Source of the DNA: a virus
Reading direction: 5' to 3' (one strand)
DNA length: 40,775 nt
IMG/VR virus record: IMGVR_UViG_3300020141_000715
Location: 1-40,775 of that record
The notes beneath the pieces are model-generated. The model was not told where the DNA came from, made no database searches, and saw only the letters and a program-made list of their open reading frames with translations. Each line of letters opens with the position of its first letter. The first letter of the stretch is position 1. Below, piece by piece: positions 1 to 40,775 of this stretch. The position numbers were made by a program, and so were the translations under genes.

Positions 1-189
1 GCTAACACTGTTGATAGAAATGTAGATATGCTAGCAGCTAAAAAAGATCCGATAGCATTACCAGCTCAAACAGATCGCATTAAGACAGTAAGAGGAGCTG
101 TCGGTGTATATAAGGACTTGACTAAACAACTAGCAACCGCTTCGAGGATTGCTAAGCAATCCTCTAACATACAACCAAAGGCATATTAA
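1..189 (+). CDS. C-terminal end of an unidentified phage protein (partial)
   Basis: An open frame runs from the window edge to a TAA at 187-189, giving 62 residues of which the last are QPKAY. The start lies outside the window. The fragment is rich in Ala, Lys, Thr and Asp and contains no motif I recognise. Its stop overlaps the next start by one base (TAATG), which indicates translational coupling and supports it as a real gene. A 9-bp perfect hairpin (144-164, loop TAA) lies about 25 bases before the stop; a stem of that size is near chance level in this window. Confidence 0.7.
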   Translation, partial: ANTVDRNVDMLAAKKDPIALPAQTDRIKTVRGAVGVYKDLTKQLATASRIAKQSSNIQPKAY

Positions 190-893
190 TGAATAAAGTC
201 GATACACTATTTAAAAAATACTATAGAATACTTAATGAACAAGAGGTAGGTCCTATGGATCCTACAGCTGTATCAACTGAACCGGAACCTGAAGTACAAG
301 CTCCATCGGAACCGACTGTTAAGCCGATTAGCTCGAATGAAAAATTTGTAATTAAAATTCTCACAAATGCATTTTTATTCAATCCAGAGAAGTTCTCAGG
401 GTCAAAGCGAGAGTATATTAATACAGAAATTAACAGTATAAAAAACACTGTTAATATTCCAGTACCTGAGTTACTCGAGAGAATTATCAAGCTAATAGGT
501 TTAATGTCTGGATTAAAAATAACAGAATCTAAGACGTTAAATGCTATTAATAAGTATATATTCTTAATAGAACAGCCTGCAGATGCTACAGAACCTCAAA
601 CAGTAGATATACAGCCAAAGAATGCTACCGTTAAGGTAGATGTAAACGAGCCAAGTATAAATAATTTAAACTTAATTGAGATATTTGATTCACTTTATAA
701 GGAACTAATAGTTAAAGCATTAGGACACGTACCTACAGAAGAAGAATCCATGATATTAAAACCTGCTGTCAGTGAATTTGCTGATGTAGATCCTGAAAAG
801 ATCGTTACTGTAATTAAAGATCTGTTAAGCCAATCTTCAAATAAAGATCTAGAAGATGTTTTAGGAGATAACGGTGAAGAATCACTATTTTAA
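189..893 (+). CDS. Unknown acidic phage protein with possible capsid-targeting N-terminus
   Basis: 234 residues, not recognised. The first 20 residues carry a Phe/Lys/Tyr stretch (LFKKYYRILNE) ending in L-N-E. This resembles the capsid-targeting peptide and [I/L]-x-E prohead-protease site of T4 internal proteins. A Pro/Glu-rich linker follows (about residues 22-48), then two mostly helical regions (about 50-125 and 160-230) and an acidic C-terminus. It couples to the preceding gene through a TAATG overlap and lies four bases before the next gene. Packaging in the head is an inference from the N-terminus and the similar neighbours. Confidence 0.75.
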   Translation: MNKVDTLFKKYYRILNEQEVGPMDPTAVSTEPEPEVQAPSEPTVKPISSNEKFVIKILTNAFLFNPEKFSGSKREYINTEINSIKNTVNIPVPELLERIIKLIGLMSGLKITESKTLNAINKYIFLIEQPADATEPQTVDIQPKNATVKVDVNEPSINNLNLIEIFDSLYKELIVKALGHVPTEEESMILKPAVSEFADVDPEKIVTVIKDLLSQSSNKDLEDVLGDNGEESLF

Positions 894-896
894 TAT

Positions 897-2000
897 ATGC
901 ATAATAAGCAACTATCAAATATCTATAGCAACAGGGTATCTACTATCGGTCTTATTGGACCGGATAGGTTTATTGTACGTGTTCTAAAAGAGGCAGATGA
1001 TAGTACTAAGAAATACAGTAAAAAGGAACTTGCAACAATAATATCCTCCAAAGATATACACCTATCACCGGGTACATGTGGTAAGGATGTACGTATACAG
1101 CCTATAGGCGAATACGATCCGAAAAAATTTCCTGAGACACTACAGCAAGCTGAACTAGAAGTTATTAAAGTAGCTCTACCTGGTGAAGAAGGCTCTACAT
1201 CCGGTCAACTGCGCACATATATAGTGCAGGATATTAACGGAAATGAATATTCTGTTGTTCTAGGTAAGGGCAAGGGCTTTGGTACGGTAGATGAGGATAT
1301 TGTTCTAGAGGATCTAAAAGATCAAATAAAAGCTTTGCTTATTGAAAATGATGTAGATTATATTACTATTAATATAAATGGATATCATCAAAAAGTTGAC
1401 GGAGTAAAGTCTACTCCTGGAACACCAAAAAGTGATTTTAATTTTACTTTTAAAGGTAAAAACGTATTGTTTATATCTCATAAAGCAGGTACAAAAGCTA
1501 GACATCATCAACAATATGGTGGTACAACTTGTACATCGGGCAAAGAGATTTGCGAGCACCCTGAAGTAAAGAACTTTGTACAAATGCTAAAACAGAAGTA
1601 TCCAGATCGTATGTCACCTGGGTCTTCTAATTATTTAAAAATAGAAGATGGTGAATTAAAAAAATTATCCGTCTTCGGTATGGATTATGGTAAGGAATAC
1701 GGTAATAACAATGTAAATGTTCTCTTACAGGGTAGAGTCGAGATAGTACCGGATGGTGATGAATATAAGCTAACAGCTAGTCACATCGTATATAATGGTG
1801 ATCTACCGATCGGTCCGTATGAGCCTGTATTATATGCACGCTATAGCGGCTCACGAGGTGGTAATCATGGAATTAAGGATTTAAGATCTATGATTACACC
1901 CATAGGTAAGGTCTCTAGCAATACACAGGATATTAAATTAAATAAAGCTAACATAGCGGCTATAAAAAGTTCGCGAGCAGATATAGAAAACTTATTATGA
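897..2000 (+). CDS. Putative PD-(D/E)XK-type nuclease
   Basis: 367 residues. The central segment TPGTPKSDF (D180) followed by FISHK (K196) and QQYGG (205-209) follows the pattern seen in many restriction-type PD-(D/E)XK nucleases: an acidic residue, a short beta hairpin, then [S/E]-x-K and a downstream Gln. The first catalytic acid before K196 is replaced by Ser, so activity is uncertain. An L-K-E-A site at residues 30-33 could be a prohead-protease cleavage site. The stop overlaps the next start (ATGA), placing it in one operon with the ligase-like gene. The nuclease call is motif-based only; a structural or DNA-binding protein remains possible. Confidence 0.5.
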   Translation: MHNKQLSNIYSNRVSTIGLIGPDRFIVRVLKEADDSTKKYSKKELATIISSKDIHLSPGTCGKDVRIQPIGEYDPKKFPETLQQAELEVIKVALPGEEGSTSGQLRTYIVQDINGNEYSVVLGKGKGFGTVDEDIVLEDLKDQIKALLIENDVDYITININGYHQKVDGVKSTPGTPKSDFNFTFKGKNVLFISHKAGTKARHHQQYGGTTCTSGKEICEHPEVKNFVQMLKQKYPDRMSPGSSNYLKIEDGELKKLSVFGMDYGKEYGNNNVNVLLQGRVEIVPDGDEYKLTASHIVYNGDLPIGPYEPVLYARYSGSRGGNHGIKDLRSMITPIGKVSSNTQDIKLNKANIAAIKSSRADIENLL

Positions 2001-3700
2001 TAGATTTTAAACATTATTACCATGTCATTGTAGAGGGAGGAAAAGTGTTTAAGCAATTACCTACCTCACGTATTCAATTAGCCAATATTAAACCGACTAT
2101 TGATATGCTCTCAAATATTGTTGGTATTAATCTTAATAGGTGTTTGTTAGGTAGTACAGGTAAAAGGGAGTCGTCAGGAGATTTAGATATAGCTATTAAT
2201 AATAAAAAATATACAAAAGATGAATTAACATCTATATTAAAAAATTGGTGCGAAGAACGCAGCTTAAATCCAAAAGAGTATATCTCCCGTTCAGGTATAA
2301 GCGTTCATTTTAGAGCGCCCATTATCGGCCGCGATGAAGAGTTTGTACAGACAGACTTTATGTTTGTACCTGATGTAAAATTTGCTCAATTTGTTTTAGC
2401 TAATGATGAGGTATCCCCCTTTAAAGGTATGCATAGAGCAATAATGTTATCAAATCTTGCTAAAAATATTAACTGTAAGTGGAGCGGTATTAAGGGTATT
2501 ACAGATAGAATAACAGGAGCTGTAGTTGAAGGAGTTGATTCTAATAGAGTGGCTCAAATTCTACTCGGTGATAAAAATGCTAAAGAACGCAACCTTAAAA
2601 CAATTCCCAATATTATATCATTTTTATATAAAAAATATAATGATACTAATATTGTTTTAGGTATACTGGCTGATGCAAGAGCAACTATATTAAGAGATAA
2701 TTTAGATATAGCTATATTCCTACCTCAGCAAAAACTAACTGAAAGTACAACGGCTGAAGGTACACGTGTAGGCGTTCAACACTTATACTCAGAGTATAAA
2801 TCAGATCAATACTCAATGAGTTTTGAAAATTTTGTTAACTTTATTGATGTGCTAGACGATACACAAGGTATAATTCAACCAGGTAATTCAAGTGTTTCAG
2901 AGAAAGCAGACGGACTGAGTGTAAAGTTTGGTATCACTCCAGAAAATAAATTCTTCTTACAAGGTAGTTATTCTGGACCAGTGACAGATGGTGACTTTAC
3001 AGGTAAAATTAAACATCCTCCTACGCAAGATGCGTTTGAAAGTAACTTTAATAAAATAAAAAATATTGTAACAAAGACGTTAGGTAGATATAAAAAGGAT
3101 TTAAATTTAGACGGTATAAGAGTACAGGCAGAATGGCTTTATTCTCCGTTTGCTCTTACACGTGAAGATAATCCTAACGTCGTATATTTCGTAGCTACTA
3201 ATTACGAAAGAGATAAATTAGGTGTTTGGTCCACATTCCCTATAATTAATATTACAGACTATAACGGTGCTGATCTTCCTGATGACATCAAATATGATAT
3301 AACAAAAAGTTTAGTCGACCTATCTACAAAAGACGTAAAGTTCCTTCCTCTAGATATAGATGTATTCAGTCCAATTAATTTATCTACAGAAATGCACCTC
3401 GCACAGACAGAAATAAATAATTTTATATCTCAAAATCCCAACTATTTAGAAATCCTAAACAACCCTTCAAGAAAACGTGAAGATCAACAAGAAAAGAAAA
3501 CTTTAAGACAACATATAGTAAGAGTATTGCTACCTCTACAAAAGAGAATGCACTTAAAAATTCTTAATGAACTTAATAAATTGGCAGGTAAGCTTGGTGA
3601 GTATGAAGGTTTAGTAATTAAGCTTAAAGGTGTTGACAATAAACCGTTTATTTTCAAAGTAATATCACCAACATTTCACAAAAACAAAGGTAGAATATGA
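1997..3700 (+). CDS. Nucleotidyltransferase / ATP-dependent ligase-like fusion protein
   Basis: 567 residues with two catalytic modules. Residues about 50-125 hold a Pol-beta-type nucleotidyltransferase signature: G52-S53, D62-L-D64 and a third Asp at D120 in QTDFMF. Residues about 300-556 hold covalent nucleotidyltransferase (DNA/RNA ligase) motifs: EKADG with the candidate adenylated K303, motif III-like AEW (E379), EGLVIK (motif IV, 537-542) and FKV (motif V, K554). The N-terminus MIDFKHYYHVIVE looks like a capsid-targeting peptide with I-V-E as cleavage site. It overlaps both neighbours by four bases, so it is translated together with the nuclease-like and nucleotidylyltransferase genes. 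A role in end repair or tagging of nucleic acid is plausible; the substrate cannot be told. Confidence 0.8.
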   Translation: MIDFKHYYHVIVEGGKVFKQLPTSRIQLANIKPTIDMLSNIVGINLNRCLLGSTGKRESSGDLDIAINNKKYTKDELTSILKNWCEERSLNPKEYISRSGISVHFRAPIIGRDEEFVQTDFMFVPDVKFAQFVLANDEVSPFKGMHRAIMLSNLAKNINCKWSGIKGITDRITGAVVEGVDSNRVAQILLGDKNAKERNLKTIPNIISFLYKKYNDTNIVLGILADARATILRDNLDIAIFLPQQKLTESTTAEGTRVGVQHLYSEYKSDQYSMSFENFVNFIDVLDDTQGIIQPGNSSVSEKADGLSVKFGITPENKFFLQGSYSGPVTDGDFTGKIKHPPTQDAFESNFNKIKNIVTKTLGRYKKDLNLDGIRVQAEWLYSPFALTREDNPNVVYFVATNYERDKLGVWSTFPIINITDYNGADLPDDIKYDITKSLVDLSTKDVKFLPLDIDVFSPINLSTEMHLAQTEINNFISQNPNYLEILNNPSRKREDQQEKKTLRQHIVRVLLPLQKRMHLKILNELNKLAGKLGEYEGLVIKLKGVDNKPFIFKVISPTFHKNKGRI

Positions 3701-4239
3701 TCAACTTTAAACAATTTTTTGAAAACCGGGAAAATTCAGAAACTATAGCAGTTTTTCCTGGAGGATTTAAACCTCCAACTAAAGGACACTTTTTAGCATT
3801 ACAGGAATTATTAGAAACTGCGGATAGAGGTGTAATATTTATAGGTAAAAATAAACGTGGTAATATTGATCAGGATATATCGTATTTGATATGGTCTATA
3901 TATAGCCCTTATCTCTCTAAACCTGTAGAAATAAATAGGAGTTTAGTATCTCCTGTACAATCTACTTATGATCTTACACGAGAGTTTCCCAACGCTACTA
4001 TTATAGTAGGTGCAGGTTCTAAAGAAACGGATTCAAGATTTAATTCTTTTATTAAGAACCCTGAAAGCTACCCCAATGTAGTTATTAAGAGTATTAATAT
4101 GCAAGCTGGGGGCATTGACGGTACCACAGCACGTAAAATGATTGAATCTAAAGATCCTGCTGCTATAGATTATTTTACACCTGCAGATATTACACAGACT
4201 GATAAAGAAAGAATTAAGAGTCTTTTAGGGGTAGCATAA
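3697..4239 (+). CDS. Cytidylyltransferase-like nucleotidylyltransferase (HxGH superfamily)
   Basis: 180 residues. VFPGGFKPPTKGHF (19-32) is the nucleotide-binding loop of the PPAT/NMNAT/cytidylyltransferase superfamily, with the first His of HxGH replaced by Thr (T28-K-G-H31), a substitution also found in the family. GTTARK near residue 142 corresponds to the C-terminal ISSTxxR motif. Such enzymes transfer AMP or CMP to a small phosphorylated substrate; which one is unclear. The N-terminus MINFKQFFE resembles those of the neighbours, although it lacks a clear [I/L]-x-E site. It overlaps the ligase-like gene by four bases. Confidence 0.82.
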   Translation: MINFKQFFENRENSETIAVFPGGFKPPTKGHFLALQELLETADRGVIFIGKNKRGNIDQDISYLIWSIYSPYLSKPVEINRSLVSPVQSTYDLTREFPNATIIVGAGSKETDSRFNSFIKNPESYPNVVIKSINMQAGGIDGTTARKMIESKDPAAIDYFTPADITQTDKERIKSLLGVA

Positions 4240-4242
4240 ATA
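4237..4242 (+). promoter_or_regulatory. T4-type late promoter element (CATAAATA) upstream of the Cys-rich gene
   Basis: TAAATA ends five bases before the ATG at 4248, inside the end of the preceding gene. With T4 late-promoter geometry the transcript would start on the A of the ATG. No Shine-Dalgarno sequence is visible. Confidence 0.6.
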
Positions 4243-4247
4243 TTGTT

Positions 4248-4697
4248 ATGATAAAGCGTAGTGATCAAAATTTACTTTCGGAGGCTTATGGACAAGTGGG
4301 CGGTGGTGAGATTGGTGCACCTAGTATGTTGGGTAAGACTGTTATGGTTACTATGGATATGCCTGGTGTAGAAGTTGCAGATGAACATGAGCACCACGGT
4401 GATCATGAATGTGATGATGATAGCGTCGCAGGTATGGCAGCTGCTGAGCTACATAGGCTATCTGAGTATTCTCAAAAATTGCAAGAACTTGTTTCACAAA
4501 TGACCTCCATCGAGGGCTGGGTTGCTTCTAAAATAACAAAAGCTAGTAGTTATATTTCAGATGTATATCACTATCTAGAGTATGAAGAATCAGAAGATGT
4601 GGGTTCAGATAGATATAACGCAGGTTATGAAGATAGCTGCAGCTGCGAGTATGCTGAAAAAGGCTGTACATGTGGAGGATGTGACGAATGCCAATGA
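4248..4697 (+). CDS. Small Cys/His-rich putative metal-binding protein
   Basis: 149 residues. The N-terminus contains NLLSEAYGQ, with L-S-E as a possible prohead-protease site. Residues 46-58 are rich in His, Glu and Asp and include C55. A helical segment at about 90-112 (GWVASKITKASSYISDVYHY) is of a kind I associate with small marine T4-like phage proteins. The C-terminus has six Cys at 131, 133, 140, 142, 145 and 148, spaced like a zinc or iron-sulfur site. A late-type TAAATA sits five bases before the ATG. Its last 10 bases overlap the next gene. Function unknown; metal binding is inferred from composition. Confidence 0.75.
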   Translation: MIKRSDQNLLSEAYGQVGGGEIGAPSMLGKTVMVTMDMPGVEVADEHEHHGDHECDDDSVAGMAAAELHRLSEYSQKLQELVSQMTSIEGWVASKITKASSYISDVYHYLEYEESEDVGSDRYNAGYEDSCSCEYAEKGCTCGGCDECQ

Positions 4698-5137
4698 TTA
4701 CTTTTAAGAAATTCTTTGAAAAAACAGTTATAGGCCTCATCGAGGAGATGGGTATAGCTGGTGTAGGTAGAGTCAAAGTTAAAATTGACTCTGGTAATGG
4801 CGCTTATAACGTGATACACGGTGAAGACCTTACAATACAAGGTTCAAAAGTTTCCTTTACGACTATTAACGGAAAGCGTTTAATAAAGGATATCGTTGAT
4901 ACAATAAGCATTAACGTAGGTGCTGGTCATGTTGAAGAGCGTCCTGTTGTTAAATTTAGAATTAAGTTTGCAGGAACAGAGTTTGACGATGTACCTTTTA
5001 GTGTTGGTAACCGATCAGAAAATGAATATAAAATTCTCGTCGGTAAATCCTTTATCAAACAGTTAGATGCTTTAATTGATGTAAATTCTAATCATATTGC
5101 AAGTGATCAGATTGATGTTCAGTATGATACCAACTAG
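4688..5137 (+). CDS. RimB-like retropepsin (DUF785/Zn-protease family)
   Basis: 149 residues. VKIDSGNGAYNVIHG (31-45) holds the aspartic-protease D-S-G triad (D34). The later pattern, RPVVKFRIKFAG followed by VGNRSENEYKILVGKSFIKQ, matches the RimB-like retropepsin family (once annotated as ATP-dependent zinc proteases), whose members end in a similar NRS...YP.L.GR.fl block. In bacteria RimB trims glutamate tails on ribosomal protein S6 made by RimK; no RimK-like gene is in the window. The N-terminus (TFKKFFEKTVIGLIEEMG) looks like a capsid-targeting peptide with an I-E-E site. GGAGG at 4675-4679 favours ATG 4688; ATG 4694 is an alternative. The 3' end overlaps the opposing gene by about 50 bases. 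Confidence 0.75.
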   Translation: MPMITFKKFFEKTVIGLIEEMGIAGVGRVKVKIDSGNGAYNVIHGEDLTIQGSKVSFTTINGKRLIKDIVDTISINVGAGHVEERPVVKFRIKFAGTEFDDVPFSVGNRSENEYKILVGKSFIKQLDALIDVNSNHIASDQIDVQYDTN

Positions 5138-5654
5138 GTGATTGTCTAACTGTCCATGTAGCAAATTCTTTATCGTGTATAATATAAGCACGATACTGTT
5201 CAATCACACTTAATTGATTGAAATCTGATAGCTTTCGACAGTTACAATCCACATTAATTGCAACTGCATACGGTGTAAGCTCGGTTCGCGAAGTAATAAT
5301 ATTGTGAGTATTATTACTACACCACTCAATAAAGGTTTTTGTAAAATGTTCTTTTGAGTTAGGCCAGCGATACATACGCTCTGTAAACATTTCAAGCGTA
5401 TGATATGTTAACCATTCAAAATTAGCCTTTGTTTCTCTAGCCCAAATAGAGCACTGATGCTTAGCATAACCTTTACCAGCTTTTCTAGGTTTACCAGATT
5501 GTGTTCTCGGTGTAGAAGGGTGATCTAAGAGCTCTTGTGGAAAAGCATGTGCTAACATAATAGCTCCTTCAATTTGCATTTTAGATCTGACATGCTGATC
5601 ACAAAGATCCCGTGCTGCTAACACGGGATCATCGTTAGTTACGAATATATTCAT
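5088..5654 (-). CDS. Conserved phage protein of unknown function (NDDPVLAARDLCDQHV type)
   Basis: 188 residues. The N-terminus NDDPVLAARDLCDQHVRSKM and the C-terminal pattern EQYRAYI...ATWTVRQSPSWY match a hypothetical protein widespread in phages, with a conserved C-D-x-H-V block and W/P-rich end. The role is not established. Two charged, Trp-rich helices fill the centre. It lies 22 bases downstream of folE on the same strand; the gap can form a 6-bp hairpin between an AAAGG Shine-Dalgarno and the ATG. Two perfect stems (5292-5318, 10 bp; 5606-5630, 9 bp) lie within it. It runs head-on into the retropepsin gene, overlapping by 50 bases. Confidence 0.75.
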   Translation of the reverse strand: MNIFVTNDDPVLAARDLCDQHVRSKMQIEGAIMLAHAFPQELLDHPSTPRTQSGKPRKAGKGYAKHQCSIWARETKANFEWLTYHTLEMFTERMYRWPNSKEHFTKTFIEWCSNNTHNIITSRTELTPYAVAINVDCNCRKLSDFNQLSVIEQYRAYIIHDKEFATWTVRQSPSWYHTEHQSDHLQYD

Positions 5655-5679
5655 AACTTATAATATGTAAGTTCCTTTA
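5655..5679 (-). promoter_or_regulatory. Hairpin-bridged ribosome binding site between folE and the downstream gene
   Basis: Read on the minus strand, AAAGG is followed immediately by the inverted repeat AACTTA (7-base spacer) TAAGTT, then directly by the ATG at 5654. Linear spacing from AAAGG to ATG is about 19 bases, too long for normal initiation; folding would bring them together. A similar arrangement is known for T4 genes 25 and 38. An alternative 6-bp stem at 5667-5684 would compete with it. Confidence 0.45.
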
Positions 5680-6366
5680 CTTACCTGAAGCCATATCAAT
5701 AAACTTATATAGTTCTGTTCGAGTCTTTTCATCAGACAAGAAATCACCTGTAAGCTTTGATGTAATCATATAGCAACCATCATGTCTTACGCCGCGATTA
5801 CAGGCGCATGTATGTTGAGCTTTGAGAACAACCGCTACACCAAGATTACCTTCACAAGCTGTATTAACTGCATCAGCAATCTGCTTCGTGAGCATTTCTT
5901 GAATCTGAGGCCTACGAGCATAAAATTCTACGATACGGTTAAGCTTACTGAGACCGATAACCTTACCGTCAAGACTTGGAATATAAGCAAGATGAGCTAC
6001 ACCAGTAAAGGCAAGGTGGTGATGTGAACAGAGGGATTTAACAGGAATATTACACTGAGCAACAATACCATCATAACCATCATTTGGAAATGCAGTTACA
6101 TTAGGCTGACTATCATAACAACCCGTAGCAATATCATTAACAAAAGCTTTTGCAACTCTCATTGGTGTATTATCAGAATTAGGATCATTTCTCCAATCAA
6201 AGCCAAGAGCATCCATATACTTCTCATAAGCTTTTGCAGCACGTCTAATAATAGCTTGTTTTTCTTTTTCTGTACGCGGAGCATTTCCATTAGCGTAAGG
6301 TAGTTTAATCGGTTCACCGATTTCTGAATTATCAAAATCTTCCATAAAATAATTATAATACCTCAT
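5677..6366 (-). CDS. folE: GTP cyclohydrolase I (FolE)
   Basis: 229 residues, full length. It converts GTP to dihydroneopterin triphosphate, the first step towards both folate and preQ0. Visible family motifs: TPMRVAKAF (67-75), the zinc-site segment [10 protein letters not shown] (C113, H116), [20 protein letters not shown], and the second metal and active-site segment AQHTC (H185, C187) followed by RGV. The start at 6366 gives a seven-residue leader; ATG 6345 (MEDFDNSE) is possible. Given QueD and QueE nearby, its product probably feeds 7-deazaguanine synthesis rather than folate. Confidence 0.96.
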
Positions 6367-6381
6367 AATCTGTTTATCAAC

Positions 6382-6395
6382 TATAAATATAAATA
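6382..6395 (+). promoter_or_regulatory. T4-type late promoter (TATAAATA) upstream of the 6395 gene
   Basis: TATAAATA occupies 6382-6389 and ends five bases before the ATG at 6395. A second TAAATA overlaps it (6390-6395). No Shine-Dalgarno sequence is present between the element and the start codon. Confidence 0.65.
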
Positions 6396-7147
6396 TGCGA
6401 AAGCTTTCTCAAAAGGAAATTATAAAAGAGTCATTCGGCGATATAGTAAGAGGTGTTGCCGCAGCTGCTAAAACAGCGGCAACAACACTAGCGCCTGAAA
6501 TAACTAGACCGTTGGGACGAATCGCCGAACCATTTAAGCAAATAGGTAGAGCCTTTACCGGTAATCAACCTAAATTATTTGTGAAGGCAGAACTACAGTC
6601 AAATTATTCAAGAGTTTTTAATACTAAAACAATAAAAATTAACAAAGAAACTAAGGATCCATCAAAAAGCAATAGAACAATTGTAGAATTCGACGCAGAA
6701 AGGTTTAAACCTGCAGGTGGTACAGTACCACCTACCACATATTACGCTTATGTTACAAGAGGTGGAAAAGATAACACCTTAGCAATGGATGTAAGAGATA
6801 ATAAAGGTAACCCGATTCAAGGAGAAAAGGGTAAAGTTCAATCAAAGCCTAAATTTGATGATATTATTAGGTTATATAAGCAAAGAGGTAGAATCACGGT
6901 AGCTATACTCTCAACTATTATAACGCGTGATTTAGGAATTAATGAACGTCAGTATGCGAGTAAATTATCCCCAAGCGCAGTAGATATGGACGGAGCTATA
7001 TTGGATATTACTAACAAAACAAATGCAACTGACCCACTTTCAGACACAGAAATACAAGATGTAAAGACTGCTTTACAATCACGTGCATTAGTTGAAAATA
7101 CCAAGGTTACACAAAAAGTCTTAATTGAACAGTTGAAAAGATTATAA
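6395..7147 (+). CDS. Unknown basic protein with possible capsid-targeting N-terminus
   Basis: 250 residues, not recognised. It opens with [15 protein letters not shown], where I-K-E fits the [I/L]-x-E cleavage consensus. An Ala-rich amphipathic stretch ([18 protein letters not shown]) and a Lys/Arg-rich middle follow (about 50-165), consistent with nucleic-acid contact. The gene is preceded by a late-type TATAAATA. It sits alone on the plus strand between folE and queD, separate from the similar block at 1-5137. A packaged virion protein is a reasonable inference, not a demonstrated one. A 9-bp hairpin (6454-6484) and a 19-base odd palindrome (6715-6733) lie in the coding sequence; both are near chance level. 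Confidence 0.7.
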
Positions 7148-7160
7148 TTGTATTTATAAT
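7141..7160 (+). promoter_or_regulatory. TATAAT element and small hairpin upstream of queD
   Basis: A 7-bp perfect stem (ATTATAA, 6-base loop, TTATAAT) spans the stop codon of the preceding gene. Its right arm contains TATAAT at 7155-7160, six bases before the queD ATG. This looks like a sigma70-type -10 element rather than a late TAAATA. No convincing -35 box was found. Confidence 0.4.
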
Positions 7161-7166
7161 GTTGAT

Positions 7167-7835
7167 ATGAAACCTGTTTTTCAGTCAACAAAAGTAATCG
7201 AGCTTGGCTCCTGTGCGTTCAGACAATGGCGCGCTTCACATTCACATTGTCGTTTTCTACACGGTTATCAGCTTAAAGCTAAGATATGGTTTAGTGGTTC
7301 ATCTCTCGATGATAAAAACTGGTGTGTAGATTTTGGAAGCTTAAAAGAGCTTAAAGCAGAACTAAAAAGTATTTATGATCATACTACTACTGTTGCTGCT
7401 GATGATCCAGAATTAGAAACTTTTAAACGTTTACATGATAAAGGTATTATTCAACTATATATTATGGAAAAAGGTGTAGGTATTGAGCGTGCAGCTGAGA
7501 ATGTATTTAATATAGCTGATAGACATGTTCGTGAGTTGACAAAAAATAGATGCTGGGTAGATAAAGTTGAAGTATTTGAACATGAAGAAAATTCTGCGAC
7601 ATATTCTATTAATGATGTGAAGGAAATAGCTGCTGATTTACCTACCGTTACAACTTATAGTTTTAATACAGAGGCAGAAATTCAACCGTCAGTATCCACA
7701 TCAGAGTTTACACATACAGAACCTATTAGCATTCAACAAGCACCTCAACAAGTAGATCGAGGTGCCCGTGTAGGTAACGGTCAGGTATCGAATGGAATGG
7801 GTAATCCGTTTGCTGGTACTTCGTGGGGAGCTTAA
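7167..7835 (+). CDS. queD: 6-carboxytetrahydropterin synthase (QueD-like)
   Basis: 222 residues. It would convert dihydroneopterin triphosphate, the FolE product, to 6-carboxy-tetrahydropterin. The zinc-site region reads FRQWRASHSHCRFLHGYQL, with C28 as the expected catalytic Cys and H32. The canonical LHGH is LHGY here, so one zinc His is replaced by Tyr34, and H25 or H27 may compensate. VDFGSLKELK and the DHTTTVAADDPEL segment are family hallmarks, and VEVFE supplies the late Glu. After about residue 150 comes a 70-residue low-complexity tail rich in Thr, Glu, Gln and Gly that the usual 120-150-residue enzyme lacks. The 3' end overlaps phoH tail-to-tail by four bases. Confidence 0.88.
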   Translation: MKPVFQSTKVIELGSCAFRQWRASHSHCRFLHGYQLKAKIWFSGSSLDDKNWCVDFGSLKELKAELKSIYDHTTTVAADDPELETFKRLHDKGIIQLYIMEKGVGIERAAENVFNIADRHVRELTKNRCWVDKVEVFEHEENSATYSINDVKEIAADLPTVTTYSFNTEAEIQPSVSTSEFTHTEPISIQQAPQQVDRGARVGNGQVSNGMGNPFAGTSWGA

Positions 7836-8581
7836 TGCTGCTTAGCTTCTAGTATCTTAACAATAAACTTAAGAATCTTACTTCTAACGATTTCAGATTC
7901 GCCAAATTCGAATGCGTGGATTTTATGATCCACGCATTCGCTAGTATCAAAGCGATCATATACCTCTTTAAATCCAGATAGTTTACCAATATCACTTTGA
8001 TTTAAATCACCGCAAATAACATACTTTGTATTTTTACCAAATCGTGTAAGTATAGTTACAAGCTCTGACTTCTGTAAATTTTGAGCTTCATCTACTATAA
8101 CAAGTGAATCGTTAAATGTGAGTCCTCTTACAAAGTTAACTGGTATAGCTTGAATAATATTATTCGTTTTAAGAGAATTACATGTACTTGTATCTGTAAT
8201 TTCTGTTATCTTTTCGATAAGAGGCATTGCGTATGGAGAGAACTTATCATCTATCTCTCCCGGTAGAGCCCCAATGCTACGTGATGCCGATTCAATAACT
8301 GATCTTATGTATATAATACTTGTTATTTTCTTCTCCTTAAGCAGCTCGAGACCTGCTAGTATGGCAATATAAGACTTAGCTGAACCTGCCGGACCAGCAA
8401 CAAAAGCCATATTAGTGCTATCATCTTTTATACAATTAAAAAATTGTTGATGGTTAGCGTTGAAGTGGAAAGGTTTCTTGATTTTAAAATCAAGTATCCA
8501 GTTTTTTTGAAAAGAAGCTTCAAATTCTGAAACTTCCTCCAAACCAGCAGACTTGCGCTTACGCGCCACTTTACGGGTCAT
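7832..8581 (-). CDS. phoH: PhoH-like P-loop ATPase
   Basis: 249 residues. Walker A GPAGSAKS (63-70) and Walker B SLVIVDEAQN (D164, E165) fit the PhoH family, as do the IRS...ALPGEIDDKFSPYAMPL block and VICGDLNQSD. PhoH proteins are predicted RNA-associated ATPases common in marine phages, sometimes linked to phosphate stress; the exact role in phages is unsettled. The N-terminus is Lys/Arg-rich. A TAAATA (minus strand, 8590-8595) lies eight bases before the ATG. A perfect 13-bp inverted repeat (7909-7940) lies near the 3' end, and an 18-bp palindrome at 8477-8494. Confidence 0.93.
   Translation of the reverse strand: MTRKVARKRKSAGLEEVSEFEASFQKNWILDFKIKKPFHFNANHQQFFNCIKDDSTNMAFVAGPAGSAKSYIAILAGLELLKEKKITSIIYIRSVIESASRSIGALPGEIDDKFSPYAMPLIEKITEITDTSTCNSLKTNNIIQAIPVNFVRGLTFNDSLVIVDEAQNLQKSELVTILTRFGKNTKYVICGDLNQSDIGKLSGFKEVYDRFDTSECVDHKIHAFEFGESEIVRSKILKFIVKILEAKQH
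7909..7940. repeat. Perfect 13-bp inverted repeat, 6-base loop, inside phoH
   Basis: CGAATGCGTGGAT at 7909-7921 is followed by TTTATG and its exact reverse complement at 7928-7940. The arms are more GC-rich than the surroundings. There is no U-run on either strand, so it is not a classical terminator. It lies about 75 bases beyond the queD stop and about 80 bases before the phoH stop, so it would form near the 3' end of both convergent transcripts. Confidence 0.8.
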
Positions 8582-8592
8582 GTTAAAAATAT

Positions 8593-8613
8593 TTAATCAA
8601 AATGCTTGATTAA
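8593..8613. promoter_or_regulatory. 8-bp perfect inverted repeat in the phoH-queE divergent spacer
   Basis: TTAATCAA, a five-base spacer and TTGATTAA fill the centre of the 35-base region between the divergent phoH and queE genes. The left arm overlaps the TAAATA element of phoH. The symmetric form and location suggest an operator or a 5' hairpin. Confidence 0.45.
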
Positions 8614-8616
8614 GAT

Positions 8617-9405
8617 ATGTCTTATTTTATAATTAATTTAATTATGAGTATCGATTGTGATAAAGAAACGATGTTTTTGTCGAATGATTTTGTATTTTTT
8701 ACGATTGAAGGTGAAGGTGAATTTGTTGGAAAACCTTCAGTTTTCATGAGACTTGCTAGCTGTAATTTAACTTGCGCGGCATTTATTTCAGAGGATTCAC
8801 CTAACGGTTGTGACTCTTATATCTCTTGGTCAGTCAAAAATAAAATGACTTTTAACGAAATTTTTAAACTACTTGAAACAGGTAATCATATTAGTCATCT
8901 TAAAGATGGTGCAATTTTTAAGCTTACAGGCGGCGAACCTCTTGTATCCGGTAAGCAGCTTATTAAGTTTATCGAAGCTTTTGTGTTAAAATATGAGTTT
9001 TTACCGCAAATAGATTTTGAAACGAATGCAACTATTATGCCTGATCCAAGATGGGTAACAGAATTTAAAGCTACGTTTACTACCTCTCCTAAGCTAACCA
9101 CAAACGGCGATCCGGAAGAAAAAACATATAAACCTGAAGTTCTAAAATGGCATAAGAAGAATGGTTCAGGATTTAAATTTGTCATTACATGCTCAGAAGA
9201 TATAGATGAAATCTGGCGTAAATATGTTTTAGATAGTAATGAAATTAATGTACCTCTAAAGCGTATTTGGTTTATGCCGTGCTGTGGTTCACGTAACGAA
9301 CATATCGAAAGAGCACCGGCTGTTGTTGAATATGCTAAAGCATTACGTGTTAACTTTAGTCCAAGACTTCATCTACTGGTGTGGGATAAAGCGTTATCTG
9401 TTTAA
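8617..9405 (+). CDS. queE: 7-carboxy-7-deazaguanine synthase (QueE-like radical SAM enzyme)
   Basis: 262 residues from ATG 8617. ATG 8644 (MSIDCDKETM) is at least as likely, since TATAAT lies ten bases upstream of it (8628-8633). The enzyme converts 6-carboxy-tetrahydropterin to 7-carboxy-7-deazaguanine. Hallmarks: FFTIEGEGEFVGKPSVFMRL (28-46), the cluster Cys at C49, C53 and C65, and TGGEPL (104-109). The third Cys follows C53 after 11 residues instead of the usual two, an insertion variant of the CxxxCxxC motif. It overlaps the HNH gene by one base. With FolE and QueD it supplies three of the four steps to preQ0; QueC is not in the window. Confidence 0.9.
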   Translation: MSYFIINLIMSIDCDKETMFLSNDFVFFTIEGEGEFVGKPSVFMRLASCNLTCAAFISEDSPNGCDSYISWSVKNKMTFNEIFKLLETGNHISHLKDGAIFKLTGGEPLVSGKQLIKFIEAFVLKYEFLPQIDFETNATIMPDPRWVTEFKATFTTSPKLTTNGDPEEKTYKPEVLKWHKKNGSGFKFVITCSEDIDEIWRKYVLDSNEINVPLKRIWFMPCCGSRNEHIERAPAVVEYAKALRVNFSPRLHLLVWDKALSV

Positions 9406-10007
9406 TGAAATTATATAAAGTTCTTATACTTAATAAGTTTTATTTTCCGTTAGCAGTTGAAGGTATTGAAAAAACATTTGGTAATATATTTTCCGGATCT
9501 GTTGTACCTTTAGATATTAGCTATGAAATGACAGATGAAAATACTGTTAATTTAGAAAATATTGAGTATTTTGTACCTGTACCTAATATTAAAGAATGGT
9601 TAAAGTTACCCATCAGACCGTTTGATGAATATATTCAAACAGCGAGAGGACCTATTCGTATACCATCGGTTGTTATATGTTCTCGATTTGATAAGGTTAT
9701 ACATAACAAAATACAATTTCCTACTAAACAAAATATTCTTAAACGTGATAATTATACGTGTGTATATACAGGTGTCAAGTTATCTAAAGATAATATTAGT
9801 GTAGATCATATTATACCTAAGAGTAGAGGTGGTAAGGATACATGGGAAAACATGGTATGCTGCGATAGACTTCTTAACTCTAAAAAGGCTTCTTTTACAC
9901 CAGAGCAAGTAGGATTAAAATTAAGATATAGACCTTGTAAGCCAAATAATGGAATGTCTTTAGATCTTTATAAAGATGAGTGGGCTTCCTTCTTGAAAAA
10001 CTTTTAA
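9405..10007 (+). CDS. HNH endonuclease
   Basis: 200 residues. The C-terminal half carries a complete HNH domain: RDNYTCVYTG, then VDHIIPKSRGG, then TWENMVCC and LLNSKKA, with the catalytic D-H-I and the final N. The N-terminal VLILNKFYFPLAV segment is typical of stand-alone phage HNH proteins of the McrA-like type. The start overlaps the queE stop (TAATG). It could be a homing nuclease or a working phage enzyme; its tight coupling to queE argues against recent insertion. Confidence 0.9.
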   Translation: MKLYKVLILNKFYFPLAVEGIEKTFGNIFSGSVVPLDISYEMTDENTVNLENIEYFVPVPNIKEWLKLPIRPFDEYIQTARGPIRIPSVVICSRFDKVIHNKIQFPTKQNILKRDNYTCVYTGVKLSKDNISVDHIIPKSRGGKDTWENMVCCDRLLNSKKASFTPEQVGLKLRYRPCKPNNGMSLDLYKDEWASFLKNF

Positions 10008-10025
10008 TACGGATTATATATTTAT

Positions 10026-10787
10026 ATGCGCATTGCATTTAGCGGAACAGCAAACACTGGTAAAACAACCCTCATTAAGAACTTCTTAGCAGTGTGGAAT
10101 CAATACTCCACACCTGAAAAAACCTATAGAGACATTATTAAAGAAAAAGACCTAGTTCATTCATCTGCTACAACTTCAGATACTCAATGGGCAATTTTAA
10201 ATCATATGATCGATCAACTTCAATCCTATGATAAAACATCTAAAGTAATTTTTGATAGATGCCCTCTCGATAATCTTGTGTATACACTCTGGGCTCATGA
10301 AAAAGGGTCAGATGGTTTCGATAAAGAATTTGTAGAGAAATGTATTACTCTTACAAAGGAATCTATGAGACATTTAGATATTATTTTCCTTCTTAAGTAT
10401 GATGACTCTATTAAGATAGAACACGATGGAACACGTGATACAGATGTTAATTATATTAAGGAAATTGACAATATTTTCTTCGCATTAAAGGATCAATACG
10501 AACAAAACTACGATGCTGATATATTTTTTCCAAAAGACGATTCACCTGGTATAATTGTTTTACCTACGTCTCCACAGCAACGAATTGATACAATATCTGA
10601 TTATATTGATACAAGCGGTGAAATCTTTGGAGATGAACATTCTATCTTCAATCCCTCCAAACTCGACGAGCTTGAAGCATTAGTAAGTCAGCAGAAAGCA
10701 GCTCTTGAACAAGAACAGGCAGAAAAAGCTCTTTTTGAAAAATATAGCTTAGGAAATAAAAATTCTAGAGTTGATTTTAAAATTTAA
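10026..10787 (+). CDS. P-loop NTPase, kinase-like (AAA_28/NadR-type)
   Basis: 253 residues. The N-terminus MRIAFSGTANTGKTTL is a Walker A loop (G7-T14), and KVIFDRCPLDNLVY around residue 76 is the Asp-Arg segment of nucleoside/nicotinamide-riboside kinase-like enzymes. The last 40 residues form a Glu/Gln/Ala-rich coiled coil (LDELEALVSQQKAALEQEQ). The substrate cannot be assigned; a nucleotide or cofactor kinase is likely. It stands between the HNH gene and the glycosyltransferase island with short AT-rich spacers on both sides. Confidence 0.75.
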   Translation: MRIAFSGTANTGKTTLIKNFLAVWNQYSTPEKTYRDIIKEKDLVHSSATTSDTQWAILNHMIDQLQSYDKTSKVIFDRCPLDNLVYTLWAHEKGSDGFDKEFVEKCITLTKESMRHLDIIFLLKYDDSIKIEHDGTRDTDVNYIKEIDNIFFALKDQYEQNYDADIFFPKDDSPGIIVLPTSPQQRIDTISDYIDTSGEIFGDEHSIFNPSKLDELEALVSQQKAALEQEQAEKALFEKYSLGNKNSRVDFKI

Positions 10788-10808
10788 GGAATAATTAATA
10801 TAGAATAT

Positions 10809-11654
10809 ATGAAACAAAAGATTGGTGTTGGTATCATTACATGTGATAGACCTACATATTTACATAATTTACTGAACAGTATCAAGATATGTACTTTTGA
10901 TGAACTTGTTATTATTAACGATGGTAAAAATATATCTGGTCCTAATTTTACCTACCCGTGTACTTATATCAGAAATGATACTAATTTAGGTGTTGGTAAA
11001 TCAAAAAATAAAGCTATGCAACATCTTTTAGATAAAGGATGTGATTATATCTTTATTATTGAAGATGATACAATCATACTTGATAAGTTAATTTTTGATC
11101 GATATATACAAGCAAGTAAGGAGACAGGCATACAACACTTTAATTTTGGACCCGGTACACCGTTTAATAGACGCCAAACTATTAGTAATTACGATCTACA
11201 TAACAGACATTTGTTAGATAATGAATCTAAACCTAATCCAAAAATTACTATTGAATATAAAAATAATGTCAAGATTGATTTATATGAACATGTAGCTGGT
11301 GTATTCAGCTTTTTTACAAAAGAAATATTGCAAAGTGTGGGGGTACACGACGAAAAATTTCATAATGCATGGGAACATGTTGACCATACATTTAGAATTA
11401 TAAAAGCTAACGGACACCCACCGTTTTGGTGGTTTGCAGATATACACGATAGTGTGAGATATTTGAGTATACCGTCAGACTCTATTGATAGGAGTACGAC
11501 ATCTACTAATAAAGAGGAATGGATTAAAAATATAAATGTAGGTAGAGAAGTATACCGTAATATACACGGCTTTTATCCTAATATGTGTCCACATACTAAC
11601 AAAGAAGGTGTTATTAAGAGTCTCAAAGATATAAAGTCCAAATGGATGATTTAA
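10809..11654 (+). CDS. Family 2-like glycosyltransferase
   Basis: 281 residues. It starts with the GT-A nucleotide-binding strand IGVGIITCDRPTYLHNLLNS. FIIEDDTIIL provides the acidic metal-binding motif (EDD in place of DxD), and GVHDEKFHNAWEHVDHTFR resembles the acceptor-side acidic motif. No membrane segment is visible, so it is probably cytosolic. It is the first gene of a thirteen-gene island and overlaps the next gene by 13 bases. Donor and acceptor sugars are unknown. Confidence 0.82.
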   Translation: MKQKIGVGIITCDRPTYLHNLLNSIKICTFDELVIINDGKNISGPNFTYPCTYIRNDTNLGVGKSKNKAMQHLLDKGCDYIFIIEDDTIILDKLIFDRYIQASKETGIQHFNFGPGTPFNRRQTISNYDLHNRHLLDNESKPNPKITIEYKNNVKIDLYEHVAGVFSFFTKEILQSVGVHDEKFHNAWEHVDHTFRIIKANGHPPFWWFADIHDSVRYLSIPSDSIDRSTTSTNKEEWIKNINVGREVYRNIHGFYPNMCPHTNKEGVIKSLKDIKSKWMI

Positions 11655-12391
11655 CATTAATTACATGCTCTTATAATACACCTGATATAACACTAACAAT
11701 GTTAAAGTCGTGGATGCATGTACATAGTGGAACACAGCGCCTTATTATTGTTGACAATTCAACAAATAATGATACAATAAATTTACTGAGAGATCACAAA
11801 GTTCCCTATATCTCACATCCAGGTTTGAGTCATGGCGATGGCGTTAATAAGGCTTTAAAGTTATGTAAAACAAAATACGCTTTACTTGTTGATACAGATG
11901 TTATTTTCATGCAAGATCATAGCTCTATCTTTAAGCAATTTAAGGATATGAATTTAGCTATTATGGGTAAAGTGGAAGGTGATCGAGGAGGTAAGTCTAT
12001 CTATAATAGAGTCAACCCGTGGCATTGTTTTATTAATGTAGATAAAATTAAACAACATAATATTACTTTCTTCGAAGAGGTTAGAATGAAAGCTAGTTTT
12101 AAGACGGGTAAAATATATGATATTGGATCTACGTTTCTAGAAGATATTAAGAAACATAACCTAAAGATTGGCAATGTTGATCTTACAACCAAATATTATA
12201 TTCATCTTGAGGGTATGAGCTGGTATAAAAATAAGTTTGATGGTACTAAAGAAGACACTGGAATTGACTTTGGAGGAACACACAATAATGCCGCTTACAT
12301 AAATGCATACGAACAGAAATATCAAGCTTTTCAGAATATAAAGCAGCAATATAAAGATGTTAAAATCTCAGATAAATTTATATATGAATGA
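11642..12391 (+). CDS. Family 2-like glycosyltransferase
   Basis: 249 residues. DLTLITCSYNTPDITLTMLKS is the GT-A opening strand, LIIVDNSTNNDT the second strand, and LLVDTDVIFM carries a DTD metal-binding motif. The C-terminal half (WHCFINVDK...HLEGMSWY) is not one I recognise in detail. It overlaps both neighbours, consistent with a co-translated operon. Acceptor and donor unknown. Confidence 0.8.
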   Translation: MDDLTLITCSYNTPDITLTMLKSWMHVHSGTQRLIIVDNSTNNDTINLLRDHKVPYISHPGLSHGDGVNKALKLCKTKYALLVDTDVIFMQDHSSIFKQFKDMNLAIMGKVEGDRGGKSIYNRVNPWHCFINVDKIKQHNITFFEEVRMKASFKTGKIYDIGSTFLEDIKKHNLKIGNVDLTTKYYIHLEGMSWYKNKFDGTKEDTGIDFGGTHNNAAYINAYEQKYQAFQNIKQQYKDVKISDKFIYE

Positions 12392-13187
12392 TATAACTTT
12401 TATTATACATCTCCGTAAAGATACGGACGAGCGTGCTAAAAATGTAGATATAGTTATTGCATACTATAAAAATATACTACCTTCATGTAAATTTATAGTA
12501 GTAGAAGATGACAAAATACAAAATTTTGAATACTTAAAAGATGATACAAGTATTCATTATATTCATTTTTATAATGAAGGTCAACATAATAAATGTAAGG
12601 GATACAATAACGGTTTAAATAGTTGTGAAACTGATATAGTGTGTTTTCTCGATATTGACTGTATTGTAAGCAAGCAGAATATCGATAAAGCTATTAGTAC
12701 ATTAGAGAATACAGATGGTTTATATATAGGTTATAACGGCGTCGCAATATATTTTAATTATACAGTTAAGAGTAAAATAACTAGTACTACAGAGTCTTTA
12801 TATGACTTACTAGAGTCATTTATAGATACAACAAATATACGAACGGGTTATGCTAATGAACACTATCACGTTGCTAATACCAAAGCTGTAGGTGGTGTAT
12901 TACTCGGTAAGAGACAAACATTTATTGATATAGGAGGCTTTAACCCTAACTTCAAAGGTTGGGGCTATGAAGATAATGAAATTATAATTAGAGCTAAAAA
13001 ATTAGGTATTACACCTTTCTTTATTAATACTCCAAAGCCTTTTTTACTGCATCTTCCTCACATAAACGAAGAACTTAAAAATAAAGAGAATATACACGAT
13101 TCTTATAAACTTAATGAGCGAGAATTTTTAAATATAAACGCTCTTACAAAAAACGAACTTGAAGAATATATTAAAACATGGAAATAA
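12384..13187 (+). CDS. Glycosyltransferase with GT7-type C-terminal motif
   Basis: 267 residues from ATG 12384, which overlaps the previous stop by eight bases. An upstream in-frame ATG at 12357 is rejected because it lies further inside the preceding gene. CFLDIDCIV is the DxD motif, and IGGFNPNFKGWGYEDNEI is the conserved C-terminal block of galactosyltransferase-like (GT7/GT27) enzymes, with its W-G-x-E-D acidic motif. A perfect 9-bp stem (12527-12556) lies in the coding sequence, near chance level. Cytosolic; acceptor unknown. Confidence 0.85.
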   Translation: MNDITFIIHLRKDTDERAKNVDIVIAYYKNILPSCKFIVVEDDKIQNFEYLKDDTSIHYIHFYNEGQHNKCKGYNNGLNSCETDIVCFLDIDCIVSKQNIDKAISTLENTDGLYIGYNGVAIYFNYTVKSKITSTTESLYDLLESFIDTTNIRTGYANEHYHVANTKAVGGVLLGKRQTFIDIGGFNPNFKGWGYEDNEIIIRAKKLGITPFFINTPKPFLLHLPHINEELKNKENIHDSYKLNEREFLNINALTKNELEEYIKTWK

Positions 13188-13978
13188 ACCTTGTAGATAA
13201 AAATTTTGAAGGAAGAGATCTGACACTACACCCATCTAGTTTTAAATGGAACATAGGTAGTAATACTGTAAGTAATCATATTTTTTTTACAGACTATTGT
13301 TTAAAGGAAGTAGAAAATTACAAAACAACGCAAAAAAAAGTTGCTTGGTTATTAGAGCCAAAAGCAATACTACCGGAATCATATAGTTATATACAAGATA
13401 ATTATCAACTCTTTGATTATGTATTAACTTTTGATAGAGAATTATTATCAAAAGTTGACAACGGTCTCTATACACCCTATGGTACATATTGGGTTAATAA
13501 TAATATAAACTATAATAAGAATAAGCTTATATCAATTATTGCTTCATTTAAAAATGAAACGTTAGGTCATAAGATTCGACATCATATTATAAACACAATT
13601 AGTGGTTTTGATGTCTATGGTAAGCATCCTAATTATAAATATGTAACTTCAAAAAATGAGGCTCTTGATAGCTATTACTTTTCCATAACAGTAGAAAATT
13701 CTATTCAAAATAGTTACTGGACGGAGAAGCTCTTAGATTGTTTTGTAACTAAAACGATTCCTATATACTGGGGTACAGAAGATGTTCGTAACTTCTTTAA
13801 CAAAGATGGAATTATATTTTTTAATAAATCTAGTGAGTTACGAGATATATTAAGCGTACTTACACCAGAGTTATATAGGCAGAAGCAACATGCAATAGAA
13901 GAAAACTATAAGCTAGCTTTACAATATAAAGACCCTGAAGACTACATCTTTAAAAACTACAAGTACCTAATTTCATGA
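13178..13978 (+). CDS. GT10-like fucosyltransferase
   Basis: 266 residues. The C-terminal block FSITVENSIQNSYWTEKL followed by CFVTKTIPIYWG matches the GDP-fucose-binding motif of alpha-1,3/1,4-fucosyltransferases (GT10), including E-N and T/W-E-K-L. The N-terminal half is a divergent acceptor domain. It starts inside the previous gene and ends with ATGA coupling to the next. No GDP-fucose synthesis gene (gmd, fcl) is in the window, so the donor would come from the host or from elsewhere in the phage genome. Confidence 0.85.
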   Translation: MEINLVDKNFEGRDLTLHPSSFKWNIGSNTVSNHIFFTDYCLKEVENYKTTQKKVAWLLEPKAILPESYSYIQDNYQLFDYVLTFDRELLSKVDNGLYTPYGTYWVNNNINYNKNKLISIIASFKNETLGHKIRHHIINTISGFDVYGKHPNYKYVTSKNEALDSYYFSITVENSIQNSYWTEKLLDCFVTKTIPIYWGTEDVRNFFNKDGIIFFNKSSELRDILSVLTPELYRQKQHAIEENYKLALQYKDPEDYIFKNYKYLIS

Positions 13979-14649
13979 AAGTAGATATTATTATACTATC
14001 AAATACAATTAATATACAATATTATAATATGCTTAAAGAGTGTATAACGAGTATTAAGGCTAATAAAAATATTACTCCTCATATAATTGTTATTGAAACA
14101 AATAAAAAATTAAAGGAAAAACAAGATAGCCTTAAACTTCCTATAGATGTTTTCTTTGTACCAGATGATGAAACATTTAATTACAATAAGTTTCAAAATT
14201 ACGGTCTTAGTTTCTCTAAAAATAAATATATATGTTTTTCAAATAATGATGTAATTTATCAAGATAATACATTGTGTACTCTTGTACAATACTTAAGCGT
14301 GTATGATTCTGTAAGCCCATGGGAACAAACATATTCACCTAGGTATTTTTCTAAAAGAGGTATATATGAAGGTTATAATACACGTCAATATCTTACAGGT
14401 TGGTGTTTTTGCACTACAAGAGAAACGATTAATAAGATAGGTGGTAAATTTGATGAGAGCTTTTCGTTCTGGTTTGCTGACGATGACTATGCTAGACTAT
14501 TAGAAGCAAATAATCTTAAGCATGCTTTAATAGGTGATACTACAGTAGTTCATCTAGTAGAACAAAGTAAAGATCTCTTAGGTGATCAACTCGAAAAACA
14601 AACAATAGGTCAAGAGAAAACATTCAATAACAAATGGAAGAACAAATAA
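13975..14649 (+). CDS. Family 2-like glycosyltransferase
   Basis: 224 residues. VDIIILSNTINIQYYNML opens the GT-A fold, and YICFSNNDVIYQD places an NND acidic motif at the metal site. YLTGWCFCTTRETINKIGG and ESFSFWFADDDYARLL (a tandem Asp motif) complete the family pattern. Coupled to both neighbours by overlaps of 4 and 16 bases. Very AT-rich codon choice, like the rest of the island. Confidence 0.83.
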   Translation: MKVDIIILSNTINIQYYNMLKECITSIKANKNITPHIIVIETNKKLKEKQDSLKLPIDVFFVPDDETFNYNKFQNYGLSFSKNKYICFSNNDVIYQDNTLCTLVQYLSVYDSVSPWEQTYSPRYFSKRGIYEGYNTRQYLTGWCFCTTRETINKIGGKFDESFSFWFADDDYARLLEANNLKHALIGDTTVVHLVEQSKDLLGDQLEKQTIGQEKTFNNKWKNK

Positions 14650-15440
14650 AAATTTACGTAACTATACCCGGTCATAGGTATGCTGGTCTTATGAGTTATT
14701 TTGTACAAGCTATAGCTAATCTATATGTAGTAGAAAATACACGTAATAAACTATACATTAAATTTGATCAAAATATGAGATATCAAGATTTACGTTATGG
14801 AAAAAATGTATGGGATTATTATTTCGATCAACCCTTTAATTTTACAAAAGAAGAAGTAGAAGCAGCGTTGAAGATAAAAGATGTTTGGTTTGAAAATAAT
14901 TTAGCAATACCTTCACGTCTTACTCCTGATGTAATAAATGCAGGTGGAAATATTGTTAATAAATATATTAGTTTAAAACCACATATTAAAGAAAAAATAA
15001 ATAAATTTCTCTCTGATAACAAACAATCAGGTGATAAAATTCTCGCTATTCACAAAAGAGGTACAGATCATATAACAGATGCACCTACTTTACCTTTACA
15101 GACTTACTTTGACTATGTTGATAAACATATCGACTCGTACGATAAATTATTACTTTGTACAGATGAAGAGTATACTGTTCTAGAATTTAAACAAAAATAC
15201 GGTAGTAAGCTTATAACTTATAATAGTATTAGAGCTACAGAGAAAAATAATTTAGGTGTACATCAATCCGTAGGTTTAACTAACCCCTATAAAATGGGTG
15301 AAGATGTAGTTATTGAAACGTATCTCATGTCACAATCAGACTTTTTAATAAAAACAGTTTCGAATGTATCAAACGCTGCTTTGATAATAAATCCTTCACT
15401 AAAATATGTTGAAATAGATACAACAATAGACTATAATTAA
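14634..15440 (+). CDS. Fucosyltransferase-like protein (GT11/GT23/O-FucT superfamily)
   Basis: 268 residues. LAIHKRGTDHI at about residue 138 corresponds to the H-x-R-x-x-D loop that binds GDP-fucose in GT11, NodZ/FUT8 and O-fucosyltransferases. The C-terminal VIETYLMSQSDFLIKTVSNVS fits the helix-strand that closes the same site. Sequence outside these motifs is too divergent to choose a family. Together with the GT10-like gene just upstream it suggests that fucose, or a similar deoxysugar, is added twice by different folds. Confidence 0.65.
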   Translation: MEEQIKIYVTIPGHRYAGLMSYFVQAIANLYVVENTRNKLYIKFDQNMRYQDLRYGKNVWDYYFDQPFNFTKEEVEAALKIKDVWFENNLAIPSRLTPDVINAGGNIVNKYISLKPHIKEKINKFLSDNKQSGDKILAIHKRGTDHITDAPTLPLQTYFDYVDKHIDSYDKLLLCTDEEYTVLEFKQKYGSKLITYNSIRATEKNNLGVHQSVGLTNPYKMGEDVVIETYLMSQSDFLIKTVSNVSNAALIINPSLKYVEIDTTIDYN

Positions 15441-15448
15441 AAGAGTAT

Positions 15449-16753
15449 ATGATTAATATTGATAACTGTACGTTGTTTGCTGTAGATTGTATACAGCCTG
15501 AATTAGCTATTAAAGCTCTCGAAAAAACTTGTGAACATATTAACTTTAAAGAGGTAATCTTCTTTTCAGATGTTAAGCCAACCTATTTAAATGATAAATT
15601 TAAGTTTCATCAAATTGAAAAAATTAATAACTTGGATGAGTATAGTGAGTTTATGTTGACTAAGTTGACATATTTTATAAATACAGAGTTTTGTTTTTCG
15701 ATTCATCATGATGGATTTGTAGTAAATCCAGAATTATGGAGTAACGATTTTATAAAGTATGATTATATTGGTGCGCCGTGGCCGAGCACAGCACAATTTA
15801 TATCAGAAGGTAAGAGAGTTGGTAACGGCGGGGTTTCAATTCGTAGTAAAAAGTTAATGGAATATGTAAAGACAATTCCTCAACGTGGACATGAAGACAC
15901 AGTAATTTGTGTTAATCTTCGTAATCATCTTGAGGAGAAAGGATTTACTTTTGCACCTCTTGAAGTAGCGGCAAAATTCTCTGTTGAACTTACATGCGAT
16001 GACTTGAATCAGCAGGTTAGTAATACATTTGCATTTCATGGTAAACATACACCTGAACATATCGCAGAGATTAAAAAACTAATTAAGTCTCACTACCGCG
16101 ATGATCTAATTAAAATGAGCGTTGAGGAATTACGGGATTGGGTTCGTAATAAAGCAGGAAGTCAACAACCAGAATATTTTATTTGTAATACACCTGGTAA
16201 TTTACAACTACAACAAGTACCTGAAGAGTATTCGGGGTTTCTTAATATAATTAGAGATCAAAATATTAAAACTTATTTAGAGTTAGGTGTGGGTAATGGT
16301 GGAAGCTTTTTTGTTAACTCTATATTCCTACAAAAGACAGCATCTAAACTTCATTGTGTAGATAACATTGCTTATAGGAATACTCATATACAACAAAGTG
16401 AAACTAAAATTCAGAAGAAAGTAGACATGTTACGAGAAATGTTTACTGATAAAGATATATTCTTTCATAATATGTCAACCAATGACTTTTTCGAAAAAAA
16501 TAAAGATACATTCGATTGTATCTTTATAGACGCGGATCATTCATACGAAGGTGTCAGTAAGGACTATAAAAATGCTTTACAGGTAATTGAGCCAAGAGGT
16601 ATTATAATTTTACATGATATAGCAAATACAGATACAGGAGTTCATAAGTTATGGGTGGAAATTAAAAAGGTTCATCCTGATGTAGAAGAATTTACATATA
16701 GAGCGAGCTCTACTTTAGGTTACCCGTGTGGAATTGGAATTATATACGTGTAA
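15449..16753 (+). CDS. DUF5672-like glycosyltransferase fused to a SAM methyltransferase
   Basis: 434 residues, two domains. Residues 1 to about 205 match DUF5672: HHDGFVVNPELW, YDYIGAPWP and VGNGGVSIRSKKL are its signatures. Residues about 265-434 form a class I methyltransferase of the Methyltransf_24 type, with TYLELGVGNGGS (motif I), HCVDN, and DCIFIDADHSYEGVSKDYK (the D-A-D-H block), then GIIILHDI. The fusion suggests a sugar is transferred and then methylated, or that the two act on one glycan. It stands free of overlaps (gaps of 8 and 19 bases). Confidence 0.82.
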   Translation: MINIDNCTLFAVDCIQPELAIKALEKTCEHINFKEVIFFSDVKPTYLNDKFKFHQIEKINNLDEYSEFMLTKLTYFINTEFCFSIHHDGFVVNPELWSNDFIKYDYIGAPWPSTAQFISEGKRVGNGGVSIRSKKLMEYVKTIPQRGHEDTVICVNLRNHLEEKGFTFAPLEVAAKFSVELTCDDLNQQVSNTFAFHGKHTPEHIAEIKKLIKSHYRDDLIKMSVEELRDWVRNKAGSQQPEYFICNTPGNLQLQQVPEEYSGFLNIIRDQNIKTYLELGVGNGGSFFVNSIFLQKTASKLHCVDNIAYRNTHIQQSETKIQKKVDMLREMFTDKDIFFHNMSTNDFFEKNKDTFDCIFIDADHSYEGVSKDYKNALQVIEPRGIIILHDIANTDTGVHKLWVEIKKVHPDVEEFTYRASSTLGYPCGIGIIYV

Positions 16754-16772
16754 ATATACGATACTTAAAAAT

Positions 16773-17360
16773 ATGAAAAATAAAACTTTAATTATTTCAA
16801 GATATGATGAAGATACGAATTGGTTACAGAAGATAACTTCATGGAATATTGTTGTATTTGATAAAGGGACTACAAGTGATGAGAATTTTCCTAATAATCG
16901 TTTACCGAATGTAGGTAGAGAGTCAGAGACATATTTAAACTATATTGTTAATAACTACGATAATCTTAATGAATATACAGGTTTTCTTCAAGGTAGACCG
17001 TTCGATCATTTTCATTTTAATGATTGGGAAGCAAATATATCTAACATAATAAGCTATATTAATAATATTAATATAACACAAGACTTTATGTTTTTTGGCG
17101 AACATGACCCACATACGTGTGATCAAACAGGGGTACCACATCACCCCGGCCTAGATTTACAAGGCTATGCTAACTTGATAAACGTTAATATACCACATAT
17201 TTTAAGTTTTAGAGCTGGAGCCCAATTTTTAGTATCAAGAGAAAAAATATTAAGTAAGTCACGAGATTTTTATAATAATATTCTTGAAACGACTAATAAA
17301 GAGGTAGATCCAAAAGCTTGTTACCACTTAGAAAGATTGTGGAAATATATTTTTGAATAA
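16773..17360 (+). CDS. DUF3431-like protein
   Basis: 195 residues from ATG 16773. The longer frame from 16728 would run into the preceding gene. VGRESETYLNYIVNNY followed by FLQGRPFDH matches DUF3431, a family usually found in polysaccharide clusters of fungi and bacteria. No catalytic role is established. It lies among glycosyltransferases, so a sugar-related function is inferred from context only. Confidence 0.7.
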   Translation: MKNKTLIISRYDEDTNWLQKITSWNIVVFDKGTTSDENFPNNRLPNVGRESETYLNYIVNNYDNLNEYTGFLQGRPFDHFHFNDWEANISNIISYINNINITQDFMFFGEHDPHTCDQTGVPHHPGLDLQGYANLINVNIPHILSFRAGAQFLVSREKILSKSRDFYNNILETTNKEVDPKACYHLERLWKYIFE

Positions 17361-17364
17361 TAAA

Positions 17365-18366
17365 ATGAAAGCTATTATTGTTGGAAGTGGTTTGTCAGGA
17401 ATTACAGCAGCTATATTATTACGAAACATAGGCTACTGTGTAGAAATTTTTGAAACGAGAAACCATATTGGAGGTAATTGTTATGATTCTAATGTTAACG
17501 GCACGACAGTCCATAACTACGGTCCGCATATTTTTCACACAGATGATGATGATGTTTATAATTTTTTAAGTAATTATACAGAATGGCTTCCTTTTAAATT
17601 GCAACCTAAAGGTAATTCAAGATTAGGATTAATATCTCTACCTTACAGCAAAAAGACTATCTCCGAGATTGGTAGAGAATTATCACAAGAAGAAATTATT
17701 GAATATATATTCAAGGATTATTCAGAAAAACAGTGGGGGGTTTCTTTTAATAAAATTCCAAAGTCTATTACTAATAGGATACCAAGGACGAAAGATTCAG
17801 AAGATCCTACTTGGTTTGAAGGTCAAAAATATCAATGTATACCTAAACGAGGTTATACAGCGATGATGGATAAAATGTTAGAAGGGTTTACTGTTAATAT
17901 AGGTTGCGAAAAAGATGATTGGAAAAAAATAGATGCGGACCTAATTGTATATACAGGAAAGATTGACGAGTATTTTAATTATTGTTACGGTCAATTACCT
18001 TATAGATCGTTAGAGTTTAAACATCACATTACAAAGGACAAACAAGATACCTTTATTATTAATCAAAATAATAAAGAAGTAAACTATACAAGAAAATATG
18101 ATCATAGTTATTTCACGGAAAATCATAAAGGGTTAACAGTAATATCGGAAGAGTATCCAAAACAGTATGTTGAAGGAGATATTCCTTTTTATCCTATACC
18201 TTTTGGTGAAGGTATGGAAATGTATAGTAAATATAAGCAATTAGCAGATCAAGAAAAAGGTGTCATATTTGCTGGAAGATTAGCAACATACACATACTTA
18301 GATATGTGGATGGCAATAAAACAAGTAATATTAAAATTAAAAAATCTCAAGCCTATAGACAATTAG
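17365..18366 (+). CDS. glf: UDP-galactopyranose mutase
   Basis: 333 residues from ATG 17365; TTG 17353 would overlap the previous gene. The enzyme interconverts UDP-galactopyranose and UDP-galactofuranose using reduced FAD. Visible are the Rossmann motif IIVGSGLSGITAA (4-16), IFETRNHIGGNCYD, the substrate-site VHNYGPHIFHT, PYRSLEF and the C-terminal FAGRLATYTYLDM that contacts FAD. It is somewhat shorter than typical enzymes of about 370 residues. It is the only sugar-nucleotide enzyme in the island, implying that at least one neighbouring transferase uses UDP-Galf. Confidence 0.92.
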   Translation: MKAIIVGSGLSGITAAILLRNIGYCVEIFETRNHIGGNCYDSNVNGTTVHNYGPHIFHTDDDDVYNFLSNYTEWLPFKLQPKGNSRLGLISLPYSKKTISEIGRELSQEEIIEYIFKDYSEKQWGVSFNKIPKSITNRIPRTKDSEDPTWFEGQKYQCIPKRGYTAMMDKMLEGFTVNIGCEKDDWKKIDADLIVYTGKIDEYFNYCYGQLPYRSLEFKHHITKDKQDTFIINQNNKEVNYTRKYDHSYFTENHKGLTVISEEYPKQYVEGDIPFYPIPFGEGMEMYSKYKQLADQEKGVIFAGRLATYTYLDMWMAIKQVILKLKNLKPIDN

Positions 18367-18370
18367 CTTT

Positions 18371-19099
18371 ATGAACCGAATTGAAGTTTTTACAATATGC
18401 TATAATGAAGAAAAAATAATGCCGTTCTTTCTTGATCATTATTCTTTCTGTGATAAGATTACAATATATGATAATTCATCAACTGATAATAGTGTTCATA
18501 TTGCGCGTAATTACAATTTAGCAAATGTTGAAGTAATTAACTATGATACTAACGATACTTTAGATGATTCAGCATATCTCCAAATAAAAAATAATGTTTG
18601 GAAAGATAGCAACTGTGATTATGTTATAGTTGTAGATATAGATGAATTTTTATATCACCCTAACTTAAAGCAATTCATAAGCGAAACTCAAGAACCTATC
18701 TATAAACCATATGGTTATAATATGGTTAGTGAAAGCTTTCCTATAAGTGGTAAATTTACATCACAAATTAAAACAGGAGTTTCAGATATAAATTATAGTA
18801 AGCAGGTATTATTTTCACCGTTACAGCTTTCAGAAATAAACTACAGTCCTGGTTGTCATCATGCTGAACCTACAGATAAAAATGGTCGCTTATTGATACC
18901 TACACAAAATGAAGAGTTGAAATTACTACACTACAAAAATATATCTATTGATTATAGGTTAGAAAAGCATAAATTATACTGTAACAGATTTAGTGACTAT
19001 AACAAAACAACAGGTGCTGGAATTCATTATACATATAGTCAAGAATCTCAACACGCTGAATTTAATACATTTCTCAATAACTCAACAATAGTAATCTAA
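18371..19099 (+). CDS. Glycosyltransferase (Glyco_tranf_2_4 type)
   Basis: 242 residues. IEVFTICYNEEKIMPFFLDHY and ITIYDNSSTDNS form the opening, and VIVVDIDEFLYHP carries the D-x-D-E-F signature of this GT2/GT92-related group. A His-rich middle (GCHHAEPTD, then LLHYKN) is typical of the family. No transmembrane segment. Acceptor and donor unknown. It follows glf after a four-base gap. Confidence 0.82.
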   Translation: MNRIEVFTICYNEEKIMPFFLDHYSFCDKITIYDNSSTDNSVHIARNYNLANVEVINYDTNDTLDDSAYLQIKNNVWKDSNCDYVIVVDIDEFLYHPNLKQFISETQEPIYKPYGYNMVSESFPISGKFTSQIKTGVSDINYSKQVLFSPLQLSEINYSPGCHHAEPTDKNGRLLIPTQNEELKLLHYKNISIDYRLEKHKLYCNRFSDYNKTTGAGIHYTYSQESQHAEFNTFLNNSTIVI

Positions 19100-19100
19100 C

Positions 19101-19652
19101 ATGCCAACTGAAACAGGAATATATACAGCAGAAGACGTAGAGTGCGGACATTTATTTTCACCTAAGTTATGTAAAGCAATAACTAATATTTTTAAGATTG
19201 ATACTCCGATTATAGATCTTGGCTGCGGACTCGGTACGTATGTGGATGAATATACTAGTCTTGGTTATAATGCAATTGGTGTAGATGGTATAAGTGTATC
19301 AACACACTCTAATAATATTTTCATACACGATTTAACAAAACCTTTAGATTTAAATCTTAAGGGTAACGTTATATGTTTAGAGGTAGGTGAGCATATTCCT
19401 GCAGAATTTGAATCTATATTACTTAACAATATTTTTAATCACTGCTCTCAATATATTGTATTGTCTTGGGCTGTAGAAAATCAAATGGGTATAGGTCATA
19501 TTAATTGTAAAAATAATGATTATGTAATTAATAAATTTATACAAAATAATTTTATATATGAAGAACAATTAACTCAATATTTAAGATCCGATATAGAGGA
19601 TTGTTGTAATTATTTTAGATCAACATTAATGGTGTTTAGAAAAAATGGATAA
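19101..19652 (+). CDS. SAM-dependent methyltransferase
   Basis: 183 residues. PIIDLGCGLGTYVDEY (motif I), a glycine-rich SAM-binding loop, is followed by AIGVDGI (motif II acidic residue), VICLEVGEHIP (motif IV) and YIVLSWA. The length is that of a minimal class I methyltransferase. The glycosyltransferase setting suggests a sugar or glycan substrate. Its last eight bases overlap the next gene. Confidence 0.82.
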   Translation: MPTETGIYTAEDVECGHLFSPKLCKAITNIFKIDTPIIDLGCGLGTYVDEYTSLGYNAIGVDGISVSTHSNNIFIHDLTKPLDLNLKGNVICLEVGEHIPAEFESILLNNIFNHCSQYIVLSWAVENQMGIGHINCKNNDYVINKFIQNNFIYEEQLTQYLRSDIEDCCNYFRSTLMVFRKNG

Positions 19653-20298
19653 AGTAACTGTAACATTAACACACTTTAGACGACTTGATGAATTAGATAT
19701 AACTGTACAAAGTTTTCTAGATACAAACACTTACCCTATAGATGAATTTATTATTATTGATGATTCAAATCAAAGTGATTGTGCTAATATAATACAAGAA
19801 CGATATGGTAATTTTGCTACTATTATAATTAACGAAGAACAATTAGGTCAGCGTAAATCTCTAGATCGTATATTTACTCAAAGTCGTAACGAGTTTATTT
19901 TTCACTTGGAAGACGATTGGGAATTTGATGTAAAAAATAATTATATAGAAAATTCTATTAATATATTACAAGCCCACCCTGGTATACATCAAGTATGGGT
20001 ACGTCATGATTATGATAATCCTCATAAGTGTATAGGAGATATATATACGTATAACAATATAGAATTTCGTGATGTAGATAGAAATTTTAACGGCGTCTGG
20101 AATGGGTTTTCATGGAATCCAGGCTTACGTCGTAAATCAGATTATATAAAATTCTTTCCGTGCGGCTTTCAGTCTTTTACTGGAGAGCAAGAATGCGCTA
20201 TATATCTTAAGAAGTATAACTATGGGGTTGTAAAGCTTGTAGATACATGTTGTAAACATATTGGTTATAATAATTCAACGCAACCATATAATATATGA
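19645..20298 (+). CDS. Family 2-like glycosyltransferase
   Basis: 217 residues. VTVTLTHFRRLDELDITVQS, EFIIIDDSN and EFIFHLEDDWEF (acidic metal-site motif) are the GT-A landmarks. GFSWNPGLRRKSDY and GEQECAIYLKKY form the acceptor-side block. It overlaps both neighbours (8 and 4 bases). Acceptor unknown. Confidence 0.83.
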   Translation: MDKVTVTLTHFRRLDELDITVQSFLDTNTYPIDEFIIIDDSNQSDCANIIQERYGNFATIIINEEQLGQRKSLDRIFTQSRNEFIFHLEDDWEFDVKNNYIENSINILQAHPGIHQVWVRHDYDNPHKCIGDIYTYNNIEFRDVDRNFNGVWNGFSWNPGLRRKSDYIKFFPCGFQSFTGEQECAIYLKKYNYGVVKLVDTCCKHIGYNNSTQPYNI

Positions 20299-20975
20299 AC
20301 AATCTTATAATCGGCGAAACATGCTTATTAAGTAAACAACTAAAGCGTATAGGTATAACTGACGGACCAACCAAAATGTTTGATGATGTATTGGTTAATC
20401 TTGATAGTATTATGCTAATTATAGATAATGATTTTAACGATATTTTAAAGGGCGACTATCTTACATTTACAGATTATATGTTCTACCCAGAGTATAATAT
20501 ACATTACTCAAAATGGATTAATAATTTATATTCTGTACCAGATAACAACATGTATAGTTGGCCTATTTATGCTCCTTTATTTCACCATGATAGTGCAACC
20601 GAGCAAGAACGGGAGAGCTATATACGTAAAATAGAGCGGACAAAAAAAATATTCGAAGATCCTCTAAACACAATCGTGTATTACTATCATAGGCATCATA
20701 GTAATAGTAATATAAGTAATATTACTCAAAAATTTATACAGTTTATTGAGTTTTTAAATCTAAAATATAAAAAACGATTTAAAGGTGTTATATTTACTAA
20801 TAATATAAGTAATATTAAAAAAATAGAAACAAATATATTAACCCAAGATCTAGTACACGCTCATTTCTTAACAACAGATAGTTGGATAGGTATAGATGAT
20901 AACTGGGACGCTCATACAGATAACGAACTATTTGATCAATTCTTTAGTAGTGATATATACAAGTCCATTTTATAA
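20295..20975 (+). CDS. DUF1796-like protein (putative papain-like peptidase fold)
   Basis: 226 residues. The opening (IGETCLLSKQLKRIGI, then FDDVLVNLDSIMLIIDNDF) resembles DUF1796, which begins with a G-x-x-C strand and a FDW-type block and is often annotated as a papain-like cysteine peptidase. C10 could be the nucleophile, and His residues at about 98 and 163-165 (HRHH) are candidate partners. The family is frequent in glycosyltransferase clusters. Resemblance is weak, so treat as tentative. A short repeat encoding N-I-S-N-I occurs twice (about 20708 and 20808). It is the last gene of the island. Confidence 0.5.
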   Translation: MNNLIIGETCLLSKQLKRIGITDGPTKMFDDVLVNLDSIMLIIDNDFNDILKGDYLTFTDYMFYPEYNIHYSKWINNLYSVPDNNMYSWPIYAPLFHHDSATEQERESYIRKIERTKKIFEDPLNTIVYYYHRHHSNSNISNITQKFIQFIEFLNLKYKKRFKGVIFTNNISNIKKIETNILTQDLVHAHFLTTDSWIGIDDNWDAHTDNELFDQFFSSDIYKSIL

Positions 20976-21026
20976 AAAAATAACAAATGATGTTGAAAAG
21001 TTCAATAACTAGTATACAATCACTAT

Positions 21027-21608
21027 ATGATTATTGAACATCCGATCTATAATGGGGAATTAATTCACTCTCGCTTTGCTTATCGCTTCTTTAAGAAGAA
21101 TGTATCACCCTATGGCAATATTGTAGCTTTTAGAGCTCCTATGTTTGTTAGTGATAACTTAATTGATCTTGAAGACTCACTAACAAAAGACTACATCTTC
21201 AGTGATGACGCTGTTAACTTCTGTTGGGAAATTCCTAATTTGTGCCCTGTGGGTGCTGTAGCTTTTCAACGACATCTTAATACCGTTATTGCTAATTTAC
21301 TTTCACGCTTTATTGGAAAGCCAATTGAAATGAGAGGTGACGATCTTATGGTACATGATAAGTTTATTGGTTCAGATAAAACAGAACGCGATGTAGGTAA
21401 GGTTAGTGTGTCAATCACATACTCCAAAGATGGGGTGGCTATTGGACATACTGGTATTAATGTTAATGCTGGTAAAAAGGCTCCAGGGTTCGCTTATAGT
21501 ACTAAACTAAATGATGAGTCTGTTAATGATCTTATGGAAGGCGTTATTGAATTCTTTAATGATGAAGTTAAAGATATTCAAATCGCTACGACGAAGATCT
21601 GCTTATAA
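21027..21608 (+). CDS. DUF366 family protein
   Basis: 193 residues. The whole length fits DUF366, a family known from archaea and bacteria: HSRFAYRFF, NIVAFRAPMFV, LIDLEDSL, EMRGDDLMV, KVSVSITYSKDG and HTGINVNAG appear in the family order. The function is not established. The conserved acidic and Gly residues suggest a small enzyme. It is separated from the glycan island by a 51-base AT-rich gap and starts the replication/chaperone block. An 11-bp perfect inverted repeat (21144-21187, 22-base loop) lies within it. Confidence 0.75.
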   Translation: MIIEHPIYNGELIHSRFAYRFFKKNVSPYGNIVAFRAPMFVSDNLIDLEDSLTKDYIFSDDAVNFCWEIPNLCPVGAVAFQRHLNTVIANLLSRFIGKPIEMRGDDLMVHDKFIGSDKTERDVGKVSVSITYSKDGVAIGHTGINVNAGKKAPGFAYSTKLNDESVNDLMEGVIEFFNDEVKDIQIATTKICL

Positions 21609-21619
21609 TTAGATATCTT

Positions 21620-21985
21620 ATGAACTTTTTTGACTTACTAAGAAAATTAATCTTTAGTAAGAAGACAATTGCTGAAGACCTCGATAGTGATGGTCTTCAG
21701 CAATTTACACCGTTTATGATAAATAGGTGGTTGTCTTTTTATGGAGCTACACAAGCTGTCTTTGTTAACGAAACATTAAATCGGTTTACAGGACTCTTAG
21801 ATGATAAAAACGAAATGTTTAAACTATTTTACCATTTAATACCTACTTGCCAATATAAGAAGATTTCTTATGTAAAGAAGAAAAAAGAAAAAGAAGAAAA
21901 GGAAAATAAAGACATACCTATTATTGCGAGAAACAATATGATTTCGCAACGCGAGTTGAAACATTACATTGATTTCTTTAACTAA
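21620..21985 (+). CDS. 62: Clamp-loader small subunit (T4 gp62-like)
   Basis: 121 residues. FFDLLRKLIFSKKTI followed by TPFMINRWLSFYG and NETLNRFTGLLDD matches the start of gp62-like proteins of marine T4-like phages. In T4, gp62 joins four gp44 ATPase subunits to load the gp45 sliding clamp for DNA polymerase. It is shorter than T4 gp62 (187 residues). A strongly basic stretch (KKKKEKEEKENK) precedes the C-terminus. A perfect 14-bp inverted repeat starts 47 bases after the ATG. No gp44 or gp45 is in the window. Confidence 0.62.
   Translation: MNFFDLLRKLIFSKKTIAEDLDSDGLQQFTPFMINRWLSFYGATQAVFVNETLNRFTGLLDDKNEMFKLFYHLIPTCQYKKISYVKKKKEKEEKENKDIPIIARNNMISQRELKHYIDFFN
21667..21705. repeat. Perfect 14-bp inverted repeat, 11-base loop, inside the gp62-like gene
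   Basis: AATTGCTGAAGACC at 21667-21680 and its exact reverse complement at 21692-21705 surround an 11-base loop. It begins 47 bases into the coding sequence. The encoded residues (TIAEDLDSDGLQQFTP) do not require such symmetry. There is no U-run after it. Confidence 0.85.
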
Positions 21986-21991
21986 TATAAT
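21986..21991 (+). promoter_or_regulatory. TATAAT element upstream of the gp31-like gene
   Basis: TATAAT ends ten bases before the ATG at 22002, in an AT-rich gap of 16 bases. It could be a -10 box of a host-type promoter. No clear -35 box was seen, and in AT-rich sequence the match could be accidental. Confidence 0.3.
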
Positions 21992-22001
21992 ATATAACTA
22001 T

Positions 22002-22424
22002 ATGGCATCAAGAAGTATCGATACACTAGCACCAATGAAAAGTCTTATTGACCTTTCTTCGCATTCAGATGGGGATTTCGGGTTAGAAGATTTGGAGTTA
22101 ACATTTATTTTAGAGGATATTATTCTTGTTGAATATATCGATCTCACATCGGACGGCGATGGAATTATTCGAAACGGTATTTATATACCTACAAACACAG
22201 TAACTAAAGCATGGCGAAAAGCTAAAGTTATACTGGTTGGTCCAGAAGTAAAATATACAAAAGTAGGTGATATTGTTCTATTTCCTAGCAACCTAGGTAT
22301 GACTGTAGCGAATATGGCTATTAAAGATCATGGAAATATTAAGAATGGTGTATTTTTAAACGAGAATAGAATATTCGGAATTTGCAAACCAAAAAATAAT
22401 GATAGTTCAACGATCAACGCTTGA
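22002..22424 (+). CDS. 31: GroES-like co-chaperonin (T4 gp31-like)
   Basis: 140 residues from ATG 22002; the upstream ATG at 21969 would overlap the previous gene. The body reads like a GroES barrel: ILVEYIDL, then NGIYIPTNTVTKAWRKAKVILVGPEV, then VGDIVLFP, ending with IFGICKP. T4 gp31 replaces host GroES so that GroEL can fold the major capsid protein. The first 35 residues are an acidic leader that T4 gp31 lacks. It is transcribed with the gp62-like gene. Confidence 0.72.
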   Translation: MASRSIDTLAPMKSLIDLSSHSDGDFGLEDLELTFILEDIILVEYIDLTSDGDGIIRNGIYIPTNTVTKAWRKAKVILVGPEVKYTKVGDIVLFPSNLGMTVANMAIKDHGNIKNGVFLNENRIFGICKPKNNDSSTINA

Positions 22425-22776
22425 AAATCTATTACTAAATAATGTAGTAGATTTAAGATTTAGTAGACGTATTATTTTACCTGGTAAGTCACCAACTCGT
22501 AGGATGATTTGTACAAAATCTTATAGTTTATTACAGTCTACCAATGGTCGTATTGTATTAAACTATTCACCACCTAAACACAATAAGCAGTTCAACGAAG
22601 CTAAGAACAACGCCTTAGTAGTGTGGGATGTGTTAATGCAGGATTATCGAATCGTATCAGTAGATAAAGTTGATGTAATAAAAGAAATACCAGCGGATGA
22701 AACTTTCTGGAATTATTTTAATACAAACATATTTCCGATGTCTACAGAACAAAAAATTACTTTTATGGATACATGA
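22399..22776 (+). CDS. Small conserved T4-like phage protein (WYL_2/DUF2693-like)
   Basis: 125 residues. RFSRRIILPGKSPTRRMICT and VLMQDYRIVSVDKVDVI resemble a small Sm-like/SH3-barrel family conserved in T4-like phages (WYL_2, formerly DUF2693). Its biochemical role is not known. The start overlaps the gp31-like gene by 26 bases, and the stop overlaps the next ATG by four bases. Confidence 0.6.
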   Translation: MIVQRSTLENLLLNNVVDLRFSRRIILPGKSPTRRMICTKSYSLLQSTNGRIVLNYSPPKHNKQFNEAKNNALVVWDVLMQDYRIVSVDKVDVIKEIPADETFWNYFNTNIFPMSTEQKITFMDT

Positions 22777-23114
22777 ATAGTGAACACTATAATAAAATTT
22801 TTCAAAGATTCTTACAATCTAAAGTAGCGTTTAAATGTGAAAATAAGGTTCTTAAGGTAGGTAAGTTACAATTATTTACAATAAAGCAATACTTCATTCG
22901 TTTTCATATCGAAACAGATAAAAAAGATATTAAAATCCTTGAATTGCCGTATCCCTTTATTGTAACGAGTGACGGGGTAAGCTGCTCATTAAATTATCAG
23001 ATCAGTTCTTTCACAAATAATTTACAGCCTATTACAAGTAAATTAAAATCGCAAAAAAATAGTTCATCATACAAAATGTATGACAATATTGTAAGGATTG
23101 TTCCTGTTTTATAA
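22773..23114 (+). CDS. Small basic protein of unknown function
   Basis: 113 residues, not recognised. It is Lys-rich, with alternating beta-type segments (LQLFTIKQYFIRFHIE; IKILELPYPFIV) and no Cys cluster or enzyme motif. It overlaps the previous gene by four bases and precedes the helicase gene by 24 bases, in which two TATAAT sequences lie (23126-23136). Confidence 0.65.
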   Translation: MNSEHYNKIFQRFLQSKVAFKCENKVLKVGKLQLFTIKQYFIRFHIETDKKDIKILELPYPFIVTSDGVSCSLNYQISSFTNNLQPITSKLKSQKNSSSYKMYDNIVRIVPVL

Positions 23115-23138
23115 GGGAACTATATTATAATATAATAT

Positions 23139-24779
23139 ATGGTAGGCGAATATTTACAAAAGTTTCCGAGTAGTTTTACTCCAAGCGATCAACAAGTAAA
23201 ATTAATTAGTAATATTAATAAGGCTTTTGATGAAGGTTATAAGTTTGTAGTATGTAGTGCACCTACCGGTTCAGGTAAGTCATTTGTATCTAAGACACTA
23301 GGCAACGTGGCAAAACCACCCTCAGCAGGATTCAAGGAGCTAGTCGAATCATACTTAATCTACAAAAGAACGCCGTTGGGAGGCTATCAATATGAAGATG
23401 AAGTTAGTGAAGAGCAACCATTCGGTACCTTTGCGTTGACAATTACTAAAGCATTGCAGGACCAGTACAAAGAATTGTTTAATGATACAGATGTGTTAAA
23501 AGGTAAATCAAACTATCAATGTACATATGATACAGAATTTACCGCAGAATATGCACCGTGTTTACATCTAAATAAGTTAAAGGAAAGTTGTTGGACGCAA
23601 AATAGTTGCCCGTATTATAAAGCAAGAAATAGCGCGCTTATATCTACATTTGCAACACTAAACTATAATATGTTCTTTTCTTTACCTGTTCACCTTAAAA
23701 ATAAGGAGTTTATTATTTGCGATGAAGCATCAGAACTTGAGGATCAACTTGTAAAGGAGTTCTCTTGTCAACTTAATTTTGACTTCCTTAAAAAATCACA
23801 AATTCATATTTCACCGTTTCCAGATAATGAGGATTATGGTAAAGTAGGAAGGTGGCTTGAAAATCTTTGCGGTAATATTGATGAACGAATTGATGAACTA
23901 CGTGAGATTATTAATAAACCTAAAAAAATAACTGCGATAGCTCTCAACGACCAAAAGAGTGAATTGATTATCTTGAATAATTTACACGGTAAGATTAAAA
24001 CATTACTAAGTACATGGAAGGACAGTGAATATATTTTCGAACGACAGCCAAAAGGTATTAATTTTATGCCTTTAAAGGTTGATAAGCTATCAAAGTGTAT
24101 TTTCGATTATGCAGATAAAATTGTTTTAATGTCAGCAACTATTATAGATCCAGTAAACTTCTGTAAATCGCTTGGTATTGACAAGTATAAATACATTGAA
24201 GCTGAATCTACATTTGATGCATCAAAAGCTCCAATTTATGTAGCTACAAAAACAAAACTCAACTATAATAACTTACAAGTAAATTTACCTAAACTGGTAA
24301 AAATTATTGAAGATATCTGCGAGCATCATAAAAATGAAAAAGGTATTATTCATACTCATACCAACTTTATAACGAACTACCTCAAAACAAATATCAATAA
24401 TAGTCGTATTATTTACCGTGAACCAGGTGTACGTAATGAAGAAATCTTAGATATACATTATAATACAGACAAACCTACTATTATTGCGTCACCATCAATG
24501 TCACATGGAGTTGACTTAAAAGGTGATCTTGCGAGGTTTCAAATTGTTATTAAAGCTCCATACTTACCTACAACAGATAGAAGGGTAGAGAAGTTAATGA
24601 AACTAGATTTTAACTGGTATGCGAATAAGATGTTGAGCTCATTTATACAATCGTGTGGCCGTGGTGTGCGTTCACAAAAAGACTACTGTAAAACGTATGT
24701 ACTTGATGCTGCTATTATTGAAATGGTAGTTAAGAATAAGCATAAGATTCCGAAATATTTCCTAGATAGATTTATGTAG
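23139..24779 (+). CDS. XPD/DinG-like superfamily 2 helicase with iron-sulfur cluster
   Basis: 546 residues. Motif I is APTGSGKS (41-48), motif II DEAS (195-198), motif III LMSATIIDP, and motif VI QSCGRGVRSQKDYC. Between motifs I and II are four Cys at 128, 141, 151 and 157, placed as in the 4Fe-4S domain of XPD, Rad3 and DinG. Such helicases unwind DNA 5' to 3', acting in repair and at R-loops or forked DNA. It is shorter than DinG (about 700 residues). The cluster distinguishes it from T4 UvsW, which lacks one. Two TATAAT elements lie just upstream. Confidence 0.87.
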   Translation: MVGEYLQKFPSSFTPSDQQVKLISNINKAFDEGYKFVVCSAPTGSGKSFVSKTLGNVAKPPSAGFKELVESYLIYKRTPLGGYQYEDEVSEEQPFGTFALTITKALQDQYKELFNDTDVLKGKSNYQCTYDTEFTAEYAPCLHLNKLKESCWTQNSCPYYKARNSALISTFATLNYNMFFSLPVHLKNKEFIICDEASELEDQLVKEFSCQLNFDFLKKSQIHISPFPDNEDYGKVGRWLENLCGNIDERIDELREIINKPKKITAIALNDQKSELIILNNLHGKIKTLLSTWKDSEYIFERQPKGINFMPLKVDKLSKCIFDYADKIVLMSATIIDPVNFCKSLGIDKYKYIEAESTFDASKAPIYVATKTKLNYNNLQVNLPKLVKIIEDICEHHKNEKGIIHTHTNFITNYLKTNINNSRIIYREPGVRNEEILDIHYNTDKPTIIASPSMSHGVDLKGDLARFQIVIKAPYLPTTDRRVEKLMKLDFNWYANKMLSSFIQSCGRGVRSQKDYCKTYVLDAAIIEMVVKNKHKIPKYFLDRFM

Positions 24780-24781
24780 AC

Positions 24782-24787
24782 TAAATA
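24782..24787 (+). promoter_or_regulatory. T4-type late promoter element (CTAAATA) upstream of the gp15-like gene
   Basis: TAAATA ends exactly five bases before GTG 24793. This spacing equals that of six other late genes and supports GTG as the start. The ATG at 24791 is followed at once by a stop. Confidence 0.6.
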
Positions 24788-24792
24788 CGTAT

Positions 24793-25908
24793 GTGAATAA
24801 TCGATCGTATTTTTGGGAAGTTAAAGACTTAATAACTCAATTTATTGCGGCCTTCGACGATACAGTAATATCACGCTTTAATAATAATCGCGATGCACAA
24901 GAAAATATTGAAGTAAGATACGTCTTTGCTCCAAAGCAGAGAGTAATGTATGATATCGTAAATAAAGCGCAAAACATAACTCTACCTGTAGTAGCTGTTG
25001 ATATTGCTTCTATATCGAGAGATAGTTCACGTGTATTTAGTAAGATAGAAGCTACATACCTAACGTCAAAAGAGTATGGTCAAAAAGCTGTTAAGGTACC
25101 TGCTCCAGTACCTATTAATATTGTGGTTAACATGTCCATAATGACGCGGTATATGAGTGATATGGATCAAATTATATCTAATTTTGTTCCATACGCAAAT
25201 CCTTATATAATTCTATCATGGCAGCTTCCCGAGTCTTATAAACTAGCTAATACAACAGAGATCCGATCTGAAGTACTTTGGAATGAAACTCTTTCATACA
25301 CAACACCAACAGATACAACATTTGCTGATAAGTTTAGAGTGGTCGTTGATACGTCATTTACAATCAAAGGTTGGTTGTTTAGAGAAACAGACAAAGTGGG
25401 TATAATATATAAAGTTGATTCCAACTTTTATAATATTGATATTAATAAAAAAATATTAACATTAGATAATTTTAATATTTTAAGTTCTATTAATATGGCT
25501 AGTGATTTTACAGAAACAGTAACCGTCTCAGGTGTACCTACTATAACAAATTTATTATACACAACAAACAATACAACAACTATTATAAAAGACCCTATAA
25601 CTATTAAGAAGAATAAATTAAATAACTTTTTAATATATGGAAAACGGTTTAAATATAGTAATAGCTTTTATCTGAGTAGTAATGTTACTGATTTTTACTC
25701 TAACTATAAAGCTATAAAAACTGCTAAATCGCCAGTTATAAGTGCTTATGAATTAGATAAAAGTCAGTATAATGTTTTAAGTGATAATATAGCTACGATA
25801 ACACTTGCAGTAAGTACACTATCAACATTAGGTACATTTACCTTTATAACTTCAAATAGTGCTGGTTGGGCAGGTACTAGTAATGGCTATGCTCTTAGTG
25901 TTGTATAA
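24793..25908 (+). CDS. 15: Tail sheath stabiliser / tail completion protein (T4 gp15-like)
   Basis: 371 residues from a GTG start. IEVRYVFAPKQRVMYDIVN, PVVAVDIASISRDSSR and especially VNMSIMTRYMSDMDQIISNFVPYANPY line up with T4 gp15 (VPITYASKE...; LSIFTRYEDDMFQIVEQILPY). FTIKGWLF matches the end of the gp15 core. gp15 caps the tail tube and sheath and joins them to the head. T4 gp15 has 272 residues, so the last 130 or so here, Ser/Thr/Asn-rich and beta-like, are an extra domain. It starts the late head/neck operon. Confidence 0.78.
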   Translation: MNNRSYFWEVKDLITQFIAAFDDTVISRFNNNRDAQENIEVRYVFAPKQRVMYDIVNKAQNITLPVVAVDIASISRDSSRVFSKIEATYLTSKEYGQKAVKVPAPVPINIVVNMSIMTRYMSDMDQIISNFVPYANPYIILSWQLPESYKLANTTEIRSEVLWNETLSYTTPTDTTFADKFRVVVDTSFTIKGWLFRETDKVGIIYKVDSNFYNIDINKKILTLDNFNILSSINMASDFTETVTVSGVPTITNLLYTTNNTTTIIKDPITIKKNKLNNFLIYGKRFKYSNSFYLSSNVTDFYSNYKAIKTAKSPVISAYELDKSQYNVLSDNIATITLAVSTLSTLGTFTFITSNSAGWAGTSNGYALSVV

Positions 25909-25911
25909 ATA
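25904..25911 (+). promoter_or_regulatory. T4-type late promoter (TATAAATA) upstream of the portal gene
   Basis: A full TATAAATA overlaps the stop codon of the preceding gene. The spacing to the portal ATG at 25919 is seven bases, two more than at most other late genes here. Confidence 0.62.
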
Positions 25912-25918
25912 TACGTAG

Positions 25919-27730
25919 ATGGCTGATACAACTTCGAATCAAAATAGAAATTACACTTCAAATGATGGTAGAACATCTACATTTGGACGAGATTTAATGG
26001 CGTATGTTCAGAATAAGCTGCCATATTCAAATATTATAGATACAGAAAATAATAATCTTAACCCTAAATATAAAACATTTGCCGAGTCTGGTCTAAAGCG
26101 TTCAGAAGTACTTGCTAAACACTCAATATCTAGTTCAAATGAATTTAATAACTTAGCTATTGGATCTATGGGTAAAGATACATCCTTCGGTCAAGTGATG
26201 TATGCTAATATTCAAGAGAATAAAGGTCCTAGACTAAGAGATTATAGAGTTATGGCTGCGTATTCTGATGTAGCTGACGCATTGGATGAAATTTGTGATG
26301 AAATGATCAACACCGATGAGAATGGTAGTGAGGTTATTATTAGTTATAAAAATACAGATTTAGCTGTAAAAGATAAAGCCAATATAGATAAAGAATTTGA
26401 AAAATTTATAGAATATTTTGACTTTAAAAATAAAGGTTGGCAATATTTTCGGCAGTTATTAGTTGAAGGTGAAGTATTTTTTGAGCTTATTATTCATAAG
26501 GATTATACTGATGAAGGTATTCTTGGAATTATTAACCTACCATCCGAACTTATTGATCCAGTTTATAATAACATTCAGAATATGATCGTTAAGGGGTATA
26601 TATACAGAAAGCCTGTATTTGATCCAAATCATCCTAATAAACAAGAAAAAATAGAGCATATACCTCTTGATCAAAATCAAGTACTTTATGTAAATTCTGG
26701 TGTTATGAATGAGTCTAAGACGATGATAATGCCATTTCTTGAAAATGCACGGCGTGCGTATAGGCAACTCTCTCTAATTGAAGATGCTATAGTTATCTAT
26801 AGATTAGTAAGAGCACCAGAACGTCTTGTATTCAATGTTGATGTAGGTAATATGCCTGCACCGAAAGCGGAAGCTTATCTAAAGAAGCTTATTGCTAACT
26901 ACTGGTCAAGTAAGACATTTGACGTAGATCAGGCAGACGTAGTAAAGAAATTTAACCCTCAATCCATGCTTGATGCTTTTTGGTTTCCAAAGAGACAAGG
27001 TTCTGAAGGATCTTCGGTAAGTCAGCTTCAAGGCGGTCAAAATCTTGGCGAATTAGCTGATTTAATGTACTTTATTAAAAAGCTTTATAGGTCGTTGAAG
27101 GTTCCAGCGGCTCGATTAGATCCACAAGATGGATTTAAAGATGGTTCAGAAATATTACGCGAAGAATTAAAATTTGCTAAGTTTGTAATCAGACAACAGC
27201 AACGATTCGCTGCTGGTATAGAAAAAGCTTTTGTTACGCATTTACGACTAAAAGGCTTGTGGGAAAAGTATGAACTAAATGAAACACAAATAGAGATTAA
27301 ATTTAACGTACCAACTAACTTTTACGAAATGCGTGAAAGTCAACGACTTAGTCTTAAAGTTGAAGGTTATAATTCTGTTACATCCAGTGAGTTTGTATCT
27401 AAGACATACGCTCAGAAAAAGTATCTAGGCTGGAAGGATGTGGATATTTTAGCTAATAGAGAGTTTTTACGTAAGGATGCAGAACTTCAATGGGAGTTAG
27501 CACAAATAACAACAGCAGGTCCAGCCTGGAGAGAGCAAGTTATCGCCGCGGATCTCGGCGCAGGTACAGGTATGGAAGGTGGTATGGAAGGTGGTATGGG
27601 AGGATCTGTCGGTGGTACCGGTGTAGGTCCTGGCGGTCCGCCACCTGCGTTTACAGGAGGACCAGCAGCAGCAGAACCAGCAGGCGGTGAAGCGACATCG
27701 GCTCCAGAAACAACGGCACCAGCTGCTTAA
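25919..27730 (+). CDS. 20: Portal protein (T4 gp20-like)
   Basis: 603 residues. The sequence carries the T4-type portal features: YSDVADALDEICDEMIN, the RQLLVEGEVFFELI block, VIYRLVRAPERLVFNVDVGNMP, and KVPAARLDPQDGF followed by LREELKFAKFV. Twelve copies form the head vertex through which DNA is packaged. The last 60 residues are Gly/Pro/Ala-rich, with GMEG repeats and an acidic Ala/Pro end, and are not needed for the portal fold. T4 gp20 has 524 residues. Confidence 0.95.
   Translation: MADTTSNQNRNYTSNDGRTSTFGRDLMAYVQNKLPYSNIIDTENNNLNPKYKTFAESGLKRSEVLAKHSISSSNEFNNLAIGSMGKDTSFGQVMYANIQENKGPRLRDYRVMAAYSDVADALDEICDEMINTDENGSEVIISYKNTDLAVKDKANIDKEFEKFIEYFDFKNKGWQYFRQLLVEGEVFFELIIHKDYTDEGILGIINLPSELIDPVYNNIQNMIVKGYIYRKPVFDPNHPNKQEKIEHIPLDQNQVLYVNSGVMNESKTMIMPFLENARRAYRQLSLIEDAIVIYRLVRAPERLVFNVDVGNMPAPKAEAYLKKLIANYWSSKTFDVDQADVVKKFNPQSMLDAFWFPKRQGSEGSSVSQLQGGQNLGELADLMYFIKKLYRSLKVPAARLDPQDGFKDGSEILREELKFAKFVIRQQQRFAAGIEKAFVTHLRLKGLWEKYELNETQIEIKFNVPTNFYEMRESQRLSLKVEGYNSVTSSEFVSKTYAQKKYLGWKDVDILANREFLRKDAELQWELAQITTAGPAWREQVIAADLGAGTGMEGGMEGGMGGSVGGTGVGPGGPPPAFTGGPAAAEPAGGEATSAPETTAPAA
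27569..27604 (+). repeat. 12-bp tandem repeat in the 3' end of the portal gene
   Basis: GGTATGGAAGGT occurs twice in tandem, followed by a degenerate third copy. It encodes a Gly-Met-Glu-Gly repeat in the flexible C-terminal tail and is a likely site of copy-number change. Confidence 0.8.
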
Positions 27731-27736
27731 CTTTAT

Positions 27737-27742
27737 TAAATA
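27737..27742 (+). promoter_or_regulatory. T4-type late promoter element (TTAAATA) upstream of the gp13-like gene
   Basis: TAAATA ends five bases before ATG 27748. No Shine-Dalgarno sequence is visible in the 17-base gap. Confidence 0.55.
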
Positions 27743-27747
27743 ATAGT

Positions 27748-28887
27748 ATGTCATTAGCTTGTGAAGTTTTAAATGTATCGGCGTTTCAATCCACTAATTT
27801 AAATAATCGTTTAAACACATTTGGAGACCTCGGTGATCGTATCAAGCGTTCACTTGGCTATCCGTTAATTTCACTTGAAATACATCAAGATCAGCTATTT
27901 CAAAATATTCAAATTGCTATAGAATATTTCTCGAAATATGCAGGATATACAAAGGAATTTTTAATATTTGATTCACAAATCTACGAAAAAAACAAAGGAG
28001 TTAGACTCGATCACTTATACACTCTATCAAAAGCAGGTATAACAGATGCTCAAAAAATATCCAATAAGCCGAAATGGACCGGATCAGACTTTACTATTGA
28101 AACACCTTCATCAATATATATCTCAACATCCTCTGTAAATGGTACCTACTTTACCTCATCTACAGAGTTATCAGGCATATTTACAACAGGTCTCGAAGAG
28201 TTTGAAACAGTTGATGCATCACTTTATGCAAAACTAACAGCATTTAATAATAATTTTGTAAACATCTTTAAACAGTCACAAACTAAGATTGTATCAATTC
28301 AGTCACAAGACGCTACAGCAACAGAATATTCAAACGTTTTTGACTACGATGCAATGGATTATAGAAAAGTAATATCAGTCGTAGAGTTTGAAGAGGGTTC
28401 AAATCAAGGTATTAATACGCTGTTTACTCTTGAACAAACTTTAGCGCAGCAAACATACTTTAGTTACGCGTTAGGTAATTATGGATTCGATCTTGTTTCG
28501 TGGTATACGATGAAGGAATGGATGGAAACACGTGAAAAAGTACTTGCTACTAGGAGAGATATAAAATTTGATGAAAGAACGCAATATCTACAAATGTATC
28601 CACAACCCGGCGCAAGTAGATTTTACGGTGTACTTGCATGCTGGCTTGAAAGACCAGTAAGAGATCTAATTAAAGAGCAATGGGTATATGAATATGCGCT
28701 CGCTCTAACGATGATAACCTTAAGCTATGTAAGGGGTAAGTTCTCCGGAGTTAGCTTATTAGGGGGCGGTACACTTAATTACTCAGATCTTTTAAGTGAA
28801 GGTACACAACGTAAGAAAGATTTAGAATTACGATTGATGGAAGGTAATCAAGGAGATAATGATCCACCTATGTTCTTTGTAGGTTAA
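27748..28887 (+). CDS. 13: Neck protein (T4 gp13-like)
   Basis: 379 residues. IKRSLGYPLISLEIHQDQLFQNIQIAIEYFSKY aligns with the start of T4 gp13 ([30 protein letters not shown]). The C-terminal LLSEGTQRKKDLELRLM...DPPMFFVG aligns with its end (DPPFGILVG). gp13 forms the neck ring between portal and tail. It is longer than T4 gp13 (309 residues) through an insertion near residues 100-170. In T4 gene 13 lies upstream of genes 14-20; here it follows the portal gene. Confidence 0.83.
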   Translation: MSLACEVLNVSAFQSTNLNNRLNTFGDLGDRIKRSLGYPLISLEIHQDQLFQNIQIAIEYFSKYAGYTKEFLIFDSQIYEKNKGVRLDHLYTLSKAGITDAQKISNKPKWTGSDFTIETPSSIYISTSSVNGTYFTSSTELSGIFTTGLEEFETVDASLYAKLTAFNNNFVNIFKQSQTKIVSIQSQDATATEYSNVFDYDAMDYRKVISVVEFEEGSNQGINTLFTLEQTLAQQTYFSYALGNYGFDLVSWYTMKEWMETREKVLATRRDIKFDERTQYLQMYPQPGASRFYGVLACWLERPVRDLIKEQWVYEYALALTMITLSYVRGKFSGVSLLGGGTLNYSDLLSEGTQRKKDLELRLMEGNQGDNDPPMFFVG

Positions 28888-28901
28888 GACTTTACAATTT
28901 A

Positions 28902-29333
28902 ATGAGTTCTAAATACAGACAAGGTATATTTACACCTAATAATAAAGATAAATTTATAGGTACAACAGCTACCTATAGATCAGGACTCGAACTTAAATTC
29001 ATGCGCTTTTGTGATAATAATACAAATGTCATAAAATGGGGAAGTGAAAATGTTGTTATACCGTATATAAGTCCTTTAGATAGTAGGGTTCATAGATACT
29101 TTGTAGATAACTTCGTATCTATTAAAGAAGATAACATTATAAAGCATTATCTAATTGAAATAAAACCCTCTAAGCAGACACAAGCACCTAAAACGAAGTA
29201 TAAAAATAAAGAACACCTTATTTATGAACAATCTGCTTGGGTTGTAAATCAAGCTAAGTGGAACGCAGCAAAGGAGTTTTGTAAAAAGAAAGGATTTGAT
29301 TTTCTAATCCTTACTGAAAAACACCTTATTTGA
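28902..29333 (+). CDS. 4: Head completion nuclease-like protein (T4 gp4-like)
   Basis: 143 residues. TATYRSGLELKFMRFCDNN, VVIPYISPLDSRVHRYFVDNFV, LIEIKPSKQTQAPK and the C-terminal WNAAKEFC...ILTEKHLI match T4 gp4 almost block for block. The F-V-D-N...E-I-K arrangement is a PD-(D/E)XK-like core. gp4 is needed to finish the filled head before tail joining. T4 gene 4 lies far from gene 20; here it is inside the portal-to-capsid operon. No late element lies immediately before it. Confidence 0.92.
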   Translation: MSSKYRQGIFTPNNKDKFIGTTATYRSGLELKFMRFCDNNTNVIKWGSENVVIPYISPLDSRVHRYFVDNFVSIKEDNIIKHYLIEIKPSKQTQAPKTKYKNKEHLIYEQSAWVVNQAKWNAAKEFCKKKGFDFLILTEKHLI

Positions 29334-29352
29334 TAGATTATATTAGTACTAG

Positions 29353-29360
29353 CATAAATA
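29353..29360 (+). promoter_or_regulatory. T4-type late promoter (CATAAATA) upstream of the prohead protease gene
   Basis: TAAATA ends five bases before ATG 29366. The constant spacing helps choose this ATG over the in-frame ATG at 29330. Confidence 0.6.
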
Positions 29361-29365
29361 TAGAT

Positions 29366-30031
29366 ATGGCATTAAAGCTCAATCTATTAGTAGAAAAACC
29401 GGCGCTTGACGATCAATTTGAATATGTTGTCGAAGAAAGCAATAGAAATGCACCTTCAACCTTATTTATTAAGGGTCCATATATGATGGCAGAAGGTGTT
29501 AATAAGAATAAGCGTTTATATCCAATTGATGAATTACGCCAAGAGGTACATCGTTATAATGAGGAAATGATTAAACCGGGTAGAGCTATGGGAGAGCTTA
29601 ATCACCCAACGACTGCTGATGTTGATCTAGAACGCGCCTGTCATATGGTAACAGAAATGTATGAAGATAATAATGTATTCTTCGGTAAATCAAAGGTACT
29701 TTCTACACCTTGTGGACTTATTGTTAAGTCTCTTATCAATGATGGTGTAAAAGTTGGTATGTCATCTAGAGCGCTAGGCACACTTGAAGAAGGATCAACT
29801 CACAATACAGTTAGAAATCTTAAACTTGTTGCTGTTGACTGTGTGGCTGATCCTTCATTTCCGAAAGCGTTTGTTAATGGCATTTTAGAATCTAAACAAT
29901 GGGTTGTAGCTACAAACGGTAAGTACGAAGAAGTCTATGAAAGCTTTGAAAGGTCAATATCTAAACTACCACGTAAAGATGTGGAGTTTTTCCTTAGAGA
30001 ACAGATCTTAAAATTTATACAATCTATATAA
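29366..30031 (+). CDS. 21: Prohead core protein protease (T4 gp21-like)
   Basis: 221 residues from ATG 29366; the frame is open from 29330, but the late element and the N-terminus of homologues favour the later start. It is the serine protease that matures the prohead by cutting at [I/L]-x-E. The catalytic region shows GELNHP (H80) and VGMSSRALG (S133/S134), with MMAEGVNKNKRLYP as the conserved upstream block. The N-terminal LNLLVEKP contains an L-V-E site that may serve self-cleavage. Its presence next to the scaffold supports the cleavage sites proposed elsewhere in the window. Confidence 0.93.
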   Translation: MALKLNLLVEKPALDDQFEYVVEESNRNAPSTLFIKGPYMMAEGVNKNKRLYPIDELRQEVHRYNEEMIKPGRAMGELNHPTTADVDLERACHMVTEMYEDNNVFFGKSKVLSTPCGLIVKSLINDGVKVGMSSRALGTLEEGSTHNTVRNLKLVAVDCVADPSFPKAFVNGILESKQWVVATNGKYEEVYESFERSISKLPRKDVEFFLREQILKFIQSI

Positions 30032-30034
30032 ATA
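30027..30034 (+). promoter_or_regulatory. T4-type late promoter (TATAAATA) upstream of the core protein gene
   Basis: A full TATAAATA overlaps the end of the protease gene and ends five bases before ATG 30040. Confidence 0.62.
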
Positions 30035-30039
30035 ATAAT

Positions 30040-30336
30040 ATGGCAAATAAACTAGCTAAAAAAGATTACGATAAAGATGGTGAGATAGAGGCACCTGACC
30101 AAGAGTATAAAGGTGTAAGGTCTAAAGCTATTAAAAAAGCTAAAGGAAAAAAGACATCCAAGTCTAAAGAAATGTCTGATACTAAAAAACCAATTACAGA
30201 GTCTAAAAATATTAGTAACTTTATAACTGCAATTTCCACAAAAAACTACGCACAAGCTAATAAATATTTAAAGGATGTAATTGAAGCCAAACTTCAAGCT
30301 AGAATTAGCGCATCCCTAAATGAACCACTCTTCTAA
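30040..30336 (+). CDS. Small prohead core protein with EF-hand-like loop
   Basis: 98 residues. By position between protease and scaffold it corresponds to the T4 gp67/gp68 core proteins, and the C-terminal half (NFITAISTKNYAQANKYL) resembles such small core proteins in marine phages. Residues 9-20 (DYDKDGEIEAPD) form a textbook EF-hand-type calcium loop with Asp at 1, 3, 5 and 12, Gly at 6 and Ile at 8. The middle is very Lys-rich. PITESK contains an I-T-E site for the prohead protease. A late TATAAATA precedes it. Confidence 0.72.
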   Translation: MANKLAKKDYDKDGEIEAPDQEYKGVRSKAIKKAKGKKTSKSKEMSDTKKPITESKNISNFITAISTKNYAQANKYLKDVIEAKLQARISASLNEPLF

Positions 30337-30337
30337 T

Positions 30338-31192
30338 ATGAAAGTTAAGAATATACTACCCGACGAAGCAACGCAGATTCTCTCTGAAGAATCACTACAA
30401 GTTATTGAGAGTGCTTTCAGTAAGAAACTTCAATTAACTGTTGAAGCTGCTCTTACTGAACAGGACGATCTTTATTCTAAGAAACTTGAACAGCTTATTA
30501 ATGCTATTGACAAGGATCATACAACTAAATTAAAGAGAGTTGTAGAGGCTGTTGATAAGAACAATGCTGGAAAGCTTGTTAAAGTTGTTAAAAAGTATGA
30601 AAGTGAAATTACAACAGAAGCAAAGAAATTTAAGTCTACACTTACAGAAGCTATTTCTAATTACTTAGAAGAATTTCTTGATGAAGCTATTCCGACAGAA
30701 GCTATCAACGAAGCTACCAAAAATAGAACAGCACGTGAAGTTCTTAGCAACCTACGCAAAGTCCTAGCAATTGATTCCGCTCTAATGAGTGAATCGGTTC
30801 AAGGCGCTGTTGTAGATGGTAAGAATCAAATTGATACACTTACAAAGCAAGTTGCTGATCTTTCTAAAGAAAATACTCTTATTAAAGAAAGCTATCGCAA
30901 GACAAAATCTGCTCTATTACTCGAAACTAAGTCTGCGGGTCTCTCTGATAGAAAGAGAGAATACATTAAACGTGTATTAGGTGATAAATCTCCAACCTTT
31001 ATCGAAGAAAACTATGATTATACAGTCAGACTTTTTGAGAAAAAGGAAAAAGAACATATTAACGTTATCAAGGAAGAAGCCTTTGTTGATAGGCATGTTA
31101 AAGCAGATGTACCTATTATCAAAGAAACGGTACAACAAAAAGGAAAAAGTTCAGGAAATCCATACCTTTCTGAGTTACAAAGGTATAAATAA
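30338..31192 (+). CDS. 22: Prohead scaffold protein (T4 gp22-like)
   Basis: 284 residues from ATG 30338, one base after the previous stop; the frame opens at 30320 inside that gene. The protein is highly charged and helical, with long coiled-coil stretches, Lys/Glu-rich throughout. ILSEES near the N-terminus and ALMSES, KENTLIKES further on show multiple [I/L/M]-x-E sites, as expected for a scaffold digested by the prohead protease. The C-terminal region (AGLSDRKREYIKRVLG) resembles gp22 homologues of marine phages. A compound hairpin (30418-30458) lies near the 5' end. Confidence 0.87.
   Translation: MKVKNILPDEATQILSEESLQVIESAFSKKLQLTVEAALTEQDDLYSKKLEQLINAIDKDHTTKLKRVVEAVDKNNAGKLVKVVKKYESEITTEAKKFKSTLTEAISNYLEEFLDEAIPTEAINEATKNRTAREVLSNLRKVLAIDSALMSESVQGAVVDGKNQIDTLTKQVADLSKENTLIKESYRKTKSALLLETKSAGLSDRKREYIKRVLGDKSPTFIEENYDYTVRLFEKKEKEHINVIKEEAFVDRHVKADVPIIKETVQQKGKSSGNPYLSELQRYK
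31184..31191 (+). promoter_or_regulatory. T4-type late promoter (TATAAATA) for the major capsid gene
   Basis: An exact TATAAATA at the 3' end of the scaffold gene. The next start codon is at 31270, so the predicted transcript would have a leader of about 73 bases, unlike the other late genes in this window. Confidence 0.65.
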
Positions 31193-31224
31193 TATTATAT
31201 AAGAATCTTTAACCCTTAACAATG

Positions 31225-31257
31225 AGGTCCTCTTGACCTGAGTTATTTTTGAAAGGA
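31225..31257 (+). promoter_or_regulatory. Leader hairpin and Shine-Dalgarno of the major capsid gene
   Basis: AGGTC, a five-base loop and GACCT (31225-31239) form a short stem followed by a T-rich stretch. GAAAGGA (31251-31257) is a Shine-Dalgarno sequence 12 bases before ATG 31270. The stem is only 5 bp, so terminator or attenuator activity is doubtful; it may protect or space the leader. Confidence 0.45.
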
Positions 31258-31269
31258 AAATTAAACAAT

Positions 31270-32742
31270 ATGAGAAACATTAATCCGACACAATCATTCG
31301 TAGATAGAAATAGAGCAGACACCTTACTTGAAAAGTGGGCGCCAGTTCTTGACTATTCATCCGATTCGATTAAGGCAATTGGTAGTGATCAAACTCGCTT
31401 AAATACAGCCATTCTTCTTGAGAACCAAGAACAATACTGTATACAAGAAGCAAATAATAGTGGTGTTTTCGGTGGTGGACAGCAAGCAGGATTTACTCCT
31501 AGCTCTCCAAACTCGAAGGACAGCTATGCTGCTGGGGATGCTCGCTTACCGAAAATCCTTATCCCGATGATCCGTCGTACATTCCCTGAGTTAATCTCCA
31601 ACGACATTGTAGGTGTGCAGCCTATGTCAGGTCCAGTAGGACTTGCATTCGCACTCCGTTATGCGTATCAATCCCAAAACCTTGGTAACGGTATCGATGG
31701 TAGCAATGCTACTACAGGTACAGGTGGTAACTATCCTGGTAACGCTAATGGCGGTACCTATGCTGGTTACAACTCCGGTTCCACTCCAACAGGTGAATTA
31801 GGCTATCAATTCCTTGATACCCGTTTCACAGGTGCAAGTTCATCTTCACTAGTTGGTAGGTCAGGTGTATGGGATTTTGCTGATCAAGATCGTGGCGTTG
31901 CCCAGATCTTATCCGCATTTGAAATTACGGGTAACATTCCACAAGTTGAAGTCAAGTTTGAGAAGACAGCTGTTGAAGCTGGTACTCGTAGACTTGGCGC
32001 TCGCTGGTCCGTTGAACTTGAGCAAGACCTTAAGAACATGAATGGTATTGATATCGATGCTGAAATCACAAACGCTATGTCGTATGAGATTCAAGCTGAA
32101 ATCGACCGTGAAATGATCATGAGAATGATTCAGTCCGCCCTTACCGGTGGTAACTATTCATTCTGGTCCCCTGCTTCTGCTGACGGCCGTTGGCTCGTTG
32201 AGAGAAATAGAGACTTCTATCAAAAGCTTATCATTGAAGCAAACAGAATCGCTGTCCGTAACAGACGCGGTGCTGCTAACTTCATCGTTGCAACTCCAAG
32301 AGTTTGTGCGATCCTTGAAATGCTCCCTGAATTCCAGTGGGTACCTGTTCAAGGCGACGTTTCAACTCAACCAGTTGGCATCGGCAAGGTAGGCTCTGTT
32401 GGTGGAAGATTCACAGTATATCGTGATACACGTACAGAAGTTCAAAACACTGGTACCTATGGTAATCTTGGCTATTCTGGTCAAGTTCCAGCTGGTATCG
32501 AATATGCCCTTCTTGGGTATAAGGGTTCTGAATTCTATGATACAGGTATCATCTACTGCCCATACATTCCAATCATGGTACAGAGAACAATCGGACCGAA
32601 TGACTTCGCTCCACGTGTAGGCTTGCTTACACGTTATGGTGTCGTTGATAATATCTTCGGTGCTAATCTTTATTACCACGTTGTTATTGTTCAGGGTCTT
32701 GGTACTGCGTTTAGCCCAGCTAATCAATCGGTATATTTTTGA
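31270..32742 (+). CDS. 23: Major capsid protein (T4 gp23-like)
   Basis: 490 residues from ATG 31270. TTG 31249 would add seven residues but destroys the use of the GAAAGGA ribosome site. Typical T4-type capsid blocks are RRTFPELISNDIVGVQPMSGPVG, GARWSVELEQDLKNM and RFTVYRDTR followed by YIPIMVQRTIGPNDF. C-I-Q-E-A at 57-61 is the expected maturation site, cut after E60 (E65 in T4). Codon use is visibly richer in C-ending codons than in neighbouring genes, as expected for the most abundant virion protein. A strong terminator follows. Confidence 0.97.
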   Translation: MRNINPTQSFVDRNRADTLLEKWAPVLDYSSDSIKAIGSDQTRLNTAILLENQEQYCIQEANNSGVFGGGQQAGFTPSSPNSKDSYAAGDARLPKILIPMIRRTFPELISNDIVGVQPMSGPVGLAFALRYAYQSQNLGNGIDGSNATTGTGGNYPGNANGGTYAGYNSGSTPTGELGYQFLDTRFTGASSSSLVGRSGVWDFADQDRGVAQILSAFEITGNIPQVEVKFEKTAVEAGTRRLGARWSVELEQDLKNMNGIDIDAEITNAMSYEIQAEIDREMIMRMIQSALTGGNYSFWSPASADGRWLVERNRDFYQKLIIEANRIAVRNRRGAANFIVATPRVCAILEMLPEFQWVPVQGDVSTQPVGIGKVGSVGGRFTVYRDTRTEVQNTGTYGNLGYSGQVPAGIEYALLGYKGSEFYDTGIIYCPYIPIMVQRTIGPNDFAPRVGLLTRYGVVDNIFGANLYYHVVIVQGLGTAFSPANQSVYF

Positions 32743-32788
32743 TATACAACGAGTTAGCTGATCTCTAAAGGGAATCACAAACAACTAA

Positions 32789-32826
32789 GAACCGCAGGGA
32801 ACCGAAGATCCCTGCGGTTCACTTTT
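32789..32826 (+). terminator. Rho-independent terminator after the major capsid gene
   Basis: A perfect 12-bp GC-rich stem (GAACCGCAGGGA with its reverse complement, 8-base loop) ends at 32820 and is followed by ACTTTTG. It lies 46 bases after the capsid stop and separates the capsid gene from the HNH-methyltransferase pair. Confidence 0.9.
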
Positions 32827-32877
32827 GTAATAAAAGAATTATTATTTTTATCAGGTTGATAATATATTCGGTTTGAA

Positions 32878-32883
32878 TAAATA
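32878..32883 (+). promoter_or_regulatory. TAAATA element upstream of the HNH gene
   Basis: TAAATA ends eight bases before ATG 32892, in the AT-rich stretch after the terminator. The spacing is looser than at other late genes. It could give the inserted pair its own late promoter. Confidence 0.4.
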
Positions 32884-32891
32884 ATATTATA

Positions 32892-33659
32892 ATGAGTGGG
32901 TTTAGACGTAATAAGAAGTATACTGATACTGAGAAGCAGGAGATTATTGCTTATGCGCAAGAGCATGGTACATGGACAGTGAAAGAAAGATTTAATGTTT
33001 GGCCTGAGAATGTACGGTATTGGCTCGCGTCAAATAAGGTAAAGCAGGAGATTTCAGAGAAAGGTAAAGAAAGACATCAAAAAACAAAGCTCGATACAGA
33101 GGTACAGCAGAGAAATAAAGAGTATAGAGAATACCGTAAGTCGCAGGGTATAACACCAAAGAAGTGGAAGGAGTGGTATGAAGGGCTGACTGCTGAGGCA
33201 CGTGTAAAGCTTAATGAGAATGTTAAACAGCACAGACACGATAACATGGCACATTATAAGACAAAGGCGAAGTGTAGGTATTTAGATGGTAAAGAAAGGG
33301 GGGTATTTAGAAAGAAGTATAATGAGGATCCTCTATATAAGTTAAGATGTAACATACGTGAACATGTACGGCAAGCTGTAAAATATTCTGATGTATCTCT
33401 CACCCATCCATCAATAAAATATCTTGGTTGCTCAATAGAAGAGTTCAGAGTACACATAGAGAGTCAATTTGTAGAAGGCATGAACTGGAATAATCATGGT
33501 AGAGGTGATCATTGCTGGCATCTAGATCACATTAAACCGCTTGCAATACTTAAGGAAATTTCTAATATGGACCTACTTAAAGAGATTTGTCATCACACAA
33601 ATTATCAACCTCTATGGGAGAAGGATAATCTATCTAAGCAAGCAAAATATGAAGAATAA
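32892..33659 (+). CDS. HNH endonuclease with N-terminal helix-turn-helix
   Basis: 255 residues. The N-terminus (about 10-45, EIIAYAQEHGTWTVKERF and NVRYWL) reads as a homeodomain-like helix-turn-helix. The C-terminal half has YLGCSIEEFRVHIESQF, GMNWNNHG, WHLDHIKPLA (H-x-D-H) and HHTNYQPLWEKDN, the pattern of a phage HNH nuclease whose last block carries the metal-binding Asn/His. The middle is Lys/Arg-rich. Frequent GAG and AAG codons contrast with the GAA/AAA preference around it, suggesting recent acquisition. It overlaps the methyltransferase gene by 11 bases. It could be a homing nuclease or a restriction partner. Confidence 0.87.
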   Translation: MSGFRRNKKYTDTEKQEIIAYAQEHGTWTVKERFNVWPENVRYWLASNKVKQEISEKGKERHQKTKLDTEVQQRNKEYREYRKSQGITPKKWKEWYEGLTAEARVKLNENVKQHRHDNMAHYKTKAKCRYLDGKERGVFRKKYNEDPLYKLRCNIREHVRQAVKYSDVSLTHPSIKYLGCSIEEFRVHIESQFVEGMNWNNHGRGDHCWHLDHIKPLAILKEISNMDLLKEICHHTNYQPLWEKDNLSKQAKYEE

Positions 33660-34587
33660 GGATCTTATAGATGCTGTAGTTGAATATGCAAGTAAAAATA
33701 CTGTAGCGGAGTGTGCGGAGCTATTTGAGGGCGTTGTATCGTTGAATACTATTTACAAGTGGCTGCGAGATAGTAAGTATCTCACTTACGCTTATACCCA
33801 CGATCAATGCAGACACGAGATAGAGTTATATAAGTTACGCGAAGCAAGATATACGTGTAGTATAGGAGCGAATCGTTTAGTTCATACGTTTCAACCACAC
33901 TTCTTCGATGTAGAGAGAGAATTGTGGCAGAGTAATATAATACAACAGAAGCTTATAAAGAATAGAAGAAAATATTTACATAAAGACAAACTAACGGATC
34001 GTGAGATTTTAAGAGGATTTAAAATCTCAGGTATACACACCGGGTATTCACACTTCTCTCCACTATGGCTTAAGAAGTATACACAAGAAGAGGAGGTATC
34101 GTGTATATATGATCCATGTGGAGGTTGGGGTCATAGGTTAATAGGTGCTTATCTTTCTGATATTAATTATATATATAATGATATGTGGAGTAAGACGTTT
34201 GAAGGTAGTACTAATATAGCTAAGTTTATTGATTACAAGTGTACTCTATATAACCATGACTGTACAAAATTTATACCACCGGAAACCTACGATTGTGTAT
34301 TTACGTGTCCTCCTTATTATAATGTAGAGAGCTACAACGGTAAGCGATTTAAGGATATTGAAGATTACAATAACTTTGTACGTATAATGCTAGTAAATAG
34401 TATTAAACCATCTGTTACGAGAGTTGGGATAGTTATCAATGATACATACGAACAAGCTATAAACGATAACATGGATAGCAGTTTTAAATTAGCAAGTAGA
34501 GTCGTTTTAGGTACATCAGCTGCTGTATCGCATTTTAATAAGTCAACATCCACTAAAAAGGAAGTACTTTTAAAGTATCAACGATAA
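33649..34587 (+). CDS. DNA methyltransferase-like protein with N-terminal helix-turn-helix
   Basis: 312 residues from ATG 33649; the longer frame from 33541 lies inside the HNH gene. YDPCGGWGHRLIGAYLS is the SAM-binding motif (D-P-x-x-G-x-G type), and FTCPPYYNVESYNG supplies motif IV with C-P-P-Y-Y, as in N6-adenine or N4-cytosine methyltransferases. The N-terminal 40 residues (AVVEYASKNTVAECAELF and IYKWL) look like a helix-turn-helix resembling that of the HNH protein. Base specificity cannot be told. It shares a transcript with the nuclease gene. Confidence 0.82.
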   Translation: MKNKDLIDAVVEYASKNTVAECAELFEGVVSLNTIYKWLRDSKYLTYAYTHDQCRHEIELYKLREARYTCSIGANRLVHTFQPHFFDVERELWQSNIIQQKLIKNRRKYLHKDKLTDREILRGFKISGIHTGYSHFSPLWLKKYTQEEEVSCIYDPCGGWGHRLIGAYLSDINYIYNDMWSKTFEGSTNIAKFIDYKCTLYNHDCTKFIPPETYDCVFTCPPYYNVESYNGKRFKDIEDYNNFVRIMLVNSIKPSVTRVGIVINDTYEQAINDNMDSSFKLASRVVLGTSAAVSHFNKSTSTKKEVLLKYQR

Positions 34588-34620
34588 GTTTAATTTTTGA
34601 TAAAATCTAACCTTGGAGAA

Positions 34621-34626
34621 TAAATA
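34621..34626 (+). promoter_or_regulatory. T4-type late promoter element (AATAAATA) upstream of the 34632 gene
   Basis: TAAATA ends five bases before ATG 34632, the same spacing as at most other late genes here. GGAG further upstream (34615-34618) is too distant to be its ribosome site. Confidence 0.58.
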
Positions 34627-34631
34627 TTAAT

Positions 34632-35057
34632 ATGGCAGTCATCGGATTTAACAATCAGGCATTATCAGCATTTGGAGATAGCCCAGCTAACTTAAGCTGG
34701 TCTTTATCGAGTTCTGGTGAATATAAACTAGTAGAACTATTAACAGTAGGTACAGCAGGAACAACACCTGAACTTAGCTCAAAACGAGTACGTGGTATCG
34801 CGTTTAACACTCTACTCTCTTCTGCTGTATCACCCGCATCAGGTACAGGTTCATTCGCAACATTATCTGCATTCTCTGGTACTACATTCAGAGTAGATCG
34901 TGCTTATAACGGTGAGACAATGGCTCTATTGTTTACTGACGAGTCTTCATCACTCTTTACCGTACTTACCGGGACAACACAACAATCACTTACAGCAAAC
35001 GGATTTGATACTTCATTCCCTGAAATTAAAAGACTCTGGCTCTTAGGTTATCGTTAA
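34632..35057 (+). CDS. Small Ser/Thr-rich protein, probably virion-associated
   Basis: 141 residues, not recognised. It is rich in Ser, Thr, Gly and Ala, with short beta-type segments and no Cys. The composition resembles head-decoration or fibre proteins. A late element precedes it and a strong bidirectional terminator follows 16 bases after the stop, so it is transcribed alone or as the last gene of the late operon. A 6-bp GC-rich hairpin (34683-34700) lies near its start. The virion role is inferred from promoter and composition. Confidence 0.7.
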   Translation: MAVIGFNNQALSAFGDSPANLSWSLSSSGEYKLVELLTVGTAGTTPELSSKRVRGIAFNTLLSSAVSPASGTGSFATLSAFSGTTFRVDRAYNGETMALLFTDESSSLFTVLTGTTQQSLTANGFDTSFPEIKRLWLLGYR

Positions 35058-35072
35058 TATAACATCTTAAAT

Positions 35073-35111
35073 AAAAAAAAAGCCTAGTATTAAGTTACTA
35101 GGCTTTTTTTT
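35073..35111. terminator. Bidirectional rho-independent terminator
   Basis: AGCCTAGTA (35081-35089), a six-base loop and TACTAGGCT (35096-35104) are flanked by eight A on the left and seven further T on the right. It therefore works on both strands, and it sits between the rightward 34632 gene and the leftward tail-protein operon. Confidence 0.93.
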
Positions 35112-35133
35112 ATTGGTATAAGTTATACTATAC

Positions 35134-35478
35134 TTATATAGTTGTTTCTTCATATACAGGCAATAACGCTTGCATTTCTTCTGTAGTCAATTCTTGTACA
35201 TCAGTAAGAAATCCTTGTTCATATGCTTCAAGTAGTCTAAGTGACCAGAGAGCTGTGTATGCTTTTCTTCCGTCAGTAAGATCTGTGAGGGAAGCTGTTT
35301 CTGGGAATCTTAAAGCTCTAAGCCTTGTATGTTCGCTATCATCCCAGCCGCAAGCAATTGTTTTGACTGTTAATAATCCATCAGTAGCTTCTTCACCAAA
35401 TTGTTCTGTGAAGATTGATAATTGTTCTACGATACTTTCTGGGAAAGCGAATGTTCTAAATGTTGTTGAGTATTTCAT
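35134..35478 (-). CDS. Small acidic protein at the end of the tail operon, unknown
   Basis: 114 residues, not recognised. It is acidic, with a Leu/Glu-rich C-terminal half (WSLRLLEAYEQGFLTDVQE and TTEEMQALLPVYEE) predicted helical. As the last gene of the fibre operon it could be an assembly chaperone like the small proteins encoded after tail-fibre genes in T4-like phages; this is inference from position only. Its stop lies 22 bases from the bidirectional terminator. Confidence 0.7.
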   Translation of the reverse strand: MKYSTTFRTFAFPESIVEQLSIFTEQFGEEATDGLLTVKTIACGWDDSEHTRLRALRFPETASLTDLTDGRKAYTALWSLRLLEAYEQGFLTDVQELTTEEMQALLPVYEETTI

Positions 35479-35508
35479 GTGTTTATTTTAGTTTATTAAT
35501 TATATATT

Positions 35509-36363
35509 TCAATATGGTAAGTTTAAACCTGTACCAATAGTTTGTCTGAACAATTGTTTGAATAAGTTTGATGTACTTAATCCTAATGTTTTTCTGAATA
35601 TAACAGCGAAAGCCGCTGTATCTGCTCTAGTTGCTGTTGTTCCATATGTATTAAATAAGAAGCTATTAGTACCTGTTGTAAGATATGGCAGTACCCCTGT
35701 ACCTTCTTGAGTATTACCTGTAGAGTTATTTTGCTGAATAAAATAGTTTCCATTAACAGGGTCATATATATTGTTTGTTTGACCAAAATAATAATTATAA
35801 CCTGACGGTGTAGGGTTTGGTGTTATTCTTGTATATTTTTGAGCAAAAGATGGGGTAAGACCACTACTTCTTATTATGGTTTGACCATTTGGTTGAAATA
35901 AAGACAAAGCTAACTTTGCCGTAGAATCATTTAGAGTACCAGCACTATTTAATGTAACCAATAAAGTAAATGGAAGTATATTTGTTGATCTAAAAACACC
36001 ACATAAAGAAGCCTGTGACCACCCAGTTGTTGTTACAGGTATATCTACTCTTTTATAATTTACTACTTGATCAAAGAATATACCCGATCCATCACTACTC
36101 CATACAGGGCTATTTGTCATAGTACCATTATAAGTACCTAATCCTCCTAAACTATAAACAGTAGATCCAGTACCAGCATTATGGATACTTCTCATTGGCC
36201 AGCAAACCATAGTATTCCATAGACCTAATTTCTTTGTTCCTATAATAAATTTATTAATCTGTTTTAGATTTTCTGGTAAAATAGTTTTACCGCTACCAGC
36301 TTTTACTCTAGCGGCAAATGCTATAGTGTCTACATCTAATCCGTATGTTCTTGTTCTTGGCAT
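35509..36363 (-). CDS. Tail-fibre/adhesin-like protein, paralogue A
   Basis: 284 residues. It begins with the family block RTYGLDVDTIAFAARV, continues with INKFIIGTKKLGLWNTMVCW and PMRSIHNAGTGS, and has GGLGTYNGTMTNSPVWSSDG, the start of a jelly-roll/LamG-like segment. The end (LFRQTIGTGLNLPY) is the family C-terminal motif. It is closest to paralogue E (38937) in the PMR...GTGS and YNGT blocks. No catalytic motif. It is probably a receptor-binding or virion surface protein. Confidence 0.75.
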   Translation of the reverse strand: MPRTRTYGLDVDTIAFAARVKAGSGKTILPENLKQINKFIIGTKKLGLWNTMVCWPMRSIHNAGTGSTVYSLGGLGTYNGTMTNSPVWSSDGSGIFFDQVVNYKRVDIPVTTTGWSQASLCGVFRSTNILPFTLLVTLNSAGTLNDSTAKLALSLFQPNGQTIIRSSGLTPSFAQKYTRITPNPTPSGYNYYFGQTNNIYDPVNGNYFIQQNNSTGNTQEGTGVLPYLTTGTNSFLFNTYGTTATRADTAAFAVIFRKTLGLSTSNLFKQLFRQTIGTGLNLPY

Positions 36364-36379
36364 ATTATGGTAATCCTAA
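36361..36379 (-). repeat. Junction repeat between paralogues B and A
   Basis: The 19-base sequence CATATTATGGTAATCCTAA (plus-strand reading) occurs identically here, at 37199 and at 38933. It encodes the end of one paralogue (G-L-P-stop) and the start codon of the next, and contains an AGGA ribosome site on the minus strand. Confidence 0.85.
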
Positions 36380-37201
36380 TCCTTTCCCGATTGTTTCTTT
36401 TACTAATCTTTGTAGAGATACAAAGTCTATATAATCTAAAGATACTATAACAAAAGATTGTGTACCTACCCAGCCAACACCAAAGTTACCCACGCCACAC
36501 GATGGTGTAGCAGCACCACCCCATCTTCCACATATTTGTATACGGTCGAAGATTTGATTATTCCTAACAGTAACGCTGGTTGTAGTAGATCCATTTAAGT
36601 AATGTTGTGTACCACCACTAAATAATCTACCTCCTTGAAATCTAATTGTTTGATTATTAATTGCTGTGGTATTAGCTCCAATTGATGATTGAATACCTTC
36701 TATTATCCACGAGTTTCCATTAGTACTTGGACTAACTATACTAAATCCATTAACAGAGTAATTATTTGTACTTATAGATAATTGGTAATTATATCCATTT
36801 GTATAGCCTGGTTGTGGACTTATAGAATTTACAGCAGACGCTATAGAAAGCTCAGATGTCTGAATTGTTTTTCCTAATAAAGCAGTTATGTAATTTGTAC
36901 CACTAAAGGTTATACCACTTAATCCCCATGTGGGTGAATTAACAAGCGTTCCATTTATATTATTTTCTCCACCTAAACTATTTATAGTAGACCCAACACC
37001 TATATTATGTTGACTTCTCATTAAAAAACAAACACTATTATGCCATATTCCCAAATCCTTTAATCCTATAACAAAATTATCAATATCTACAGCATCTACA
37101 TTTGCTATATTGTTAAGACCATTTAATTGTCTATAAGTATTAACTCTATTGAGATAGCGTTTAGTATCTATGTCAAAAGTATATTTTCTGGTAGTTGGCA
37201 T
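36365..37201 (-). CDS. Tail-fibre/adhesin-like protein, paralogue B
   Basis: 278 residues. Same plan as its neighbours: RKYTFDIDTKRYLNRV at the N-terminus, IDNFVIGLKDLGIWHNSVCF, then LMRSQHNIGVGSTINSLGG, then NGTLVNSPTWGLSGITFSG, ending in RLVKETIGKGLGLP. It is closest to paralogue C (37203), sharing RSQHNIG and SPTWGLSGI-type blocks. The central 150 residues are Asn/Ser/Gly-rich and differ from the others, as expected for a variable binding region. It starts from an AGGA site within the previous gene's last codons. Confidence 0.75.
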   Translation of the reverse strand: MPTTRKYTFDIDTKRYLNRVNTYRQLNGLNNIANVDAVDIDNFVIGLKDLGIWHNSVCFLMRSQHNIGVGSTINSLGGENNINGTLVNSPTWGLSGITFSGTNYITALLGKTIQTSELSIASAVNSISPQPGYTNGYNYQLSISTNNYSVNGFSIVSPSTNGNSWIIEGIQSSIGANTTAINNQTIRFQGGRLFSGGTQHYLNGSTTTSVTVRNNQIFDRIQICGRWGGAATPSCGVGNFGVGWVGTQSFVIVSLDYIDFVSLQRLVKETIGKGLGLP

Positions 37202-37217
37202 ATTATGGTAATCCTAA
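37199..37217 (-). repeat. Junction repeat between paralogues C and B
   Basis: Second identical copy of CATATTATGGTAATCCTAA. The stop of C and the ATG of B are one base apart within it. Confidence 0.85.
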
Positions 37218-38051
37218 GCTTTTGCCGATTGTTGTTTTAATTAAAGCGTATACATTTAAGTATTCGGCAGGTGATATTGCTCTATTTGCTATCATCATTA
37301 AAGACATAGTACCTTGAAAAAAATCAGTTCCTGCTCCTAATCCATTTCTCGCTCCGATACCCATTGTGTCAAAAGTGTTATTAAAAAAAGAAGGCAGAAG
37401 AATACTACCTGTATTTGTAGTTGTATTAATTGAACCACTCATACCAGAAGCTAAAGCTCCACCAAAGGATACATAATTAACATGCATTGCTGCTGTATTA
37501 AAAGATCCATAACTTCTAGATCCCGAACCCGTAGGATCAGAAGCTGACGCAAAAGTTGCAAATAATGTATTAGAACTAGTTCCCATATAACTATGTGACT
37601 GGACATTTATACGTAATCCTCTAGTGTTAGCTGTGACTCCATCATTAGCTAATAAAGCTCTAGCTGTTGTAGTAAAATCTGGCTGATGTACACATATCAT
37701 ACTAAATCCAGCAACCACAGGACTATTTAAAAAATTAGGTATTCTTATATACTGTGAACTAGCAGCAGTGAAGTTGATGCCAGACAATCCCCACGATGGA
37801 CCATTTATCATAATACCATCAAACTTTCCTATACCTCCAAATGACAATACATTAGCACCAGAACCTATATTATGTTGACTTCTAAGAGGATAAACAATAA
37901 TGTTTTGTAGTAAATTTAATTGTTTTAATCCTTTAATAAAATTATCAATATCTGCTACATCAGACGAATTTAATTCTCTACCATAAGAATATAATCTTCT
38001 TAGATATTGTCTTGTCTCAGTTTGGAGACCATATGATTTAGAATTTATCAT
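37203..38051 (-). CDS. Tail-fibre/adhesin-like protein, paralogue C
   Basis: 282 residues. KSYGLQTETRQYLRRLYSYG opens the family block, followed by IDNFIKGLKQLNLLQNIIVY, PLRSQHNIGSGANVLSFGG and SWGLSGINFTAASSQYIRI. Near the C-terminus, FFQGTMSLMMIANRAISPAEYLNVY is a typical final strand-helix of LamG-like lectin domains, and the end is TTIGKSLGLP. The ATG overlaps the end of paralogue D (ATGA). A sugar-binding role is inferred from the fold-like pattern only. Confidence 0.77.
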   Translation of the reverse strand: MINSKSYGLQTETRQYLRRLYSYGRELNSSDVADIDNFIKGLKQLNLLQNIIVYPLRSQHNIGSGANVLSFGGIGKFDGIMINGPSWGLSGINFTAASSQYIRIPNFLNSPVVAGFSMICVHQPDFTTTARALLANDGVTANTRGLRINVQSHSYMGTSSNTLFATFASASDPTGSGSRSYGSFNTAAMHVNYVSFGGALASGMSGSINTTTNTGSILLPSFFNNTFDTMGIGARNGLGAGTDFFQGTMSLMMIANRAISPAEYLNVYALIKTTIGKSLGLP

Positions 38052-38935
38052 AGTGAAAATCTACTTTTGTAGGAATTAAATGTTTGTAATATTTCAGTGT
38101 CAGATAATACTCTATTATAATGTAATATAGGACCGATATATCCATCAAAAAATCTTCTAGGTTCAGAAGTTGATTCGACTCCACCTATTATTAAATTATT
38201 GGTATTAGCATTTCCGTAATTAACTGCGGTAACTGTACCATCCAAAATACCATTTAGATAAAATTTTATAGTGCTTAACCTTTTGCTATATGTAAAACCT
38301 CCAAAATACCAACGATTTAAATTTAAGATAGTTGTAGCTTGCCTTATAGGATTTACAGGAAAATTAGCAAATTGGTTGAATGCTAATTTTCCTGTAGTAC
38401 TTGTACATAATCCCATATCTATCTGATTGCCACTGTAAGCATTTCCAAAAATAGGCTGAAAGCCTGAATTATTGTTTTCTGTAGAATTAAAACTTTTACA
38501 TCTAAATACAGCAAATCTCGAATATTCTTGAGAAGATAATGTAGGAGTTATTGCAGCGATTGTTGAATTTCTATACAAAGGAAGAGTAGATGTTTTATAT
38601 AAAAAAGAAGGTGTGTTGAATTCTATGCTATATTCTGGCACAGTTAAAGTTAAATGCTTAATGAATGAAGTGTTGGAAAATATATCATTAAATGATGATC
38701 CAGTCCAACTATCTGGAAGAGCAGGATCGGCTAATATTGTTAATCCACTTAATGTTATACCAAATCTACTCAACAGCGTATTACCTGTTAGTAGTATAAA
38801 TTTATTTGCAGCTTTCTGTTTAATAGCATAATCATTTACTGTGGTTGTAGCAGTAGACGACACAATGCCACTATCATCACAGGCTTTTAAATAGGCTTTT
38901 GTTTCTTTTTCTAAATTGTAATATCTTTTTGCCAT
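38048..38935 (-). CDS. Tail-fibre/adhesin-like protein, divergent paralogue D (LamG-like)
   Basis: 295 residues, the most divergent member. It shares the opening (RYYNLEKETKAYLKACDDSG) and a final LamG-like block (FYLNGILDGTV, NNLIIGGVES, FFDGYIGPILHYNRVLSDTEI), the hallmark of concanavalin A-like lectin domains. It lacks the RSQHN block and the GLGLP ending, finishing in TFNSYKSRFSL. A perfect 16-bp inverted repeat lies inside (38354-38396). Confidence 0.77.
   Translation of the reverse strand: MAKRYYNLEKETKAYLKACDDSGIVSSTATTTVNDYAIKQKAANKFILLTGNTLLSRFGITLSGLTILADPALPDSWTGSSFNDIFSNTSFIKHLTLTVPEYSIEFNTPSFLYKTSTLPLYRNSTIAAITPTLSSQEYSRFAVFRCKSFNSTENNNSGFQPIFGNAYSGNQIDMGLCTSTTGKLAFNQFANFPVNPIRQATTILNLNRWYFGGFTYSKRLSTIKFYLNGILDGTVTAVNYGNANTNNLIIGGVESTSEPRRFFDGYIGPILHYNRVLSDTEILQTFNSYKSRFSL
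38354..38396. repeat. Perfect 16-bp inverted repeat, 11-base loop, inside paralogue D
   Basis: TACAGGAAAATTAGCA at 38354-38369 and its exact reverse complement at 38381-38396 flank an 11-base loop. It lies in the middle of the coding sequence, in the region encoding KLAFNQFANFPVNPI. No U-run follows on either strand. It is the longest such structure in the window. Confidence 0.88.
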
Positions 38936-38951
38936 ATTATGGTAATCCTAA
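38933..38951 (-). repeat. Junction repeat between paralogues E and D
   Basis: Third identical copy of CATATTATGGTAATCCTAA, containing the stop of E and the ATG of D. Confidence 0.85.
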
Positions 38952-39815
38952 GCCGTTTCCAAGGGTGTTTTTATAGAGATCGTTTAATGATGTTACTTCG
39001 GTAGTTGTTAATTGTCTATTTGCAGCCATCATTATAGATACAGTAGCATTAATAAAATTACCACTTGGTCTAAATAACCCAATATTACCATCACCAGCAG
39101 CAGGATATAATGCTGTTGTGAGAGTTCCTAGAGTTTTATTTCTAACTCCTCTTGTAGTTGATCCAAAAATAGCAGTATCAAATGTTTGTATACCTACCGT
39201 TAATCCAGCACCCCATAAAAATGTTATAGTTCCATTAGTTCCTGATACTTCACCAGAACCAACCATATTAGTACCAAACCAACTACCACTAGATGAAGTA
39301 GAAATAATTCTTCTTAATGCTCCTGGATCAACATTAACTTTATATGATGCTACTGTAGTTAGAAGATTTAAGAGGGGTAGTGTAGTGGTCATACACTGTC
39401 CAATAGCGGTAGAATTAACACCAGCACTAGACCATGTAGGGCTACTAACTAATGTGCCATTATATATCCCAAGACCTCCAGAATTATAAACAATAGATCC
39501 TGTACCATTATTCTGATAAGTTCTCATTGGCCAAAAAGCCATATTACTCCACAAATCAAGAGCCTTCATTCCTCTAGTAAACCAAAGTACTTCACATCTT
39601 CCCAAAGGATCAGTAACACCAGCTCTAGTAAGATATGCATCACCATCTACATCATTAAACCCCAAGCTAAACCTAGACCAAACACCAGATTTCTTTAGAC
39701 TTTCTACTCTGTCATTAATGGTTTTTATTGCGGAAGGAGACACAACGATACCTTGTTCGCTTTGTAAGCGATTTACGTATGACTTAACTTCGTTTTGAAT
39801 GCCGTAATATTTCAT
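38937..39815 (-). CDS. Tail-fibre/adhesin-like protein, paralogue E
   Basis: 292 residues. MKYYGIQNEVKSYVNRLQSE begins the family block. LWSNMAFWPMRTYQNNGTGS and GGLGIYNGTLVSSPTWSSAG match paralogue A closely. ATVSIMMAANRQLTTTEVTSL and KNTLGNGLGLP give the common ending. An extra segment (about 45-80, FNDVDGDAYLTRAGVTDPLG) is not present in the others. Its ATG overlaps the preceding stop by one base. Confidence 0.76.
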   Translation of the reverse strand: MKYYGIQNEVKSYVNRLQSEQGIVVSPSAIKTINDRVESLKKSGVWSRFSLGFNDVDGDAYLTRAGVTDPLGRCEVLWFTRGMKALDLWSNMAFWPMRTYQNNGTGSIVYNSGGLGIYNGTLVSSPTWSSAGVNSTAIGQCMTTTLPLLNLLTTVASYKVNVDPGALRRIISTSSSGSWFGTNMVGSGEVSGTNGTITFLWGAGLTVGIQTFDTAIFGSTTRGVRNKTLGTLTTALYPAAGDGNIGLFRPSGNFINATVSIMMAANRQLTTTEVTSLNDLYKNTLGNGLGLP

Positions 39816-40294
39816 TAAGATATTCTAGTAGCTCTTATAAAACTAGGTGCAAGTAATTGTGTAGAGGTTCCTATTGTAGCAGTTTGTTGAGCAAAAGTAA
39901 CAATTAAATTTCCAGCCACAGTTACTACTATATTGCCAATTCTTCTTACTGAAGCAACCTGACCAGAAGCAACTCTCGTATAATCTACTAGACTTGCACT
40001 GTTATATACTACAGGAAACTGTGATGGAGTAGCAGCACTATTATCTACATGAAAAGAAGCTCCAGATAATGTAGCTGTACCACTAAATCTTAAACCATTC
40101 CGAGTACCAGCAGCAGCAAAACTATCACTGCCTAACATGGCTAATGTTTCAAAACTCCAAGTCCCAACCTCTAACGGCATATTAAGAATTGTAGAATCTT
40201 GTAATGTAGCTGTATTAGTAGCTAGTTCTGTGGTTAGAATGGTAACTGCTACTGTTCTGCCCCCTAGAAATGGTGATCCACTAAACGTAATCAT
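39815..40294 (-). CDS. Small beta-rich putative virion protein
   Basis: 159 residues, not recognised. It is rich in Ser, Thr, Ala and Val, with alternating beta-type segments (RTVAVTILTTELATNTATL, then FRNGLRF-like and IGNIVVTVAGNLIVTF blocks) and no Cys. It lies between a larger structural gene and the paralogue array with gaps of three bases or fewer, so it is co-translated. A fibre-connector or baseplate-associated role is a guess from context. Confidence 0.68.
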   Translation of the reverse strand: MITFSGSPFLGGRTVAVTILTTELATNTATLQDSTILNMPLEVGTWSFETLAMLGSDSFAAAGTRNGLRFSGTATLSGASFHVDNSAATPSQFPVVYNSASLVDYTRVASGQVASVRRIGNIVVTVAGNLIVTFAQQTATIGTSTQLLAPSFIRATRIS

Positions 40295-40297
40295 AAA

Positions 40298-40775
40298 TTA
40301 TACTCCCTCCCAAAAGATGTATTGACTAGAAAAACCAGACAATGTGTTTACGGAGACATCTCCCTTGTATCTATCATCAGAGAATTTCTCCCCCCTACCG
40401 TCATATGCAGCTGTTCCAGGATATAACATAAAGTTGAATGAGCTTTGATTACAGCCTAAACCATATTTGACATATAGTGGTAAGGTTCCGAGATTTTGAC
40501 CGAATAAAGTAATTCTATTTGAGTTAGCAGAAAGAACTTGTGTGCCTACACCTGTTATAGCAGTACCAAGGGTAGCACCTGTCAAATAATTTGAAACTGA
40601 ACCATAACCAATATCAAAAGTAGTAACACTATCAATATCTTTATCTAAGTCACCTTGTAATGCCATTGCACCACCAGTTTGTGCATCTATAGTAAGAAAA
40701 GCGTTAGTACCTGTAAGAGCAGGTATTGCTGAAATTGAAGTTACAGGTGAATAAGTAGTTGAGTCCTGATATCTA
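40298..40775 (-). CDS. C-terminal part of a probable tail-fibre/structural protein (partial)
   Basis: The frame ending at 40298 stays open to the window edge, giving about 159 residues. The ATG at 40666 is internal: in-frame codons upstream encode IPALTGTNAFLTIDAQTGGA without a stop. The sequence is Gly/Thr/Ser-rich, with TGTNAFLTIDAQTGG and YLTGATLGTAITGVG patterns like fibre repeats, and ends FSSQYIFWEGV. It is upstream of all the other genes in the leftward operon and probably belongs to a much longer fibre gene. Confidence 0.68.
   Translation of the reverse strand, partial: RYQDSTTYSPVTSISAIPALTGTNAFLTIDAQTGGAMALQGDLDKDIDSVTTFDIGYGSVSNYLTGATLGTAITGVGTQVLSANSNRITLFGQNLGTLPLYVKYGLGCNQSSFNFMLYPGTAAYDGRGEKFSDDRYKGDVSVNTLSGFSSQYIFWEGV

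Follow-up and report, generated by a model that had tools for sequence, protein, structure and literature searches.

Do the short N-terminal segments carried by a block of adjacent phage proteins mark those proteins as cargo of the head? The block lies at the start of IMG/VR record IMGVR_UViG_3300020141_000715, and the window is the whole stretch analyzed, 40,775 nucleotides. The original prediction was that these segments are T4-type capsid-targeting peptides and that the proteins are packaged and injected. The six open reading frames and the peptides quoted for them were all recovered in place, as were the sites in the 6395 gene, the scaffold, the protease and the capsid protein. Genes are named here by their first nucleotide, and an arrow marks a predicted cut.

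We consider it highly probable that the block encodes cargo proteins that are made late, targeted to the scaffold, processed by gp21 and packaged. The core of this finding holds, and cleavage at the sites and ejection are predicted from it. Its basis is the conservation of prefixes and sites, comparisons among relatives in which genes are split or prefixes lost, disorder of the prefix, two late promoters, and tagged homologues in virions. The features of the block are as follows.

189..893, + strand: protein without assigned function, 234 aa (moderate support)
189-239, + strand: predicted prefix MNKVDTLFKKYYRILNE, then a Pro/Ala/Glu-rich linker (26 variants)
897..2000, + strand: nuclease-like protein of 367 aa (phrog_13937, a family without assigned function; moderate support)
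990-992, + strand: predicted site VLKE32↓A of the 897 protein (E32 conservation)
1997..3700, + strand: Pol-beta-type nucleotidyltransferase fused to an RNA-ligase-type domain, 567 aa (homologues, disorder, fold; strong support)
1997-2035, + strand: tag MIDFKHYYHVIVE, cut predicted at its end, predicted mature N-terminus GG (homologue conservation)
2726..2770, + strand: low-confidence inter-domain linker, residues 244-258 (AlphaFold, homologues)
3697..4239, + strand: NMNAT-like nucleotidylyltransferase, 180 aa (homologues, profile; strong support)
3697-3723, + strand: tag MINFKQFFE, predicted cut after E (homologue conservation)
4248..4697, + strand: Cys/His-rich protein without assigned function, 149 aa (moderate support)
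4283, + strand: predicted site LLSE↓A of the 4248 protein (variants)
4694..5137, + strand: RimB/retropepsin-like protein, likely start 4694 rather than 4688 (PF05618, homologues; strong support for the tag)
4694-4720, + strand: tag MITFKKFFE, predicted cut FFE↓K (homologue conservation)
6395..7147, + strand: protein without assigned function, 250 aa (moderate support)
6430, + strand: predicted site EIIKE↓S of the 6395 protein (relatives)

Predicted tags on three enzymes

In the prefixes of the 1997, 3697 and 4694 proteins, positions 4 and 7 are aromatic and the end is hydrophobic-x-Glu; homologue alignments bear out the expected conservation of these segments. Among 45 distinct relatives of the 1997 protein, Glu occupies P1 in 45/45 and Leu or Ile occupies P3 in 43/45, directly upstream of an invariant Gly-Gly; beside these fixed positions, P2 and P4-P8 have high entropy and appear random. 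Homologues without the prefix start with Met-Gly-Gly, exactly at the junction, and in roughly half of the nucleotidyltransferase variants the prefix is minimal, 5-9 residues long, with the site preserved and the aromatic pair absent. Where the nucleotidyltransferase and ligase are split in relatives, the stand-alone ligase begins at the point corresponding to the inter-domain linker and bears its own tag; tagged versus untagged forms of the ligase are seen in DLP6 and S-PRM1. In the AlphaFold model of the fused protein residues 1-14 are disordered, and the same model has a short helix predicted at residues 4-12. The fold resembles those of polymerase lambda/beta and of T4 RNA ligase 2 (E about 3e-4), and the sequence has the catalytic motifs GSTGKRESSGDLD (GS..GDxD type) and KADG (KxDG type). 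PF09414 is matched in 7 of 25 homologues and not in the window protein. Matches of the fused protein to DesK in the PDB profile search were spurious (E > 0.01).

For the 3697 protein, which had been thought to have no clear site, the predicted site is FFE↓N, and relatives have the equivalents FFE↓K/Q, FFLE↓Q and FFTE↓Q. The segment MINFKQFF is constant across four homologues with identity down to 46%, and the aromatic residues at 4 and 7 are kept in 40/45 variants. The alignment with NadD (1kam) begins only at profile position 15 (E 1e-3), which places the prefix outside the solved fold. The HxGH-type region is PGGFKPPTKGH, and the score for PF01467 is 14.4 bits, below the cut-off of 21.

The cut first assigned to the last gene, LIE↓E in a protein starting at 4688, was wrong: the sequence GLIEE lies inside the folded RimB-like domain in alignments with homologues and solved structures, and with the likely start at 4694 the predicted cut becomes FFE↓K. 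Aromatic residues at 4 and 7 are present in 35/41 variants of the 4694 protein, the D-S-G motif is invariant among homologues, and alignments with the PDB relatives 9g58 and 2pma start at the domain start, so that this prefix also falls outside the solved fold. The score for PF05618 is 27.1 bits against a cut-off of 27. At both the NMNAT-like and RimB-like sites P3 is Phe, not Leu or Ile; judged from sequence, the [LI]-x-E signature is present in the 1997 family and present with variation in the other families. A targeting tag is strongly predicted for each of these three proteins.

Other proteins of the block

Packaging through T4-type capsid targeting, strongly supported for the 1997, 3697 and 4694 proteins, is predicted with moderate strength for the 189, 897, 4248 and 6395 proteins. 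A hydrophobic-x-E upstream of the linker is found in nearly all of the 26 variants of the 189 protein. The putative site of the 897 protein is 32 residues from the N-terminus, and E32 is kept in 13 of 14 aligned homologues (18-67% identity). This protein matches phrog_13937 at 9.4e-55 and is, by inference, nuclease-like; its AlphaFold model has a mean pLDDT of 50 and is confident only at residues 40-125, and because of this low confidence no fold was assigned. The PhiM12 homologue has no evident tag and no virion-protein annotation. Most of the 43 variants of the 4248 protein have [LM]xE↓AY, which is missing in a few, and relatives of the 6395 protein have ELLEE↓G, DLLSE↓G, QLANE↓A and similar sequences. 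The aromatic pair is absent from all four proteins (four of the seven checked), and profile searches recognized no enzymatic domain in the 189, 4248 and 6395 proteins.

The tagged proteins could instead be head-assembly factors, parts of the core that are consumed or cut during maturation, in which case packaging would be real and injection would not. In favor of this, T4 gp22, gp67 and gp68 are core components cut by gp21, and these last three proteins have neither a recognized enzymatic domain nor the aromatic pair. The three best-supported cargoes, however, are enzyme-like with no evident role in assembly, and in T4 both the internal proteins and Alt leave the head by ejection; we regard the assembly reading as unlikely, though a serious contender.

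Tagged homologues in cyanophage virions

Mass spectrometry has identified NMNAT-like homologues in purified virions of the Synechococcus phages S-SM1, S-SCSM1 and S-CREM2, and an enzyme of the NMNAT-like/cytidylyltransferase superfamily was detected in S-SZBM1 virions too. The three N-termini examined, those from S-SM1, S-SCSM1 and S-CREM2, all have the canonical tag, a label that seems to have gone unremarked in published work. In S-CREM2 gp154 the tag is MKNFSSFLTE, with ADEK as the predicted mature N-terminus; those predicted for the S-SCSM1 enzyme and for SSM1_190 are AAES and AERS. In S-CREM2 the tag pattern occurs in 5/13 virion proteins versus 4/122 others (p 4e-4), with 8 of the 13 tested lacking an IP-like pattern.

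The authors of the S-CREM2 study raised the possibility of co-purification, and its cytidylyltransferase was identified from only three unique peptides. Late-made proteins might stick to virions without being cargo, with peptides that serve membrane or partner binding or the like. Against this stand the independent detections in four phages, the enrichment of the tag among detected proteins, and a sequence that obeys both the gp21 rule and the targeting residues published for T4 IPIII, which are positions 4 and 7. We regard co-purification as a very improbable explanation.

Frequency of the motif

The original observation of a common tag segment in six proteins is confirmed in part; the bare motif is weak evidence, and the aromatic pair is missing in the 189, 897 and 4248 proteins. 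Bare [LI]xE is common, in about 20-35% of N-termini, and occurs within the first 25 residues of 26% of ORFs in T4, 27% in the window and 21% in a 105-kb relative. Since this base rate is too high, counting the bare motif is not usable as evidence, and alone it proves nothing. The aromatic core is rarer: it occurs on unrelated proteins in 3/7 of the block (with the last gene starting at 4694) versus about 0.85% expected per N-terminus, for a pattern chosen post hoc. A matrix trained on the prefixes of the block ranked T4 IPII and IPIII only 24th-25th of 272 (Mann-Whitney p 0.008) and missed IPI; with such weak transfer to T4, it was set aside as evidence for the tag.

That the N-termini are ordinary first helices or chance matches to the consensus, with no targeting role, is favored by this base rate, the weak transfer and the helix predicted in the 1997 protein, and is just as improbable as co-purification given a prefix common to different folds and outside the solved ones, untagged homologues that begin exactly at the junction, and separate ligases with tags of their own.

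Late promoters and head genes

Late synthesis and processing of the proposed cargo are addressed by the following features.

4235..4242, + strand: T4-type late promoter CATAAATA, 13 nt upstream of ATG 4248 (sequence match and spacing)
6382..6389, + strand: T4-type late promoter TATAAATA, 13 nt upstream of ATG 6395 (sequence match and spacing)
29353..29360, + strand: late promoter CATAAATA, 13 nt upstream of the likely gp21 start at 29366 (sequence match and spacing)
29366..30031, + strand: gp21-type prohead protease of the Peptidase_S77 family, presumed to do the processing (PF03420, 3.5e-29)
30338..31192, + strand: gp22-like scaffold with ILSEE near its N-terminus, the presumed docking partner (PF25623/phrog_237, below the Pfam cut-off)
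31270..32742, + strand: major capsid protein with CIQE↓A (phrog_138, 3.4e-82)

The spacing of the promoters at 4248 and 6395 is that of head genes. The frequency of TATAAATA as such is not enriched; the information lies solely in its distance from start codons. Promoter spacing is also the reason for revising the gp21 start to 29366, and we read the scaffold start as an internal ATG. The capsid site CIQE↓A sits in the same N-terminal region as LTE↓A of T4 gp23, in an alignment that is gapped near the site. No late promoter was found directly upstream of 189, 897, 1997, 3697 or 4694, which could be transcribed from upstream promoters outside the window.

Proposed pathway and comparison with known systems

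The block would supply cargo proteins of a T4-type head, most likely made late in infection, each with a short N-terminal peptide. The peptide would bind the scaffold core and bring the protein into the prohead, where the gp21 protease would cut after Glu and leave the mature enzyme among the packaged DNA, the nucleotidyltransferase with Gly-Gly at its N-terminus. On infection the DNA would probably be accompanied into the cell by the enzymes, and the nucleotidyltransferase, RNA ligase and NAD-type nucleotidylyltransferase would most likely repair RNA or NAD damage caused by host defence, a role much less certain than packaging. More tentatively still, T4-superfamily phages of lakes and seas may use one short cleavable tag as a general label by which the head is stocked with a kit for nucleic-acid and NAD repair (the Pol-beta nucleotidyltransferase and RNA ligase, the nuclease-like protein, the NMNAT-like enzyme and the RimB-like protease), with repair of defence damage starting on entry, before phage gene expression.

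Enzymes that recur in cyanophage virions as suspected contaminants would then follow a rule readable from residues 1-20, and this rule predicts packaged hypothetical proteins in hundreds of environmental T4-like phages. The tags would be natural handles for protein delivery, and whether phages inject proteins to pre-empt host defence becomes directly testable.

The T4 internal-protein system is already known; what is new is its extension to a gene cassette for enzymes that act on nucleic acids and NAD. Like T4 IPI, IPII, IPIII and Alt, the proposed cargoes have a short N-terminal peptide, in three of them with aromatic residues at 4 and 7, and a predicted hydrophobic-x-Glu cut site, varied mature proteins follow a similar tag, and a gp21-type protease (3.5e-29) and a scaffold (weak match) are encoded in the same window. 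T4 cargo consists of small basic proteins or an ADP-ribosyltransferase, whereas the nucleotidyltransferase-RNA ligase, NMNAT-like and RimB-like proteins here form one cluster, and the tags of the window families, unlike those of T4, range from 5 to about 30 residues, some with Phe at P3. With the cyanomyovirus virion proteins of S-SM1, S-SCSM1, S-CREM2 and S-SZBM1 the NMNAT-like protein shares an enzyme superfamily and, in the three examined, the tag; the window protein is shorter and distant (phrog_395, 8.5e-5), and its packaging is predicted rather than observed. In phage RNA repair, too, a Pol-beta nucleotidyltransferase (RlaP) works beside an RNA ligase, but the window enzyme is fused and tagged, and the search gave no RlaP profile match. 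According to the literature, the sole basis of this comparison, head proteins that the giant phages phiKZ and SPN3US package and eject likewise have propeptides processed by a prohead protease, although that protease has diverged and the heads have an inner-body structure.

Conservation of the Predicted Cleavage Site

Judging from homology and the cleavage site of the gp21-type prohead protease, the block proteins, named here by ORF start, would be packaged and processed through the T4 internal-protein pathway. The window is a 40,775-base environmental fragment of a T4-superfamily myovirus; portal, gp21-type Peptidase_S77, and major capsid protein genes were recognized in it, the scaffold being a weak match. 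The block is colinear in a 105-kb relative (G001), and relatives of 45-82 kb have the same block, partly reordered and with some genes lost.

The N-terminal domain of the 1997 protein has more than 550 relatives by profile scan. Among the 45 non-redundant prefixes from the best 80 of these, the cut site of the original prediction is conserved, with Glu at P1 (the residue before the cut) in 45/45, Leu or Ile at P3 in 43/45, entropies of 2.9 bits at P2 and 3.0-3.7 bits at P4-P8, and an invariant Gly-Gly directly after the cut. This fits the published gp21 rule, L/I-x-E (PMC9026906). The homologues from Atu_ph07, Phosso, and immuto are without the prefix and start Met-Gly-Gly precisely at the junction, and three environmental variants begin Met-Ser-Gly. 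Because Met preceding Gly is normally cleaved off, tagged and untagged homologues would share one mature N-terminus.

In the window, nucleotidyltransferase and ligase form one fused protein (1997), while relatives L023/G006, L059, L062, and L070 encode the ligase separately, each such ligase bearing its own N-terminal tag: MIRFNHFFYLRE, MISFKKYFKYTIDE, MIPFKQYFKQVLLE, and MISFKSFFIE. No aromatic tag occurs at the domain junction of the fused protein, just a low-confidence linker (244-258). A second ligase family, tied to the first by its motifs, has [LIVMF]xE ahead of a short linker in 71 of 76 N-termini; its member in Stenotrophomonas phage DLP6 begins MMKFTQFLAE/S (the slash marks a predicted cut), and the Synechococcus S-PRM1 counterpart starts directly, without a tag.

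The prefixes also lie outside folded domains. The AlphaFold model of the 1997 protein has a mean pLDDT of 84, with residues 1-14 below 50. In profile alignments, solved NadD (1kam) aligns with the NMNAT-like protein (3697) from profile position 15, and 9g58 with the RimB-like protein (4694) from position 10, which places both prefixes outside the folds. Opposite the proposed RimB-like P1 Glu, 9g58 has a Glu of its own, which makes this residue uninformative by itself; the extra part is the eight residues preceding it. Foldseek matched one half of 1997 to DNA polymerase lambda/beta and the other to T4 RNA ligase 2 and Naegleria RNA ligase (E about 3e-4), the modest TM-scores reflecting single-half coverage per match. 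PF09414 matches 7 of 25 aligned family members, the window protein not among them.

Significance of the Proposed Targeting Motif

The six ORFs are present as described, but the shared [I/L]-x-E motif on which the original prediction grouped them is not significant alone. In T4, the window, and the 105-kb relative, 21-27% of ORFs contain [LI]xE in the first 25 residues, and at that frequency six instances selected by eye carry no significance. A matrix built from the block prefixes ranked T4 IPII and IPIII only 24th-25th of 272. The core M-x-x-[FY]-[KNQRH]-x-[FYW], composed after inspection of both the block and T4 sets, is expected in less than 1% of N-termini and was observed in 3 of 7 block proteins (taking the last gene from start 4694) and in 7 of 272 T4 ORFs, all three internal proteins among them. 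Such likeness between unrelated proteins is more telling than [LI]xE alone.

Suppressor analysis of T4 IPIII assigned targeting mainly to residues 4 and 7, and processing to residues 8 and 10 (PMC9026906). Aromatics at both 4 and 7 are found in the 1997, 3697, and 4694 proteins and in T4 ipI/II/III, as well as in 40/45 NMNAT-like and 35/41 RimB-like family variants, against a background of 11/272 T4 ORFs with ipI/II/III counted in. The pair was found in none of the 189, 897, 4248, and 6395 family variants compared, giving two tiers of support. Sites in the second tier are conserved despite this: E32 of 897 is kept in 13/14 homologues, 6395 relatives have ELLEE, DLLSE, or QLANE followed by G or A, most 4248 variants have [LM]xE/AY, and nearly all 189 variants have hydrophobic-x-E ahead of a variable linker. 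The 897 homologues (L009 941-2188 compared with window 897-2000) have the N-terminal domain and last ~30 residues in common, whereas their middle part comes in two dissimilar forms (in proteins of 367 and 416 aa), like modular effectors.

Tagged Proteins in Virions of Other Phages

The virion evidence comes from homologues, not from this virus, and NMNAT-like is the only block family confidently represented. The available sections of the proteome papers report citidylyltransferase T4-GC190 in S-SM1 (PMC3037559), NMNAT in S-SCSM1 (PMC9602691), cytidylyltransferase, SAM hydrolase, and kinase in S-CREM2 (PMC10665884), and cytidylyltransferase in S-SZBM1 (PMC9146016). The N-termini are MKKFSAFLNE/AERSF (S-SM1), MKSFLQFLKE/AAESG (S-SCSM1, where four neighboring genes are likewise annotated as virion proteins), and, for S-CREM2, MKNFSSFLTE, MKDFDSFLEE, and MKRFDAFLTE, respectively. 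In two 50-kb stretches of S-CREM2, structural genes left out, the IP-like pattern occurs in 5/13 detected and 4/122 undetected proteins (p 4e-4). In those sections, the authors consider carriage or co-purification and do not mention a targeting sequence. Within the open-licence literature, no paper was found linking the targeting sequence with enzymes in cyanophage virions.

The Atu_ph07 cluster CDS 31-76 includes 29 virion proteins (PMC6102473); within this cluster, gp053-gp063 (L050 21485-32593) include ~10 tandem proteins that start M[RK]W.QL.E, continue with YRGM-type stretches, and look ADP-ribosyltransferase-like. The virion-detected Cas9-like nuclease S-CREM2 gp12 (L293 7704-10313) has ..LRFASFMAE/A ~25 residues in, which would be tag-like if the real start is downstream of that annotated. 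T4 gp61.1 (L051 18966-19130), annotated as hypothetical, starts MKTFKEFIKE/D, nearly the IPIII tag, and may be an additional internal protein.

Proposed Role of the Block

The recurrent association of the nucleotidyltransferase, ligase, and NMNAT-like enzyme suggests one functional unit, as do a nucleotidyltransferase-NMNAT fusion in immuto and a single PHROG model (phrog_455) covering ligase and cytidyltransferase. RlaP nucleotidyltransferases act alongside RNA ligases (PMC7824862), an arrangement resembling the fused 1997 protein, although no RlaP profile match was found here. By this analogy, the likeliest role would be RNA or NAD repair following host defence.

Late Promoters and Other Features of the Window

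Across six related contigs, NATAAATA lies exactly 13 nt before the start codon in 52 of 100 motif-start pairs, compared with 1-8 pairs for each of seven permuted motifs. Late-promoter motifs with this fixed spacing in the window include:

29353-29366, NATAAATA, 13 nt before start
30027-30040, NATAAATA, 13 nt before start
34619-34632, NATAAATA, 13 nt before start

The same spacing occurs at block gene 4248 and nearby 6395, and the portal gene has the motif at 15 nt; it is not directly upstream of 189, 897, 1997, 3697, or 4694. Fixed spacing can help correct annotated starts, and that of gp21 is probably 29366. In the 105-kb relative, the motif is 13-14 nt before other tag-like starts: MTKFESRFFKALNE, LLSRLTFLNE, MSKFLSIVE, and MISFKQYTLLNE.

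Genes for GTP cyclohydrolase I (5677-6366), a QueD-like protein (7167-7835), and a QueE-like radical SAM protein (8617-9405) suggest a 7-deazaguanine pathway, possibly DNA-modifying. The glycosyltransferase/methyltransferase cassette at 10809-20975 is a hypervariable island with conserved flanks, its gene content varying among near-identical relatives. Five tandem paralogues of ~280-295 aa on the minus strand (35509-39815), with an N-terminal pattern in common, are probably tail-fibre or adhesin components.
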